Positions 1 to 64,000 of a DNA stretch of 64,000 nt are shown here, piece by piece (the stretch's first letter is position 1; every line of letters begins with the position of its first letter). The position numbers and the translations under genes are program-made. A model generated the notes under the pieces. The model was not told the origin of the DNA and did no database searches. It saw only the letters and a program-made list of their open reading frames with translations. Origin of the DNA: Niabella aurantiaca DSM 17617 (lineage in GTDB: Bacteria > Bacteroidota > Bacteroidia > Chitinophagales > Chitinophagaceae); NCBI RefSeq assembly GCF_000374125.1, contig NZ_KB893626.1:310001-374000 (forward strand). Reading direction: 5' to 3'.

Positions 1-796
1 TTTGCACTGTTTTGTGATGCAGTAACCGGTGCCCGGCTTCCAATACCCGGGTTTTGGCAAATGCTTCGATGTTTTTTACAAACCGGGAACCACGCTTTGC
101 GGGGATCACCTTGTCGTATCTTCCAAAGTAGAGCGCTACGGGGGTTTGTTTTTGAGCGATTGCTTTTTTTACCTGTGCGATATCCGGTCTGAAAAAGCGA
201 AAGGCCGTCCATACCGTATAGAGCTTTTCCCGCACCTGTGGCTGGTGCAGGTGGTGGATCACGAACTTTTTAACGCCGGCATTGATCAGTCCTGTTTTAT
301 GAAGGATACCGGCAAACCTTATCAGCCATGCGGGGTGCTTCATGGTGCAGGCAAATAACCGGTTGCCCAAAAGGGTGTGCGAAGAAAACCAGTACCAGAA
401 ACTCATCTTCAGTCCGTCGGGGGCCAGCAGCAGCAGGCGGTTAACCCTTTGCGGGTAGTGCTGATAATAAGAAAGGCAGATACGCCCACCCAGGCTGAAG
501 CCGATGAGGGTCAGCGGCTGTGTCGGAGAGCAGGACTCCGCTTCAAGAAGGATATGAAGGATCTCATGGAGCTGGTCCGGAGTAAAGCGGGAGCCTTCTT
601 TCCAGCTGGTGTGCCCGTGAAAGGGGGCATCGATAGCCAGGATGGTATAACGGCCGCCACTGTTTTCCAGTATGGAAAAGGATGATGCCGACTCATTGAA
701 ACCATGAAAGCAGACCACCGGCTGCGGACCGTTGCCGGTGACGCTGTAGCTGATCACTGATTGTCTGTATAAAATATATTTCTGATCCAGATGCAC
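1..796 (-). CDS. alpha/beta hydrolase, 3' end cut by window edge
   Basis: The frame is open on the minus strand from a GTG at 796 to the window edge, about 265 codons. An HGF oxyanion motif lies near residue 31, the nucleophile elbow GFSLGG puts Ser at about 101, an acid Asp sits in GRYDKVIP, and a GHRLLHH segment near the cut end supplies the catalytic His. This is the full triad of the alpha/beta hydrolase fold, so only a few C-terminal residues are missing. The GTG start was chosen because a stop codon lies two codons upstream and no ATG gives the whole N-terminus. The substrate cannot be told; esterase or acyl hydrolase activity is the family default. It is divergent from the MarR gene. 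Confidence 0.75.
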   Translation of the reverse strand, partial: MHLDQKYILYRQSVISYSVTGNGPQPVVCFHGFNESASSFSILENSGGRYTILAIDAPFHGHTSWKEGSRFTPDQLHEILHILLEAESCSPTQPLTLIGFSLGGRICLSYYQHYPQRVNRLLLLAPDGLKMSFWYWFSSHTLLGNRLFACTMKHPAWLIRFAGILHKTGLINAGVKKFVIHHLHQPQVREKLYTVWTAFRFFRPDIAQVKKAIAQKQTPVALYFGRYDKVIPAKRGSRFVKNIEAFAKTRVLEAGHRLLHHKTVQ

Positions 797-909
797 TGAT
801 TAAAGATCCGGTGATACTGCAATTTCGCTTATTTTTTGCGACGGCGTTTACCCCGCGGACAACTGCTTTTTCTTTGTCATCTTTATTGACGGCGATCAAC
901 ATCGAATTG

Positions 910-960
910 TTGAAAGCAATACAAAAATAGACTAACTTTGGTTAGTTGTTAAAACAACTA
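910..960 (+). promoter_or_regulatory. marR promoter with overlapping palindromic operators
   Basis: TTG at 910-912, 20 nt, then TAACTTTG at 933-940 match the Bacteroidota promoter exactly. ACTAAC/GTTAGT (931-936/941-946) straddles the -7 box. A second palindrome has 8-nt arms TAGTTGTT (943-950) and AACAACTA (953-960) with a 2-nt spacer, and ends one base before the MarR start codon. Such sites suit a dimeric winged-helix repressor, so autoregulation is the inference. The leader is very short and shows no ribosome-binding site. Confidence 0.6.
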
Positions 961-961
961 T

Positions 962-1402
962 ATGTCAAACAACCAATTTAAAAAAAGTGAATTGTACAGC
1001 TTCATCACCGGTGTGGCCAGTACAGCCATTGCCCGGAGGTTGCAGAAGAAGTTCAACCAGGCAGACCTGAGTCTGACCATTGAACAGTGGAGTGTGTTGT
1101 ACCATTTATGGAAGGAGGACGGCATCAGTCAGCAGGATCTTTGCAAGGCTACTTTCCGGGATAAGCCCAGCATGACCCGGCTGGTGGATAATCTTGAAAA
1201 AGCAGGGATGGTCCGGCGCATTCATTCAAAGGCAGATCGCAGAAAGAACCTGATCTTCCTGACGGAACGGGCCAAGGAGATGCAGGACACCTGTTACAGC
1301 TTTGCAGAAGAAACGGTGGAGGAGGCGCTTTCCGGGGTAAGCAATGATAAGATCGAGGTTTGCAAGGAGGTGCTGAAGATCGTGTACGAGAATCTGAGGT
1401 AG
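962..1402 (+). CDS. MarR-family transcriptional regulator
   Basis: The product is 146 aa, the normal MarR length. The winged helix-turn-helix spans roughly residues 55-110, with a recognition-helix segment around KPSMTRLVDNLEKAG followed by the wing DRRKNLIFLT. MarR proteins are dimeric DNA-binding repressors that respond to small ligands. The start at 962 follows directly on a palindromic promoter region. It lies 75 bp upstream of an acyl-CoA dehydrogenase in the same direction with no terminator visible between them, so it may control that gene as well as itself; this is inference. The ligand is unknown. Confidence 0.88.
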   Translation: MSNNQFKKSELYSFITGVASTAIARRLQKKFNQADLSLTIEQWSVLYHLWKEDGISQQDLCKATFRDKPSMTRLVDNLEKAGMVRRIHSKADRRKNLIFLTERAKEMQDTCYSFAEETVEEALSGVSNDKIEVCKEVLKIVYENLR

Positions 1403-1477
1403 AGGAAATGGAGCCGTCGGGGGCAAGGTGCTGAAGCTGAACGCCCCGAAATTTAAAAAACTTTAAAAACAACGACA

Positions 1478-3271
1478 ATGGATGCTGCTGTAAACAAGGA
1501 AGCCATTACCCATGGAGCGGAGTGGCTTGTAAAAGAACAGGTACCGGCGCAAACCTTTACGGCCAACGAATTTGATGAGGAGCAGTTGATGATCCGCGAC
1601 CTGTGCAACCAGTTCCTGGAGGCGGAGATATGGCCCAACCTGGACCGGATCGACAGCATGGAGCCCGGGCTGATGAAATCACTGGTACAGAAAGCCGGTG
1701 AGCAGGGGCTGCTGGCCACATCCTTTCCGGAAGAGTACGGCGGGTTGGGGAAAGATTTTGTGACCTCCACTATCATTAATGAATACCTGGGTGCGGGGCA
1801 TTCCTTTTCGGTAGCGATTGCCGCGCATACCGGGATCGGTACCCTCCCGATTTTATATTTCGGCAATCCGGAACAGAAACAAAAATACATCCCCAGGCTG
1901 ATCACCGGTGAATGGACCGGGGCATACGGCCTTACAGAACCCAACAGCGGCAGCGATGCGCTCAGCGCAAAAACCACGGCCAAACTGAGCGATGACGGGA
2001 AATATTATTTATTGAACGGCCAGAAGTGCTGGATCACCAACGGTGGTTTTGCGGATGTATACACGGTTTTTGCAAAAGTAGACGGCGATCAGTTCACCGG
2101 CTTTATCGTGGAGCGGGGCATGGAAGGATTTACACAGGGCCCGGAAGAGCAGAAGATGGGTATTAAGGGCTCTTCGACGGTGCAGCTGTATTTTCAGGAT
2201 GCCAAAGTACCTGTCGAAAATGTACTGGGCGAGATCGGTAAAGGACATAAGATCGCCTTCAATATATTGAACATCGGCCGCCTGAAGCTTTGTGCTGCCG
2301 CGTTGGGTGGGGCGCGCAAGGCCTTTAATACCTCCCTGGAATATGCGAAGACGCGCGAGCAGTTCAAGCAGCCCATTAGTAATTTTGGAGCGATCAAACA
2401 TAAGCTGGCAGCAATGGCCATTGGGATGTTTGCCGCAGAATCTGCTTTATACCGTACTGCTAAATGGATCGACCGGTATGAACAAAAACTGCTGTCTGAA
2501 GGAAAACCCTTTAATGAAGCGCTGCTGGGCGCAGCAGAAGAATATGCCATCGAATGTGCCATGCTGAAGGTTTTTGGAAGTGAGCTGCTGGATTTTGTGG
2601 TAGATGAGGGCGTGCAGATCCACGGGGGCAATGGATTTAGTGCCGAGTATAATATTTCCCGTGCCTACCGCGACAGCCGCATTAACCGTATTTATGAAGG
2701 TACCAACGAGATCAACCGCCTGCTGATCCTGGATATGACCCTGAAACGTGCCATGCAGGGACGCCTGAACCTGATGGGGCCGGCAATGGAAGTACAGAAG
2801 GAGCTCATGAGCATACCGGATTTCAGCAGCGAGGAAGAAACACCTTTCGGAGAAGAACAAAAGCTGATCGCCAACCTTAAAAAAGCCATCCTGATGGTGG
2901 CAGGAGCCGCCGCGCAAAAGCTGATGATGAAAATCGAAAGCGAGCAGGAGATCCTGATGAACATTGCGGATATGGCAATGGATGTATTTCATGCGGAAAG
3001 CATGCTCCTGCGTACTGTTAAGACCACTGCAACAAAAGGGGAGGCTGCTGCTGCCGACTATGCAGATATGACCCGCGTGTACCTGTATGATGCAGCAGAT
3101 AAAATAAACAAGGCCGGTAAAGATGCCATTAACGGTTTTGCCGAAGGCGATGAACAACGCATGATCCTGATGGGGCTGAAACGGTTTACAAAAGCACCAC
3201 CTTTCAACAGCAAGGAGGCGCGCCGCCGCCTTGCCGATAAACTGATCACAACAGGTTATTATTATTTTTAA
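1478..3271 (+). CDS. acyl-CoA dehydrogenase family protein
   Basis: The 597-aa FAD enzyme would catalyse alpha,beta-dehydrogenation of an acyl-CoA. It has the N-terminal helical domain (about 30-150), the mid beta-domain with GLTEPNSGSD and CWITNGG, and the C-terminal helical domain ending in IYEGTNEINRL, whose Glu at about 407 is the usual catalytic base position. A further 150-aa helical extension follows, as in the longer dehydrogenases used by Bacillus and many Bacteroidota. Chain-length preference cannot be read from sequence. A hairpin terminator lies just downstream. It may belong to the MarR regulon. Confidence 0.9.
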   Translation: MDAAVNKEAITHGAEWLVKEQVPAQTFTANEFDEEQLMIRDLCNQFLEAEIWPNLDRIDSMEPGLMKSLVQKAGEQGLLATSFPEEYGGLGKDFVTSTIINEYLGAGHSFSVAIAAHTGIGTLPILYFGNPEQKQKYIPRLITGEWTGAYGLTEPNSGSDALSAKTTAKLSDDGKYYLLNGQKCWITNGGFADVYTVFAKVDGDQFTGFIVERGMEGFTQGPEEQKMGIKGSSTVQLYFQDAKVPVENVLGEIGKGHKIAFNILNIGRLKLCAAALGGARKAFNTSLEYAKTREQFKQPISNFGAIKHKLAAMAIGMFAAESALYRTAKWIDRYEQKLLSEGKPFNEALLGAAEEYAIECAMLKVFGSELLDFVVDEGVQIHGGNGFSAEYNISRAYRDSRINRIYEGTNEINRLLILDMTLKRAMQGRLNLMGPAMEVQKELMSIPDFSSEEETPFGEEQKLIANLKKAILMVAGAAAQKLMMKIESEQEILMNIADMAMDVFHAESMLLRTVKTTATKGEAAAADYADMTRVYLYDAADKINKAGKDAINGFAEGDEQRMILMGLKRFTKAPPFNSKEARRRLADKLITTGYYYF

Positions 3272-3296
3272 TACCTCCGTATGAACAATGAGAAGG

Positions 3297-3319
3297 CGGG
3301 GCTTTGTCCCCGTTTTTTT
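3297..3319 (+). terminator. rho-independent terminator after acyl-CoA dehydrogenase
   Basis: CGGGG (3297-3301), a 6-nt loop and CCCCG (3308-3312) are followed by seven T residues, 25 bp after the acyl-CoA dehydrogenase stop. Confidence 0.75.
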
Positions 3320-3410
3320 ATGTACTGCGGTACAGGCAAAACAGGCCGGCCGGCAAAAATTTTTCCATTTTTGGCAGAGCTTTTTATATTTGTCCTGTTT
3401 TTTAACTATT

Positions 3411-5429
3411 ATGAGAACTACTTTACTTACAATACTGCTGTTTGTGATCTGCCTTTTTCCTGAGCTTGCAAGTGCCCAGGAAGAAACAAATCTGAAATTC
3501 GGAAAAGTAAGCGCGGCGGACTTTAACCTCCGGTCGCCGGTGATTGATTCCAATACCAGTGCCGTGGTGCTGTCTGATGTAGGAACATCAAGGATCGTAG
3601 GGAACAATGAAGGATGGTTTTCGCTGATCCATAAACGTACTACGCGGATCAGGATACTGGATAAAAAAGGCTTTGATGCGGGCAGTGTTTCTATTGACCT
3701 TTATACGTCTCCGGATGGCGAGGAAAAGCTTAAGGAGGTAAAAGGGATTACCTATAACCTCGAAGGTGGTACCGTGCAGCAAACGAAGCTGGAGTCTTCC
3801 AATATCTTTAAGGAAAGGGTGAACCGGAACTGGATCTCAAGGAAATTCACCTTTCCGGATCTCCGGGAAGGGTCGATCGTGGAATATACCTATACCATCG
3901 AATCCGAATTCTTATTCAATCTGCGCTCCTGGGAGTTCCAGGGCGATTACCCGCGGCTGTTTACACAGTATACCGTGTATATACCCCAGTTCTTTCAGTA
4001 TGTTTTTTTATCCCAGGGATGGATCAAACTGAAAAATACCAAGAAGGATGTTTTTAAGACCTGGTCGGTAACGGAATCCAACAGCACTCAGGCTACAGAA
4101 TATTACAGGCTGTCGGGTTATGAAACGCAAAATACCTGGTCGGCAACAAATGTTCCGGCGCTGAAAGAAGAGCCGTTCACCTCATCACTCGGAAATCATA
4201 ATTCGAAAATCGATTTTCAGCTTTCTCAGTACCGGTTTCCCAATACGTCGCCCAAGGACATCGTGGGAAACTGGGCTACCGCCAGCGAGCAGCTGCTCAA
4301 GCACGAAAACTTTGGTGCGGAACTCACGCGGCCCAATTTCTGGCTGGGTGATGAGGTAAAGAAAATTACGCCTCAAAGCACGGGCAACCTGGAGGCTGCG
4401 CGGGCAATTTATGCATTTGTGCGGGATCATTTTACTACAACCCGGTCAGACGGATTTTATCTTTCGGATCAGACAACGCTGCGGGATGTATTCCGGAAAA
4501 AGAGCGGAACGGCGGCCGAGATCAATATGCTTTTGATCGCCATGCTGAAACAACGGGGCATTACCGCTGACCCGATGCTGTTAAGCACCCGCGGCCACGG
4601 ATGGGCGAGTCCAAACTACCCCCTGCTGAACAAGTATAACGCTGTTCTGTGTGCCGCGCGGGTTGATGGAAAGTACTATTACCTGGATGCCACCCATCCC
4701 CGCCTGGGTTTTGGAAAGTTGCCGCTTGAATGCTACAATGGGCCGGCCTTTGTGGTCAGTCCTGCACCACGCAATGTAAGTTTTGAAGCAGACTCCCTGC
4801 ATGAAAAAAAGACGACCCTGCTGTTCCTGGTGAATGATAAAGATGGAGGGATCAGTGGTACTTTTAGCAGTACCCCGGGTTACTATGAATCTGTTCAGAT
4901 ACGGGACCAGCTGGCAACAAAGGATATGGGTGCCTATTTTAAAGATATGGAAAAGTCGTATTCTTTTCCGATGAAGCTTTCTGAAACCCATATCGATTCT
5001 CTGAAGAATTTTGATTTTCCCGTATCGATACGATATAACGTGGACTTTGATCCGGGAACGGAATCCATGATCTACCTGAATCCGATGTTCAGTGAAGCCG
5101 TTAAGACCAACCCCTTTGTTTCTGCGGAAAGAAAATACCCCGTGGAAATGCCCTTTGCAACGTTCCGCCTGTATGTGCTGAACATGGAGATACCAAAAGG
5201 TTATGAAGTGGAGGAGCTGCCCAAATCGACACGTGTGATGCTCAATGGAAATGAGGGTATGTTTGAATACATCATCAGCGCTTCCGGAGGAAGGATCATG
5301 CTCCAGAGCAAGATCGACATCAAGAAGGCAAATTTTCTGGCCGAAGATTATCAGACCCTCCGGGACTTTTTTGGACATATTGCCAAAAAGCACAGTGAGC
5401 AGGTGGTATTAAAAAAAATTAAAGAGTAA
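3411..5429 (+). CDS. secreted DUF3857 / transglutaminase-like protein, catalytic residues lost
   Basis: The 672-aa product begins with a clear signal peptide (MRTTLLTILLFVICLFPELA, then SAQ). The same frame is open from 3288, but that extension precedes the signal peptide and runs through the terminator, so ATG 3411 is preferred; a -7-like TATATTTG lies at 3385-3392. A DUF3857 domain occupies about 60-230, a transglutaminase-like domain about 320-450, and a beta-rich C-terminal domain follows. Where active members have YGDCK the sequence reads SGTAA (Cys replaced by Ala at about 368), and the His position also reads Ala. It is probably a periplasmic non-catalytic partner of the next gene, whose start overlaps its stop. 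Confidence 0.85.
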   Translation: MRTTLLTILLFVICLFPELASAQEETNLKFGKVSAADFNLRSPVIDSNTSAVVLSDVGTSRIVGNNEGWFSLIHKRTTRIRILDKKGFDAGSVSIDLYTSPDGEEKLKEVKGITYNLEGGTVQQTKLESSNIFKERVNRNWISRKFTFPDLREGSIVEYTYTIESEFLFNLRSWEFQGDYPRLFTQYTVYIPQFFQYVFLSQGWIKLKNTKKDVFKTWSVTESNSTQATEYYRLSGYETQNTWSATNVPALKEEPFTSSLGNHNSKIDFQLSQYRFPNTSPKDIVGNWATASEQLLKHENFGAELTRPNFWLGDEVKKITPQSTGNLEAARAIYAFVRDHFTTTRSDGFYLSDQTTLRDVFRKKSGTAAEINMLLIAMLKQRGITADPMLLSTRGHGWASPNYPLLNKYNAVLCAARVDGKYYYLDATHPRLGFGKLPLECYNGPAFVVSPAPRNVSFEADSLHEKKTTLLFLVNDKDGGISGTFSSTPGYYESVQIRDQLATKDMGAYFKDMEKSYSFPMKLSETHIDSLKNFDFPVSIRYNVDFDPGTESMIYLNPMFSEAVKTNPFVSAERKYPVEMPFATFRLYVLNMEIPKGYEVEELPKSTRVMLNGNEGMFEYIISASGGRIMLQSKIDIKKANFLAEDYQTLRDFFGHIAKKHSEQVVLKKIKE

Positions 5430-7348
5430 TGAACGCGTTTTTTTTCAGAGGCGTTTTTATTTTTCTGATCGCAGGCGTGTGGCACCTGCAGGCAAGCGCC
5501 GAATATCCCGTAAATGCCATACCTGAGGCACTGTTGAAAAATGCGGACCTGGTCAAGCGACTGGACGAAACCTCCGTTGAAGTGCGTGGTATTGGAAAGG
5601 CGGTATATCGCAGGCATTATGTTTACACCATTTTGAACGAGGCGGCTGAAGAATATGCGGAACTGGTTGTAGGGTACGATAAATTCCGGCTGATCAACGA
5701 TATTTCCGGTACCCTGTACAATGCGATGGGAAAGAAACTGAAATCTGTAAAAAGGAAAGATATCCAGGATGGGAGCGGCACGGATGGCTCCAGCCTGATT
5801 ACGGATGCGCGGTTCAAGTATCATAACTTTTATTATAAAGAGTATCCTTATACGGTTGAGTATGCCATTGAAATCACATTGAACGGTCTTTTCTCCCTTC
5901 CGGAGTGGATGCCGCAAAGCGGTCCGCAGATCGCTGTTGAGCGCAGCAGTTTCCTTTTTGAAGTACCGGAAACGTACAAGCTGCGCTATAAAATGTTCCA
6001 TTATGCGGGTGCACCGCAGGTAAAAGAGGCCAGGAATACAAGGACCATTTCCTGGGCGCTGGATAACGTACCGGCCCGGGAGGAGGAATCTTTTGCACCG
6101 GAGTGGAACCGGTTGGTGACCCGGGTGCTAACAGCACCTTCTGATTTTGAAATAGGCGGTTATAAAGGGAATATGGATACCTGGCAGGGCTTTGGAGCGT
6201 TCATGACAGCACTTTACGCAGGGAGGGATGTTTTGCCGGCCGGCATCAAAACGAAAGTACGGGAGCTGACGGCCGGGTTAAAGACCCGGCGGGAAAAAAT
6301 CGATGTATTGTACCGGTATATGCAGCAGCATTCGCGTTACATCAGTATCCAGCTGGGAATGGGCGGATGGCAGCCATTGGACGCAACCTATGTTGCGGAA
6401 AAAAAGTATGGCGATTGTAAGGCATTGTCGAACTATATGGTAGCCCTGCTTAAAGAAGCGGGCATCAGGGCATATACCGCATTGATAACCGGGGGAACAG
6501 AAGATAAGGATGTTGTGAGCGATTTTCCGTCTAACCAGTTTAATCATGTGATTGTTTGCGTACCGGATGACAAAGACACTGTCTGGCTGGAATGTACCAG
6601 TCAGACAGTGGAGCCGGGGTATATGGGCAGTTTTACCGGCGACCGGGAGGCACTGCTGATTGACGATGCCAATAGCCACCTGGTGCGCACGCCGGCATAC
6701 CAGAAATCGGCAAATGTGCAAACCCGGATGATCGATGCCCGTCTGGATGCGAATGGTACGCTGGTAGCTGCTGTGGTTACCCGTTGTACCGGCCTGCTTC
6801 AGGATGATCTGCATGGTGTGCTGCACGGTCTTTCTGATGAGGAAAAACAGAAACGATTGCGGAATTATTTCTCGATCCCCAATTATGAGGTCAGCTCTTT
6901 TGGCTATGGGGAGGCGGGCAGCAATGATATTCCCGCCATAACGGAAAACGTGCAGCTGGTATCAAAGAACTATGCGACCATCACCGGGAAACGGTTGTTC
7001 ATTACCCCCAATATATTGTCGGCAAACACCCGGAAGCTCAGCGATGTGGAGAAACGGGAGCATGAGATCGTTTATGCCTATGGGTTCAAAACCTCGGATA
7101 CGGTTCTTATAAAGATCCCTCCGGGATATGCCGTAGAGGCCATGCCCCGGCCGGTAAAGGTGGAGAATGCCTTCGGGGAATATGAGATCCGGTTTGCGCT
7201 CCGGAACGGGGTCATCAGCATGATCCGCCGATACGACCGCAACAATGGCCATTTTCCTGCCGGCGATTATGAAAAAATGGTGACCTTTTATGATACGGTT
7301 TACCGGGCAGACCGGTCGCGGATGGTGCTGGTAAAAACGGCAGAATAA
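5429..7348 (+). CDS. secreted DUF3857 / transglutaminase domain protein
   Basis: The 639-aa product has a signal peptide (about 1-24), a DUF3857 domain and a transglutaminase-like core with the triad intact by motif: Cys330 in YGDCKALSN, His373 in FNHVIV, and an acidic residue in VWLECT. The ATG overlaps the upstream TAA by one base (TAATG), which suggests translational coupling and equal amounts of the two paralogues. Family members are exported and some cluster with polysaccharide or peptidoglycan genes; the true substrate is not known. One paralogue with and one without the catalytic residues suggests an enzyme/pseudoenzyme pair. Confidence 0.87.
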   Translation: MNAFFFRGVFIFLIAGVWHLQASAEYPVNAIPEALLKNADLVKRLDETSVEVRGIGKAVYRRHYVYTILNEAAEEYAELVVGYDKFRLINDISGTLYNAMGKKLKSVKRKDIQDGSGTDGSSLITDARFKYHNFYYKEYPYTVEYAIEITLNGLFSLPEWMPQSGPQIAVERSSFLFEVPETYKLRYKMFHYAGAPQVKEARNTRTISWALDNVPAREEESFAPEWNRLVTRVLTAPSDFEIGGYKGNMDTWQGFGAFMTALYAGRDVLPAGIKTKVRELTAGLKTRREKIDVLYRYMQQHSRYISIQLGMGGWQPLDATYVAEKKYGDCKALSNYMVALLKEAGIRAYTALITGGTEDKDVVSDFPSNQFNHVIVCVPDDKDTVWLECTSQTVEPGYMGSFTGDREALLIDDANSHLVRTPAYQKSANVQTRMIDARLDANGTLVAAVVTRCTGLLQDDLHGVLHGLSDEEKQKRLRNYFSIPNYEVSSFGYGEAGSNDIPAITENVQLVSKNYATITGKRLFITPNILSANTRKLSDVEKREHEIVYAYGFKTSDTVLIKIPPGYAVEAMPRPVKVENAFGEYEIRFALRNGVISMIRRYDRNNGHFPAGDYEKMVTFYDTVYRADRSRMVLVKTAE

Positions 7349-7368
7349 CCGGCTGTTCCCGCCGCAGG

Positions 7369-7390
7369 GCCGTTTATGGAAGCGGCTTTT
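7369..7390. terminator. possible terminator between convergent genes
   Basis: GCCGTT and AAGCGGC form an imperfect stem with a one-base bulge, followed by TTTT on the plus strand, in the 45-bp gap between two convergent genes. It is short and weak. Confidence 0.35.
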
Positions 7391-7393
7391 CCC

Positions 7394-8152
7394 TTATCTT
7401 TTTGAGGACGCGTTCACGATTCTTTCTGCAAGTGCGGGTACCTGCTTCCGGATGGCGGCCAGTACAAGCTCCGCAATTTTTCTGGCCCCCAGTTCTGTAA
7501 AATGGGTGTCGTCCGTTTTCCCGGACGGGTAGTTGGGGTGCTCGCCGGGTAAAAGATGCATGAATAACAATTTAGAATATTCGTCGCCCAGTTGCTGGTA
7601 TAGCTGCTGGCTTTCCCGGTCGAGGTCGATGAGTGGGGTATGCTCCGATTGTGCTACCTCCCGCACAATGCCGGAATAGACGGCATGTGTTTCAGTTATT
7701 TTTCCGGAAACATCAAATTTTCTCCGGGCCACCGGCGTGATCAGTATGGGAATGGCTCCCCTGCCTCTGGCCTCTTTGATAAATTGTACCAGGTTACCTT
7801 TAAATTCCGGTTCGGGGGTATAAGTTCTCTTGGTTGGTACTTCATCGTTGTGCCCAAACTGGATCAGCACGTAATCTCCGGCACCCGCTTTATCTATAAT
7901 GGACTGCCACAGCCCTTCTTTTTTAAAGGAGGAGGTACTTCTGCCGTTCTTTGCTGTATTGATAACGGCTACAGACGAATCCCAAAAATAAACAAACGGC
8001 ATGCCCCACCCGGTTTCGGGAAAGGCCCTTTTGTCCTTGATGGCCATTGTGGAATCGCCCGCCAGGAAGATCTTTATTTTTTTCTGTTGTGCCGTGGGTA
8101 TGAAGGCAGACAGGAACAACCCGGCCGCTAATACGAGAAGATTTTTCATCAT
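7394..8152 (-). CDS. rhamnogalacturonan acetylesterase-like SGNH hydrolase
   Basis: This 252-aa secreted SGNH/GDSL esterase has a signal peptide (about 1-21), block I GDST with Ser34, a block III GHNDE motif, and a C-terminal DDTHF carrying the catalytic Asp-X-X-His. The spacing and the FGHND block are those of rhamnogalacturonan acetylesterases (CE12), which remove O-acetyl groups from the pectin backbone. The start lies 3 bp beyond the stop of the upstream pectate lyase gene, so the two form one operon, which supports a pectin role. Two adjacent ATG codons are possible starts. Confidence 0.85.
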   Translation of the reverse strand: MMKNLLVLAAGLFLSAFIPTAQQKKIKIFLAGDSTMAIKDKRAFPETGWGMPFVYFWDSSVAVINTAKNGRSTSSFKKEGLWQSIIDKAGAGDYVLIQFGHNDEVPTKRTYTPEPEFKGNLVQFIKEARGRGAIPILITPVARRKFDVSGKITETHAVYSGIVREVAQSEHTPLIDLDRESQQLYQQLGDEYSKLLFMHLLPGEHPNYPSGKTDDTHFTELGARKIAELVLAAIRKQVPALAERIVNASSKR

Positions 8153-8155
8153 GGA

Positions 8156-9553
8156 TTAATTTACAAGACTGTTTATGTACACTTCAATATTTGAATAGTG
8201 CTTATCGATGATAAATGCAGTGCCGTCTGTGTGGCTGTTGGGATCAAGGTGGTGCGCCCGTTCCCATTCATCGGGGATCCCGTCATTATCGGTATCCACG
8301 GGTAAAGGCCCCTGTTTTAATACGGGCCAGGCGGAAACCGTTTTTTCAAAAGGCGTGCCGTGGGGGTAGTGGCCCTGAACATCAACCAGTGCTCCTGTGC
8401 GGTTCCGGACATTATTGACGATGCGCGCATCCAGGGTATCTCTTTCCGGGAGCCGGGCGCCTGCGTTTTCCAGCACCGCCCTGTACGCCTCCACGGAGGT
8501 TTGGTACGGAAGCTGAACGGCTTCAAAGGGCTTTTGCATGACCGCATTCTGCTTATCGGTTTCCGTTCCGTTGTTACCCATATGCACGCCCTTGTAATTG
8601 TCTTTTGTAATGTCCGGGGCACCGTCCACATGGTTTCCGCTGACATAATACCTGCCAAAGGGGATGTTTTTCTTTTCTTCTTTATAGGGGTTAACGATAC
8701 GGGATCTTACCGACGGTTTGGTAGAGGGGCCATAGCGGAAATAATTATTCACAATGTTATAGCTGCCGCCCTCCCCGCCATAAATATTGTTACCGCCCCA
8801 GTTATAGATCACGTTATTCCGGAAGTCTGCCAGCTCGGTAGTGGCACCCAGCCTTACTCCGTTAAAGCGCGGATTGCGGCTGTTGCAGTGGGCAAACAGG
8901 TTGTGGTGTGCGGTAAAGTGGGCACCGCCCCAGATTCCGCCATATCCATGGTGCTCAAAGTCCTTATCGCCCTCTTCAAAGTGATACGAATAGTTGAGTG
9001 GTTCGGAAAGAATATTCCATTGCAGGGTAGTGCTGTCGCCCCTGTAAACGGAACATACTTCATCGGTGCTCCAGCTCATGCTGCAATGATCAATGATAAT
9101 GTTCTTGCGTCCGGAGCTGCCCAATGCATCATCAGCGCCGGCCCCGTCCTTCATGCCGCCATTCTGGTAGCGGTCGCCCATCCGGATGCGCAGGAAGCGC
9201 AGGATGATATTATCTCCCGAAAGGACAACCGGCTGATCCGCCAGGCAAATACCGCCGCCCGGTGCAGTTTGCCCGGCAATGGTCTTACTCCCTTTAATAT
9301 TCAGACGGCTTTTTAAATGAATGGTGCCTGAAACACGAAAGACGACGATCCGCGGTGCGGCGGAGCTGACGGCTTTTCTCAGGCTGCCTTCTCCGTCATC
9401 ATTGAGGTTGGTTACCAGGTACACAGTCCCGCCTCTTCCACCGGTTGTATACTTGCCGAATCCTTCGGCCCCGGGAAAGGCAACGGCAGCGTTTTGCTGA
9501 GCGGTGCTGTTAAATGTTGCGATGATCAGGGCGGTCAGGAACAGGAGCTTCAT
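8156..9553 (-). CDS. secreted pectate lyase (PL1-like)
   Basis: The 465-aa parallel beta-helix lyase starts at ATG 9553, which gives a clean signal peptide (MKLLFLTALIIATFNSTA); the frame is open upstream to 9634 but that part is not a leader sequence. FPGAEGFGKYTTGGRGG, the DHCSMSW segment and the Asn-rich NPRFNGVRLG stretch are typical of Bacteroidota PL1 pectate lyases, which cleave polygalacturonate by beta-elimination. Near the C-terminus DTDNDGIPDEWE resembles a calcium-binding type-3 thrombospondin repeat. It is cotranscribed with the acetylesterase and divergent from a LacI regulator. Confidence 0.88.
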   Translation of the reverse strand: MKLLFLTALIIATFNSTAQQNAAVAFPGAEGFGKYTTGGRGGTVYLVTNLNDDGEGSLRKAVSSAAPRIVVFRVSGTIHLKSRLNIKGSKTIAGQTAPGGGICLADQPVVLSGDNIILRFLRIRMGDRYQNGGMKDGAGADDALGSSGRKNIIIDHCSMSWSTDEVCSVYRGDSTTLQWNILSEPLNYSYHFEEGDKDFEHHGYGGIWGGAHFTAHHNLFAHCNSRNPRFNGVRLGATTELADFRNNVIYNWGGNNIYGGEGGSYNIVNNYFRYGPSTKPSVRSRIVNPYKEEKKNIPFGRYYVSGNHVDGAPDITKDNYKGVHMGNNGTETDKQNAVMQKPFEAVQLPYQTSVEAYRAVLENAGARLPERDTLDARIVNNVRNRTGALVDVQGHYPHGTPFEKTVSAWPVLKQGPLPVDTDNDGIPDEWERAHHLDPNSHTDGTAFIIDKHYSNIEVYINSLVN

Positions 9554-9784
9554 ATATGACAGGAGTTTGCAGGAATGGTTCTGTTTCGCAGCACCGGGCA
9601 TGTTTGGCGGTACCCTGGAATTATGTAAATGCATTTTTGTTTCATATGCCGTGGACCGCGTTCCCCTCAGAAGAAATGCGGCAGAACATGCCCCGGAGCT
9701 GATCCGGTACCCTCAAAAAAAGGATAGGGTACAAGTTAGGATTATTTCAGGATCAGGAATCTGTTTCAGCCGGCACTATTTACG

Positions 9785-9806
9785 CAATCGTTGCCGGTAA
9801 CGATTG
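9785..9806. promoter_or_regulatory. LacI-type operator between pectate lyase and lacI genes
   Basis: CAATCGTT (9785-9792) and AACGATTG (9799-9806) form a 22-bp palindrome centred on CG with only one mismatched base pair. It lies 40 bp before the LacI start and 232 bp before the pectate lyase start. A -7-like TATATTCG follows at 9817-9824, with a TTG 23 nt upstream of it inside the palindrome. LacI operators are typically CG-centred palindromes, so control of both directions is inferred. Confidence 0.65.
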
Positions 9807-9845
9807 TATAAATAAGTATATTCGCTTACCATTAAGAAAGGGTGT

Positions 9846-10883
9846 ATGAAACTGGATGCCATTACCATAAAAGATATTGCGAAAGCACTGGGGTTGTCGG
9901 CCTCCACGGTTTCCCGGGCATTGCGCGACAGTTATGAGATCAGTGAAGAAACGAAAAAGAAGATCAGGGATTATGCAAATGAGAATAAATACCGGCCCAA
10001 TCTTGCCGCTTTAAGCCTGCGTAAGGGCAAATCCAGGTCCATCGGGGTCATTGTTTCGGATATCGCCAATAGCTATTTCAGCCAGGTGATCGCCGGTATT
10101 GAGTCGGTGGCCAATGAAAAAGGCTATAACGTTATCATTACACAAAGCAAGGATTCTGCCGAGCGGGAACAGATGATCGTGAATGATCTCACTTCCCGGT
10201 CGATCGACGGGCTGATCATCTCCCTGGCAGCAGGAACGACGGACTACACGGTGTTTGAGGAAATGATCGAACGGGGCGTGCCCATTGTTTTTATAGACCG
10301 CATTGCCGAAAACATCGAGACGCATAAGGTAACTGCCGACAATTTTACCGGTGCTTATGAGGCGGTGCAGCACCTGGCAAAGAACGGCTACCGGAAAATA
10401 GCGCTGATCGCCAACAACCGGAACCTGTCCATATCCAGGGAACGTATAGAAGGATGCATCAAGGCTTTTGAGGAGCTGGGGCTGGAGCAGAACGGAAAAT
10501 GGGTGCAGTTTTGTGCCGCGGGAGGCTCGGACGACCGTGAGATCGAGAAGGTCGTTTCCTCGCTGCTGGGCATGAAGAACAGGCCCGATGCCTTGCTGAC
10601 ATTATCGGATACGCTGTCGTTAAAAACGCTGCGCATCCTGAAGCAAAAGCAAATGAAGATCCCCGGGGATATTGGCCTGATGGGATTTTCCAACTTCAAT
10701 AACTCCGAGCTGCTGGATCCGGCATTGTCGGTCATCTATCAGCCGTCTGTGGAAATGGGAAGCGTGGCGGCAAAGCTGTTGCTGGCAGATATAGAAAGTA
10801 AACGCCCCATTACCAGCTTTACCAAACAAATGTTATCAACTCGCATTATTACCCGGAAAAGTAGTGCGCCGGCACATTTATAA
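9846..10883 (+). CDS. LacI-family transcriptional regulator of the pectin/uronate locus
   Basis: The 345-aa protein has an N-terminal LacI helix-turn-helix (ITIKDIAKALGLSASTVSRA, about 6-25), a hinge helix near 50-60 and a periplasmic-binding-protein-like sensor domain (about 62-340). Its position between a divergent pectate lyase operon and a downstream uxuA points to control of pectin or galacturonate/glucuronate use, with a uronate-derived effector as the likely ligand. A near-perfect CG-centred palindrome sits in the promoter region. The effector is inferred from context only. Confidence 0.9.
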   Translation: MKLDAITIKDIAKALGLSASTVSRALRDSYEISEETKKKIRDYANENKYRPNLAALSLRKGKSRSIGVIVSDIANSYFSQVIAGIESVANEKGYNVIITQSKDSAEREQMIVNDLTSRSIDGLIISLAAGTTDYTVFEEMIERGVPIVFIDRIAENIETHKVTADNFTGAYEAVQHLAKNGYRKIALIANNRNLSISRERIEGCIKAFEELGLEQNGKWVQFCAAGGSDDREIEKVVSSLLGMKNRPDALLTLSDTLSLKTLRILKQKQMKIPGDIGLMGFSNFNNSELLDPALSVIYQPSVEMGSVAAKLLLADIESKRPITSFTKQMLSTRIITRKSSAPAHL

Positions 10884-10931
10884 ATCGCTTATTTTTGGGC
10901 GAATCAGTATTTTCTAAACGATAAAAAAAGC

Positions 10932-12110
10932 ATGAAACAAGCACAATATGCCATGATCCATACCATGCGTTGGTACGGGCCAAAAGATCCTGTCAGTTTG
11001 AGTGATATAAAGCAATCCGGTGCTACCGGTGTGGTAACCGCCCTGCATCATATTCCGGTGGGGGAGATCTGGGAAACCGAAGAGATCAATAAACGGAAAA
11101 GTGAGGTGGAAGCTGCAGGATTGAGCTGGGAAGTGATCGAAAGCCTGCCCGTACACGAAGATATAAAAAAACAGACGGGCAATTTTGAACGGTATATCGA
11201 AAACTACAAGCAAAGCCTCCGGAATGTGGCGGCCTGTGGTCTGAAGGTGGTGACTTATAACTTTATGCCGATCCTGGACTGGATGCGGACGGATATCAAC
11301 TATACCGTTGCGGACGGGAGCAAGGCGCTCCGTTTTGAAAAAGCGGCGTTCATTGCATTTGATGTGTTTTTGCTGAAACGCCCCGGGGCGGAAAATGACT
11401 ATGCCGCCGCCGAACTGGAAAGTGCAAAAAGCCGTCTGGAGCAATTGAGCGAAGCAGACAAGGAAACCCTGTACCGCAATACGCTCCTGGGCTTGCCGGG
11501 AAGTGAAGAGCGGTTTACAGAGGAAGAGATCCTGAATGCGTTGAAGACCTATGAAGCGATTGATGCACAAAAGCTGAAGCAACATTTATTCTATTTCCTG
11601 CAGCAGGTGGTTCCCGTAGCAGAAGCCGCCGGTTTAAAAATGGCCATTCACCCGGATGATCCTCCCTTCCCCATCCTGGGATTGCCAAGGATCGTGAGCA
11701 CCGAGGCTGATGCGCTGGAGCTGATCCGGGCAGCGCCATCCCCGGCCAACGGCTTGTGCTTCTGCACCGGTTCTTACGGCGTGCGTGCGGATAACGACCT
11801 GGCCGGCATGGTAGAGCGCCTGGGCGACCATATCCATTTCCTGCACCTGCGCAGCACAAAGCGGGATGAAGCCGGCAACTTTTTTGAAGCAGACCACCTC
11901 GATGGGGATGTGGATATGTATGCCGTAGTAAAAGCGATCGTAGCAACCATGCACCGCAGAGGGGTATCCATTCATATGCGCCCGGATCATGGCCACCAGA
12001 TGCTGGACGACCTGAAGAAGACGACCTATCCCGGTTATTCGGCTATTGGCCGCCTGAGAGGGCTGGCCGAATTAAGAGGGCTGGAGCTGGGAATCCGGGG
12101 CGGTTTGTAA
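10932..12110 (+). CDS. uxuA: mannonate dehydratase
   Basis: The 392-aa protein matches UxuA along its length: N-terminal MRWYGP and [20 protein letters not shown], the HIPVGEIW segment, HPDDPP and the C-terminal MRPDHGHQ metal-site motif. UxuA dehydrates D-mannonate to 2-keto-3-deoxy-gluconate in the hexuronate pathway, a cytoplasmic TIM-barrel reaction needing Mn or Fe. It lies 48 bp after the LacI gene in the same direction. A -7-like TATTTTTG lies at 10890-10897, so it may also have its own promoter. No uxuB or kdgK is present in the window. Confidence 0.95.
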
Positions 12111-12129
12111 CGCTCAAACCTGACAGGTC

Positions 12130-12738
12130 TTACTCTTCCCAATCGCCCAATCCTTTCCGGACCAGCACCATTTCTTCTCCTGTACAATCAATGATCGTGG
12201 AGGGAACCATACCGCCAATGCCACCGTCGATCACAATGTCTGCAAGATTCTGGTAATGCTCATGAATGATCTCGGGATCTGTATAATCTTCTACCAGCTC
12301 GCCGGGCAGGGTAGTGCTTAAAATGGGATGTCCCAGCTCGCGGATAAGTGCCTGGGTGATCTTGTTTTCCGGAACACGGATACCGACCGTGTTCTTTTTG
12401 CTGTGCAGGATCCTGGGCACCTGCTTGCTGGCCTCCAGGATAAAGGTGTAGGGTCCGGGAAGGTATTCCTTCAGCAGGCGGAAGGTGCTGTTGGAGATCT
12501 GTTTGGCAAAATCGCTCAAATGGCTCAGGTCTGCACAAACGAAAGAGAATTGTGCTTTTTTCGGGTCCACTTTTTTGATCCAGGCGATGCGCTCAATGGC
12601 CCTGGTCTGGAAAATGTCGCAGCCCAGGCCATAAATGGTATCGGTAGGATAAATGATGATCCCTCCTGTTCGCAGGCTGTCGGCTACCTGCCTGATCAAA
12701 CGGGGCTGGGGATCTTTGGGATGGATGGAAATAAGCAT
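12130..12738 (-). CDS. L-threonylcarbamoyladenylate synthase family (YciO/YrdC/Sua5)
   Basis: The 202-aa protein belongs to the TsaC/YrdC/YciO fold, with GGIIIYPTDTIYGLGCD at the N-terminus, a KKAQFSFVC segment, and VGIRVPENKI and STTLPGE further on. Family members make threonylcarbamoyl-AMP for the tRNA t6A modification. The length and the KKAQFSFVCADLS block are closer to YciO than to classical TsaC, so whether this is the essential t6A enzyme or the YciO paralogue is open. It is convergent with uxuA. Confidence 0.85.
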   Translation of the reverse strand: MLISIHPKDPQPRLIRQVADSLRTGGIIIYPTDTIYGLGCDIFQTRAIERIAWIKKVDPKKAQFSFVCADLSHLSDFAKQISNSTFRLLKEYLPGPYTFILEASKQVPRILHSKKNTVGIRVPENKITQALIRELGHPILSTTLPGELVEDYTDPEIIHEHYQNLADIVIDGGIGGMVPSTIIDCTGEEMVLVRKGLGDWEE

Positions 12739-12824
12739 ACTGCAAATATCGGTCGATAAGTTAACAAGTTGATCAGTTTGCAGGTTTACAGAAGACCTTA
12801 TTACCCCTTAAACATATTAACTTG

Positions 12825-13625
12825 TCAACGCTTCACCGCCATTAATGCAAATACCATGGGGATCTTGTTTCCCAGGTGTTGAATGCGGTATTTTTTTGGG
12901 GCTATTTCCTCCGTGTGCCGGAAGCAATTATAGGGTGAGTAATCAAACTCCTCAAACGCGGTAAGCTTAAGGCCATTGCGGAGGAGGCTGCTGAGGACCT
13001 CGGCGCTGCCGTGGTTCCACGTCACGTATTCCTGGTTCAGGTCCGCGTTACGGTCGGCATAAGTGCCGCTGTAGGTTTCGGTGATGGGCCCGGTATTAAA
13101 ATAGTTATAGCCTATTTTATTAAACTCATCGTCAAACATCCAAACTACCGGGTGAAATTCGGCAAAAACAAACCGGCCTCCGGGTTTGAGAAAGGTTGCA
13201 ATAACGGAAGCCCACCGGTCCAGGTCGGGCAACCAGCCAATGGTACCATAGCTGGTAAAAACGATGTCGAAGGTTTCGTTCAGATGATTGGGAAGGTCGT
13301 AAAGATCACAACAGATAAAGCGGATAGCTGTTTGCGTTTTGGCTGCCAGGTCATCGGCCGCTTCAATGGCTTTGTCCGACAGGTCGATGCCCGTAACCTG
13401 TGCGCCCATGCGGGCCAGAGAAATAGAGTCCAGCCCGAAATGACATTGCAGGTGCAGGATGCGTTTGCCGGCTATATTGCCCAGCAGGTTCAGCTCGATA
13501 TCATTGAGCGATGAGGCCCCGTTTATGAAGCCCGCTACATCATAGAAATCAGATTCCAGGTGAAACCGCACCTTCTTATTCCAGGAGGCTTTATTAATGG
13601 CTAAGTAATCTTTTGCAGAATCCAT
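12825..13625 (-). CDS. class I SAM-dependent methyltransferase
   Basis: The 266-aa protein has a Rossmann methyltransferase core: motif I as ILHLQCHFGLDS, an acidic motif II in GIDLSD, and a motif IV-like IVFTSYGTIGWL stretch, followed by a post-core LKPGGRFVFAEFHP. The HLQCHFG form of motif I marks a common uncharacterised bacterial subfamily. The methyl acceptor is not identifiable. Neighbours do not form an obvious pathway with it. Confidence 0.82.
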   Translation of the reverse strand: MDSAKDYLAINKASWNKKVRFHLESDFYDVAGFINGASSLNDIELNLLGNIAGKRILHLQCHFGLDSISLARMGAQVTGIDLSDKAIEAADDLAAKTQTAIRFICCDLYDLPNHLNETFDIVFTSYGTIGWLPDLDRWASVIATFLKPGGRFVFAEFHPVVWMFDDEFNKIGYNYFNTGPITETYSGTYADRNADLNQEYVTWNHGSAEVLSSLLRNGLKLTAFEEFDYSPYNCFRHTEEIAPKKYRIQHLGNKIPMVFALMAVKR

Positions 13626-13736
13626 CGTTTATGTTTTCTGATCTGTTATATTTCTTGCCGAACAGGATTGCCGGGCGATGAAGGGAGTGACACAACCGTT
13701 CCTGATAGCAATGCTGAAGCCCGGCACATAAAATCA

Positions 13737-14762
13737 TTACTGTATGGTCCAGACTTCCTTACCACGCAACAGCGCATCCAGATTGGGCGCCTTGCGGGCT
13801 TTGGCATCCTCCAGCTGCAGGGCCATCATTTCCTCATAGCAGGGGCGATCTGTTTCATAGAACACTCCAAAGGGGCGGGGCAAATGGTCTTCCAGCGCCG
13901 GGTTGTCGAAAATGCGGGTGAGCAATTGCGCTTTAAAGATGTCCTTTTCATCATGTATCCACAGATCATCCGCGCTGTATCCTTCGCCCAGGGTTACCAC
14001 CTGCGGTTTAAATCCATCCAGGCGGATGCCTTTTTTTCCTTCTGCTCCAAAGACCATGGGTTTACCGTGCTCTGCAAAAATGGTTTCTTCAGCTTTGGAG
14101 CTTTTTTCTGTAAAGATCTCGAAAGCACCATCATTGAAGATATTACAGTTCTGATAGATCTCCAGGAAGGAAGCGCCCTTATGCTGGTGCGTGCGGATCA
14201 GCATGGCCTGCAGATGCTTCGGATCCCGGTCCATGGTACGCGCTACAAAGCTGGCATCGGCGCCCAGTGCCAGGGCCAGGGGATTGAACGGATGGTCGAT
14301 GCTGCCAAAAGGGGTGGATTTGGTGATCTTGTTCGCTTCTGATGTGGGTGAGTACTGGCCCTTGGTCAGTCCGTAGATCTGGTTGTTGAACAACAACACG
14401 TTTACATCAAAATTCCTTCTTAACAGATGAATGGTATGATTGCCGCCGATGCTGAGCGCGTCTCCATCACCGGTAACGATCCAGATGCTGAGCTCCGGGC
14501 GCGAAGCCTTCAGGCCCGATGCGATGGCCGTGGCGCGGCCGTGGATCGAGTGCATCCCATATGTATTCATATAATAAGGAAAGCGGCTGCTGCACCCGAT
14601 ACCGGAAATAAACACGATATTTTCTTTGGGGATACCCAAACCCGGCATCACCCGTTGCACCTGTGCCAATATAGAATAGTCGCCACAGCCGGGACACCAG
14701 CGTACTTCCTGGTCGGTTGCAAAATCCTTGGCTGTTAAGGCGGGAGTGATAACTTCAGACAT
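13737..14762 (-). CDS. 2-oxoacid:ferredoxin oxidoreductase, beta subunit
   Basis: The 341-aa protein is the thiamine-pyrophosphate subunit of a 2-oxoglutarate (or pyruvate) ferredoxin oxidoreductase: RWCPGCGDYSIL at the N-terminus, the TPP motif around GDGDALSIGGNH, and LLFNNQIYGLTKGQYSPTS. ATG 14762 (MSEVITPAL) is preferred to the open extension at 14783. The partner alpha (often gamma-alpha fused) subunit is normally immediately upstream, but here the next gene upstream is divergent, so that subunit must be elsewhere or encoded downstream of this gene and beyond unrelated genes. KorB is the likely specific identity, but pyruvate forms cannot be excluded. Confidence 0.87.
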   Translation of the reverse strand: MSEVITPALTAKDFATDQEVRWCPGCGDYSILAQVQRVMPGLGIPKENIVFISGIGCSSRFPYYMNTYGMHSIHGRATAIASGLKASRPELSIWIVTGDGDALSIGGNHTIHLLRRNFDVNVLLFNNQIYGLTKGQYSPTSEANKITKSTPFGSIDHPFNPLALALGADASFVARTMDRDPKHLQAMLIRTHQHKGASFLEIYQNCNIFNDGAFEIFTEKSSKAEETIFAEHGKPMVFGAEGKKGIRLDGFKPQVVTLGEGYSADDLWIHDEKDIFKAQLLTRIFDNPALEDHLPRPFGVFYETDRPCYEEMMALQLEDAKARKAPNLDALLRGKEVWTIQ

Positions 14763-14924
14763 GATCTTAAAAATAGGGTGCAAAGTTAATCATTCCGGTG
14801 GATTGAAACGGTTATTATAAAGAATGCTAACGACTGTTCATGACAGATGGGGCTGCTAAACCCTTGTTTCTGCTGATTTTTCCTAAATTGCGGGAAGTTG
14901 TCATTTATTTGTAAAACTTATTTT

Positions 14925-15311
14925 ATGCGGTATAAAAAGATCTCCCTTGTCTTTACGCTCATCCTTTTGACCATTATGGTTGGCGCTTCCTATTCTTTTT
15001 ACCGGCCGCCGCATAATTTAAAGGTATTGCCCCAGGATATTACGCATGAACGCCTGGACAGTATCATGGAATCGTTTAACAAAGCGCTGGGAGTTAAATG
15101 CAGTTTCTGCCATGCAAAGGGAAAGAACTCGGAGCGGCTGGATTTTGCATCCGATGAAAATCCAGCAAAAGAAGTGGCACGGAACATGCTCCGCATGACC
15201 ATCGACATCAATAAAAATTATTTCCGCACAGATTCTGTGATCCACCCGGCATATTTGAACACGGTAACCTGCAATACCTGTCATAAGGGAGACGCTTACC
15301 CCGAGCAATAA
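14925..15311 (+). CDS. small exported diheme c-type cytochrome
   Basis: The 128-aa protein starts at ATG 14925, giving an N-terminal hydrophobic signal or anchor (about 6-26). Two CXXCH heme motifs are present: CSFCH at 59-63 and CNTCH at 116-120. The layout resembles the short c-type cytochromes annotated as related to the photosynthetic reaction-centre cytochrome c subunit, common in non-phototrophic Bacteroidota. It should act in the periplasm as an electron carrier; partners are unknown. It is divergent from the oxidoreductase beta-subunit gene. Confidence 0.83.
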   Translation: MRYKKISLVFTLILLTIMVGASYSFYRPPHNLKVLPQDITHERLDSIMESFNKALGVKCSFCHAKGKNSERLDFASDENPAKEVARNMLRMTIDINKNYFRTDSVIHPAYLNTVTCNTCHKGDAYPEQ

Positions 15312-15818
15312 AGATCCGGGAATAATGGCCTGAATGCTGATGGGGGGTGATCAGATCAGGCATCAGGAGAGCACCTGCGGACATTAGTAGCGAAAAACAA
15401 TTTAAAAACGACACTGCGTAACCATATCCGATTGCGGAATTACTGATCCGCCAAAAAAGATAAGCAGCCATTTTTCTGTACCGGGTATTCCATTGCCTGC
15501 TTCTGTTGTTTTTGCTATGTGTACAAACGGGAGCAATAAAAAGACCGGATGTCATATAGATCTGCAAAACGCATCGGTACGAATATAAAAAAAACATAAT
15601 GCATATTTGATATTTGTAACTACCTTTGTATTACAGAACGGATACTGCTCATGCAGCCTGGATGCACGCGCTTATGAGGGTTTTTTATGACCGGCAGGGG
15701 ATGGATGGAAACGGATGTGTACGGTTTGTCCCCGGCGGACTGGCCACAGCGGCGTTGTGTGGCAGCACGGGGCGCATACGAGGGACGGGATCGGATTTTA
15801 TCAATAACGCTAAAGCAA
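15312..15818. other. intergenic region with one promoter-like box
   Basis: No open frame here looks like a gene. TACCTTTG at 15621-15628 matches the Bacteroidota -7 element exactly, but no TTG lies at the usual distance. It could serve the membrane protein gene that starts at 15819, giving a long leader of about 180 nt. Confidence 0.4.
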
Positions 15819-16445
15819 ATGAAATATCAGCTTCGACTATTGCTTTTGCTGGGAATATTGTTTCCGGCAAATGGTAAAAGTGCCGGCAGGCCAATAGAAT
15901 GTGGAGATAAGGCGCCTGCTTATTTTTCCGGTATTTTTTCAAACGTTGATAACGCTGTGCCTGGTTGGGTAACGGACCAGGCGGTATTTGAAAACATCCG
16001 GGCTACCCTGCATGATCATTCCCTTATTGTACACTGGATATCCCGGGCAGGGGAAAAAAGCAGTTGTTTTGAAGTGCAGGTATCGGAGGACAGCGTATGT
16101 TTTGCAAATATCGGTATCGTAAGATCCGGCACACCGGATGACAATGCTCCCGGTGCTACCCTGTATGAGCTTAAAGTGCCAACACGCAAATATGCCGTTT
16201 CAATAGGCGGTGCATTATTGGTTGCTGCCGCATTTTTCAGGATAAGCCGGAGGCGTATGGGGCTTGCATTATGCATCATGCTCACCTTGCTATCAGCCAT
16301 TATCATTTGTTACCGCAGCAGTCAGATGATCGGGAGCTCCGGATCGATCCGCTTCGTGCGCATCGCGATAACGGATAAGAAAGGAGTGCGGTCTTATTCA
16401 GAAGTGGTAAAAGTGCATAAGGCATTAGCGGGCAAAATGAATTGA
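15819..16445 (+). CDS. exported membrane protein with interrupted fibronectin-like segment
   Basis: The 208-aa protein starts at ATG 15819, which gives a signal peptide (MKYQLRLLLLLGILFPANG); the frame is open further upstream but codes for no credible leader. A beta-rich part (about 65-115, with CFEVQVSEDSVCFANIGIV) resembles the first half of the fibronectin-type modules found at the end of Bacteroidota surface proteins. Two hydrophobic helices (about 125-165) follow, and then VRIAITDKKGVRSYSEVVKV, which resembles the second half of the same module. No function is known. The start choice and domain reading are tentative. Confidence 0.6.
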   Translation: MKYQLRLLLLLGILFPANGKSAGRPIECGDKAPAYFSGIFSNVDNAVPGWVTDQAVFENIRATLHDHSLIVHWISRAGEKSSCFEVQVSEDSVCFANIGIVRSGTPDDNAPGATLYELKVPTRKYAVSIGGALLVAAAFFRISRRRMGLALCIMLTLLSAIIICYRSSQMIGSSGSIRFVRIAITDKKGVRSYSEVVKVHKALAGKMN

Positions 16446-16453
16446 GGTCGGTG

Positions 16454-16512
16454 TTTCCCGAAGGGAATGCTGGGGATGGATTAGCGGAGTCTCCCGAAAG
16501 GGACTCCGCTAA
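16454..16512. terminator. two tandem hairpins after the membrane protein gene
   Basis: TTCCC/GGGAA around a GAA loop occupies 16454-16467. A longer hairpin has perfect 10-bp outer arms (16481-16490 and 16503-16512), an inner CCC-GAAA-GGG and a 2-nt bulge. Neither has a T tract, so they may be RNA-stabilising structures or part of a repeat family instead of a classical terminator. Confidence 0.5.
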
Positions 16513-16531
16513 GAAGAGATCCTGAAAGCAG

Positions 16532-16562
16532 TTGCCTAATTATAAAATAAACGATAACTTTC
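16532..16562 (+). promoter_or_regulatory. promoter of the DUF1080 lipoprotein gene
   Basis: TTG at 16532-16534, 20 nt, then TAACTTTC at 16555-16562, one base from the Bacteroidota -7 consensus, end 15 bp before the start codon at 16578. Confidence 0.5.
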
Positions 16563-16577
16563 CTGAAACGAATAACG

Positions 16578-17288
16578 ATGAAGCAGCTACCGACCTTCCT
16601 GTTCTTCTTGTTAACTCTAGCTACCTCCTGTACGGACCCCGGTCAGCACAACCGGTTAACAAAGGAAGAAAAGGAGCAGGGGTGGACATTGCTGTTTGAC
16701 GGGAGATCTGCAAATGGCTGGCACCTGTATAATAAGACGGGCAGGACGTCCGGATGGATCGTTAAAGACGGCGCATTGGCGGTAGACACGGTAAATAAAA
16801 CGGAAGTGAACGACCTGGTAAGCGACCGGGAGTTTGAAAACTTTGAGCTGCAGTTTGAATGGAAACTGGCAAAAAACGGGAACAGTGGCGTGTTTATCAA
16901 TGTACTGGAGCGCCCGGATCTTACCACCGCATGGGCATCGGGCCCGGAATACCAGTTGCTTGATCCTGCGCATGCAGACAATGCCAACCCCGTAAAAAAG
17001 GCCGGCGCCCTCTTTGCACTGGATGCACAGGAAAACCCCGTGATGGCTAAACCTGGTGGTGAATGGAACCGGTCGCGTATAAAACAGGTAAACGGGAAGG
17101 TGGATTTTTACCTTAACGGCGTATTAACGGTGCGGGAAGATTTTATGGCTCCGGCATGGCAGGATTCTGTGGCCCGCACACATTTTAAGCGTTTTCCCGA
17201 GTTTGGCAGGCGTACCAGCGGCCATATTGCACTGCAGGACTGGGCCAGTGGCGTGGCGTTCCGGAATATAAAGATCCGGGAACTGTAA
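16578..17288 (+). CDS. DUF1080 lipoprotein (3-keto-disaccharide hydrolase-like)
   Basis: The 236-aa protein has a lipoprotein signal peptide with the lipobox LATSC (Cys18). The rest is one DUF1080 beta-jelly-roll domain: GWTLLFDGRSANGWHLYN, then GNSGVFINV, WNRSRI and GHIALQDWASGVAFRNIKI at the end. Several DUF1080 proteins hydrolyse or eliminate 3-keto-glycosides, and the fold is concanavalin-like; the substrate here is unknown. It should sit at the cell envelope facing the periplasm or surface. It is monocistronic, with its own promoter. Confidence 0.88.
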   Translation: MKQLPTFLFFLLTLATSCTDPGQHNRLTKEEKEQGWTLLFDGRSANGWHLYNKTGRTSGWIVKDGALAVDTVNKTEVNDLVSDREFENFELQFEWKLAKNGNSGVFINVLERPDLTTAWASGPEYQLLDPAHADNANPVKKAGALFALDAQENPVMAKPGGEWNRSRIKQVNGKVDFYLNGVLTVREDFMAPAWQDSVARTHFKRFPEFGRRTSGHIALQDWASGVAFRNIKIREL

Positions 17289-17315
17289 GTGAACCGGCAG
17301 AGGGAACGTCGTTGC

Positions 17316-17513
17316 TCACTGAATTTTTTGCCAAATCTCAGCGCCTGGCTTTTTCCCTGTCAGCGCCTCCAGTATATTCAATATAAATGCATGCCCTTCC
17401 CGGTGGCTGTCTTCGATGATCTGTTTAAGTGCCAGGTTGGATTGAAGAATGAATGTTGAGCCTTCCACAAATGTCCGATCGAAGACGTTTAGCCCGGATT
17501 TTGGCAATACCTT
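17316..17513 (-). pseudogene. fragment of an unidentified protein, truncated at a GTTAGCGG core
   Basis: An open frame of about 65 codons on the minus strand ends in GKKPGAEIWQKIQ but has no ATG start. The coding-like stretch begins right at the GTTAGCGG core at 17514-17521. It looks like the C-terminal remnant of a longer gene cut at that point. I do not recognise the family. Only the TTG inside the frame could start it, giving 63 aa. Confidence 0.35.
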
Positions 17514-17521
17514 GTTAGCGG
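17514..17521. repeat. attC-like core, half site
   Basis: GTTAGCGG, preceded by TTGGCAATACCTT, resembles the right ends of the two longer attC-like sites at 19195-19332 and 20179-20315. It lies 13 nt from the stop codon of the serine hydrolase gene. Its left half is missing. Confidence 0.45.
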
Positions 17522-17534
17522 TTCGTTGTTTTTT

Positions 17535-18605
17535 TTAGTTTATTACTGCATTTATTTTAGCCCAAAGAGCATTATCAAACCCTGAGGTTGCAAAAGCAGG
17601 ATTATTGGGATCGGCTGAATCGCCCATTCTTACAATTACCATTTTTTTGCTTGGGATGATGTAAAGTTTTTGGTCGGAAGCTCCCAATGCGGCAAACATA
17701 TCCGAAGGTGCATTAGGAATTAAAGCTCCTTGAAAAACATCTTGCGAACCGGGTACCATATATTTTGATTTTCCGTTGAGCCACCATAAATAGCCATAAG
17801 ATGGGTTTGTATTTTGTGAGGTATTGGTACTTTCGTTAAAATAATTTTCATTGACGATTTGTTCATCTTTCCATCTGCCTTTGCTCAGCGCCAAAAGTCC
17901 GAATCTTGCCATACTTCTGGTATTGCTGTGGTAAATTTTGAAGATGACGCCGAAATTCCAAAAACCTTCCATACCGATTTTGTTTTTTAGTTTTTCATTG
18001 AAATAGGTTTCAAAATCGCTGTTGGAGGCCTTTGCATCTACATCTATTAATAATTGAAAAACATTACTGTATGCCCATCTTGTTCCTGCATCTGCAACAT
18101 AGGTGAGATTATTGTGTATTACTAATTGGCTTTCTGAACTTATTCCGGAAGTCATTGTGAGTAAGTTTCTTACAGTAATCATGTTTTCTTTTTCCAGGGG
18201 CATATTAGTCCAACCTGATTCTAAATAATCCGAAACCCTATTATTGATATTCAGCAAATTTTCTTGTTGTGCAATTCCCGTTGTTACAGATACTAATGTT
18301 TTACCTGCGCTATTCCATTCCCAATCTGTAGATGCGGTATGTCCATTGAAATACTCTTCCATAACAATTCTGCCGTTTACGAGTATCATAAACGATTTGG
18401 TGTTTTTTTGAGCGAGAAAAGTTTTCAGATCTTCAATGGCAGTTGTGTTCCAGCCCAATTGAGTAGCAGAAGTTGTTTCCCAGTCCGAACCCGTATTTGC
18501 AGGAAAATACATAGAAGTATCGGGTGTAATTGGTATGAGGTCGTCATTTTTTGTACAGCGGATCAATGACAACAGTACGAATAATAGTATGCTCATATTT
18601 TTCAT
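17535..18605 (-). CDS. serine hydrolase lipoprotein (class C beta-lactamase fold)
   Basis: The 356-aa lipoprotein (Cys17 in SLIRC) belongs to the beta-lactamase/penicillin-binding-protein-like serine hydrolases. The SxxK motif is SAGK with Ser99 and Lys102, and the second motif is YSN in RWAYSNVF. A PSYGYLWW segment and a C-terminal beta strand follow. Members act as esterases, peptidases or transpeptidase-like enzymes; substrate unknown. GC content is visibly lower than in the flanking genes. Its stop lies 13 nt from a GTTAGCGG core, as for the other genes in this stretch, which suggests a cassette. Confidence 0.85.
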   Translation of the reverse strand: MKNMSILLFVLLSLIRCTKNDDLIPITPDTSMYFPANTGSDWETTSATQLGWNTTAIEDLKTFLAQKNTKSFMILVNGRIVMEEYFNGHTASTDWEWNSAGKTLVSVTTGIAQQENLLNINNRVSDYLESGWTNMPLEKENMITVRNLLTMTSGISSESQLVIHNNLTYVADAGTRWAYSNVFQLLIDVDAKASNSDFETYFNEKLKNKIGMEGFWNFGVIFKIYHSNTRSMARFGLLALSKGRWKDEQIVNENYFNESTNTSQNTNPSYGYLWWLNGKSKYMVPGSQDVFQGALIPNAPSDMFAALGASDQKLYIIPSKKMVIVRMGDSADPNNPAFATSGFDNALWAKINAVIN

Positions 18606-19022
18606 AACTTGTGAATGTTATTTCAGACTTTGACTTCTGTTTTCTCTGAAAGTTGAATTTTAGAGTCGGAATTTATTCGTAGGGGCCTATCTACAATAAC
18701 CGCTGGCGTTGAATCATTGGCGATGTGGCGGTATTTTCTGTTCCTTCTGCTTGGTACCGCTGCTGATTAAAGATACTATAAGGCAATCTTCTCGTTTTGA
18801 TTCTTTATTGAATAATAAAGTATATCAGGGATGGCTCCGAAGTATTCGTGGTTGTTTTTCTTGGTCTTCTTTTTAATTAAATTGAGAAATCTGAATTTCA
18901 TTTATGCTTATGTGGCATTGAATTAAATATGGCAGAAACCCGGCAAGAGTAGAATAAATCCGGACTTTTCTTACAAGGAGGTTGTTTAAACTTTTATAAT
19001 CCTGCTAACCCCTCTGGCTTGA
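18606..19022. other. low-GC spacer upstream of the serine hydrolase
   Basis: I see no gene here. A GCTAAC at 19004-19009 repeats the core of the nearby attC-like sites but without the rest of the site. Confidence 0.4.
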
Positions 19023-19194
19023 TTAATTGTGAAACCATTCTTTTAACTTGTGGGCTTTATATAATTTTGCGCTGGCTGTGTCAGGGTCACTACACTTGCT
19101 GTCTTGTCGAAAGTCAAAATCGATGTCAATTATTCCCCTTTTTTTAATCCTCAATTCTGTCTTGATATTTTGGTTGGCGTGTCGGTTTTTACGC
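19023..19194 (-). pseudogene. N-terminal fragment resembling DUF6994 proteins
   Basis: The minus-strand frame contains IIDIDFDFRQDSKCSDPDTASAKLYKAHKL and then stops. From memory this resembles the start of DUF6994-type proteins, which begin with a FDFR..S...DPD pattern and run to over 200 aa. If so it is truncated after about 40 residues. The upstream part of the open frame runs into the attC-like site and is not a gene. The family match is uncertain. Confidence 0.3.
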
Positions 19195-19332
19195 TTGCCT
19201 GTGACGGTTTGCAGATTTGCGATGGGCGGGCTTTTCAGCACAAATGTTGATATGAAGTACTGAACTTTCGACAACCACGAACCTGTCTGGGGAGCACGTC
19301 ACCCCGCCTATTGCAGATGTGCTGTTAGCGGC
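19195..19332. repeat. attC-like imperfect palindrome, copy 1
   Basis: TTTGCGATGGGCGGG at 19216-19230 is an imperfect inverted match to CCCGCCTATTGCAGA near 19304-19318, and the site ends in GTTAGCGGC (19324-19332). The left core has decayed to TGTGAC. The layout (short core, long inner stem, unpaired middle, short core) is that of integron attC sites. It ends 5 nt from the stop codon of the methyltransferase gene. Confidence 0.5.
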
Positions 19333-19337
19333 TGTGA

Positions 19338-20138
19338 TTATTTCTTTATCGCATATCCGCCATAAAGTATATTCATGTCGTTACTCTCAACCAGCCGGAA
19401 ATTCTTTCCAAGATCAACAAAAGTCCATTCTCCTTTAGTCCGCCTTCTAAGAAAACTTAACATTTTGGGAATAGAAATATTCGGCTTAGAACCGACATGG
19501 TCTTTCCACTCCAATCCGCTTTTTGATAAAAGTTCTTTTATTTCATCCGGCTTGATAAACATTTTCCAAACATGCAGGTTGGGCGGCATGAATGCCCAGC
19601 GTTTCCATTCCTGCCATATTTTGATGGCTACCAGCTTGCTGATGAACGTGCGGTTCAATGTGTCATAGATGAAAACACCACCAGGTTTCAGCACTCTTGA
19701 AATTTCTGAAACCACTTTTGGCAAATCGCACACATGTTCTAAAACATCGCAACAGAATACAACGTCAAACGATTGATTGGGATAAGGAAGTTGTTCACCC
19801 GTGCCCTTCTCATATTTGATATTCAGTCCGCTGACTATTGCATGATTGGTAGCCGAGAGTATTGATTCTTCAGCAGGCTCAATGCCCGTAGTAGTAAATC
19901 CCATCTTGCAAATTTCTTCAGTCATTATTCCGCCTCCGCTGCCCACTTCAAGAGCGGTCTTTTCTTTGGGGTCTATATTCAGCTTCTTTAAAACACTACT
20001 CGCATAACTCACCCGCCATGGATTAATCGAAGTTTTCAGAAGATGCAATACAGAATCCGGCTTCCACCAGATATCGCCCTGTGTATTATAAACATCGTTA
20101 TTAATCTGGCTATAAACCTTCTGAGCTATTTTTTCCAT
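19338..20138 (-). CDS. class I SAM methyltransferase, UbiG-like
   Basis: The 266-aa protein has motif I ALEVGSGGGIMTEE, motif II TTGIEPAEES, and the motif IV region FDVVFCCDVLEHVCD followed by LKPGGVFIYDTLNRT. The DTLNRT block and overall plan resemble UbiG-type O-methyltransferases, which methylate hydroxyl groups of quinone precursors. It is unlikely to be the housekeeping enzyme, because it sits alone between two attC-like sites in a low-GC segment, 5 nt from one site and 40 nt from the other. It looks like a gene cassette. Confidence 0.82.
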   Translation of the reverse strand: MEKIAQKVYSQINNDVYNTQGDIWWKPDSVLHLLKTSINPWRVSYASSVLKKLNIDPKEKTALEVGSGGGIMTEEICKMGFTTTGIEPAEESILSATNHAIVSGLNIKYEKGTGEQLPYPNQSFDVVFCCDVLEHVCDLPKVVSEISRVLKPGGVFIYDTLNRTFISKLVAIKIWQEWKRWAFMPPNLHVWKMFIKPDEIKELLSKSGLEWKDHVGSKPNISIPKMLSFLRRRTKGEWTFVDLGKNFRLVESNDMNILYGGYAIKK

Positions 20139-20178
20139 TTTTATACTTTTTTATAATGTTCAATCGCTTTTCCTTATT

Positions 20179-20315
20179 GCCGCTAACGGTCTGAGGCTTT
20201 GCGAGGGCGGGGATTTTCAACGAAGAGTTCCAACCGAAGCCGGGAACCCAAATATAACGAAAATATTTAAATTGAAACATGTTCGCCCCGCTCTTGCAAA
20301 ACCCCTGTTAGCGGC
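20179..20315. repeat. attC-like imperfect palindrome, copy 2 (best conserved)
   Basis: The site opens with GCCGCTAAC (20179-20187) and closes with its exact reverse complement GTTAGCGGC (20307-20315). Inside, TTTGCGAGGGCGGGG and CCCCGCTCTTGCAAA form a second, nearly perfect stem; the stretches between outer and inner stems differ in length, so bases would protrude when folded. The 137-bp size and two-stem plan with AAC/GTT cores fit integron attC sites. Confidence 0.55.
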
Positions 20316-20325
20316 TGCTGTGCTG

Positions 20326-20577
20326 TCATTCGTTGTTTGTTAATAATGATTTTAGTTCGTCGGTTGTCAAAGGCGGTTCTTGTTTATGTAACATCGAATG
20401 ACAATTTGGGCAAACAGGAATTAAGTCGTTTATCGGGTCAAGTTGAGACGTTTTTCCGATTTGTGAAACTGGTGTCAAATGATGAACGTGTATAAACCCT
20501 TTTCCAATTTCTCCATATGTTTTCTCAAAGTCAAAACCACAAACCGCACAAATTGCTTTCCAATGTTTAACACAAAG
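20326..20577 (-). pseudogene. 5'-truncated HNH endonuclease
   Basis: The minus-strand frame reads CAVCGFDFEKTYGEIGKGF, then IHVHHLTPVSQIG, then DLIPVCPNCHSMLH and ends TNNE. This is the C-terminal HNH (McrA-like) nuclease module with paired cysteines and the catalytic HH-N-H pattern. There is no start codon: a stop codon (20578-20580) precedes LCVKHWKAI directly. The truncation point coincides with a GTTAGC core on the same strand. The stop lies 10 nt from attC-like copy 2. The nuclease is presumably inactive without its N-terminus. Confidence 0.75.
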
Positions 20578-20578
20578 C

Positions 20579-20702
20579 TAACAGCGAGTCCATGCAGGTG
20601 TGCATTGAAAATGGCAAAGGCAAAAAAGACGGGTATGTAAACCTGCCTGCCGGCGTTTTACAGGAGTTGAGGGCTTACTGTAGGGAATACGGACCGGAAA
20701 CA
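20579..20702 (+). pseudogene. tyrosine recombinase fragment
   Basis: About 40 codons read NSESMQVCIENGKGKKDGY, then VNLPAGVLQELRAYCREYGPE. This matches the central catalytic-domain strand of XerC/D-type integrases, where ENGKGKKDRY carries the active-site Lys region. No catalytic Arg, His or Tyr motifs remain. It starts right after the GCTAACAGCG core and ends at the mfd stop. It is a remnant only. Confidence 0.55.
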
Positions 20703-20710
20703 TCTTTGAG

Positions 20711-23700
20711 CTATGCTTCTACACAATACCCATGCATATCCTTTAAAAAATCATACAGCGATTTCATAGAAGGAATGGGTTCTGCAACCAGTAAAAACAG
20801 TCGTCCGGTTTGCTTTAAACGGGCCTTGTTGGTGCCGGTTTGTACGTATTGGATGATCTTCTGGAAGACGGCGGATTCAAAGTAAGGCGAGTCCGGGCGG
20901 TTGATGAAATGGCAGCGAAGGGTTTCATGCTTCAGGGTCATTTTTTCAAATCCCAGCTCCACAGCCAGCTTCCGGCATTTGATGGTTTCGAAGAGATCAC
21001 TGACCGGTTCCGGTACCGGGCCAAAACGGTCCTGCAACTCCGTGTACATTTCGGCCAGTTCCGCTTCTGATTCACTATTGTCCAGGCGTTGGTACAGCGA
21101 CAGGCGTTCTGTAATGCTCTCCACATAATCGTCGGGGATCAGGATCTCCAGGTCGGTATCAATGGTGCAGTCACTCACAAAATCGTCCTGCTTGCTGATC
21201 TCTTCCTTGAACAGTTCTTTGAACTGGGTGCGTTTTAGTTCGCGGATGGCCTCATCGAGGATCTTCTGGTAGGTTTCGAAGCCGATCTCTGCCATAAACC
21301 CGCTCTGTTCACCCCCCAACAGGTTGCCTGCCCCGCGGATGTCGAGGTCGCGCATGGCGATCTGGAAGCCACTGCCCAGTTCGCTGTGTTGTTCCAGTGT
21401 CTGCAGCCGTTTGCGCGAATCGGCGGGCAGGGTGCTCATCGGTGGTGCCAGCAGATAGCAGAACGCTTTTTTATTGCTCCGGCCCACACGCCCCCGCAGC
21501 TGGTGCAGGTCACTAAGGCCGAAATGATGGGCATTGTTGATGATGATGGTATTGACGTTGGGAATGTCGACCCCGCTTTCTACGATATTGGTGCATACCA
21601 GCACATCATAGCGGTGGTCGATAAAGTCGAGTATTTTTTCTTCCAGTTTGGCGCCCTCCATCTGTCCGTGTGCATAGCTGACGGACAGATCCGGGCAAAG
21701 CCCCTGGATCAGGGCCGCCATTTCACTAAGGCCGGCCACGCGGTTGTGAATAAAAAAGACCTGGCCGCCCCGTTCTGTTTCAAAATAAATGGCATCACGG
21801 ATGGCGTCTTCGTTGTACACCTGTACTTCTGTTTGTATGGGCTGGCGGTTGGGAGGTGGGGTATTGATGATACTCAGGTCCCTGGCTCCCATGAGGGAGA
21901 ACTGCAGGGTTCTGGGGATAGGCGTTGCGGTAAGGGTTAAGCAATCCACCGTGCTGCGCAGCACTTTTATCTTTTCCTTGTGGGCCACGCCAAATTTCTG
22001 TTCTTCATCGATCACCAGTATGCCCAGGTCTTTAAATGTTACTTCCTTTCCCAGGAGCCCATGGGTACCTACCAGGATGTCGATCTTTCCTTCGGCCAGT
22101 TTTTTCAGGGTTTCCTTTTTGTCTTTCGCCGATTTAAACCGGTTCAGAAAATCAACGGTCACCGGAAATTCTTTTAAACGGTCGCTAAAGGTTTTGTAGT
22201 GCTGGAACGCCAGTATGGTGGTGGGCACCAGTATGGCGGCCTGTTTTCCATCCACGCAGGTTTTAAAGGCCGCACGGATCGCGATCTCGGTTTTTCCAAA
22301 GCCCACGTCGCCGCATATCAGACGGTCCATGGGTGATTCGGATTCCATATCTTTTTTTACATCGGCAGAGGCCTTGCTTTGATCCGGGGTGTCCTCGTAA
22401 ATAAAGGAAGCCTCCAGTTCCGTTTGCAGATAGTTATCCGGCGTATGCGCAAATCCTTTTTGTGCTTTTCGTTTTGCATATAATTTGATCAGGTCAAATG
22501 CGATCTCTTTAACCCGGGCTTTTGTCTTTTCCTTTAACCGCGTCCATGCATCGCTGCCCAGTTTGTTTACCCTGGGCACACTGCCGTCTTTTCCGGTGTA
22601 TTTTGAGATTTTGTGCAGCGAATTGATATTCACATACAGCACATCCTTGTCCTTGTAAATGATGCGGACGGCTTCCTGTGTTTTTCCGTTCACGTCCATC
22701 TTCTGCAAACCGCTATACACGCCCACGCCGTGGTCGATGTGGGTTACAAAATCGCCGGGCTGCAGCTCCCTCAGGGTGCGCAGGGTGATGGCTTTATTCT
22801 TATTGTATGCCTGTTTTACCCGGTATTTGTGATAGCGCTGAAAGATCTCATGGTCGGTATAACAAACAATTTTCAGATCTTCGTCTGCAAAGCCCAGGTG
22901 TATAGCGGCGGAAACCGGATGGAACACCAGGCGGGCATCCTGGTCGTCAAAGATCGACTGGAGGCGCTGTAATTGCTTGGGATTCTCAGAAAAAATGTAC
23001 AGGGCAAAACCGTTGGCTTCATGCGCCTTCAGGTCTTTGATCAGCAATTCGAATTGCCGGTTGAAGGCCGGCTGCTCGTTGGTATGGAATGCAAATTCCT
23101 TTGTAACCGGCCCGGACGCCTGCTCCAGGTGCACTACGGGCCTTGTTTCCAACGCAGCGGAGAAATCTTCTGCATTGATAAAGTCGCCGGTGCTGAGGTC
23201 TTTTTTTATCAATTTATCTTCTTCGCGGTTATCGGGGGGTGTGTCCGGCCGTTGTTGTTCCAGGAAGTGTTCCAGCTCTTCCGAATGTTCCTTTAAGCGT
23301 TCCGCACAAAGGGCGGCATCCTGTACCCAGATGGCTGTATTTTCCGGAAGAAAATCAAACAATGATACATGTTCTTCCCTGGCAAACTGTGCATCTACGT
23401 TGGGAATGATGGAAACCTGCAGCAGCTTGCGTTCGCTTAACTGGGTTTCGGGATCGATGATACGTATGGAATCGATATCGTTTCCGAAGAGCTCTATCCG
23501 GTAGGGTTTGTCATTGCCGAACGAATAAATATCCAGGATCCCTCCGCGCAGGGCAAACTGGCCCGGCTCATATACAAAATCGCTGCGTTCAAAACCGTAC
23601 CGGTCCAGCTTTAACAATAGTTCTTCAACATTGAGCGGATCTGCGGTCTTCAGGTGAATGATGTTTTCCGCAAGGGTAGCGGACACCACCACTTTTTCAA

Positions 23701-24091
23701 AAATGGCATCTGCGTAGGTGACCAGCACTTTTTTATTTCCGCCCCCGGCAAGTTTGGTAAGGGCCTCTGTACGCAGCATTACATGTGATGCATTCAGCAG
23801 CCGGTAATTCCTGGTGGTCTTAAAGGAGGAAGGGAAGTAGAAAATATCCAGTGCCCCGGTGATATTTTCCAGGCTGTTCTGAAAATAGGCGGCATCTTCC
23901 GGCTCGTTGAGAATGATCAGGTGATTGAGTGCCGGCGTTTGTGCCATACAGGCTCCTACAATAAACTGGGAAGCGCTGCCCCGGACGCCGGAAAGCCCCA
24001 GCCGGGCGGGTTGAAGCATGGAAAGTTCGTTCGCTATTTGTAAACAGCGGGGGTCATTACCATAAAAATTCTTCAACACTTCCGTTTGCAT
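20711..24091 (-). CDS. mfd: transcription-repair coupling factor
   Basis: The 1126-aa protein starts at ATG 24091; the frame is open to 24130 but MQTEVLKNFYG is the expected N-terminus. It has the UvrB-like damage module (about 1-340), the CarD-like RNA-polymerase interaction domain around 435-520 (GDFVTHIDHGVGVYSG), the RecG-like translocase with Walker A GDVGFGKTE near 593 and DEEQKFG near 693, GRVGRS, and the C-terminal TRCF domain (LYQRLDNSESEAE onwards). Mfd removes stalled RNA polymerase at lesions and recruits UvrA. The length is normal. Confidence 0.96.
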   Translation of the reverse strand: MQTEVLKNFYGNDPRCLQIANELSMLQPARLGLSGVRGSASQFIVGACMAQTPALNHLIILNEPEDAAYFQNSLENITGALDIFYFPSSFKTTRNYRLLNASHVMLRTEALTKLAGGGNKKVLVTYADAIFEKVVVSATLAENIIHLKTADPLNVEELLLKLDRYGFERSDFVYEPGQFALRGGILDIYSFGNDKPYRIELFGNDIDSIRIIDPETQLSERKLLQVSIIPNVDAQFAREEHVSLFDFLPENTAIWVQDAALCAERLKEHSEELEHFLEQQRPDTPPDNREEDKLIKKDLSTGDFINAEDFSAALETRPVVHLEQASGPVTKEFAFHTNEQPAFNRQFELLIKDLKAHEANGFALYIFSENPKQLQRLQSIFDDQDARLVFHPVSAAIHLGFADEDLKIVCYTDHEIFQRYHKYRVKQAYNKNKAITLRTLRELQPGDFVTHIDHGVGVYSGLQKMDVNGKTQEAVRIIYKDKDVLYVNINSLHKISKYTGKDGSVPRVNKLGSDAWTRLKEKTKARVKEIAFDLIKLYAKRKAQKGFAHTPDNYLQTELEASFIYEDTPDQSKASADVKKDMESESPMDRLICGDVGFGKTEIAIRAAFKTCVDGKQAAILVPTTILAFQHYKTFSDRLKEFPVTVDFLNRFKSAKDKKETLKKLAEGKIDILVGTHGLLGKEVTFKDLGILVIDEEQKFGVAHKEKIKVLRSTVDCLTLTATPIPRTLQFSLMGARDLSIINTPPPNRQPIQTEVQVYNEDAIRDAIYFETERGGQVFFIHNRVAGLSEMAALIQGLCPDLSVSYAHGQMEGAKLEEKILDFIDHRYDVLVCTNIVESGVDIPNVNTIIINNAHHFGLSDLHQLRGRVGRSNKKAFCYLLAPPMSTLPADSRKRLQTLEQHSELGSGFQIAMRDLDIRGAGNLLGGEQSGFMAEIGFETYQKILDEAIRELKRTQFKELFKEEISKQDDFVSDCTIDTDLEILIPDDYVESITERLSLYQRLDNSESEAELAEMYTELQDRFGPVPEPVSDLFETIKCRKLAVELGFEKMTLKHETLRCHFINRPDSPYFESAVFQKIIQYVQTGTNKARLKQTGRLFLLVAEPIPSMKSLYDFLKDMHGYCVEA

Positions 24092-24279
24092 CGGGGCGCA
24101 AAGATACGGCGAGTTTAAAAAAAATCCCAACGGGATTCGCTGCTGAAAATGCCGTTTGTCTTCAAATAATTGTAAACCAGGCAGTCCCGGGGCGGTGAAA
24201 AAGGATTGTGGCGTTGGTAATTCGTGCCCGTCAGCAAGGGTTTTACTGAAAATTCATTTATCTTACAAAGAAAAACGTT

Positions 24280-24993
24280 ATGTCCCTCACTTGGCATACA
24301 GGAACGATTGTCAATATCATTGATGAGACCTATAATACCAAGCGGTATTTTATTCAGGTGGATGAAACGGACCGTTTTGATTTTACGGCCGGACAGTTTG
24401 TGACACTGGACCTCCCCATCCATGAAAAGCCCAATAAACGCTGGCGCAGTTATTCCATTGCCAGTGCCCCGGACGGCACGGCGGTGTATGAGCTGCTCAT
24501 TGTATTGGTGGAAGATGGGCTGGGCACGCCGTATATGTTTCAAAACTGGGAAGTAGGCAGCAAGGTCACGTTTCGCGGGCCTTTGGGGGTGTTCACATTA
24601 AAAGAAGAGCAGTTACAACAGGAATTGTTCCTGGTATGTACAGGTACAGGGATCGCGCCTTTTAGAAGCATGCTGCACACGCTGGCATGGGAAAATGTGC
24701 CCCACAGGGATATTTATCTTATTTATGGCTGCCGTACGCAGCAGGACCTGCTGTATTATGAAGAAATGAAAAACCTGGAGCTGGAAGACTTTCACTATAT
24801 CCCCACTTTGTCGCGGGAGGAGTGGGAAGGGAAAACGGGTTATGTGCATGCCATTTATGAGGAACACTCCGCTGGGAAAGCAGATGCGAGTTTTTTTCTC
24901 TGCGGCTGGAAGAATATGATCGATGAGGCCCGCCGCCGGATCGTGGAAATGGGGTTTGACAAAAAGGCGGTGCATTTTGAGCTGTACGGATAA
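24280..24993 (+). CDS. FAD-binding ferredoxin/flavodoxin-NADP reductase family protein
   Basis: The 237-aa protein has an N-terminal FAD barrel with the RSYSIAS flavin motif (about 58-64), a GPLG segment and an NAD(P)-binding domain with CTGTGIAPFRS and the C-terminal CGWKNMIDE motif. It lacks a fused iron-sulfur domain, so it should transfer electrons between NAD(P)H and a separate carrier such as ferredoxin. The exact partner is unknown. It is a single gene, 190 bp from the mfd start and divergent from it. Confidence 0.87.
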   Translation: MSLTWHTGTIVNIIDETYNTKRYFIQVDETDRFDFTAGQFVTLDLPIHEKPNKRWRSYSIASAPDGTAVYELLIVLVEDGLGTPYMFQNWEVGSKVTFRGPLGVFTLKEEQLQQELFLVCTGTGIAPFRSMLHTLAWENVPHRDIYLIYGCRTQQDLLYYEEMKNLELEDFHYIPTLSREEWEGKTGYVHAIYEEHSAGKADASFFLCGWKNMIDEARRRIVEMGFDKKAVHFELYG

Positions 24994-25086
24994 CCGCAAC
25001 CGGGGAAATGTTCTCCTGCAGTTGTTGATCCGAATTTATTATATTTGCCACCCATTTTAACAGGACCGGGATCCCGGTTCATCCAT

Positions 25087-25158
25087 GGCCCGGTAGTTCA
25101 ATGGATAGAATAGGAGTTTCCTAAACTCTAGATACAAGTTCGATTCTTGTCCGGGCTA
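25087..25158 (+). tRNA. tRNA-Arg(CCT)
   Basis: The acceptor stem pairs 25087-25093 with 25151-25157 (a G.U at the first pair), followed by T8 A9. The anticodon stem GGAGT/ACTCT encloses the loop TTCCTAA with anticodon CCT at 25120-25122. The T-arm is ACAAG-TTCGATT-CTTGT. CCA is not encoded. The mobile island begins at the tRNA 3' end. Confidence 0.93.
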
Positions 25159-25396
25159 CTTAACGAAATACAATGCCAAATGTATCTCGTCTATTTATGC
25201 CACTAACTGATGGAATGCCACTAAGTTATAGTTGAGCTGTTGGCAGTTAGATTTTATGCCAATTAAACGCCCTCGTTTTTTACAACAAAAGACATAAAAT
25301 GATATAGGAGAGGGTATTAGCTTACTTTTTCATTAGTTCGATTTTCACTTAAGGATTTGCATGTTTCTCCCTTCCTATAACATTGAGCGATATGGT
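25157..25396 (+). repeat. left direct repeat of the mobile island
   Basis: About 240 bp beginning at the tRNA-Arg 3' end (TACTTAACGAAATACAAT) recur in the same orientation at 48601-48840, with roughly 85% identity by eye. The repeat includes the 3' part of the small gene at 25317-25529. It is the left border of the island. Confidence 0.85.
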
Positions 25397-25529
25397 AAAA
25401 AAAATCCAATATCAAAGCTGCTTCCTTGTGATTCACCTGAATATCATTTTTAGCCAATATTGCAATAGCTCGCTCAGTTGATATTCTCCGGTCGGTGAAA
25501 TGAGTAGGATTACGAACTGAACTATTCAT
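25317..25529 (-). CDS. small protein coupled to the serine recombinase
   Basis: The 70-aa product has no recognised domain. The ATG at 25529 overlaps the TGA of the upstream recombinase gene by four bases (ATGA), which indicates translational coupling and argues that it is a real gene. Its sequence is charged and probably helical (RRISTERAIAILAKNDI). A decayed version of its C-terminus (HIAQCY, then NEKVS in another frame) lies in the right direct repeat. A recombination directionality factor or accessory DNA-binding role is possible but unproven. Confidence 0.6.
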   Translation of the reverse strand: MNSSVRNPTHFTDRRISTERAIAILAKNDIQVNHKEAALILDFFYHIAQCYRKGETCKSLSENRTNEKVS

Positions 25530-26998
25530 TTTTGATAATATTGAGATTTTGGATACATTATTTTTGTTAGTGTGCTATTCAGTTCTACTGACATGTTGCC
25601 AGTGAGCGCATCAATTTTGCGTGGAGGAATTAAACTGATTATTTGTCTTTTATCGGCTGCGTCCATGTATTGATACCCCTGGAAAATATTTTCAAAGGAT
25701 TTTTTTGCCTGCAGCGTTTGTTGCTTTAATCTTTTTAGTTTATCGGTCAATATGTTGAACTCCTTCTGGAGAATTTGGGAAACCGCCTGGTATTCCGTTT
25801 TTAATCCACGAAAATCATCAAAATCGAGCCTATCGGCAACAAACAGTTTTCTTGCTTTGGAAATTATTGTGTCCTGTTCTTCAATCTGCTTTAGCAATAC
25901 AGTCCGATCATACAAATATTTCAGCCTATATGTGCTTGTATTAGTGTCCTCTAACACGAGGCTTAATAAGTCTATTGCGGCATCAGATAAAACAAAATCC
26001 TGTAGTTTCTCATAATAATTTTTATTGATCAACTCTGCTCTGAATCTTATTCTGCAAGGGCTTGAGCAATGATAATAGGGATATTTTCTGGTTACTACCC
26101 CCGAATAACTTCCGCGGAGTTTTCGGGAACAAACAGGGCAGATCAGATAGCCCACCAAGGGAAAAGTTTCCTTCACCTTGTTCAAAGTACTCATAACTCT
26201 TTTCCTGGTATTAATAACAGCTTGTACGTCATAAAACAATTTTTCAGATATCAATGGTTCATGTATCGCTGTTACCAAATGCTGTTCATGACCTTCTGAT
26301 GAACATATAATCAATCCGCAGTACGCCGGATTCCGGATTAGTTTCCAAAAATTCGATCGCGAACATTTTAAGCCTTTGGAAGTAGCCATTCTTCTGACCT
26401 GTTCGATTGTAAAAGAGTTTTTCGCAAGCTGTTGAAAGCACCATTTAATAATTCCTGCGGCGGGCTGATTTGGGGCGATATATTTCCGGCCATCAGGTGC
26501 AGTTAGATTGACAAAGCCTATAGGCGCTTTACTGGGGTATCGGCCTAATAGTTTTGCTCTCCGAATACCATTTGCTGTGTTCAATGCCCGTCTTCCGTTT
26601 TCTGCTTCCGGTATTGAAAGATAAACTGCCAGCATTACGGAACTTTCTGGAACAGAAAAATCTATTGGCTGATCTATGGCCATTGCTGTAGTATGATACT
26701 TCCTCAATATTCCTATCATCTCATACCCAAGCTCAATATTACGGCTGAATCGATCCCACTTTACAAATAATATATTATTGGATTCTTTGCCAGAACTTTT
26801 CCTGATCTGAGCTATGAGTTTCTTCCATTCAGGGCGATTGAAATTTTTAGCTGAAAAGTCTTCCCGGAAAATATCTTTAACCTCAATGTCGTTGAATTGA
26901 CAGTATTTTAATAACCGGTCTTCCTGTTCTGGTAGGGAATAGCCTTTTCGCATTTGCTCATCTGTACTTACACGCAGATATAAATAGGCTGATTTCAT
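25526..26998 (-). CDS. large serine recombinase
   Basis: The 490-aa protein has an N-terminal resolvase domain with the catalytic Ser in YLRVSTDEQ, a recombinase domain (about 160-260, with GRYPSKAPIGF and NPAYCGLI), a zinc ribbon (CPVCSRKL then YYHCSSPC), and a coiled-coil-like region (about 370-440). Large serine recombinases integrate and excise phage-like or conjugative elements between short att sites. It lies at the left end of the island, reading toward the tRNA, and is the leading candidate for mobilising it. Its start is preceded by about 245 bp of AT-rich DNA shared with the divergent defence operon. Confidence 0.92.
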   Translation of the reverse strand: MKSAYLYLRVSTDEQMRKGYSLPEQEDRLLKYCQFNDIEVKDIFREDFSAKNFNRPEWKKLIAQIRKSSGKESNNILFVKWDRFSRNIELGYEMIGILRKYHTTAMAIDQPIDFSVPESSVMLAVYLSIPEAENGRRALNTANGIRRAKLLGRYPSKAPIGFVNLTAPDGRKYIAPNQPAAGIIKWCFQQLAKNSFTIEQVRRMATSKGLKCSRSNFWKLIRNPAYCGLIICSSEGHEQHLVTAIHEPLISEKLFYDVQAVINTRKRVMSTLNKVKETFPLVGYLICPVCSRKLRGSYSGVVTRKYPYYHCSSPCRIRFRAELINKNYYEKLQDFVLSDAAIDLLSLVLEDTNTSTYRLKYLYDRTVLLKQIEEQDTIISKARKLFVADRLDFDDFRGLKTEYQAVSQILQKEFNILTDKLKRLKQQTLQAKKSFENIFQGYQYMDAADKRQIISLIPPRKIDALTGNMSVELNSTLTKIMYPKSQYYQK

Positions 26999-27245
26999 TG
27001 ACTGAGAAATTTAGGGTTGATGTATCGTAACTTTATCCTGTTTTATTCAATATTGGTTCACAGTAAAGAAGCTCTATAAATATTAAATCTTTTGAAAGAT
27101 AAAATAAAATTATCGGCTATAAAATGTTTAATTTTTCTATATATTTAAAATCTTCTAAGAAATTATCCGCGGATAACCTAAGATATTTTAAAAGAATATA
27201 ATGAATTTTCACAATTTGCATTATTTGATTAATTAGCATAGTAAA

Positions 27246-30200
27246 ATGGATGCCTTTTTAACACACAATAGTGTCATTGACGATTATCGCAGCTACCTGA
27301 AATCTTTTTTATCCATTGCCGACGTAAGGATTCAGGAAGAAGTGCGGGGATCATTTGAAGGAGCCGGATTTATTCCCGAACCACTCATTCAATTTAATCC
27401 GGCTTATGTAGAGGGGCAATCGTTAGCGGACCTGGCCAGGGGAAGTAATGGTAAAATTAATAGCCAGCTACCCCAGGCGCTTGGTAACTACCGATTATTT
27501 CATCACCAGGTAGAAGCGCTACGTTTGGGTATTGAAGGAAAAGGATTTGTCGTAACCTCTGGTACCGGTTCTGGAAAATCACTCACCTATCTCTCCACAA
27601 TATTCAATGATATCTTGAACGCAGGCGCGGGTAAATCAAAAGGGATAAAGGCAATACTGGTTTATCCTATGAACGCCCTGATCAACTCACAGGAAGAAGA
27701 GATCAGGAAGTATGCAGACAATTATAAAAAGGCCTCAGATTTAGAATTCCCTGTCTCCTTTGCCAAATACACTGGCCAGGAAAAAGGAGAAGACAGGGAA
27801 CGCGTAGAACAAGAAGAACCAGATATTATATTAACCAACTACATGATGCTCGAGCTTATCATGACAAGAGCATCCGAATCTTGGCTGCGCACCTCGATAA
27901 AGAAAAGCCTGAAGTATTTAGTATTTGATGAGCTGCATACTTATAAAGGGCGGCAGGGTGCAGATGTAAGTATGCTTATCCGCAGGATACACAATCATTG
28001 TGAGCAACCGCTTATTTGTATCGGTACCTCTGCCACCATGGCATCACAGGGTTCTCCTGAAGAAAAAAAACAAGCTGTGGCCGCAGTAGCTACCAAAATA
28101 TTCGGCGCCGCCTATGCTTCAGCACAAATTATAGACGAACAGTTAAGAACCTGTACAGCAGGAAACCAACCCAATGCCATTGAACTGCGTAAAGCCGTGA
28201 TAGCCGGTATTGATTCCAATGCGGACGAAACAGTTTTTGTGCAGCACCCGCTTAGCAACTGGCTGGAACTGAATATAGCCTTATGGGATAATCAAGGCAA
28301 GCTGGAACGCGGCGTACCCCGATCTATTCCTGCTATGGCGCAAGCACTGAAGACAGCTACCGAAATTGAGGATACACTTGCTAGCAACACCATTAAAGAT
28401 CTTTTGCAATGGGCAGAAAAGCTCAATGAACGCAACCGGCCTTTTCGCAAATCCTATCTTCCCTTTCGCTTCCACCAGTTTATTGCACAAACCAGTACGG
28501 TAGCGGTAACCTTGGAATCGCGTGCACAGCGAAAGATCACCATACAGTCCGGGCGTTATGTAAAAGACGAAGAAGGGGAAAAATTACTCTACCCGCTGCT
28601 GTTCAGCCGCTACTCCGGCATCGACTTTATTTGTGTGGAAAAGGACACAAAGAACCAAGTATTAATGCCGCGCAACCCGGAAGCACCGATGGCCCTATAC
28701 ACACAAAAGGAACTAAAGGGTAATCAGCTCAATGAACACAACCTCCGTTTTGGTTACCTGTTGCTGGACGAGGGTGAAGCATTCTGGGATGATAATCTAT
28801 TGGATCTGGCACCTGAGAGTTGGCTGAATAATGCCGGTACTGAATTTTCATCGTATTATGAATGGCATATGCCACAACCGGTATATTTTAATTCTGCGGG
28901 CCAATACTCGCATCAGCCTCTTTATCCGTTAAAGGGTTATTATCTGCCGGTAAAACTCCGGGTAGATCCAACAGCGGGCATATTTTACGAAGATTCGAAA
29001 ACCAATGAAAATACAAAATTGATGAGCCTAGGGCATGAAGGTCGTGGTACCGCCACTACCATTATGTCGTACAGCATCGTAAAATCCCTACTGAAACAAC
29101 AGGAGGAAATACCCGATCAGAAACTGCTTAGTTTTACCGACAATCGGCAGGATGCTGCTTTACAAGCCGGGCACTTTAACGATTTTATTGCTACAGTCCG
29201 CCTGCGGGCTGGCTTGTATCAAGCAACGCAAAAAAATATAAATGGCTTGGATATCAATAATATCGCAGAGCGGGTATTGGATGAGTTAAAATTAAAGGAG
29301 GCAGATTATGCTAACCCTAATTTCATCGGCAAAGATCCTGATTTCCCGGAGCAGGAAAACGAAAAAGCTATCTGCACTTATATTCTTATACGCATTTTCC
29401 AAGATCTGAAAAAGGGTTGGCGTTACACCTTGCCTAACTTGGAGCAAACAGCTTTATTAAAAATAGATTATAATAGATTGGATAAGCTGAGTACAATGGA
29501 TGGGAAATTCCAGGGCATACAGTTACTGGATCAGGCTACACCGGAAAAAAGACAATATATACTGACCGAGCTCCTGAACTATTTCCGAACCAATTTTTCA
29601 ATCCATCATCGCTTGCTGATTGATGAAATCACGGAAGCAGAAAACCTGTTGCGCAACCGTCTGAATGAAAATAAACTCTGGGCACTGGATCATAATGAAA
29701 AGATAGACCGTCCTACATATATGGTTTCAATGAAGCCTGGACGCAGCACCCAAAGAGGTGTTTACTTTGCATCGATGGGCGCACGTTCCGGTATTGGTAA
29801 ATTTTTCAAACGTGAGTTTAGAGAAGCCGATATTCCCTGGCTAAATCAAAGTCAGTTCCGCGATTATATTGAACAGCTTTGCGATATATTAGTCAATACT
29901 ACTTTTCTTATACGAAAGGAGAACCTGCGGGGCGAGCGTGGTATGATCAATGGTTATTTACTGCGTTCGGACTGCTTGAGGTGGAAGCCGGGTGACGGAA
30001 GCACCGTAGCTACAGATCATACCCGTATGAATGCCTACCGACCGCTGAATCTATCACCTAACCCTTTTTTCCAGACACTTTACCAGACCGATTTTCAAAA
30101 ATTTGGCCGCGAGCTTATGGGCCGCGAACACACCGGGCAGCTCAGCGCACAAGACCGTATCAACCGGGAGACAGATTTCAGAACCGGTAAATTGGCCAGC

Positions 30201-32414
30201 CTATACTGCTCCCCAACCATGGAATTGGGGATCGATATTGCCAATCTCAATATTGTGCATATGCGTAATGTGCCGCCGAATCCCGCTAACTATGCACAAC
30301 GGAGTGGCCGTGCGGGCCGTAGCGGGCAAATGGCCCTGGTCATTACCTATTGCTCCGCATGGTCTCCGCATGACCAGAACTACTTCAAAGACGCAGGCAA
30401 AATGGTAGCAGGCTCTGTAGTCCCGCCGCGCATTGACCTGGCAAATGAAGAGTTGCTGAGCAGTCATTTCAATGCCTATATACTTATGGAGCTGGCGCTT
30501 AAAGAAATGCGCGCATCCGTATCAGACTTGCTGGATACCAGTAACGATCAGCTCATTACGGTAAAACCAGGCATTATAGCAGATATAGAACACCGCATAC
30601 ATAGGCAACAAGACACCTGGATTACCGAATTTAAAAAGGTGCTCCAAACCATTGCCCCGGCTTTGAGCAAAACCTGGTGGTATACCGATAACTGGCTCGA
30701 CCAACGAATCCACTCTTTTAAAGATCGATTTATTAATGCCTTTGATCGCTGGATCTATTTGTACAAGGCCGCCCGGAAAATGATAACCGAAGCACGTGCC
30801 ATCCTGGATGATATTACTATTAAGCAAGACAGCGATTTATATAAAGATGCCAAAAGAAGACATGCTGCGGGCTTAAACCAACAGGAGCTGTTAACCACAA
30901 ACAAAGAAATCGGAAGCGAATCAGAATTTTATGTTTTTCGCTACCTGGCCGCTGAAGGATTTTTGCCGGGTTATAATTTTACCCGCTTGCCAGTGCGGAC
31001 TTTTGTAGGCTATAAACATGCCGGCCAGGGAGAATATATTTCCCGAGCCAAAGGTGTTGCGCTTAGAGAGTTTGCCCCGCAAAATATACTGTATCACAAT
31101 GGCAGTAAGTACGAAGTAAACCGGATGAACTTGCTCAACCCGAAAGAGCAGCAACGAAAAATAAAAATCTCTCATGATACCGGCTATGCTTTTCTGGATG
31201 ATGAAGCCGAATGGGCCAATAATGACCCAATAACCCATATTGAATTAAAAGGGAACAATATGGAGTATAAAAATACGCTCATTGAATTAAGTGAGACCGA
31301 AGCCCGGCCCAGAGAGCGGATATCTTGTATTGAAGAAGAGCGTTCTTCCAAAGGATATACAATAGAGGAATACTTCCATTATGCTTCGGGTATAGAACAT
31401 TGCAAAGAAACTGTTGTCAAAAAAGCAGGGGCAGCATTGCTAAAGTTGATTTATGGCCAGTCCACCGATCTTATTTCACTCAACCGGCAGGCAAAACGCG
31501 CCACCAGAGAAGGATTTGCGCTGGATACCCGAAACGGTAAGTGGCTAACTCAAAAGGATCTGGAAGACCCAGATACGCTTGCCGCTAAAAGTGATGTATT
31601 ACTCTTTGTAAAAGAAACAGCAGATACTTTATACTTGCAGCCCCTTGCCAATTTAAAATTACAGCCGGAACAGATCATCAGTTTAAGCTATGCATTAAAA
31701 CGGGCTATTGAACTCCAATACCAGGTAGAAAGCAGCGAAATAGGGATCAGTATTATGGGACACCCTGATGCCCCTAACCTGCTTATCTATGAAGCAGCGC
31801 AAGGCAGCCTGGGCATATTATCGCAATTGATAACAGAACCCGTACAACTAAAAGAACTGTTTACGACAGCGTATAAAGCTATGCACTTTGACCCGGAAAC
31901 ACGCACGGAAACGGCTCATGGGAAAACATTGCCCCGCGCTTCCTACGAAGATTTGTTATCCTACTACAATCAGCGTCATCATGATATCCTGGACCGGCAC
32001 GCTATAAAAGAGCCTCTCGAATACCTGATGGATTGTGAAGTATCGCAGTTGAATGATGGTAATGACTATGAACAGCAATACCAGGCATTGCTACAAGCCT
32101 ATGACAGAAATAGCCATTCCGAGCTTCCACTGTTAAAGCATCTCTACCAACATAAGCTGGCGCTGCCTCATAAAGCACAAGTAAATATGAAAGATTTCTA
32201 CATCAGCGCAGACTTTATCTACAATACTACAAATGGACCTGTGTTGATCTTTTGTGACGGAAGTGTGCACGATCAAGCCGAAGTTCAGTCACAAGACGCC
32301 CATAAACGGAATCTGCTCAAAGATGCGGGTTATGACGTACTCGTATGGCATTATCAAACGCCAATAGAAGATTTTATTAATACACGGAAAGACATTTTCA
32401 AAAAACAAGGATAA
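27246..32414 (+). CDS. DEAD/DEAH helicase with DUF1998-type region and nuclease-like C-terminus
   Basis: The 1722-aa protein is a superfamily 2 helicase: Walker A TGSGKS at 107-112, DELH at 228-231, motif III GTSATM, and motif VI QRSGRAGRSG near 1020. The PTMELGIDIANL block and the later long region resemble helicases with a DUF1998 domain, such as DruE of Druantia and fused DrmA/DrmB of DISARM. The last 60 residues contain FCDGSVHD, a D..KR pair and GYDVLVWHY, a pattern like Vsr/PD-(D/E)XK nucleases. It is the first gene of a tight operon with a SNF2 helicase and a DNA methyltransferase, so antiphage defence is inferred. Confidence 0.85.
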   Translation: MDAFLTHNSVIDDYRSYLKSFLSIADVRIQEEVRGSFEGAGFIPEPLIQFNPAYVEGQSLADLARGSNGKINSQLPQALGNYRLFHHQVEALRLGIEGKGFVVTSGTGSGKSLTYLSTIFNDILNAGAGKSKGIKAILVYPMNALINSQEEEIRKYADNYKKASDLEFPVSFAKYTGQEKGEDRERVEQEEPDIILTNYMMLELIMTRASESWLRTSIKKSLKYLVFDELHTYKGRQGADVSMLIRRIHNHCEQPLICIGTSATMASQGSPEEKKQAVAAVATKIFGAAYASAQIIDEQLRTCTAGNQPNAIELRKAVIAGIDSNADETVFVQHPLSNWLELNIALWDNQGKLERGVPRSIPAMAQALKTATEIEDTLASNTIKDLLQWAEKLNERNRPFRKSYLPFRFHQFIAQTSTVAVTLESRAQRKITIQSGRYVKDEEGEKLLYPLLFSRYSGIDFICVEKDTKNQVLMPRNPEAPMALYTQKELKGNQLNEHNLRFGYLLLDEGEAFWDDNLLDLAPESWLNNAGTEFSSYYEWHMPQPVYFNSAGQYSHQPLYPLKGYYLPVKLRVDPTAGIFYEDSKTNENTKLMSLGHEGRGTATTIMSYSIVKSLLKQQEEIPDQKLLSFTDNRQDAALQAGHFNDFIATVRLRAGLYQATQKNINGLDINNIAERVLDELKLKEADYANPNFIGKDPDFPEQENEKAICTYILIRIFQDLKKGWRYTLPNLEQTALLKIDYNRLDKLSTMDGKFQGIQLLDQATPEKRQYILTELLNYFRTNFSIHHRLLIDEITEAENLLRNRLNENKLWALDHNEKIDRPTYMVSMKPGRSTQRGVYFASMGARSGIGKFFKREFREADIPWLNQSQFRDYIEQLCDILVNTTFLIRKENLRGERGMINGYLLRSDCLRWKPGDGSTVATDHTRMNAYRPLNLSPNPFFQTLYQTDFQKFGRELMGREHTGQLSAQDRINRETDFRTGKLASLYCSPTMELGIDIANLNIVHMRNVPPNPANYAQRSGRAGRSGQMALVITYCSAWSPHDQNYFKDAGKMVAGSVVPPRIDLANEELLSSHFNAYILMELALKEMRASVSDLLDTSNDQLITVKPGIIADIEHRIHRQQDTWITEFKKVLQTIAPALSKTWWYTDNWLDQRIHSFKDRFINAFDRWIYLYKAARKMITEARAILDDITIKQDSDLYKDAKRRHAAGLNQQELLTTNKEIGSESEFYVFRYLAAEGFLPGYNFTRLPVRTFVGYKHAGQGEYISRAKGVALREFAPQNILYHNGSKYEVNRMNLLNPKEQQRKIKISHDTGYAFLDDEAEWANNDPITHIELKGNNMEYKNTLIELSETEARPRERISCIEEERSSKGYTIEEYFHYASGIEHCKETVVKKAGAALLKLIYGQSTDLISLNRQAKRATREGFALDTRNGKWLTQKDLEDPDTLAAKSDVLLFVKETADTLYLQPLANLKLQPEQIISLSYALKRAIELQYQVESSEIGISIMGHPDAPNLLIYEAAQGSLGILSQLITEPVQLKELFTTAYKAMHFDPETRTETAHGKTLPRASYEDLLSYYNQRHHDILDRHAIKEPLEYLMDCEVSQLNDGNDYEQQYQALLQAYDRNSHSELPLLKHLYQHKLALPHKAQVNMKDFYISADFIYNTTNGPVLIFCDGSVHDQAEVQSQDAHKRNLLKDAGYDVLVWHYQTPIEDFINTRKDIFKKQG

Positions 32415-32415
32415 A

Positions 32416-35241
32416 ATGCCCGCGACAACCGAACACAAGCCCGGCACCCTGGTGCATTATCGCCAAAGAGACTGGATGGTACTTCCATCCGACAATGATG
32501 ACCTGCTTTGCATACGCCCCTTGGGCGGTTCCGAAGAAGAAACAACTGCAATTTATCTGCCATTACAACTGCCTTCTGAAAAAGTGACCTCGGCTAGGTT
32601 TCCGGAACCACAGGCAACCGATATCGGATCGTTTCATACGGCCAAAATGCTCTATGACGCCTTTCGCTTATCCTTTCGCAATGCTGCCGGTCCTTTTCGT
32701 TGCATGGGCAAGCTTTCCTTCCGGCCCAGGGCTTACCAGTTGGTGCCTCTGGTGATGGCGCTCCGGCAGGAAACCACCCGGCTTTTGATTGCGGATGATG
32801 TGGGTATCGGGAAAACAGTAGAAGCGCTTATTATCCTGAAAGAGTTTATGGAGCGCGGTGAAGTAAAGCGTTTTGCCGTTATATGCCCGCCCCATCTTTG
32901 TGAGCAATGGCAGCAGGAATTAAAAGACAAACTGGATATTGAAGCCGAGATTATACGATCCAGCACTGTCGCTATGCTGGACAGGCAATTGCCTGACGAC
33001 AGAAGTGTTTTTTATCACATACCTTTCCAGGTAATATCCATTGATTATATCAAAGCTGACAAACGACGGGGTATTTTTTTAAACGATTGTCCGGAATTTG
33101 TAATTGTTGATGAAGCGCATACCTGTGCCTTGCCAGAGGGGTCAAAGAGCAAGACACAGCAGCAACGGCATTTTTTATTAAATGATATAGCTAAAAACAA
33201 CGACCGGCAACTGATACTCCTTACTGCCACCCCACATAGTGGAAAGGACAAGGAATTTGCGTCCTTGCTGGGATTGCTCAGACCTGAATTCGACGGGCTG
33301 CAGTTTGATAAGCTGGAACAAAAACAAAGAGAAAAGATTGCCCGGCATTACATACAGCGTAAGCGCAAAAACATTCGCCACTGGCTCAATGAAGACACCA
33401 GCTTCCCAGAAAGAGATTCCAAAGAAGTAGGTTTTGCCTTAAGTAACGAGTATCAATACTTCTACAATAGCTTGTTACAGTTTGCAAGGGGTATTTCTGC
33501 GGGACAAACCCAAAATGAGCAGACCAAGCTATTACGTTCCTGGGCGGCGATTTCCCTAATAAAAGGCGCCATGAGTAGTCCGGCTATGGCCGTAGAAATG
33601 TTGCAAAAACGTAAAGAAAAGCTGGATACCCTTTCCCTGAACGACTGGACAGCAAGTACAGAAAGCAGTCTTAGTATTTTCGAGAACCTGGAACAGGTCG
33701 AAGATATGCCCCGCCAGGAATTGGTAGAAGCAATCGCTTCCACCACAGCAGAAAAAGCAAATGTAGAAGAGCTATACCAGCAGGCAGAAGCGCTATACCA
33801 AGCCCAATCCGATCAAAAAATAGACGCGACCATAAAACTGATAAAGCAATGGCTGAAAGAAGGATTTGATCCTATTATATTTTGCCACTACATTCCTACT
33901 GCAAACTATGTTGCTGAAAAGCTAAAATTAGCCCTGCCAAAGCATGTACACATAGAAGCTATCACCTCCGAGCTGGCCGATGAACAACGTCGCGAGCGAA
34001 TTGAAATCATGTCCCGCTCGGATCGCCGGGTGCTCGTAGCTACGGACTGTTTAAGTGAAGGAATCAATCTTCAGGAGCAATTTACCGCCATACTACATTA
34101 CGACCTTCCCTGGAACCCCAATCGTATTGAACAGCGAGAAGGCCGTGTAGACCGTTTTGGACAAGCGGCTCCAACCGTAAAAACATATATATTGTACGGA
34201 GAGAATAATGAAATGGACCTGTTCATTCTCGAAGTGCTCATCCGCAAAGTAAGAGAAATACAACGTTCAACCGGCGTTTCCATTACTATTGGTGCAGAAA
34301 GCAAATCCATTATGACCGAAGCCGCGCAAAGACTGTTACGCAGCGACCGGAAACATGGCGCTACCCAACAACAGCTTTTCCAGGATACGGAGGAGGTCAT
34401 TACAAACGAACTGGAACAGGCCCGTAAACGAGGAGAAAATATACGCAGTATTTTTGCGCACGAAACCATCGACCAGGAGGCCATTAAAACCGACTTGCTG
34501 CAGGTGGATGAAGCGATCGGAGACTTACAAACCCTGGAACATTTTGTAAGCGGAGCAATACAGCAATTGGGTGGCGTTTGCCAACCGGACGGAGCAGATG
34601 GGTATAGGCTGCAATTGGATAATTTACCTACCCACATACAAGCTTGCTTTAAAGATCCGTCCCTGGTCAAAATCAGCTTTTCATCACCTACCCCCAAAGG
34701 ATATACTTATGTAGGTCGCAATCATAAATTTACAGAATTGCTCTGCCAGTTTCTCATAGCGCTATCCTTTGAACCAAGAGATAGCTATGGTAAAATAGCC
34801 AGGGTATGCGAAGTGCAAACCAATAGCGTAAATACCAAAACGGTACTCGTTATGTTCCGGGTACGCAACGTGATCAAAGAAGTAAATGCCGCAAGAGAAA
34901 GTATAGCAGAAGAAATGTACCTATGGGGCTACAAAAGCGCCGATACTAAGATGGAAACACTTGACTTTGCAACTGCAAAAAACCTGCTGCTGCATGCACA
35001 AAGTTTAAGCAACCTTTCCCTTGACCGACAGCAGCAGGATATTGCTATGGAACTGAAACGCTTCGAGAGCCTAAAACCGCAATTTATGGAGCTGGCTAAC
35101 CTGCGCGCCGATCAGTTGGTGGCCGCACATGGCCGCTTTAAAACACTGGTAGGCGGCCGGCGGTATGAGAAAGCTACCCCGGTATTGCCCCCTGATGTAA
35201 TGGGAGTATACCTTTTAATGCCAAAACCCCAAGACCTGTAA
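32416..35241 (+). CDS. SNF2-family helicase of the defence operon
   Basis: The 941-aa Swi2/Snf2-type ATPase has Walker A in ADDVGIGKTVEA (about 126-137), motif II VDEAH at 231-235, motif III TATPHSG, and C-terminal helicase motifs CLSEGINLQ and EGRVDRFGQ (about 575). A long C-terminal region has no recognised domain. Its start is one base after the stop of the upstream helicase. It resembles DrmD, the SNF2 helicase of class 1 DISARM, in size and position beside a large adenine methyltransferase. It presumably translocates on DNA as part of the defence complex. Confidence 0.87.
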   Translation: MPATTEHKPGTLVHYRQRDWMVLPSDNDDLLCIRPLGGSEEETTAIYLPLQLPSEKVTSARFPEPQATDIGSFHTAKMLYDAFRLSFRNAAGPFRCMGKLSFRPRAYQLVPLVMALRQETTRLLIADDVGIGKTVEALIILKEFMERGEVKRFAVICPPHLCEQWQQELKDKLDIEAEIIRSSTVAMLDRQLPDDRSVFYHIPFQVISIDYIKADKRRGIFLNDCPEFVIVDEAHTCALPEGSKSKTQQQRHFLLNDIAKNNDRQLILLTATPHSGKDKEFASLLGLLRPEFDGLQFDKLEQKQREKIARHYIQRKRKNIRHWLNEDTSFPERDSKEVGFALSNEYQYFYNSLLQFARGISAGQTQNEQTKLLRSWAAISLIKGAMSSPAMAVEMLQKRKEKLDTLSLNDWTASTESSLSIFENLEQVEDMPRQELVEAIASTTAEKANVEELYQQAEALYQAQSDQKIDATIKLIKQWLKEGFDPIIFCHYIPTANYVAEKLKLALPKHVHIEAITSELADEQRRERIEIMSRSDRRVLVATDCLSEGINLQEQFTAILHYDLPWNPNRIEQREGRVDRFGQAAPTVKTYILYGENNEMDLFILEVLIRKVREIQRSTGVSITIGAESKSIMTEAAQRLLRSDRKHGATQQQLFQDTEEVITNELEQARKRGENIRSIFAHETIDQEAIKTDLLQVDEAIGDLQTLEHFVSGAIQQLGGVCQPDGADGYRLQLDNLPTHIQACFKDPSLVKISFSSPTPKGYTYVGRNHKFTELLCQFLIALSFEPRDSYGKIARVCEVQTNSVNTKTVLVMFRVRNVIKEVNAARESIAEEMYLWGYKSADTKMETLDFATAKNLLLHAQSLSNLSLDRQQQDIAMELKRFESLKPQFMELANLRADQLVAAHGRFKTLVGGRRYEKATPVLPPDVMGVYLLMPKPQDL

Positions 35242-35243
35242 CC

Positions 35244-38200
35244 ATGACATTTTCCGCTATTCATATACAAGGAAACATGATCAGCAGCGAAGTGCTGGAT
35301 AAAATACGGACAGAAGACATCCGGTTCCAGGCTGCGAAAGATTTTAAGCTAAGCGCTCATACACCCGTAAGAGACGAGATCAGTATAGCCTGGTCCCTGG
35401 CTCTGTCACACTGGGAAGTATTTAAAAAGAAGAAAGAACAGCTTTCAGAAACAGATTCCGGCACCTCCGACACCAGGAAATACTGGATGCTGCCGTTAAT
35501 GAACCTGTTAGGTTTTGAATTGAGCAGCGCCACGGCAGAAACCCTCAATAATAAAACCTATGCGATCAGTCACCGAGCGACTAACCTAGATGGATTCCCC
35601 ATACATATAGTGGGCGTGCAGCAATCATTAGATAAACGTTCCGAAACCGGCGGGCCACGGCTTTCGCCCCATGCCCTCACCCAGGAATACCTGAATAACC
35701 AGGAACATCTGTATGCCCTGGTCAGTAATGGTAAATTTTTACGATTACTGAGAGATGCTACCCGCTTAAGTCGTTTCAGTTATCTGGAATTCAACCTGGA
35801 GCAAATCATGGAGGAGCAGCTATATGCAGAATTTGCGCTGCTGTTTCGCTTGCTTCATGCCAGCCGTATGCCGCAGAAAATGGATACCGGTGCCGATAGC
35901 ATACTTGAGTATTACCACCAGGAAGCCCTTGCCCATGGCAGCCGCATCCGGGAAAAGCTAAGCGAAGCTGTAGAGCAATCCATCAAGGAAATTGCAAATA
36001 GTTTTCTGAAGCATCAGGCCAACGAAAGCCTGCGACAGGCAATAGCAGCGCATGCAATAACCGCAAAAGACTATTACATCAGCAATCTTCGGTTGATTTA
36101 TCGCATTCTTTTTTTAATGGTTATTGAAGACCGGAAGCTGGTTTATCCTGAAACCAGGGATGCGGAACTGGAAGCCCTACGCAAAATCTATTACGCGAAT
36201 TATAGCGTACAACGTATTACCGCTTTAGCAGGTAAAAAAGTATTCGTAGAGCCCGAAAAAAATGATCTCTGGCTATCGCTCCAAACCTGTTTTGCACTTT
36301 TTGAGCATAAAGAATACGGAAAGACACTGGGTATTGCACCCTTAGGTTCTGGATTATTTGCCCCCGAAGCGCTGCGCAGCCTTACCGGGCAGATGCTGAG
36401 CAACCAGCACCTGCTAAGCATACTACGCCGGCTCACCACATTTAAAAACGCGACTGGCCAATGGGTAAGGGTAAACTATGCAGACCTGGATGTAGAAGAG
36501 TTTGGTTCCGTGTATGAAGGGCTATTGGAATACGAACCTGATTTCAGCGCAGGGACCTTTATCTTTAAAGCGGGCAGCGGGCGACGGGATAGCGGCAGCC
36601 ATTACACACCGGAAGAACTGGTAAAACCACTGATACAGCACTCCCTGGAACACCTGATACAAGAACGATTAAAAGTCTCCAACCCTGAAGCCGCGTTATT
36701 GTCCCTGAAAATATGTGATGTTGCCTGCGGCAGCGGGCATATATTGTTATCTGCCGCCAGGAAGATAGGCTTCGAGCTGGCGCGTATTCGCAGCGGAGAA
36801 GACCAGCCATCGCCATCCGTATTGCGTCATGCTATTGGCGATGCGATCCGGCATTGCATTTATGGAGTAGATAAAAATCCGCTGGCGGTAGAGCTTTGTA
36901 AAGTGGCCATGTGGCTCGAAGCCCATGAGCCGGGACAACCCCTCAACTTCCTGGATCACCACATCAAATGCGGCGATGCTATCCTGGGCCTGGCACATAG
37001 GGAAGAATTGGAAAAGGGTATCGCAGACGAGGCGTTTAAAACTCTTGCCGGCGACGAAAAGGAAATTGCCGCCGCCTTATTAAAAAAGAACAAGCAAGAA
37101 CGAAAAAAATACAACGCGAGCAATACCGCACAGCAGTTGACCATTGATCAGCAGGTGGATACTACATTACAGGAATCCATGGCAGAATATAAAGCCTTTA
37201 GTCGATTGCCGGAAACTAGTCCTGAAGAAATTGCCCGTAAAGTAAAAGCCTATAAAAAATTCATTGACGGTAAAGGATATATTTTCCTGAAAGCCCTTGC
37301 CGATCTGCAGGTAGCTCAGTTTTTCATTCCAAAAACCACAAGCAACAAAGAAAAATTCGTTACAGATGCAGAATACAGGCTTATCCTAAGCGGGTATAAG
37401 AGTTGGCAAAGCACGCAGGTAGCCAGAGCCACCGTAGCAGCCCAGGAGCACCATTTCTTTCACTGGTTCATCGAGTTTCCAGAAGTATTTAGCGAAGGTG
37501 GATTTGACTGCATTCTGGGTAATCCGCCGTTTTTAGGCGGTCAAAAACTGACCGGTACCTTTGGTGACGCCTTCCTGGAATTTATCAAATACGAATATGC
37601 CCCAATTGGCGCCGTGGATCTGGTTACCTATTTTTTTAGACGCATATTCAGTATAATAAAAAAAGACGGATTCCAGTCCCTTATCTCTACCAATACCATT
37701 GCACAAGGTAAGGCCAGAGAAGGTGGCCTGGACGTTATTAAAGAAAGAGGCGGCGCTATTAACCATGCCGTAAGAAGTATGCGTTGGCCGGGTGAAGCTG
37801 CCGTAGAAGTATCGCTGGTGACCATTACCAAAAGAGCCTGGAACAAAAAGTACTTCCTGGACAACAAAGAGGTACAAACCATTACTCCCTATCTGGATGA
37901 TTCCCTGGTGATAGGAAATCCATTTCCTCTGAAGCAGAATGCAGGCAAAAGTTTTCAAGGCAGCATTGTGTTGGGAAAGGGCTTCATACTCTCGCCAGAT
38001 GAGGCTGAGGCGCTTATTGCCAAAGATCCGCGAAATAGAGAAGTTTTATTTCCCTATCTGAATGGTGACGACCTAAACAATGACCCACAGCAGCAATCGT
38101 CTCGTTGGGTAATCAATTTCTTTGACTGGCCGGAAGAGAAAGCTCGTAGCTATCCGGATTGTTTCGAGATTATAGAACGCCTAGTGAAACCAGAAAGACA

Positions 38201-39026
38201 GCGATGGAAATTAGATGAGCATGGAAATGAGATAGTAGGCGTCTTTGCTCTAAGAGGGGCGCGCGCTCTAAAGTGGTGGCAACATGCAGAAAGAGCAAGT
38301 GCCTTATATAGGTCTATATCTCAGTTAGACCAGGTCATGGTGGTTGCTAGAATAAGCAAAACGCTTGCGATGTGTTTTGTTGATCGTAATACAGTTTTTG
38401 CAGATGCACTTGTTGTATTTAATAATGAGCAATTCTCAATTTTTGGTGTTATGCAATCCACACTTCATAATATATGGGCTTGGAAATATTGTACAACAAT
38501 GAAATCAGATTTGAATTATACACCTGGAAACGTTTTTGAAACATTCCCTTTTTTACAGTTTCATAACCAAGAGGACCCTGTGTTAATGCAGATCAGCACT
38601 CAATATTATAATTTCCGAAAGAAGCTGTTACAAGACACCCAAATCGGACTAACAAAAGCTTATAATTTAGTTCATGATGATTCTTTAAAGCAAATAAATG
38701 ATATTGAGTATTTTTCAGATAAAGACTTTGAAAAAAAATTTGGCAAAGATTCTTTATGGCTTAGGAAACATCTACAACGTTTAAATGGCATTACATTTAA
38801 TGAAGTTGTGACGTTTATACAAGAATTACGATCCTTACAAGTCAAACTAGATAAGACGGTCTTGCAAGCTTATGGCTGGGAGGATATAAATCTATTACAT
38901 GACTTTTACGAATTGGATTATCTTCCCGAAAATGATCGTACCCGTTTTACAATACATCCTGACGCCCGGAAAGAGGTGCTCAAAAGATTGTTAGAATTAA
39001 ATCACAGACAGAGTTTACATACTTAA
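35244..39026 (+). CDS. large N6-adenine DNA methyltransferase with switchable C-terminus
   Basis: The 1260-aa protein resembles PglX/DrmMI and type IIL enzymes. The methyltransferase core has motif I VACGSGHIL near 490 and motif IV NPPF at 760-763. The C-terminal third (from residue 887, SLVIGNPFPLKQNAGKSF) is the likely target-recognition domain. This exact junction carries a 57-bp sequence repeated in inverted orientation at 40103-40159, where an alternative C-terminus is encoded. Inversion would give a 1223-aa protein with another specificity. Its start is two bases after the SNF2 gene. It should mark self DNA, and may take part in recognition. Confidence 0.88.
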   Translation: MTFSAIHIQGNMISSEVLDKIRTEDIRFQAAKDFKLSAHTPVRDEISIAWSLALSHWEVFKKKKEQLSETDSGTSDTRKYWMLPLMNLLGFELSSATAETLNNKTYAISHRATNLDGFPIHIVGVQQSLDKRSETGGPRLSPHALTQEYLNNQEHLYALVSNGKFLRLLRDATRLSRFSYLEFNLEQIMEEQLYAEFALLFRLLHASRMPQKMDTGADSILEYYHQEALAHGSRIREKLSEAVEQSIKEIANSFLKHQANESLRQAIAAHAITAKDYYISNLRLIYRILFLMVIEDRKLVYPETRDAELEALRKIYYANYSVQRITALAGKKVFVEPEKNDLWLSLQTCFALFEHKEYGKTLGIAPLGSGLFAPEALRSLTGQMLSNQHLLSILRRLTTFKNATGQWVRVNYADLDVEEFGSVYEGLLEYEPDFSAGTFIFKAGSGRRDSGSHYTPEELVKPLIQHSLEHLIQERLKVSNPEAALLSLKICDVACGSGHILLSAARKIGFELARIRSGEDQPSPSVLRHAIGDAIRHCIYGVDKNPLAVELCKVAMWLEAHEPGQPLNFLDHHIKCGDAILGLAHREELEKGIADEAFKTLAGDEKEIAAALLKKNKQERKKYNASNTAQQLTIDQQVDTTLQESMAEYKAFSRLPETSPEEIARKVKAYKKFIDGKGYIFLKALADLQVAQFFIPKTTSNKEKFVTDAEYRLILSGYKSWQSTQVARATVAAQEHHFFHWFIEFPEVFSEGGFDCILGNPPFLGGQKLTGTFGDAFLEFIKYEYAPIGAVDLVTYFFRRIFSIIKKDGFQSLISTNTIAQGKAREGGLDVIKERGGAINHAVRSMRWPGEAAVEVSLVTITKRAWNKKYFLDNKEVQTITPYLDDSLVIGNPFPLKQNAGKSFQGSIVLGKGFILSPDEAEALIAKDPRNREVLFPYLNGDDLNNDPQQQSSRWVINFFDWPEEKARSYPDCFEIIERLVKPERQRWKLDEHGNEIVGVFALRGARALKWWQHAERASALYRSISQLDQVMVVARISKTLAMCFVDRNTVFADALVVFNNEQFSIFGVMQSTLHNIWAWKYCTTMKSDLNYTPGNVFETFPFLQFHNQEDPVLMQISTQYYNFRKKLLQDTQIGLTKAYNLVHDDSLKQINDIEYFSDKDFEKKFGKDSLWLRKHLQRLNGITFNEVVTFIQELRSLQVKLDKTVLQAYGWEDINLLHDFYELDYLPENDRTRFTIHPDARKEVLKRLLELNHRQSLHT
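37901..37957 (+). repeat. 57-bp inverted repeat, left copy (inside methyltransferase gene)
   Basis: This stretch, starting TTCCCTGGTGATAGG and ending GTTTTCA, is a perfect reverse-complement match to 40103-40159. Homology continues less perfectly inward. It encodes SLVIGNPFPLKQNAGKSF and sits at the fixed/variable junction of the methyltransferase. Confidence 0.95.
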
Positions 39027-39144
39027 CCTTCTTTGGCGAATAAGTTAAACAAAAGCGCTCTCAATATTTTTTAATTAATCTTAGCTACAAATTAATCAAT
39101 AGTTGATAAGTTCGGATAAATTTGTTGTCTTCTTGATGGTCAAT

Positions 39145-40159
39145 CTAATTATGATGTAGCTCATGGTTCAATTGTAAAAGACGTTTTAGTATTTCTTTTC
39201 GGGCGTCAGGATGTATTGTAAAACGGGTACGATCATTCTCAGGTAAATATTCCAACTCATAGAAATTATGCCTTAATTGAATATCTTCCCACTCGTAAGC
39301 CTTTATAATATCTTTGTCGATAGCAATTTGGATTTGTCGAATCTGGATTAAATAGTCTTCTAGGTCGCCATTGTATGATTGACTATGAACTAAATTATAT
39401 AAATCCGTTAGGCCAATTTGATTATTTGCAGTTATTGATTTTCTAAAGTCGCTTAGGGACTGTGCAAGTCTAACAGTATCTGCATTATTATTTCTACTAG
39501 GAAAAGGAAATGCTTCAAACGCCTTGCCTCCGGAATACCTCAGGGTTGCAGAACCCTTTGTAGAACTATGCTTCCAAGCCCATACTTCATGCACAACAGA
39601 TGATAAAATAGCAAAATCAAAATATGTTTCGAACGCTATAACAACAATCGAATCCGTAAATATAATATTTCTGCTGGGTTGAAAATCTAGCAGTAAATGT
39701 TTTGTATTTCGATTGATTGCCATGACCTGGTCTAACTGAGAAATAGTCTCGTACAAGGCTGGGCGCTTCTCTCCATAAATCCACCACTTTTGTGGTAAAG
39801 GCTTTCGTAAAGCATAGGTTCCAACCAGTTCCTTTCCATTTTCGTCAACTTTCCAACGCTGTCTTTCTGGTTTCACTAGGCGTTCTATAATCTCGAAACA
39901 ATCCGGATAGGTGCGCGCCCTTTCTTCACTCCAGTCGAAAAAGTTAATCACCCAACGAGATGCTTTCTGCTCGGGATTGTTATTCAGGTCATCTCCATTC
40001 AGGTACGGGAAAAGTACGTCCTTATTACGCAGATCTTTGGCAATAAGCGCTTCAGCTTCTTCTGGGCTTAACACAAAGCCCTTTCCCAGCACAATGCTAC
40101 CCTGAAAACTTTTGCCTGCATTCTGCTTCAGAGGAAATGGATTTCCTATCACCAGGGAA
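39145..40159 (-). CDS. silent alternative methyltransferase C-terminus (target-recognition cassette)
   Basis: The frame encodes about 337 residues aligning to the C-terminal 374 of the active methyltransferase. Identity is high at both ends (IGNPFPLKQNAGKSF, and ENDRTRFTIHPDARKE) and low in the middle, as expected of alternative recognition domains. It lacks a catalytic core, an obvious start and a promoter: the coding similarity begins exactly at the 57-bp inverted repeat. It is read toward the active gene, so inversion of 37901-40159 joins it in frame. It should be silent in the orientation shown. Confidence 0.88.
40103..40159 (-). repeat. 57-bp inverted repeat, right copy (start of silent cassette)
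   Basis: This is the exact reverse complement of 37901-37957. The matching stops abruptly at 40159, where the silent cassette also begins, which marks it as a recombination boundary. Confidence 0.95.
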
Positions 40160-40256
40160 ATACGCTAAAAATGTTGCAAATCCTTGCAGTGCAGGCTTCT
40201 CCGTACTTTGGTTTGAAGTAAATTGATAAATTACACTTCATAAATACTTCAATAAT

Positions 40257-41414
40257 ATGAATACAAAGATTTCATACAGCTTCATTTTAAAACCAGAAAC
40301 CAACAGGTCGGGACTTCACCCTGTATATATCAGAGCGTTCAAACAGGGTAAAAAAACGGAAATAGCCACCTCCGTAGCCTTACAAAAAGATGATTGGTCC
40401 GAACAAAAGCAGCGGGTAAAAAAGAAAAATCGGGCCCATGAAAAATATAATGCTATTCTGGATGCCTTTGATAAAAAAGCCTTGAAATATGTGCTGGATC
40501 ACTTTATTCAGGAAGACACGCCTTTAACCTTGGGTCAGTTCAAAGACTATATGCTTTCAGTGGGACAGTCTGGAGAGAGTTTTACTGATTACATACTCAA
40601 CTATCTGAACCAAAATAGATCACGTCTAAAGCTAGAGACCTGGTGGAGCTATAAATCACAAATTACCAAACTGTTGAAATTTAAAAAGAGAATCGCCTTC
40701 GCTGATATTACGGAAAAATTCATTAATGACTATCACCACTATATGCTGCGAGTACTCGGTAACAACGAAAACACAGCCAGCAAAAGTTTACGATCACTTA
40801 GAACTTTCGCAAATATTTCCATGCGGTATGGCTATATGAAACAAAATCCATTCCGATACATAAATATCAAAAAGGTAGATGGCAAGCGAGATTTTTTAAC
40901 TAGAGAAGAACTCGGCAGATTATCCGAAGCTTACTGGCAAAATAAGGTTGCAGATGCAAAAGAAAGAGAGATTCTTCGTTACTTCTTATTTGCATGTTAT
41001 ACGGGCCTACGTTATTCCGATTTAAAAACACTCAATTACTCTTCGGTTCTTGAAAACAGTATTCAGCTTAAAATGCATAAAACAGGCTATCTTGTAAATA
41101 TACCACTAACGCAAAGAGCAAAGCTAATACTTATCAGTAGTCAAAACAATCCATTTAATAGTATATTTCGTGTTTACTGTAACAAAGTAACTAATCGCAT
41201 ACTTAAGCAGATAGGCCGGCGGTATAATATACCCAAAAAGCTTACCTGTCATGTTGCTCGACATACCTTTGCCACAATATCGATTACCCTTGGTATTCCC
41301 ATCGAGGTGGTTAGTAAACTGCTAGGCCACACAAATCTAAAAACAACCCAGGTGTATGCTAAAATAGTAGACAGTGTGAAAGAACGAGAAATGTCCAAAT
41401 GGGATAAGTTATAA
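40257..41414 (+). CDS. tyrosine recombinase, candidate invertase
   Basis: The 385-aa site-specific recombinase has an N-terminal arm-type domain, a SAM-like core-binding domain (about 105-200) and a catalytic domain with Arg in TGLRYSD, HVARHTFA (H-x-x-R), LLGHT and Tyr in TTQVYAKI. All catalytic residues are present. It is of the Bacteroidota type often found beside invertible DNA. It begins 97 bp from the right inverted repeat of the methyltransferase switch, so it probably performs the inversion. A role in moving the modules bounded by the 65-bp repeats is an alternative, since one copy lies 76 bp after its stop. Confidence 0.9.
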   Translation: MNTKISYSFILKPETNRSGLHPVYIRAFKQGKKTEIATSVALQKDDWSEQKQRVKKKNRAHEKYNAILDAFDKKALKYVLDHFIQEDTPLTLGQFKDYMLSVGQSGESFTDYILNYLNQNRSRLKLETWWSYKSQITKLLKFKKRIAFADITEKFINDYHHYMLRVLGNNENTASKSLRSLRTFANISMRYGYMKQNPFRYINIKKVDGKRDFLTREELGRLSEAYWQNKVADAKEREILRYFLFACYTGLRYSDLKTLNYSSVLENSIQLKMHKTGYLVNIPLTQRAKLILISSQNNPFNSIFRVYCNKVTNRILKQIGRRYNIPKKLTCHVARHTFATISITLGIPIEVVSKLLGHTNLKTTQVYAKIVDSVKEREMSKWDKL

Positions 41415-41490
41415 CAGCTCACGTTTGTCTTTTCAAGGGCACTTCATTTTGATGACCTAAAATGAAAACCCCATACTTTAAATACCGCTA

Positions 41491-41566
41491 TTTTGGCAGT
41501 CCGGCAATTCACAAAATTTCAAAAAATCTTCAACAACAGAGTTCGCTAATTTTCCGGTCCGCTCTA
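41491..41566 (+). repeat. 65-bp direct repeat, copy A
   Basis: The copy has GGCAGTCCGGCAATTCACAA, then ATTTCAAAAAATCTTCAACA, then GAGTTCGCT and TTTCCGGTCCG. It recurs at 45104-45164 and 48529-48600 in the same orientation. It follows the tyrosine recombinase. Confidence 0.85.
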
Positions 41567-41708
41567 CCAATTTTTTCCTATATAGGAAAATCTCACATAA
41601 AAATTAAAAAGCAACCTTGGTTTTCGTTTTTTATTTTTTGACAGCAAATTAAATAATTGATAATCAATTGTTATTAAGAAGGGATTCGGTCTTTTATACA
41701 AAATATAT

Positions 41709-42810
41709 TTCATAAATAGTCTAAAATAAGATATTTTTGCGTCATGGAAACGCAAAAGAATTATTGGTGAAAGAAAGCCTCCCGGAGCTGAAAGGTTACT
41801 TTAAAAATGCGAGCAACAGAATACGCCCGAGAGTGCAGATGTTGCTGGTGATGAAGCAAAGCAAAACGATGCTGACCAAATATGAGTTGGCTCAGCAGGT
41901 GGGTGTTAATCACAACAGTATTACAGCCTGGCGCAAACTTTATGAAATTGGCGGTATAGCCACCATCCTGCAACACAACCAAGGTGGCAAACGCAGAGAA
42001 GTGATAGATGCTGCCACACATAAGGCTATAGAGAAAAGGCTTACCAACCCTAAGGAGGGTTTTCGCAGTTATAAAGAATTACAGCAATGGGTGGACGAGC
42101 ACTATGTCAAAAACATCAAGTACATCACTGTTTTAAAACATGTGCAACAAAAATTTGGCGCAAAGCTAAAGACTGCTCGTAAAAGCCACGTTAACAAAGA
42201 CGAACAAGCCGTAGAGACTTTTAAAAAAACTCCCATCAGCACTTCAAAAACACATTAAAAATAAAGACAATAAGTATAAATCCTTCAACTTATATTTTCA
42301 AGACGAAAGTAGATTTGGGTTATTTACCCGGGTAGGCAGGATACTTACAGCAAGGGGCATACAGCCTATATGTCCTTATCAGCATAAGTTTGACAACACA
42401 TATCTTTTCGGTGCTTTCTCGCCCATCACAGGCGATAGCATGCTGTTAGAACTTCCTTATTGTAATACCGATATGTTCCAATATTTTTTAGAACAACTTT
42501 CTGTACAAAAACCACAAGAACTGCAATTTGTGATTTTGGACAATGGTGCTTTCCATAAAGCCAAAAGACTTCAGGTGCCTGATAATATCATCCTTATTTT
42601 TTTACCCCCTACAGTCCGGAACTTAATCCCGCAGAGCTTGTTTGGAAATTTATCAAATCCTTTATTACCAATAAAACATTTAAAACACTCGAAGAACTTT
42701 CTGATGAACTTACCAACATCATCAACATACAACTCACTACCGAAAGAATAATTTCTATTACTTCATTTCAATTTTATGTAGACACTTTTTTGACTAATTA
42801 TGAATTATAA
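41709..42810 (+). mobile_element. IS630-family insertion sequence, decayed
   Basis: Imperfect terminal inverted repeats are TTCATAAATAGTCTAAAATA (from 41709) and the complement of TTTTTTGACTAATTATGAA (to about 42804). Between them lies a transposase split over several frames: N-terminal helix-turn-helix (41764-42230), catalytic part with LYFQDESRFG and VILDNGAFHK (DDE), and a C-terminal part with ELNPAELVWKFIKS. Exact ends and target duplication are not certain. Confidence 0.7.
41743..42810 (+). pseudogene. IS630 transposase with three frame breaks
   Basis: The likely start METQKN (ATG 41743) runs into a stop after eight codons while the body continues in another frame (KESLPELKGYFKN onward). 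A second break occurs in a run of seven A residues near 42226-42232, where the reading frame must move to reach LPSALQKHIKN. A third is in a run of five C residues near 42604, just before the YSPELNP catalytic block. Frameshifting at A runs is known in this family, but three breaks argue for an inactive copy. Confidence 0.75.
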
Positions 42811-43134
42811 ATAGTATTATTTGTTAATGTTAAGTGATTTTACCTTTCCCCTATATAGGATAATCTCACAATAGATTACACGGCAGTCTCTATTCCGAAC
42901 AGGTTTAAAACCCTTTTTTCAATCTCGTTCTTTTTCGTGTGCTTCTATTTTTATCACTTTTTACGACTTATTATTGGACTTACAGAAACAATTATTGCAT
43001 TTTAATAATCGCAATAAAGGCCTATTTACGTTCTCCTTTTTGTGTTGATACCCCGAATGGTTGTTCTCCAGCAGTTGCTGGACCTTAAAGTCTGTTTAGT
43101 AACAAGGGGTTCCCAATTCCCCTTTGCGGGCTCG
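42811..43134. other. AT-rich intergenic region
   Basis: No gene is supportable. CCTATATAGGATAATCTCAC near 42851 repeats CCTATATAGGAAAATCTCAC near 41576 on the other side of the IS, in the same orientation. Confidence 0.4.
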
Positions 43135-43311
43135 TCAAGCAAACGGTTTATATTGATACCTCAATAAAATGGGTTTCTCCATATAGCACTTAGCTCGGAC
43201 TTCTGTTCTTGGTAACAGGCAACTGAACTCCTCCATATTGACATCCTCTTCGGTCAGCATTAACTCGTCCTCATTCAGGATATCTTTCAACTTTTTTCTT
43301 TTGTTTTTCAT
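43135..43311 (-). CDS. small hypothetical protein, 58 aa
   Basis: The frame from ATG 43311 gives a charged protein starting MKNKRKKLKDILNEDELMLT and ending LLRYQYKPFA. The composition (basic start, acidic middle) looks protein-like. I recognise no family. It may be the shortened start of a longer gene from the mobile island or a real small protein. It is divergent from hipB. Confidence 0.35.
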   Translation of the reverse strand: MKNKRKKLKDILNEDELMLTEEDVNMEEFSCLLPRTEVRAKCYMEKPILLRYQYKPFA

Positions 43312-43375
43312 GCCTATTGATTAGAAGACTCCCAAATTATAAAGATTACATAACTGAAGAGGTTACAACATTATA

Positions 43376-43416
43376 TAATGTACATTATTATTTACAAAAA
43401 TTGTTATTTTTGTAAA
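43376..43416 (+). promoter_or_regulatory. hipB promoter and operator palindromes
   Basis: TAATGTACATTA (43376-43387) is a perfect 12-bp palindrome. TTTACAAAAA (43391-43400) and TTTTTGTAAA (43407-43416) form perfect 10-bp arms with a 6-nt spacer, and enclose a -7 box TATTTTTG (43405-43412). HipB-type antitoxins repress their own operon through such sites. Confidence 0.6.
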
Positions 43417-43430
43417 ATATATTTATCATT

Positions 43431-43742
43431 ATGAAAAAAAATAGATTTCAAATACTGCCTACCACGGCTAAAATACTAGCCGAATTTGGTGAAAACATCA
43501 AACTGGCCAGGTTACGAAGAAAGTTAAGTGCAGAGCAGGTTGCTGAACGGGCAAACATAAGCCGACCCACCTTACTTTCAATTGAAAAAGGTATGCCTGG
43601 CGTTGCCTTTGGCTCTTACGCACAGGTACTTTTTGTATTGAACCTGGAGAAAGATTTATTAAAAGTAGCAGTAGATGATACATTAGGAAGAAAATTACAG
43701 GATGCGGAGCTTACAGTAAAAGAAAGAGCTCCTAAAAAATGA
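43431..43742 (+). CDS. HipB-like antitoxin, XRE-family regulator
   Basis: The 103-aa protein has an XRE helix-turn-helix at about 20-70 (ENIKLARLRRKLSAEQVAERANISRPTLLSIEKG, in part). Its stop overlaps the start of the downstream hipA-like gene by four bases (ATGA), the normal antitoxin-toxin arrangement. It should bind its own promoter and neutralise HipA. The promoter carries two perfect palindromes. Confidence 0.85.
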   Translation: MKKNRFQILPTTAKILAEFGENIKLARLRRKLSAEQVAERANISRPTLLSIEKGMPGVAFGSYAQVLFVLNLEKDLLKVAVDDTLGRKLQDAELTVKERAPKK

Positions 43743-45010
43743 ACGAAATACACATGGCAACCAACATAAAAAAAGATATACAGGTATATGCACACTGGCA
43801 GGATTTACAGGATCCGGCAATCATGGGTACATTATCTGTTTCACCAGCCAAAGGCAAAGAATCTTTTTCCTTTGAATATGCAGATGTATGGCTAAAGTCA
43901 GGCTTTTCTCAAACGATTGACCCCGATTTGCAATTATATTCAGGCGCATATTATCCACGGGGGGATAAACCCAATTTTGGTGTCTTTTTAGATTCATGCC
44001 CCGATAGATGGGGCCGTGTATTAATGCAGCGCAGGGAAGCCGCAATAGCAAAGCAGGAAGGCCGGACAGTAAAAAAATTATTGGAATCGGATTTTTTATT
44101 AGGAGTATTTGATGGACATCGCATGGGTGCATTACGTTTTAAAGCAGAACAGAATGGTCCATTTTTAAATGATAATAAAGAAATGGCTGCACCACCATGG
44201 ACATCATTAAGAGAATTGGAGCATGCAAGTTTGAAGCTTGAAGAAGACAACACAGACGACCCCGAATATGTAAAGTGGTTAAGTATGTTGATAGCTCCTG
44301 GTTCGTCATTAGGCGGTGCAAGGCCAAAAGCGAGCGTCGTAGATGCAGTCAATAATTTGTGGATTGCAAAATTCCCCAGCAAGAATGATGAAAAAGATGT
44401 AGCAGCATGGGAAATGACAGCAAACCAGCTGGCAATAAATGCCGGCTTAAACATAGCAGAAGGAAAACTTCAAAAATTCAACAATAAATATCATACCTAC
44501 CTCACAAAGCGTTTCGATAGAACGGCAGATAATAAACGCATTCACTTTGCATCAGCAATGACATTATTGGGGTATATTGATGGAGATGATGCTGCAGGCG
44601 CAAGTTATCTCGAACTGATGGAATTTATATCAAAACATGGTGCCTCAGTAGAAAAAGATTTAGAAGAACTCTGGCGTAGAATCGTATTCAGTATATGCAT
44701 AAAAAATACAGACGACCACTTGCGAAATCATGGCTTTCTGCTTACTAATAAAGGCTGGTTGTTATCACCAGCCTATGATATTAACCCTAATGAATACGGC
44801 AAAGGGTTAAGTATAAATATCACTGATACAGATAACTCACTTGATTTGAACTTGGCAAGAGAAGTAGCTGGTTATTTTCGTCTATCAGATAAAAAAGCGG
44901 ATAGCGTAATCCACGAAACTTCAGGTGTCGTTAAAGATTGGAAAAAAATAGCCTCCACTTATAAAATATCAAATGCCGAACAGGAAAGGATGTCTGCAGC
45001 ATTTATTTAA
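43739..45010 (+). CDS. HipA-family serine/threonine kinase toxin
   Basis: The 423-aa protein has a Gly-rich loop GSSLGGARPK (about 185-194), the catalytic KNTDDHLRNHGF and the metal-binding SPAYDINPN, in the order and spacing of HipA kinases. E. coli HipA phosphorylates glutamyl-tRNA synthetase and induces dormancy; other HipA proteins have other targets. ATG 43739 overlaps the hipB stop; a second ATG at 43754 is also possible. As part of a defence island it may act by abortive infection, which is inference. Confidence 0.87.
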   Translation: MNEIHMATNIKKDIQVYAHWQDLQDPAIMGTLSVSPAKGKESFSFEYADVWLKSGFSQTIDPDLQLYSGAYYPRGDKPNFGVFLDSCPDRWGRVLMQRREAAIAKQEGRTVKKLLESDFLLGVFDGHRMGALRFKAEQNGPFLNDNKEMAAPPWTSLRELEHASLKLEEDNTDDPEYVKWLSMLIAPGSSLGGARPKASVVDAVNNLWIAKFPSKNDEKDVAAWEMTANQLAINAGLNIAEGKLQKFNNKYHTYLTKRFDRTADNKRIHFASAMTLLGYIDGDDAAGASYLELMEFISKHGASVEKDLEELWRRIVFSICIKNTDDHLRNHGFLLTNKGWLLSPAYDINPNEYGKGLSINITDTDNSLDLNLAREVAGYFRLSDKKADSVIHETSGVVKDWKKIASTYKISNAEQERMSAAFI

Positions 45011-45438
45011 CGTTATTATTGTAGCGGATAAAAGCTACAAAACTCTGATCAAGGCTTCTTTAAGCTCCTTTTTAATTGATCCTTATAGAAAAGTTATATG
45101 CCAGGTTGACGGTCTGGCAATTCACAAAACTTCAAAAAATCTTCAATAATTAAGTTCAATAATATGGCAATAGCCCACTCTGTTGTTCGTATGCCCGTAG
45201 AGTTTAGCTATGACGATTAGGTAAACAGAATTATCTGACTCTAAGTTTCAAAGACTTTGTTACAAATTCCATATCAATAGTCAATCGGTTCAATATTCAA
45301 ATCATTTTTTTAACTTTAAAAGTAGCGTGAGTTAGAAAGTGGGTATTCTCCAGGAGATATTTTTAAAAAGCCTGAAGTGATCTGCCATTCAATTTATAAA
45401 CAATGCTAATATTATCGCCAGGCAAATAAACCTTCAAT
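45011..45438. other. intergenic region between hipA and SF1 helicase
   Basis: The region contains repeat copy B and AT-rich DNA. I see no gene. Confidence 0.5.
45104..45164 (+). repeat. 65-bp direct repeat, copy B
   Basis: The copy has GACGGTCTGGCAATTCACAA, then AACTTCAAAAAATCTTCAAT and AAGTTCAATAAT. It follows the HipBA module by 93 bp and matches copies A and C at most positions. Confidence 0.85.
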
Positions 45439-48435
45439 ATGAATTATAAAAGATGGTTAACCTATTGGAAGAAGAGTCTCGCGGATTCGTTAAGAGCCGA
45501 TATTGAACCTGATAAGCTTCCTCATTTTGAAATAGAAGACTTTGAGATCCTGACGAATCGACTTTCTGAATTGGGACCTGTTAATGAACTCATCGACATT
45601 GAAGAAGCCCGTATCAATTATAAGAATGGTATTACAGATAATACGAGCGAAAAATGGGAGTTTATAAGAGAGATACAGGTGATCATTGCCCCTTTTAAAT
45701 TAAGGTCTGTCGCAGAACACTTAATGAGCCCGAATGGTAAAAAGACCATATTTCCATTCTGGTACTATGCAATCGTAAACAGAAATGGGGAATTGAAAGT
45801 TCCTGAGGAACATTTTCCTGCTTTTCAACGTAAATATCTTGACCCTTTGGCGGATGAAAAAACTGATTTTATTTTTAGTTCAGTTGAGGCTGTTGACAAA
45901 GCCGCCGCATTGGGAAAAGAAGAGTATAAATCTTATAAAGAGTATATCATCTATGTTAAAGAGGTCTTTCGTTCCGCCGTTGATCAGGACGTTGAACAAT
46001 ACAGTACAGGAGTGTATGAAACATTGAACCATGCAGTAGTGCTGCTACCTGAGGAAGAGATTAATGCTGCTGTCGGTATCATTCAGCTGTACGAAAAAAT
46101 CCTGAATGAAAAAAAGATACCGGCGCTGCTCCAGCGTTTTATTACGCTCAAAAACGATAAAAGTACGACACCGAAAAATGTATCAGAATTAATAGCCCTC
46201 AATATATTGCATCTCGGGCAAATGGGTTTTGATTTCCCCATTTCGATTTCTCAAAGAAAAAGTTTGTACACCTTTTTGAATGCTAACGATCAGGTTTTTG
46301 CAGTGAACGGACCTCCCGGCACCGGGAAAACAACATTGCTGCAAAGCATTATAGCAAATAAAATGGTGGAAAGTGCTATTGCAGGAGAGAACGCACCTGT
46401 TATACTTGCCTGCTCTACTAATAACCAGGCAGTAACCAATATTATTGACAGCTTTTCAAGGTCCAACACGAAAGAAGGTACACTTCAAGGGCGCTGGCTA
46501 CCAGCTATAGAAGGCTATGCTACCTATCTTCCCGCAAATGGGAAAACAGAAGCAGAGCTAAAAGGTATTCACTATAAAAAGCTAAGTGGGGAGGGAATAT
46601 TCAGTAAAATTGAAAATCGCGAATATTTGGTTGAAGCAAAGGACTATTATATGCAGAAGAGTGGAGCCTATTTTGGGGAAGAGCTGATAAGTGTAGATGA
46701 AGCTGTTATAAAGTTACAAAAGGAGATTCGTGCAATTAAGGCTGTTCTTGAAAATTCAACAGAAATATGGATGAATTATCTTGAAGCGGAGCAATTATTT
46801 ACGAGAAGCTATTTATTTGCTGACCGGGCCGGTACCCACTACTTCAAGGAAACGATCCTGCATGAAGATCAGTTCAGGGCTGACATCACTGATTTGGAAA
46901 AGCTTGAACAGCGAATCATCGTTTATTTCAGGACGGAACCCTTTTTCAGAAAGTTGGGATGCTTTTTAGGAATTAAATCAGCAGAACGGAATAGGATCTC
47001 GGAAGTAAAAATAATCCTGAGAGGATCACTGATTGAGCTGACGGAAGATTTTAGGTTTACCAAAGCTGATATACTTGGATATATCGATACAAAAATTTTA
47101 TTGGCTAAAACAATAATAAAAACTGTTGAAGAATGGAAATCCTGGAAATCGAAAAATACGATTAAAGGTAATCCTCCCAGGTCAGAAGAGGAATATTGGG
47201 AATTTGAATTGGCTAAACCAAAGAACCGGCAATCTGCCAATTGTTTTTACGACGAGTTGGATATCAGTTTAAGACATAAGGCTTTTCAATTGGCGTTACA
47301 CTATTGGGAAGGGGCCTATTTGATACAACTGGACTCTGATTTATCCGATCCGAACTTTGACAAAAAAGGAATGAATGCCGTAATGAATCGTTGGCGAAGA
47401 CAGGCCAAATTAACGCCTTGTTTTGTCAGTACTTTTTATATGGCACCGAAATTCTTCAGCTATTTTAAGTTTTTACAGAAAGGGGACGGCGGAAAGAATA
47501 TTTACGACAACCCTCCTCTTTTAAATTTTATTGACCTGCTAATAGTCGACGAAGCGGGCCAGGTTTCGCCGGAGGTAGGGGTAGCGACTTTTTCTATTGC
47601 CAAACAAGCTGTTGTTGTTGGGGATATAAAACAAATAGAGCCGGTTTGGAATATTCCCAACAAAGTAGATATTGGAAATCTTAGAAAAGTTGGTTTGATC
47701 AAAAATTATGATGACCTTATTTATGAAGAAGAGTTTGACCCAAAAGGGTTTTTGGCTTCAACCGGCAGTATTATGAAGATGGCACAAAATGCTTGTAATT
47801 TCAAAGAAGAACATTTAGACGAAAAAGGAGTAATTCTTACAGAACACAGGCGATGCTTTGATGAAATTATTACGTACTGTAATGTATTAGCCTACAACGG
47901 GCTGTTAGTTCCACTAAAAGGAAAAGCACCTAAGGATCTATTATTTCCACCCATGTATTGTATACATGTAGAGGGGAGCTCTATAGTTACAGGAACAAGT
48001 AGACAGAATGAAAATGAAGTTAAAAGAATAATAGAATGGTTGGTAACATATAAAAAACAAATTCAGAATAAATATGGGAAGCTGGAAGATGCTGTGGGAA
48101 TTATTACACCATTTGTAGGTCAGAAAAGATTGTTGAAAAACGCTTTAAAACAGGCGGGCTTTGATACCAATGTTTTGAAGGTAGGTACAGTCCACGCTTT
48201 ACAGGGGGCAGAAAGATCTATCATCCTATTTTCAATGGTCTATGGAAAAGGAGACTCGGGCTCCATGTTCTTTGACAGGGATAATAAACCTAACATGCTG
48301 AATGTTGCGGTTTCCAGGGCAAAGGATAATTTTATTGTGTTTGCGAATACAGCAATATTTAATAAAAATGCGAAGACCCCTTCTGGCATTTTGGCTAAAC
48401 ATTTGACTTATGAAAAACAAGTGCAAGGTAAATAA
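45439..48435 (+). CDS. SF1 helicase (UPF1/DNA2-like AAA_11/AAA_12), orphan
   Basis: The 998-aa protein has Walker A GPPGTGKT at 291-298, motif II VDEAG at 703-707, a QIEPVW motif III, and C-terminal GTVHALQGAERSIILFS and NVAVSRAKDNFIVFA. The helicase core is interrupted by a 300-residue insertion, and the first 280 residues have no known domain. Such proteins are frequent in defence islands, some joined to nuclease domains; none is visible here. It stands alone between repeat copies B and C. Its role as a single-gene defence system is a hypothesis. Confidence 0.8.
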   Translation: MNYKRWLTYWKKSLADSLRADIEPDKLPHFEIEDFEILTNRLSELGPVNELIDIEEARINYKNGITDNTSEKWEFIREIQVIIAPFKLRSVAEHLMSPNGKKTIFPFWYYAIVNRNGELKVPEEHFPAFQRKYLDPLADEKTDFIFSSVEAVDKAAALGKEEYKSYKEYIIYVKEVFRSAVDQDVEQYSTGVYETLNHAVVLLPEEEINAAVGIIQLYEKILNEKKIPALLQRFITLKNDKSTTPKNVSELIALNILHLGQMGFDFPISISQRKSLYTFLNANDQVFAVNGPPGTGKTTLLQSIIANKMVESAIAGENAPVILACSTNNQAVTNIIDSFSRSNTKEGTLQGRWLPAIEGYATYLPANGKTEAELKGIHYKKLSGEGIFSKIENREYLVEAKDYYMQKSGAYFGEELISVDEAVIKLQKEIRAIKAVLENSTEIWMNYLEAEQLFTRSYLFADRAGTHYFKETILHEDQFRADITDLEKLEQRIIVYFRTEPFFRKLGCFLGIKSAERNRISEVKIILRGSLIELTEDFRFTKADILGYIDTKILLAKTIIKTVEEWKSWKSKNTIKGNPPRSEEEYWEFELAKPKNRQSANCFYDELDISLRHKAFQLALHYWEGAYLIQLDSDLSDPNFDKKGMNAVMNRWRRQAKLTPCFVSTFYMAPKFFSYFKFLQKGDGGKNIYDNPPLLNFIDLLIVDEAGQVSPEVGVATFSIAKQAVVVGDIKQIEPVWNIPNKVDIGNLRKVGLIKNYDDLIYEEEFDPKGFLASTGSIMKMAQNACNFKEEHLDEKGVILTEHRRCFDEIITYCNVLAYNGLLVPLKGKAPKDLLFPPMYCIHVEGSSIVTGTSRQNENEVKRIIEWLVTYKKQIQNKYGKLEDAVGIITPFVGQKRLLKNALKQAGFDTNVLKVGTVHALQGAERSIILFSMVYGKGDSGSMFFDRDNKPNMLNVAVSRAKDNFIVFANTAIFNKNAKTPSGILAKHLTYEKQVQGK

Positions 48436-48528
48436 CTCATGAACATTTTTAAGAATGGTAAGTTAATCTGCATAAAAACATATTTATGAAATGAGTTCTA
48501 AACAGGTCCCAGCTCTCATTTGTTGGCA

Positions 48529-48600
48529 TTTTGACAGTCTGGCAATTCACAAAACTTCAAAAAATCCTCAATAACTAAGTTCGCATCTTCTCCGGTCCGG
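48529..48600 (+). repeat. 65-bp direct repeat, copy C
   Basis: The copy has TTGACAGTCTGGCAATTCAC, then AAAACTTCAAAAAATCCTCA, ending in TTCTCCGGTCCGG. It follows the SF1 helicase by 93 bp and abuts the right direct repeat of the island. Confidence 0.85.
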
Positions 48601-48840
48601 TACTTAACGAAATACAATACCAAATGTATCTCGTCTTTTTACACCCCTAACTAATGGAATGCCAATAAGTTATAATTCGGCTTTGGGAGTTAGATTTTAT
48701 GCCAATTAAACGCCCTCGTTTTTTGCAACAAAAAACATAAGATAATGTGGAAGAGGATGTTAGCTTACTTTTTCATTAGTTAGATATTCACTTAAGGGTT
48801 TATGCATCTCTCTTGTTATAACATTGCGCGATGTGATGAA
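48601..48840 (+). repeat. right direct repeat of the mobile island
   Basis: The sequence matches 25157-25396 in the same orientation, beginning at TACTTAACGAAATACAAT. On its minus strand are decayed remains of the small recombinase-linked protein (HIAQCY, then an early stop, then NEKVS in a shifted frame). The tRNA 3' end itself is not repeated beyond TCCGG. Confidence 0.85.
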
Positions 48841-49670
48841 GTGGAAGTTCATGGTGTGACGGAAGGATTGCTTTGACGAATTAAAAAAGAACCTTGTCTC
48901 TTAACAGCCTGTAGCGCTTCTGAATAGTCATCGTTCAATGATTATATTCTCTCTGTATAAAGGTCTATAAGAAGTGCTGCAGACGGTTAATGCCTTTAGC
49001 CAACAAGATATACAAACTTTTCTCAAACAGGTTTTTGGTTTTAGACAATCTCTCAGGGGAACTTATTAGAGATTTATTATCCCTGCTTTTCCAGCCACAT
49101 TAAAATTCGAACAGCTGGTAACCGTTAACGTTAATGTCAGACATAGAAATGAGAAAAAGAAAATGGAAGTAACCGACCGCCAATTACATGCTGCTGCAGC
49201 AACCGCAACCATTATTATTTTAGAATTCAGATCCTCGTAAAATTCATCTAACGATATTTTTTTCACTTTAAAGTCTAACAAGTATGAAACACAAATTCAA
49301 TTCGTTTTCGTGGCATGCGTAGGACTAGTGCAGCTCCCAGAAGTTACCTGGAAGCGCCCGGTAAAATTAACGATCAAAAAGTAGTGCAGTTGAAACATGA
49401 CGTACGCGGTGTGCTTATGCCATTCATATGCGGTACTTTGTAGCCAATTGTAGCAAAAAAGACGTATCCGATGAATCCGGAATAAAAAAGGCATCGCAAT
49501 GAAGGGTGATCATCGATACCTTCAATAAAAGAATTTGCAATAGCAAGAAATTATCAACAGAGCATAAAACAGGATAATATTTGATACTGTTATCAGGCTA
49601 TTGGTGAATATTTTTACCTGTGCCAACGACATAAGAGCTGATAGGTAATTAAAAATAATGTGTTTGTGCA
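48841..49670. other. gene-free region at the island's right edge
   Basis: No frame looks like an intact gene. A plus-strand stretch near 49080-49235 is open but matches nothing I know. The region probably holds decayed sequence. Confidence 0.4.
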
Positions 49671-50546
49671 ATGAAGGAAGTGTTTTCACTAAAAGAGGCA
49701 GTTGTTGCTGTAGTGTTGTCTGCTTTACTATTTACGAGTTGTGGCCGTCAACCCCCTCATGAATTGGTGTTAAATCTGCAAAAGAGATTGCCGGCAGCGG
49801 CAAATGACAGTGCTATAAAAACAGTAACCACCCCGCAACACTGGAAGGCAACCGAAACCGCCATTGTTATCTGTGATATGTGGGATAAGCATTGGTGTGC
49901 AGGAGCGACCCGAAGAGTAGTGGAAATGGCCCCCGCCATTAATGATTTTATTACCGCAGCCCGCAGTAAGGGCGTTTTGATTGTGCATGCACCGAGTGGC
50001 TGTATGAAATATTATGAAAACCATCCTGCGCGAAAAAATGCCACAAAGTGGCATGCCGCCAATACGAATTTTGATGTATGGAGGTATAAAACAGGACCGG
50101 AAGCGGGTTTCCAATGGCCCATTGATTCTGTAACACAAGGCTGTAATGATACACCTTATTGCAAGCCTGAAGATGTATGGACAAAAGAGAACGACCTTAT
50201 AGAAATAAAAGATGAGGACATTATCAGTGATTCGGGTTCCGAGCTGGCTGCTGTTTATAAAAATAAGGGGATCCGGAATGTTTTGATGTTGGGCGTACAT
50301 ACGAATATGTGTGTTATCGGTCGTTCTTTTGCTATTCGCAGCCTTAAAGAGCAGGGGATAAATGTAGCCCTGGTCCGGGATCTGACGGATGCTATGTATG
50401 ATTCAAGGCAGTGGCCCTATGTTTCGCATTTTACCGGAGTAGGCTTAGTAGTGAATTATATAGAGCAATATTTATGTCCTACGGTCGTTTCGTCTGATAT
50501 AACCCATAAACCTGCATTCCGATTTAAGGAAGATGACAGGAAATAA
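49671..50546 (+). CDS. isochorismatase-like cysteine hydrolase lipoprotein
   Basis: The 291-aa protein has a lipoprotein signal (Cys24 in LLFTSCG). The isochorismatase/nicotinamidase fold shows the catalytic Asp69 in VICDMWD and Cys214 in GVHTNMCVIG. Family members hydrolyse amides or related bonds. An exported lipidated form is unusual for cytoplasmic nicotinamidases, but such forms occur in glycan loci. It lies 140 bp upstream of a GH20 gene in the same direction; a role in removing an amide group from the glycan or a product is speculation. Confidence 0.85.
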   Translation: MKEVFSLKEAVVAVVLSALLFTSCGRQPPHELVLNLQKRLPAAANDSAIKTVTTPQHWKATETAIVICDMWDKHWCAGATRRVVEMAPAINDFITAARSKGVLIVHAPSGCMKYYENHPARKNATKWHAANTNFDVWRYKTGPEAGFQWPIDSVTQGCNDTPYCKPEDVWTKENDLIEIKDEDIISDSGSELAAVYKNKGIRNVLMLGVHTNMCVIGRSFAIRSLKEQGINVALVRDLTDAMYDSRQWPYVSHFTGVGLVVNYIEQYLCPTVVSSDITHKPAFRFKEDDRK

Positions 50547-50636
50547 AAGCAAATCGTCTGCAACACGGATATGAGTAGGCCGGTTTCAATAAGACAATTT
50601 CAGATTGCTATAGCTTGTATGAAGTTTTTAATACCG

Positions 50637-50666
50637 TTGCATAAGCCAGCGGAATCAATATTTTTC
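50637..50666 (+). promoter_or_regulatory. promoter of the GH20 gene
   Basis: TTG at 50637-50639, 19 nt, then TATTTTTC at 50659-50666, one base off the -7 consensus, lie 20 bp before the ATG. Confidence 0.5.
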
Positions 50667-50686
50667 AGACCTTAAAATGTGCTCTA

Positions 50687-52579
50687 ATGAATAAAGTTGT
50701 TATAAGTAGATTTTGTTGGATGTTATGCGCGTTCAGCAGTTTGTTTCTGAGTAATGGTATTAAAGCTGGCAACCCAAATGGTATTTCTATTATACCGCAA
50801 CCTTCCAGCATCAGCGTTACAAGTGGTTCCTTTGTCCTGGAGCCTTCCGTATCTATTTATACTACTTCCAAAGATGAGGATCTGCAAAGTACTATAAAGT
50901 GGTTTCGTGATAAGGTGGCTGCAGCAACAGGGATTGTGTTGAAACAGGCTAAGGGTAGTAAATCCATTGGCATTCAAATAACGGGTCCATCAAATGCCCT
51001 GGGCGAAGAAGGGTATAAGCTGGAAGTATTGCCGGCAAAGATCAATATATCTGCGAGTGCTTCTTCCGGGGTCTTTTATGCACTGCAGACGTTGTTGCAG
51101 CTGCTTCCTCCAGACATAGAATCCCCCTCGCTTCAACAAAATATACCGTGGGTCATTCCTTGTGTTGAAATAACCGATTCTCCGCGTTTCAAATACCGCG
51201 GAATGATGTTGGATGTTAGCCGACATTTTTTTACAAAAGAGGAAGTGAAGCGTTATATTGATGAAATGGCCCGTTATAAGTTTAACATACTGCACTGGCA
51301 TCTGAATGATGATGAAGGCTGGCGTATTGAGATAAAAGGGCTTCCTAAGCTTACTTCTGTGGGCGCCTGGCGCGTAAAGCGAACCGGCCATTGGGGTACT
51401 TTTATTCCACGTCTCCAGGGGGAAGAGCCAACATACGGGGGATATTACACGCAGGATGACGTGAAAGAGATCATTGCTTATGCAAAAAAGAAATTTGTAA
51501 CCATTATTCCTGAAATTGACGTACCGGGTCACGGGTTATCCTTAATAGCATCGTACCCTGATCTCAGCTGTACACAATTGCCTTATGGCGTTAACGAGGG
51601 GCGTAAGTTCTATACAAGAGATGATAATGCTTTGTGCATTGGCAACGACACGGTATTTAGTGTGTTGAATACCATTTTCAGCGAAGTTGCCCAGTTATTT
51701 CCTTCAGAATATATACATGTTGGCGGAGACGAAGCTTACAAAGGATTCTGGCGGAAATGCCCGAAATGTCAAAGACGCATAAAAGAAGAAGGATTGAAAG
51801 ATGAAGATGGTTTGCAGAGTTATTTTATAAAGCGGGTCAGTACGTTGTTAGCATCAAAAGGCAAGCGACTTATTGGCTGGGACGAAATACTCCAGGGAGG
51901 AATTGCTCCCAATGCGATCGTTATGAGTTACCGGGGTATGGATGGCGGCATCGAAGCGGCTAAAATGAAACACGAGGTCATTATGACGCCCGCCAGCCGT
52001 ACATACCTCAATTTTTACCAGGGAGAAACCATTGTAGAACCGCCTGCCGGAGAAGCGATGTGCCGCATGCGGGACAGCTATACCTATGACCCCGTGCCAG
52101 TGGGCGTAGATCCTGAATTTGTGCTGGGCGGGCAAGGCTGCCTATGGTCAGAGCATATTCCCACATATCGGCATTTACAGTACCTGATGTGGCCAAGAGG
52201 TATGGCATTATCAGAAGTCTATTGGAGTAAGCCTGGAAATAAAGACTGGAAGCATTTCATCAATAAGGTGGAGCACCATTTTTTACGATTGAATGCTGCA
52301 GGTATTAAATACTCAACAAGTATGTACAATGTTATATTTCATACGCACCGCTTAAATGACTATGATTTTTCAATCGAACTCGCTACTGAAATTGAAGGAT
52401 TGGATATCTATTATACATTTGATGAGACAAATCCTGATCCGTATGCTCAAAAATTTACGGGGGAGCCTATTGTATTTCCCATAGGTGCCACTCATTTGAA
52501 AGTAATTACATACAGAAACGGAAAACCGATAGGGGCCCAAATAAACATGCCTAAAGAAACCTTGTTAAAAAGACTCTAG
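50687..52579 (+). CDS. GH20 beta-N-acetylhexosaminidase
   Basis: The 630-aa protein has a signal peptide (about 1-27), the GH20b N-terminal domain (about 35-160), and a TIM-barrel catalytic domain starting FKYRGMMLDVSRHF, with NILHWHLNDDEGWR, and the catalytic Asp-Glu pair at 348-349 in HVGGDEAYKG. A C-terminal beta domain (about 560-620) resembles chitobiase C-terminal modules. It releases terminal GlcNAc or GalNAc by substrate-assisted catalysis, probably in the periplasm. It has its own promoter and terminator. Confidence 0.93.
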   Translation: MNKVVISRFCWMLCAFSSLFLSNGIKAGNPNGISIIPQPSSISVTSGSFVLEPSVSIYTTSKDEDLQSTIKWFRDKVAAATGIVLKQAKGSKSIGIQITGPSNALGEEGYKLEVLPAKINISASASSGVFYALQTLLQLLPPDIESPSLQQNIPWVIPCVEITDSPRFKYRGMMLDVSRHFFTKEEVKRYIDEMARYKFNILHWHLNDDEGWRIEIKGLPKLTSVGAWRVKRTGHWGTFIPRLQGEEPTYGGYYTQDDVKEIIAYAKKKFVTIIPEIDVPGHGLSLIASYPDLSCTQLPYGVNEGRKFYTRDDNALCIGNDTVFSVLNTIFSEVAQLFPSEYIHVGGDEAYKGFWRKCPKCQRRIKEEGLKDEDGLQSYFIKRVSTLLASKGKRLIGWDEILQGGIAPNAIVMSYRGMDGGIEAAKMKHEVIMTPASRTYLNFYQGETIVEPPAGEAMCRMRDSYTYDPVPVGVDPEFVLGGQGCLWSEHIPTYRHLQYLMWPRGMALSEVYWSKPGNKDWKHFINKVEHHFLRLNAAGIKYSTSMYNVIFHTHRLNDYDFSIELATEIEGLDIYYTFDETNPDPYAQKFTGEPIVFPIGATHLKVITYRNGKPIGAQINMPKETLLKRL

Positions 52580-52601
52580 GTGCTGCTATTTGCCTGTATA
52601 G

Positions 52602-52635
52602 GGCTGTTTCAATTTCCCGAAACAGCCATTTTTGT
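52602..52635 (+). terminator. rho-independent terminator after GH20
   Basis: GGCTGTTTC (52602-52610) and GAAACAGCC (52619-52627) form a perfect 9-bp stem with an 8-nt loop, followed by ATTTTTGTTTT. Confidence 0.88.
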
Positions 52636-53373
52636 TTTATAGCTGATAGGAACGTGCCATTCAGCAGAGATCAGGAAAAAGAATAGAGCCCCTGTTCCGC
52701 TATATCATCTTGCGCAATTTATTGAGCGGATTCCGTATGAATGATTAAACAGGACTTGCCGGGTGGTTGCCGCGAATGTGCCTTCAACACTGTGTTTGGT
52801 AAGATATTATATCGACGCCGATAAATGGCTGCCGGCTTTTTGTGGATGATATGCAGAACTCTTGCGCTAACAATTCCTCTATTCATACGCAACCAAAAAC
52901 AGCTCTTTATCGGGATATTCTCAACAATATTCGTGACCTATTTGCCGTTTTTCAGACAAATGGAAGCCCTTTGCGTACTATAAAAGATCCGTTATTCAGG
53001 ATCGTCTTATGCACCACGCTACCGCAATCTTCCTGGTGCCGGGCGCATGATTTCGCAAGGCGCCCGGCAGCAAAATTTGTTTCACGGAACAGGAGTGATT
53101 ATGCTCCCATGGCCTGCGCCACTTTTGAAGTTCGTTCTGTATGATCGTTATCTACCTGCACAACGGGTACAAACGGTTTCCCTTTTTCAATGCCGCTCAG
53201 AATATCCTTTGCTGCACAGGAAAAGTAGCGAAAGAAAATTTTTTTCCTAGCCTGAATTTCTATCACCGCCCCGGTATTCAGGAAGCTGTTAATATACTCT
53301 AAGCAAAGGATAATATAACGGAGCATAACACAATGGATTCATAGTAGTATTGTGGCGCAAAATATTTATACTT
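52636..53373. other. gene-free region upstream of susC
   Basis: No credible gene. A 100-codon open frame at 52842-53144 has no family resemblance or signals. The SusC promoter should lie near 53270-53370, where I see only a weak TAGTATTG at 53343. Confidence 0.4.
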
Positions 53374-56300
53374 ATGAGTCTAGGTTTAAAATTTGACCGA
53401 AAAAAAGGCGTACCCAGCTTTGCCGTAAAGCTGTTTTTTATTGGGTTGTTATGCTGTTTTTCAGCAGGTGTGGCGCATGCGGCTGTCACTAATACTGTAA
53501 AGGATACTTCAGATACCCGGGTTGCGGGAAGGGTTACGGATGCTTCCGGCGATCCAATGGTTGGGGTGAGCATCCAGGTAAAGGAAGGCGCAGCACATAA
53601 GGGGACGGTAACAAATAAGGAAGGAAGGTTTGTACTAAATGATGTGCCGTTGGGAGCTACTTTGGTTGTTTCCTACGTAGGCTATCAAACCATGGAAATA
53701 GCTGCAGAAGAAACAGAAATGAATATTGTCTTACAGGACGAGTTAAAAGAATTGGAAGAAACGGTCGTTGTCGGATATGGCCGGCAAAAGAAAAAACTGG
53801 TTACGGGCGCTACTGTAGAAATTAAAGGAGATGATATTAAAAGCAGGGCCACCTTATCTCCGTTAGCTGCCATACAGGGGCAGTCTCCCGGTGTCAGTAT
53901 TACCTCAACAGGTGGTAACCCAGGTGCGGGTTTCAATATTAACATTCGAGGAGCCGGAACAGTGGGGTCTACCACACCGCTGTTTTTAGTGGATGGCGTG
54001 CAGGTTTCTGATATCAGTTACCTGAACGCTTCTGATATTGCATCCATTGATATATTGAAAGATGCTGCATCAACAGCGATCTATGGGGCTCGGGCTGCTA
54101 ATGGTATTATTATCGTTACTACCAAAACTGGTAAAGCAGGCTTCTCCCAGGTTTCTTTTGATGGCTTTTACGGCATTCAGAATCCATCAAGAAAACTTAA
54201 AGTGCTTAATGCCACCGATTATATGAACATGATGGATGAGATGTATGTAAACAGTGGCTGGACCTCTTTATATACGGATCCATCTTTAAGACAACAATTG
54301 CTGAGTGATGCCAGTGGAGGAACAGATTGGATCGGGTTGCTATTGGCGAAAAATGTTCCTGTAAAAAATTATAGTGTTAATGTCCAGGGGGGTACTAAAA
54401 CATCAGTGTACTCAATTTCCCTGTCGATGTTTGAGCAGGGAGGCATCGTTGGGGGGCCGGATCTGTCTAATTTCCGAAGAACCACTTTTACTGTGAATAC
54501 GGAGCATAAGCTGTACAAGGACATCCTGGTTGCAGGGCAGCATTTAACCTATGTAAATTCAAAATCCACAGGCGGTAACTATACTATCCGGAACGCCATC
54601 CGGACGCCATCGATCCTGCCGAATATGGATAAGGATCATCCATCAGAATATTATTACAACAATACAGCGGCAGATGGTGGCGATAACGTGTACGGGCTGT
54701 GGTCAACCGAGATCACGAATCCTTATGCACTGATGATGCACGGTGGTAACAGTGTTAATAATTCAAATAAACTGATCGGCGATGTATACTTTGACATCAA
54801 CCTGAGACCCGATTTGAAATTCAGGTCTTCTCTGGGTATTGAATATTTAGCGGGCAGGGGGCGTAATTACAATCCGGGTTATCCTGACCTGAGCGCGAAT
54901 ACCAATGCATCGACCTCGGTTTCTGCGGTGAACCAGTCATCGGATGAAAGTTTAAGTCAGTTGCTGGAAAACACATTAACCTATACGCCAAAAGTGGAGA
55001 AGGGGCACCATTTTAATGTATTGCTGGGTACTTCGGCACGTAAATATAATTATGAGTACCTTGGTGCGAGCAATAAAAATTTATTATACGAAGGGTTTGA
55101 TTATGCGTGGTTAGACAATGCATCCGGTACCAGTACATCGGGTAGTATGGGAATGAGAAGCTACCCTTCAGAAGACAAGTTGTTTTCTTATTTTGGAAGA
55201 GTCAATTATGATTACAAAGGAAAAATAATGGCGACGGCCATTGTCCGTTCCGATGGATCTTCCCGGTTTGACAGAGATCACAGGAGAGGTGTATTCCCCT
55301 CTTTTTCTGCAGGATGGAATATATCCAACGAAGGTTTTCTGCAGGGGGTAAACTGGGTCGATTATCTTAAAGTGAGAGCCAGCTGGGGACAGAATGGAAA
55401 CATGAACATTCCTGCTTATTATTACCTGGCATTGGTGAATTACAGTTATCCGTATGCATTTGGTCCGGATGGGAACCAGGCAGTTGGATCTGCATTAACC
55501 AACAGGGGTAATCCCGGTTTGGGCTGGGAAAAATCCCAGTCATCCAGTGTTGGTTTAGATGCACGCTTTTTAAGAAATCGCTTATCCTTGACGTTCGATG
55601 TGTATAACAAAACAACGAAAGACTGGCTTGTTTCCCAAAACCTTCCCGATGTATATGGTGTAAGTCAAACCTACATTAATGGCGGGAATGTAGTGAATAA
55701 GGGAATAGAGCTGCTGCTTTCCTATGCAGCTAATGCAGGAAAAGACTTCACGTATGCTGTTTCCGGAAACGTGGCCTTTAATAAGAACCGCGTGAGTGAT
55801 ATTCCCACAGATGATGGTATCCTGCATGGAGGCGCTCATACTTTATATGACGGGTCTGTTGAGGCTACAAGATCGCAGGATGGCTACCCCTTAGGATACT
55901 TCTGGGGTTATCAGACCAGCGGCGTATTTCAGTCAGCAGACGAGGTAAGCAACTATAAAAATAAAGACGGCATTATCATACAGCCGAATGCAAAACCAGG
56001 TGACCTGATATATGTGGACAGAAATGGCGATGGAGTTATTAATGCACTGGATAAGGATATCATTGGAAATGGCCGCCCGGATGCTATTTTTGGACTGACT
56101 GTAAACCTGGGATATAAAGCGTTTGACTTTTCTGTTGTAGCCAATGGTGTTGCAGGTAACCAGATCTTACAAAACTATATAGATCCCAACCGGAATTTCT
56201 GGAATATAACACAGGATATTTATGACGGGCGCTGGCACGGGGAGGGCACCTCCAACAGGTATCCAAAAATAGATGCTCAAATGTCGAACTGGGTTAATTT

Positions 56301-56574
56301 TTCTGATGCGTTTCTGTATAGTGGAAGTTATCTTAAGATCAATACCGTTACCCTTGGTTATGACTTTGCCAGATCTGTTATTAAGAAAAGGAATCTGAGT
56401 CAGCTTCGATTATATGTAACGGCGCAAAACCTGTACAATTTCACTTCATATAATGGTATGGATCCGGAGATCGGAACGGGGAGCAATGGCGTTGATAATA
56501 GTGAGGTAGGCCGGGATACGGGCCTGTATCCACATGCCCGGACGTTTTTGTTAGGTCTTAATGTGAAATTCTAA
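53374..56574 (+). CDS. SusC/RagA-family TonB-dependent outer membrane transporter
   Basis: The 1066-aa protein starts at ATG 53374 (MSLGLKFDRKKG); the frame is open to 53350. A signal peptide ends near residue 35. A carboxypeptidase-regulatory-like domain follows (VAGRVTDASGDPMVGV, about 48-130), then the TonB-dependent plug (ETVVVGYGRQKKKLVTGA, and ILKDAASTAIYGARAANG), and a 22-strand barrel ending in an aromatic-rich LLGLNVKF. It imports oligosaccharides with the SusD lipoprotein encoded next. The CarboxypepD domain is present, so it uses TonB directly. Confidence 0.95.
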   Translation: MSLGLKFDRKKGVPSFAVKLFFIGLLCCFSAGVAHAAVTNTVKDTSDTRVAGRVTDASGDPMVGVSIQVKEGAAHKGTVTNKEGRFVLNDVPLGATLVVSYVGYQTMEIAAEETEMNIVLQDELKELEETVVVGYGRQKKKLVTGATVEIKGDDIKSRATLSPLAAIQGQSPGVSITSTGGNPGAGFNINIRGAGTVGSTTPLFLVDGVQVSDISYLNASDIASIDILKDAASTAIYGARAANGIIIVTTKTGKAGFSQVSFDGFYGIQNPSRKLKVLNATDYMNMMDEMYVNSGWTSLYTDPSLRQQLLSDASGGTDWIGLLLAKNVPVKNYSVNVQGGTKTSVYSISLSMFEQGGIVGGPDLSNFRRTTFTVNTEHKLYKDILVAGQHLTYVNSKSTGGNYTIRNAIRTPSILPNMDKDHPSEYYYNNTAADGGDNVYGLWSTEITNPYALMMHGGNSVNNSNKLIGDVYFDINLRPDLKFRSSLGIEYLAGRGRNYNPGYPDLSANTNASTSVSAVNQSSDESLSQLLENTLTYTPKVEKGHHFNVLLGTSARKYNYEYLGASNKNLLYEGFDYAWLDNASGTSTSGSMGMRSYPSEDKLFSYFGRVNYDYKGKIMATAIVRSDGSSRFDRDHRRGVFPSFSAGWNISNEGFLQGVNWVDYLKVRASWGQNGNMNIPAYYYLALVNYSYPYAFGPDGNQAVGSALTNRGNPGLGWEKSQSSSVGLDARFLRNRLSLTFDVYNKTTKDWLVSQNLPDVYGVSQTYINGGNVVNKGIELLLSYAANAGKDFTYAVSGNVAFNKNRVSDIPTDDGILHGGAHTLYDGSVEATRSQDGYPLGYFWGYQTSGVFQSADEVSNYKNKDGIIIQPNAKPGDLIYVDRNGDGVINALDKDIIGNGRPDAIFGLTVNLGYKAFDFSVVANGVAGNQILQNYIDPNRNFWNITQDIYDGRWHGEGTSNRYPKIDAQMSNWVNFSDAFLYSGSYLKINTVTLGYDFARSVIKKRNLSQLRLYVTAQNLYNFTSYNGMDPEIGTGSNGVDNSEVGRDTGLYPHARTFLLGLNVKF

Positions 56575-56595
56575 AATTTTAAAAATCACCTGATC

Positions 56596-58293
56596 ATGAA
56601 ATTTTTACGTGTTATACTTTTTATATTTTTTACAATAGCAATAATGACGAGCTGTAAAAAATCTTTTTTGGACAGTTATCCCGCTACCCAACAGACAGAA
56701 GCTACTTTTTTTGACACTTATGATAAAGTGTATGAAGCACTGGTAGGCTGTTATAATGGAATGCGGGGCTGGTCCAATGATGCAGGTAATTATGCCTATA
56801 ATCTCGGATCAGAAATGAAATCGGATGATGCTTCCGGTGGTGGCGGTGTTTCAGATGGGATGACGGTACAGGTCGTAGACCGGTTTGATATCAGTATATC
56901 CCCGGGGGCTGTTGACATCTATTCTGTAGTATGGAAAGGCGCCTTTACCACCATTGCCCGTTGCAACAATTTTTTAAAAAAGGTGGACGATTTTGAATGG
57001 GATGATAATGGTGCATTTGCTACGGATCATTCTTTTAAGAAGGCTGGTGCAATAGCCGAGGCCCGTTTTATCCGTGCGTATATTTACTTTTGCTCAGAAC
57101 AGTTGTGGGGACATTTGCCACTGCTCACCGAAACTACAGAAGATCCGGGCGCTCAGACCCAGGCTTCACCACAGGAAATTTATGAACTGATCGTTAATGA
57201 TTTAAAGTATGCCGCCGGGAATCTGCCCCCTTCTTATGCTACTACTTTAAATGGAAGAATTACTAAATATGCGGCAGAAGCACTGCTGGCACGGGTGTAT
57301 TTATTTTATACCGGCTACTATGGAAGAACGCAAATAGAGTTGCCAAGGGTCAACAAAGCGGAGTTTTTAAACCATATGTCAAATGTATTGACAGAAAATG
57401 AAGTAAAAGCATATCTGGAAGACATTATTGCAAATTCCGGTTGCCAATTGATATCAGATTTCAGAGCACTCTGGCCCGCAGGTGCTTCGGCGGCTGGTTT
57501 GAACTATATAGGCGAAATAAACAATGAGATCCTGTTCGCCATAAAATATGGGTATACCAATGGAACCAAATCTGTATGGACCTCAAATATTGGCGCCAGG
57601 AGTTATACCATGGCTCCTTATGGAAATGGCTGGAGCATAGCTATAGCTAACGGCTCACTATGGAAGAATTGGGATCCGGCGGATGTCAGAAAGGGGGCTT
57701 CTTTATTAAATGTACTGGCTGAGTCCAACACATTTAATGCCGCTCATCCTTATGACGATGACGTGGCCGGTCTGGATGTAAGAGAGTATCAGCATGTATT
57801 TTTTAAGAAATATCTGAATCAGACAAATGCAGAAGGTGTAACCCTATTTGGTATGAATACCGGCGATTTAAGCTCCATGCACAGCTCCCAAGACTTCTTC
57901 ATTATCCGGTATGCAGATGTATTATTGATGGCCGCAGAATTGGGTATTGATGCGCAAAATAATTTTAACCAGGTCAGGAACAGGGCTTATGGAGGTAACG
58001 CTCCGTTTAAGGCAGCTACTTATGAAAACATTATGGACGAAAGACATTATGAATTTGTAGGTGAAGGGCTACGTTACTGGGATTTGTTGCGCAGGGGACT
58101 TGAGTACGCAGCAGACGCCATTCAGATCCAGGCGCCCGGTGTTCAGGCAAGAAATGCCCCCAGCCTTTATGGATCGTCCAACATCATCATAAAGCGCGAG
58201 CGGGTTATGGCTACTTACGGGCTAAGCCAGATTCCGGGAACCCAGGTAACCTTATCGAATGGGAAACTCATTCAGAACGAAGGATGGAACTAA
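56596..58293 (+). CDS. SusD/RagB-family glycan-binding lipoprotein
   Basis: The 565-aa lipoprotein has the lipobox MTSC (about 16-19) and the RagB/SusD fold: TPR-like N-terminus with ARFIRAYIYFCSEQLWGHLPLL, and the C-terminal FIIRYADVLLMAAE and RHYEFVGEGLRYWDLLRRG motifs. It forms the lid of the SusC transporter and binds the glycan at the cell surface. The start is 21 bp after the SusC stop, one operon, with a strong terminator 40 bp after the stop. Confidence 0.95.
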   Translation: MKFLRVILFIFFTIAIMTSCKKSFLDSYPATQQTEATFFDTYDKVYEALVGCYNGMRGWSNDAGNYAYNLGSEMKSDDASGGGGVSDGMTVQVVDRFDISISPGAVDIYSVVWKGAFTTIARCNNFLKKVDDFEWDDNGAFATDHSFKKAGAIAEARFIRAYIYFCSEQLWGHLPLLTETTEDPGAQTQASPQEIYELIVNDLKYAAGNLPPSYATTLNGRITKYAAEALLARVYLFYTGYYGRTQIELPRVNKAEFLNHMSNVLTENEVKAYLEDIIANSGCQLISDFRALWPAGASAAGLNYIGEINNEILFAIKYGYTNGTKSVWTSNIGARSYTMAPYGNGWSIAIANGSLWKNWDPADVRKGASLLNVLAESNTFNAAHPYDDDVAGLDVREYQHVFFKKYLNQTNAEGVTLFGMNTGDLSSMHSSQDFFIIRYADVLLMAAELGIDAQNNFNQVRNRAYGGNAPFKAATYENIMDERHYEFVGEGLRYWDLLRRGLEYAADAIQIQAPGVQARNAPSLYGSSNIIIKRERVMATYGLSQIPGTQVTLSNGKLIQNEGWN

Positions 58294-58336
58294 TGATGTA
58301 AAGATTCTTCGTAGAATTAGTAAAATACTTATTCGA

Positions 58337-58375
58337 CCAGCCGCACAAAGGGATCTGCGGCTGGTTGTTTTATTT
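58337..58375 (+). terminator. rho-independent terminator after susD
   Basis: CCAGCCGCA (58337-58345) and TGCGGCTGG (58356-58364) form a perfect 9-bp stem with a 10-nt loop, followed by TTGTTTTATTT. Confidence 0.88.
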
Positions 58376-58510
58376 AATAGAACAAGGACCTTCATGCCAA
58401 TAGAATACAACATAAAAGACTACCCATTATGGCGGAAACGGCGATTACACCGGCCAGCTTCCGCCCGAAGGCCTGCCGAAACCTCATTCGTATCTGCAGG
58501 CAAAAGAATT

Positions 58511-59404
58511 TTATCTGGCATACATTTTCCGGCTATACTCTAAAGGGCTTCGCTTATTTATTTTTCTAAACTGATAATAGAAATTAGACAAACTGTCAAA
58601 CCCACAGGCATAGCCAATTTCCTTTATCGATTGCCGGCCCTGTCTGATCATTTGACAGGCCTTACTGATCCTGTATTCCGTTAAAAATTCAATATATGTT
58701 TTATTGGCCTTTGCTTTGAAATACCTGCAAAAGGATTCCCTTGTGAGGTTAGCGATCTGGGCTATTTTTTCTATTGTTATATGTTCATCATAGTTTTCAT
58801 AAGTATAGTTTAATATACTTGCATAGCGTTCATCTTCTACAGGGTCCTGCGCATGATATTTCCGGTCGGAAAGCACCTTATAGTCTTTCAGGGTAGAGAG
58901 ACTTTTTAATATTTCAATCAGTATGATCACCTTATCCAGCGGTACTGTTCGCCTAAAAAATTCTTCGAAAAGCGGGATGATATTTTCTTTAGCAGCTTCT
59001 GTAAAGCTTAAGCCATGTTTTGCGAGATGAAACAAATCATAGATGCTTTTAAATTCGGGGATGATATCTGTTCCATTGCCCAGGAAGTTTTCTTTGAACT
59101 GTACCACCATCGCCTCGGGTTGTGCTTCTTTTGTGTTGTTTTTGCAAAAGAATTGTGGTTCGTGCAGAAACGCATGCGGCGTATTTTTTCCTATGAGTAC
59201 TAAGTCATTATCTCCAAACGCTTCTACAGAATCACCCACTATGCGGGTTCCTTTTGATCTTTTAATGAGGATCAATTCTATTTCGGGGTGATAGTGGCAG
59301 GTGTTGGAAAGCTTGCTTCCAAGTTCAATTTTTGAAAAAAAACTTTGATCTGAACTGGATGCTATGTATTTCAGGGATGGCTTGTGTTGCTGAAAAATAC
59401 TCAT
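58511..59404 (-). CDS. AraC-family transcriptional regulator with cupin sensor
   Basis: The 297-aa protein has an N-terminal cupin-type domain (about 20-140, with CHYHPEIELILI and GDNDLVLIGKNTPH) and a C-terminal AraC double helix-turn-helix (about 200-295, with ITIEKIAQIANLTRESFCRY and IKEIGYACGFDSLSNFYYQF). It probably senses a mono- or disaccharide and activates the surrounding glycan genes. It is divergent from a LacI regulator, with a hairpin and two LacI-type operators between them. Confidence 0.9.
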   Translation of the reverse strand: MSIFQQHKPSLKYIASSSDQSFFSKIELGSKLSNTCHYHPEIELILIKRSKGTRIVGDSVEAFGDNDLVLIGKNTPHAFLHEPQFFCKNNTKEAQPEAMVVQFKENFLGNGTDIIPEFKSIYDLFHLAKHGLSFTEAAKENIIPLFEEFFRRTVPLDKVIILIEILKSLSTLKDYKVLSDRKYHAQDPVEDERYASILNYTYENYDEHITIEKIAQIANLTRESFCRYFKAKANKTYIEFLTEYRISKACQMIRQGRQSIKEIGYACGFDSLSNFYYQFRKINKRSPLEYSRKMYAR

Positions 59405-59431
59405 GAGCTTAAGTTAAATCTTCAATTAAAA

Positions 59432-59447
59432 TGGAAATCGATTTCCA
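59432..59447. promoter_or_regulatory. LacI-type operator, site 1
   Basis: TGGAAATCGATTTCCA is a 16-bp perfect palindrome centred on CG, 28 bp upstream of the AraC start. It abuts the long hairpin at 59447-59494. Confidence 0.65.
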
Positions 59448-59494
59448 ATATACTAAAAAATAAATTTTCTTAAAAATTTATTTTTTAGTATATT
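59447..59494. repeat. perfect inverted repeat, 22-bp stem
   Basis: Arms 59447-59468 and 59473-59494 are exact reverse complements around a 4-nt CTTA loop; the stem is mostly A/T and each arm has an A or T run. It lies between divergent regulator genes, where it could act as a bidirectional terminator, an RNA structure in the leader or a cruciform. Confidence 0.9.
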
Positions 59495-59552
59495 GATTAT
59501 TATTGGTTTATGATTGTTTTGTAATTTTTATTTTATATAGAATATTTTTATT

Positions 59553-59568
59553 TGGAAAACGATTTCAT
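59553..59568. promoter_or_regulatory. LacI-type operator, site 2
   Basis: TGGAAAACGATTTCAT matches site 1 at 14 of 16 positions and keeps the central CG. It lies 66 bp before the LacI start codon. Two copies at 121-bp spacing could allow DNA looping. Confidence 0.6.
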
Positions 59569-59633
59569 CATAAAGTTTATTATATTTACGCACCGGAAGA
59601 AAGTATTGCCCTGGCTTAATAAACTTTTAAAAA

Positions 59634-60683
59634 ATGAATGTTCAGCGTTCCAAGGAAAAAAGGATCACCATACATGATATCGCCAGGGAAATAGGCATTG
59701 CGCCCTCTTCTGTATCAAAAGCGCTGAATAACTTGCCTACGATCAGTGACCGGATCAAGGTCCTTGTACGAGCCAAGGCAAAAGAACTGAACTATGTGCA
59801 TAATTCAGGTGCGGCAAATTTAAGAAAGGGTACTTCCCAGTTAGTTGGGGTTGTTGTGCCAAGAATTAATGCCGCTTTTTTTTCTGATGTGATCGCGGGA
59901 ATCGAGGAAAAATGTTTTGAGTACAATCACCGGCTTATCATCTGCCAGTCTGATGAAACATTTGTTCGGGAAGTGCAGGCTGTGGAAACTTTAATACAAC
60001 AAAATGTGGATTGCATTCTTATATCGCTCTCGAAGGAAACAAAAACGAATCTTCATCTTAAAGAAATAGTCGACAGGAATATTGAGCTGATACAATTTGA
60101 CCGAGTTGATGAAAGTTTTAAGAGCCACATTATTGTAAATGATAATGAGAAAGTTGCCTTGAAAGCTGTAAAGCATTTGCTCTCCCAGGGATATAAACAG
60201 ATCGCTTACTTTGGCGGTGCTGAACATATACCTGCCTATAAGGAACGTAAAAAAGGGTACCTGGCGGCGCTTAAAAGTGCCGGCATTAACATCCCGTATC
60301 AGCATGTAGTAGATGATGTATCTCAAAAAGAACGGGCTTATATAACCGCCATTGAATTACTCAAAGGTAATAACCCGCCCGATGCTTTTTTTACGGTATC
60401 GGATCATGCTGCTTTAGGCATACTAAGTGCCATAAAAGAGCTGGGATTAAAGACCCCGGAGGATGTGGGAATTGTTGGCTTTGCAAACGAAACCTTTACG
60501 GAGGCCACCTGCCCTACCTTAACATCGATTGATCAGCAAAGCAGGAAAATGGGGCTTATGGCTTCTGATATTTTCTTTAAGAAATTTCGGGAAAAAGAAA
60601 AACAGCCCTCTTTAAGGAAGCAGGAAACACTTGTGATCAAAAGCACTGTGGTGATAAGAGCTTCTTCTTCCAGGAAGAAGTGA
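59634..60683 (+). CDS. LacI-family transcriptional regulator of the glycan locus
   Basis: The 349-aa protein has an N-terminal helix-turn-helix (ITIHDIAREIGIAPSSVSKA, about 12-31), a hinge near 55-65 and a sugar-sensing domain (about 70-340). Its promoter region holds two matching CG-centred operators, so it probably controls itself and the AraC gene. Its stop is 6 bp from the stop of the convergent fucosidase gene. The ligand, perhaps L-fucose or a derivative, is inferred from neighbours. Confidence 0.9.
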   Translation: MNVQRSKEKRITIHDIAREIGIAPSSVSKALNNLPTISDRIKVLVRAKAKELNYVHNSGAANLRKGTSQLVGVVVPRINAAFFSDVIAGIEEKCFEYNHRLIICQSDETFVREVQAVETLIQQNVDCILISLSKETKTNLHLKEIVDRNIELIQFDRVDESFKSHIIVNDNEKVALKAVKHLLSQGYKQIAYFGGAEHIPAYKERKKGYLAALKSAGINIPYQHVVDDVSQKERAYITAIELLKGNNPPDAFFTVSDHAALGILSAIKELGLKTPEDVGIVGFANETFTEATCPTLTSIDQQSRKMGLMASDIFFKKFREKEKQPSLRKQETLVIKSTVVIRASSSRKK

Positions 60684-60689
60684 ATTACA

Positions 60690-62276
60690 TCAACACCGGA
60701 TCTTGAATCCGTAGGTAAGAGATTCGGATTTATTGAATTTTTCTTTCCACTCAGATGGAATGAAAATCGTAAGACCTTTGGAGCTGTCATAGGACCATTT
60801 TAAAGGCTGTTCAAATCCAAGAAAATGAATGTTACTGCCCCTGGTGGGTTTTACCGTTTTTAAAATGAACTCCTCCCCGGGCCAATTGTAAGAGAACGCA
60901 TACACAATGTTTTCGCTTTTTGCCCTGGTAAAGCGGATCTGTTCTCCTTCTTTCCATTGCGCCCCGGGGCGCGGGCGCGTAGCATAGATCCCTTCCCCGT
61001 TTTTGCGCAACCAGATGCCTACTTCATTTAGTTGCTCTATCGCTTTTGAATGAAACCTTCCATTCAGATCCGGTCCGATGCCTACCATGAAACTGCCTCC
61101 TTTTGAAGCTGCATCCACAATGTTTTTTACAACCCATGCAGCTCCTTTGTAATGTTCTGTATCTGGGTCATAAGAGAAAGTATCCCCCAGTGGATAGATT
61201 ACAAACCATGGTGTATCTGTATTTTCTTTGTCGCCGGGTACAAAGCCTTCGGGAGTATAATAGTCGCCATAATTACCAATACCCCGTGCCCGGTACATCA
61301 CGTCCGGCCGCAGCTTTCTTAAATGCATCAGTGTTTCCCTTAATTGAGGCCATACCCGAGGGCCCAGCCATTGATCCAGGCATATCATGCTGATGTCTCC
61401 ATACCGGGTGATCAACTCTTCTAACTGTGTTCTGTGCCGTTGCATCATTCGGGTTACTTCTGCATCGGTAGGGTTGGGTTGTATGACCAGACCCGATTTC
61501 CGGAAATATTCCTGTGGGTTCTTAATTTCTGGTTGCAGATCTTTTCCAACGACGGCTATTTTTGAAGCATCGGGTACCTGGACCGGATGCTGATTATAGG
61601 GCCTGAAATCGCAGTCGTACCAATCCGGGTGGGAAAAGTACAGGTCTATCTTTAATCCCCTTTTATGCGCTGCTGCACATAGCTCCCGGACAACGTCCCT
61701 TTTAAAAGGGGTTTCCATAATGCTGAAAGCAACATTGCAATCTTCCATAACAGGTCCGCCGGGAGCCGTCCAGTTCATTCTTTTCTTTATTCTTGTTTTT
61801 GTGTCAAACATCGAAAACCCGTCATGATGTTTCGTCGTAAATGTAAACATCTTCGCACCCCAGTTTTCAAAGAGCTGTGTCCATTCATCCGCATCAAATC
61901 CTGTAGGATTCCATGTCTTATGTAAGTCCTGATAAGCCTGTCGTTCTGCAAAAGACATTTGTAAAAACGGCCAGGATTCCTGCTGCAGCTGAAGAATAGA
62001 GTACAATCCCCAGTGCAGACGAATGCCAAACTTCATGTCCAGGAATTGTTCATAAGCTTCATCAGAAGCCCATTTATAGGAAGCAATGGGTATGTCTTCT
62101 ATGTAACCACAGGTGCGCTTATAATGTCCATCAGTAACGGGTAGGCGATGCGTAAAAGGATGCTGGCGAAAAGGAGCTGCAGTGCCGGCAGAAGGGAGAA
62201 AAGAGCCGGCCTTTCCGGTTATTAGGGCGGCGGCGGCGATCCGGGAATTTTTAATGATAAAATTACGTCTGTTCAT
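60690..62276 (-). CDS. alpha-L-fucosidase (GH29)
   Basis: The 528-aa protein starts at ATG 62276, which places NRRNFI of a twin-arginine-type signal at the very N-terminus; the frame is open to 62303. The GH29 barrel shows RLHWGLYSIL, MFTFTTKHHDGFSMFDTKT, LKIDLYFSHPDWYD, and the CLDQWLG segment where the nucleophile Asp normally sits. A C-terminal beta domain follows. It releases terminal L-fucose from glycans. The acid/base residue is not identifiable by eye. Confidence 0.88.
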   Translation of the reverse strand: MNRRNFIIKNSRIAAAALITGKAGSFLPSAGTAAPFRQHPFTHRLPVTDGHYKRTCGYIEDIPIASYKWASDEAYEQFLDMKFGIRLHWGLYSILQLQQESWPFLQMSFAERQAYQDLHKTWNPTGFDADEWTQLFENWGAKMFTFTTKHHDGFSMFDTKTRIKKRMNWTAPGGPVMEDCNVAFSIMETPFKRDVVRELCAAAHKRGLKIDLYFSHPDWYDCDFRPYNQHPVQVPDASKIAVVGKDLQPEIKNPQEYFRKSGLVIQPNPTDAEVTRMMQRHRTQLEELITRYGDISMICLDQWLGPRVWPQLRETLMHLRKLRPDVMYRARGIGNYGDYYTPEGFVPGDKENTDTPWFVIYPLGDTFSYDPDTEHYKGAAWVVKNIVDAASKGGSFMVGIGPDLNGRFHSKAIEQLNEVGIWLRKNGEGIYATRPRPGAQWKEGEQIRFTRAKSENIVYAFSYNWPGEEFILKTVKPTRGSNIHFLGFEQPLKWSYDSSKGLTIFIPSEWKEKFNKSESLTYGFKIRC

Positions 62277-62303
62277 CTGGAAATTATTTAACTGCGGGTT
62301 CAT

Positions 62304-62574
62304 ACATTAAAACAGGAGCTAAATAATCAACTATTTATTTAAGCAGGCTCCTGTATATTATCCAACGGATGCTGTTTGTTTACCCCGGAATGCACAAGCT
62401 GTCCCGCTGATTACAAAGATAAGCGCTGATTTTATTAGATTATTTCCGGGTGTAAGCGGATTAGGTAACATCAAAGAAGCTTATGATAATAATCAGTACC
62501 ATACCTCCATTGATTGTTATTTCCTTTGTTTTTGATGGGTCTGATATTTAAATCAATGATCTATATAAATAAAG
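62304..62574. other. divergent promoter region, fucosidase / SDR
   Basis: I see no gene and no convincing TAnnTTTG box or operator palindrome. An AT-rich stretch directly precedes the SDR start. Confidence 0.4.
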
Positions 62575-63318
62575 ATGAAGATACAAAATAAAACGGCGAT
62601 CATTACCGGAGGCACACAGGGTATTGGGGCTTCCACGGCACTGGAACTTGCTCAGAAAGGGTATCATATTGCCCTGGTGGCACGCCATTCCGGAGATGGG
62701 GCATTGCAAAAGGAGATAGAAAAAAAGGGAGTAAGCTGTCATACCATTGAAGCCGATCTGGGCCATGAGGACAGCTGTTCAAAAATTGCACAGGAAGTAG
62801 ATGAAATGCTAGGAAATATATATGCGTTGATTCATTGTGCAGGAGGCGCTGCCCCCGGAAGTTTGCTAAACGTGTCCAGGGAAATATGGTATCAGGCTTT
62901 TGACATTCATATACACGCAGCCTTTCATTTAAGCAGATCTGTGGTTCCTTACATGAGAAAAAATAAGGAAGGCTTCATCACCTTTATTTCCTCTGCGGCG
63001 GGTATAAGGGGAGTAAAAAATGCATTGGCTTATGCCGTGGTAAAGGGGGCGCTTCCCCAGCTTACCCGCTGCCTCGCTTTTGAGCTTTCTGATGATAATA
63101 TCAGGGTCAATTGTGTTGCTCCCGGCGTTATAAGAACGCGCTTTCAGGATTTTCTTACACCCGAGCAGGTAAAGAATAACCTGGAAAACAGGATTCCCCT
63201 GCATAAAGAGGGATCTCCGGATGAGGTGGCAGCCGTTATCGCAATGCTGATTGATAATGGTTTTATTACAGGAGAAAACATAATCATTGATGGTGGTATG
63301 AGTATGCGTGTGGTATAA
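62575..63318 (+). CDS. short-chain dehydrogenase/reductase (SDR)
   Basis: The 247-aa classical SDR has the cofactor motif TGGTQGIGAS (about 11-20), NAG-like CAGG, the catalytic Ser in FISSAAG and the YxxxK motif in YAVVKGA, with a C-terminal IIIDGGMSM. With a fucosidase upstream and an enolase-superfamily dehydratase downstream, an L-fucose or sugar-acid dehydrogenase is the likely role, but SDR substrates cannot be read from sequence. The next gene starts 81 bp later in the same direction. Confidence 0.88.
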   Translation: MKIQNKTAIITGGTQGIGASTALELAQKGYHIALVARHSGDGALQKEIEKKGVSCHTIEADLGHEDSCSKIAQEVDEMLGNIYALIHCAGGAAPGSLLNVSREIWYQAFDIHIHAAFHLSRSVVPYMRKNKEGFITFISSAAGIRGVKNALAYAVVKGALPQLTRCLAFELSDDNIRVNCVAPGVIRTRFQDFLTPEQVKNNLENRIPLHKEGSPDEVAAVIAMLIDNGFITGENIIIDGGMSMRVV

Positions 63319-63398
63319 ATACACAACCCTGTATCCTTTTTATATTCCCGTACCCTGCTGTCTTTAAATGAATGGCAGGAGCGATAACATACTTTAAG

Positions 63399-64000
63399 AT
63401 GAAAATCGAAAAATTAGAATTATTTGAAGTTCCGCCGCGGTGGTTGTTTCTTAAAATTACAACAAAAAATGGTATTACAGGATGGGGAGAACCATTAATA
63501 GAAGGACGCGCTGCAACGGTAAAAGCTGCTGTAGAAGAGCTTTCCGGTTATTTATTGGGTAAAGATGCCCGGAAGATTGAAGACATCTGGCAACTCTTGT
63601 ACAGGGGCGGGTTTTACAGAGGAGGCCCCGTGTTGATGAGCGCTATTGCGGGAATTGATCAGGCCTTATGGGATATAAAAGGGAAGCTGCTGGGGGTACC
63701 CGTATACGAATTATTAGGAGGGGCGGTCCGCGATAAAATGAAAATATACGGCTGGATCGGGGGCGACAAACCTTCGCAGGTGGTGGAACACGCTTTAAAA
63801 AGAATGGAGCAGGGGTTTCTTGCAGTAAAGATGAATGCCTGTGCAGAGATGGAATGGATTGATACGCCCCATAAAATTGATGCAGCGGTGGCATTGATCG
63901 ATGCGGTCCGAAATACGATCGGGTATGATAAAGGTCTGGGGATCGATTTTCACGGAAGAGTGCATAAGGGCATGGCGAAGGTTTTTATGAAAGAACTCGA
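63399..64000 (+). CDS. galactonate dehydratase-like enolase-superfamily enzyme, 3' end outside window
   Basis: About 200 codons of the N-terminal half are present, starting at ATG 63399. The sequence [55 protein letters not shown] and VKMNACAE is close to D-galactonate dehydratase (DgoD) of the mandelate-racemase group. Such enzymes dehydrate sugar acids to 2-keto-3-deoxy acids using Mg. In this locus L-fuconate or D-galactonate are both possible substrates. The catalytic metal ligands lie beyond the window or near its edge (GIDFHGR). Confidence 0.88.

Follow-up and report, generated by a model that had tools for sequence, protein, structure and literature searches.

Background

Four-way switching of DNA specificity is known from hsdS loci. 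In S. suis, inverted repeats precede the first recognition unit and separate it from the second; together with a spare copy in opposite orientation and a recombinase next to it, they are described as yielding four combinations (PMC7394358). PsrA, the enzyme of the pneumococcal SpnD39III/cod six-way switch, is reported to invert DNA in vitro at three different repeats (PMC7096588), which sets a precedent for a single enzyme working at several of them. As far as that description of hsdS extends, the locus analysed here resembles the inverting hsdS loci in its two repeat pairs, its spare copy in opposite orientation, the recombinase alongside and the four possible combinations. The unit that is switched differs, however: Type I R-M uses a distinct HsdS subunit that contains two TRDs, whereas here an MmeI-type domain is fused to a single-chain PglX-like methyltransferase within a helicase-based defence system. 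By protein class, the nearest precedent is BREX pglX of Lactobacillus rhamnosus, for which the accessible portion of the report describes full and partial pglX copies with an integrase between them and claims phase variation (PMC7513527). A methyltransferase of related class, a spare copy and a site-specific integrase are common to that locus and to ours, but BREX is another defence system, and the same portion of the report mentions neither a second internal site nor re-pairing of blocks.

The gene order YprA-like helicase, BrxHII-like helicase, PglX-like methyltransferase was named ARMADA Type I in a 2025 preprint by Bell et al., which, in its available part, states that the ARMADA YprA is most like Druantia and reports a phage test that used a Type II cluster (PMC12458937). 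Words beginning with “invert”, “phase vari” or “Bacteroid” are absent from the main text of the preprint in the form available, and inversion in DISARM or ARMADA was not found in the full-text literature searched, which leaves most subscription journals outside it; four-way switching linked to ARMADA was likewise not found in that literature. The first-pass annotation of this DNA had taken such a switch to be undescribed in a helicase/SNF2/methylase system. The system itself proved to fit one already named, and it is for the inversion that the statement still stands, within the literature searched.

The three-gene operon

The window, by which we mean the whole 64-kb stretch of Niabella aurantiaca DNA analysed here and to which all positions refer unless another locus is named, carries the three genes in this order on its forward strand. 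The first (27246-32414) codes for a 1722-aa YprA/DruE-like DEAD/DEAH helicase with an MrfA Zn-binding (MZB, DUF1998-type) end, in which the Pfam DEAD and Helicase_C domains are over cut-off and MZB scores 24.1 bits against a cut-off of 24.2; its best PADLOC matches are to DruE (DruE3, 1e-86), in agreement with the Druantia likeness that the preprint gives for the ARMADA YprA. The second (32416-35241) codes for a 941-aa BrxHII/RapA/DrmD/DpdE-like SNF2 helicase, matching DpdE (4e-163), DrmD (3e-86) and BrxHI/HII (3e-57). The third (35244-39026) codes for a PglX/DrmMI-like N6-adenine methyltransferase to which an MmeI-type recognition domain is fused; in the form found, the protein is 1260 aa long and matches DrmMI (1e-228), Eco57I (8e-22) and, over residues 911-1104, MmeI_TRD (4e-14). 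Its best solved relative, by sequence and by fold, is MmeI chain 5hr4; in the fold search MmeI came out on top (E 9e-17) and PglX/BrxX second (2e-12), and, since the TM-scores were low (0.20-0.30), this search was used for family only and not for geometry.

The order of the three genes in the window is that by which ARMADA Type I is recognised, and it recurs, with all three on one strand, in 37 of the 38 complete loci among the best 80 of 168 relatives. Judged from its sequence, the window operon fits ARMADA Type I, with which, as the available preprint text describes it, it shares both gene content and gene order. The class 1 DISARM set consists of drmA, drmB and the phospholipase-D gene drmC, with drmD and drmMI. 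No PLD family (drmC-like) match came up when the 11 larger ORFs of the island were compared with Pfam, and the operon was therefore not filed under DISARM; assignment to class 1 was rejected also in view of the helicase, which is DruE-like and matches DrmA only at 3e-12.

Two inverted sites and a spare C-terminus

The longest exact inverted repeat of the whole window is a perfect 57-nt pair, with both arms in codon phase 2. Its forward copy (37901-37957) joins the methyltransferase core to the C-terminus, and its reverse copy (40103-40159) stands at the start of a spare C-terminus in opposite orientation. The three longest exact inverted repeats of the window (57, 54 and 38 nt) all lie in the methyltransferase locus, and since the longest one elsewhere is a 23-nt hairpin (59446-59495), chance origin of the 57-nt pair can be excluded. 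The likeness breaks off immediately beyond 37901 and 40159, where agreement is seen at four of the 12 outer bases displayed; inward, complementarity of the arms stays at 79% for 390 nt. When the genome to which the window belongs (25 contigs, 5.93 Mb) was searched for a 27-nt piece of the repeat with up to three mismatches, these two copies were the only ones found. We refer to this pair as site 1, the 33-nt core of its spare copy lying at 40126-40158.

A further pair, site 2, lies inside the recognition domain. Its expressed copy (38316-38339, forward) consists of the ISQLDQVM codons, its spare copy is at 39721-39744 on the reverse strand, and an exact 22-nt inverted pair (38319-38340 and 39720-39741) is part of it. 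Between site 1 and site 2 lies block 1, expressed at 37958-38315 on the forward strand and spare at 39745-40102 on the reverse; beyond site 2 lies block 2, expressed at 38340-39026 (forward) and spare at 39145-39720 (reverse), each including its stop codon, and the two C-termini are arranged tail to tail. The exact 54-nt pair (38150-38203, forward, and 39857-39910, reverse) is inside block 1 and is possibly a gene-conversion tract. The exact 38-nt pair, close to the C-terminal ends (38931-38968, forward, and 39200-39237, reverse), was considered as a third conserved site and rejected, runs of single-codon columns being absent there.

The spare C-terminus forms an open frame on the reverse strand (39145-40152) of 335 aa, counted from a GTG inside site 1, with profile matches to DrmMI (1e-104, at 4-333) and MmeI_TRD (1.6e-8). 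Upstream of the site 1 GGA codon its frame meets an in-frame stop after six open codons, the only start codon in that stretch is the GTG inside the repeat, and the spare copy is presumably silent. Its frame is open in all 10 loci translated. The tyrosine recombinase gene (40257-41414, forward, 385 aa) begins 97 nt past the repeat, and its product matches Phage_integrase (9e-18) as well as SAM-like and arm DNA-binding domains. Its R-K-HxxR-H-Y residues, which from their roles in the family we take to be candidate catalytic residues, are the same in all 10 relatives aligned, a set that excludes the frame-broken copies of L132 and L133. Directly upstream of the recombinase start, the paired motif ACTTCAtAAATACTTCA (40235-40251, forward) is conserved at the 10 loci compared; as a guess, it might serve as an arm-type binding or autoregulation site. 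Short inverted sites with a recombinase gene alongside, the arrangement by which a shufflon is recognised, are thus present in the window.

Computed inversion at site 1 alone (37901-40159) replaces the 1260-aa protein with one of 1223 aa, and the window form together with inversions at site 1, at site 2 or at both gives four distinct in-frame proteins, of 1260, 1223, 1223 and 1260 aa. In a predicted model of the methyltransferase (mean pLDDT 79, pTM 0.59), site 1 (residues 886-897) is found at a linker of low confidence that follows the methylase domain, and site 2 (residues 1025-1032) in a low-confidence stretch within the recognition domain; the MmeI_TRD match covers parts of block 1 and block 2. 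By analogy with MmeI and HsdS, each block may read part of the DNA motif, and each combination of blocks would be expected to read another one. The first-pass annotation had already described the perfect 57-bp repeat at the core junction and at the start of the opposite spare C-terminus, the tyrosine recombinase 97 bp away and a choice of 1260- or 1223-aa products upon inversion, with all of which our analysis agrees. It had, however, proposed a two-state switch, while the second site inside the domain permits four products, and its description of two C-termini alike at their ends and different in the middle was too simple, as there are two blocks exchanged separately.

Distribution of the cassette

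Relatives were collected by a genome-collection scan with two peptide patterns, and the best 80 of the 168 stretches encoding a relative were used. The complete three-gene set is present in 38 of these 80, with at least 2.5 kb of downstream sequence in 32 of the 38. An inverted spare C-terminus was found in 8 of these 32 testable loci, in which spare cassette and recombinase appear as additions to ARMADA Type I; the recombinase, called at 50% or higher identity over more than 300 residues, is present in the same 8 of 8 loci versus 0 of the 24 others. Pattern searches contributed three further loci (L130, L132 and L133), and in total both site pairs are present in 13 loci, window included. The right flank is covered in 12 of the 13 and contains a recombinase match in 12 of 12; in L132 and L133 the methyltransferase and recombinase matches are broken over several frames. 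The same layout occurs in Taibaiella, Pedobacter, Chryseobacterium and Flavobacterium. In Chryseobacterium sp. FH2 (L037) the cassette is present and the contig stops short of the recombinase. Two more loci, L052 and L071, have inverted partial copies with repeats at the site 2 position, on contigs that end before site 1, and were kept out of the count of 13.

On a tree of the core, the 10 cassette loci used need two state changes, as compared with a mean of 8.9 in 500 shuffles, none of which was as low; L076, in which no cassette was seen, sits among the cassette loci. The Taibaiella and Pedobacter loci are close neighbours on this tree, yet the two genera are placed in different families, and horizontal transfer is the likely reason. 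In viral contigs, neither a methyltransferase relative nor an exact match to the 27-nt site 1 piece was found, and in seven plasmid records methylase matches were found, none of which extended over more than 10% of the query.

Conservation of the sites

The loci were compared in two groups, A (window, Taibaiella, Pedobacter and a MAG labelled Bacteroides, that is, the window plus L032-L034) and B (Chryseobacterium and Flavobacterium). In group A, 33 nt of site 1 (37902-37934) are common to 8 of 8 copies of the four genomes and 34 nt to 7 of 8, and in L032 the identity stops at these 34 nt on both sides; group B shares GGAAAACCTATGCC, placed at the same codon positions as in group A. Site 2, which encodes ISQLDQVM or ISELDQVM, reads ATATCTSAGTTAGACCAGGTMATG, matched exactly, synonymous codons included, by 25 of 26 copies from the 13 loci, the sole exception being the spare copy of the window, with one mismatch. 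Outside the sites, columns with a single codon are few among invariant residues that leave a choice of codon (4 of 84 in group A, 6 of 86 in group B). Unbroken one-codon runs are 6 and 7 columns long at site 2, while at site 1 their length is 7 columns in group A and 3 in group B, and only at these two sites are runs frozen at the DNA level (20 copies, 10 loci); the naive P for a one-codon run of seven, which ignores kinship of rows, is 5e-8 and 8e-7. Of the relatives in which no cassette was recognised, 26 were aligned, and all 26 lack the LDQVM residues at the site 2 position; L052 was dropped from this alignment as too short. LDQVL was seen in one distant locus in a search of the best 80 of 168 relatives. 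L035, L049, L069, L073, L097 and L052 were dropped from a further comparison because of their length.

A pattern search with site 2 gave matches in 2 of 395, 4 of 398 and 3 of 173 genomes, the first two samples overlapping (e.g., in G463), and a reversed control pattern gave 0 in each. Six of the eight different matched genomes were checked, and in all six the match is this locus. The remaining two, G934 and G964, resemble L057 and L037 by coordinates. The group A site 1, searched with two mismatches allowed in 396 genomes of the order, was found in the window's own genome and in one other, G089, where neither a methyltransferase nor a recombinase is matched to any meaningful degree in the region (best E 2.6), so that this occurrence, with two mismatches, was taken as chance and rejected. 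A symmetry search of the sites with a crude script found nothing usable.

Among the 10 recombinases compared, identity is 73-93% within group A, 79-99% within group B and 59-63% between the groups, and site and enzyme therefore vary together. The adjacent tyrosine recombinase is the probable agent of flipping. That a single recombinase serves both sites is a guess, because site 1 and site 2 look unlike. For pneumococcal spnIII, the title of one report states that recombination depends on none of the known site-specific recombinases (PMC6620402).

Natural rearrangements between related genomes

A natural REARRANGEMENTS was found between C. oranimense (L057) and L133, the cores of which are 98.9% identical over 2647 nt. 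The expressed block 1 of L057 is the spare block 1 of L133 (0 mismatches and 2 gaps in 426 nt), and the spare block 1 of L057 resembles the expressed block 1 of L133 (91%, with 13 mismatches and 23 gaps), while both copies of block 2 are unmoved (0 mismatches over 729 nt each, with 2 and 1 gaps) and the right flank is collinear at 95.3%. Either two flips, outer plus inner, or one exchange of block 1 by gene conversion would explain the difference. In another pair, F. ichthyis (L080) and F. ajazii (L081) are collinear at 98.9% up to 13036, just beyond site 2 (13010-13033), and collinearity resumes at 14441, near the other site 2; the spare block 2 of L080 matches the expressed block 2 of L081 in inverted orientation (86.7% over 480 nt). 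The expressed block 2 of L080 has no partner at 80% in the spare copy of L081, indicating that cassette replacement is mixed in.

The pairs L061/L036, L037/L080, L057/L081 and L130/L081 are also partly inverted, and the spare block 2 of L036 is 94% identical over 480 nt to the expressed block 2 of L061. When seven locus pairs were compared by blastn, with orientation judged by best match, six were inverted in part of the segment and one (L032/L033) was collinear throughout; some inverted matches are to be expected without any flip, because the expressed and spare C-termini are paralogous. At 80% identity or higher, 4 of 10 between-locus block-2 pairs and 17 of 40 block-1 pairs link an expressed with a spare copy. 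The end of the L037 contig contains an alternative core junction, in that the contig continues through site 1 into the core again, giving a repeat of 170 nt; the assembler therefore saw the core joined to both C-termini, although an assembly artefact is possible.

Both arrangements are found between close genomes and at the end of the L037 contig, and the strain of the window is known in one. As read from these sequences, rearrangement has happened in nature, with its ends lying at the sites. The earlier proposal of an invertible recognition-domain switch in a defence methyltransferase is in this way borne out, by differing arrangements in related genomes and by the alternative junction of L037; the related genomes do not hold one orientation only, even if paralogy accounts for some of the inverted matches in the six pairs.

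Proposed mechanism and alternatives

Very probably, in our judgement, the recognition domain of this ARMADA Type I methyltransferase is switched by DNA inversion, in a shufflon with two sites and four states. Site 1 divides the methylase core from the recognition domain and site 2 is placed within that domain, each with its inverted partner in the downstream spare C-terminus. A flip at site 1 would exchange the whole C-terminus (blocks 1 and 2), a flip at site 2 would exchange block 2 alone, and the two combined would allow either block 1 to be paired in frame with either block 2. The neighbouring tyrosine recombinase would carry out the flipping, and as a result self-marking and phage targeting may vary among the cells of one clone. 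We lean slightly towards a more specific version, in which the two sites divide the fused recognition domain into separately swappable halves that each read a portion of the target, with a single tyrosine recombinase working at both sites, which differ from each other and are also protein-coding.

Site 1 by itself yields the 1260/1223 pair, and the switch could have two states only, with the identity at site 2 due to protein constraint or ordinary homologous exchange; the 54- and 38-nt tracts do show that exact identity arises without a conserved site. This is improbable, however, given that the synonymous codons of site 2 are fixed in all copies but one, that LDQVM is missing from every aligned relative without a recognised cassette, and that site 2 is where the arrangements of L080 and L081 break, and the blocks of L057 and L133 are re-paired. 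The same two tracts would also suit a decaying duplicate with no programmed switch, its mosaics being products of homologous recombination or of gene conversion, in many cases across species, as would the near-identical L032 and L033 systems in different families, which point to horizontal exchange, and the expressed block 2 of L080 with no 80% match in the spare copy of L081. Yet a spare frame that stays open at the 10 loci translated and keeps its domain profile in the window, exchange points that are short and identical across genera, and a recombinase that tracks the cassette speak against decay, and we regard it as very improbable.

There remains the question of what a programmed switch would be for. 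Inversion might serve mainly for on/off control or relief of toxicity, with change of specificity incidental, as proposed for BREX pglX, where, according to the available text, heterogeneity of PglX is tied to phase variation overcoming toxic effects (PMC7513527). All four arrangements of the window are open, though, at 1223-1260 aa, and the expressed and spare block 2 differ in each of the 13 loci, with 63-69% nucleotide identity; for these two reasons diversification fits better, and a mainly on/off role seems unlikely.

Implications

With the two-site, four-state switch, four-way change of specificity, so far described for HsdS as a separate subunit, would extend to a methyltransferase with a fused recognition domain. 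Near-identical genomes with re-paired blocks make it possible to ask whether protection follows the methyl motif, and which half of the recognition domain reads which bases. ARMADA is newly named, and a switch within it also raises the question of how a defence built on helicases copes when the mark it makes is altered. If the proposed switch is real, every clone would hold four ARMADA specificities, and the cassettes would be traded across genera through mobile islands.

A putative island at a tRNA gene and its gene content

The ARMADA genes (helicase, SNF2 helicase and methyltransferase) lie, together with a large serine recombinase (25526-26998, -) and additional genes, between the two copies of a direct repeat (25136-25394 and 48577-48835; 262 columns, 84.7% identity), the left copy of which begins within tRNA-Arg(cct) (25087-25159), and the whole has the appearance of a tRNA-gene-associated island of 23 kb, flanked by this repeat. 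The same island holds an HTH regulator and, next after it, a protein with a HipA_C domain (43431-45010), likely a toxin-antitoxin-like pair, and a 998-aa AAA_11/AAA_12 superfamily-1 helicase (45439-48435) with weak resemblance to anti-phage helicases. HTH_32 and DDE_3 are matched by two short ORFs at 41737-42751, which resemble a broken IS630-type transposase. The glycan-use region at 50687-62303, with a GH20 hexosaminidase, a SusC/SusD-type pair and an alpha-L-fucosidase, is of usual content for Bacteroidota.

Sequence features of the proposed switch and cut-off related loci

Directly 5′ of the start of the tyrosine recombinase adjoining the spare methyltransferase C-terminus, we found a paired motif, ACTTCAnAAnnACTTCA (40235-40251), conserved in all 10 of the 10 loci compared. 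Inverted partial copies were seen at two cut-off loci, in Sphingobacterium sp. T2 (L052, 9172-10780) and in a Prevotellaceae MAG (L071, 13166-14737); their versions of site 2, one of the two proposed inversion points, differ, and these loci perhaps represent additional site/recombinase groups. Within block 1, the segment between the two sites, a 54-nt exact identity (38150-38203 vs 39857-39910) lies apart from both, which suggests gene conversion in addition to site-specific flips.
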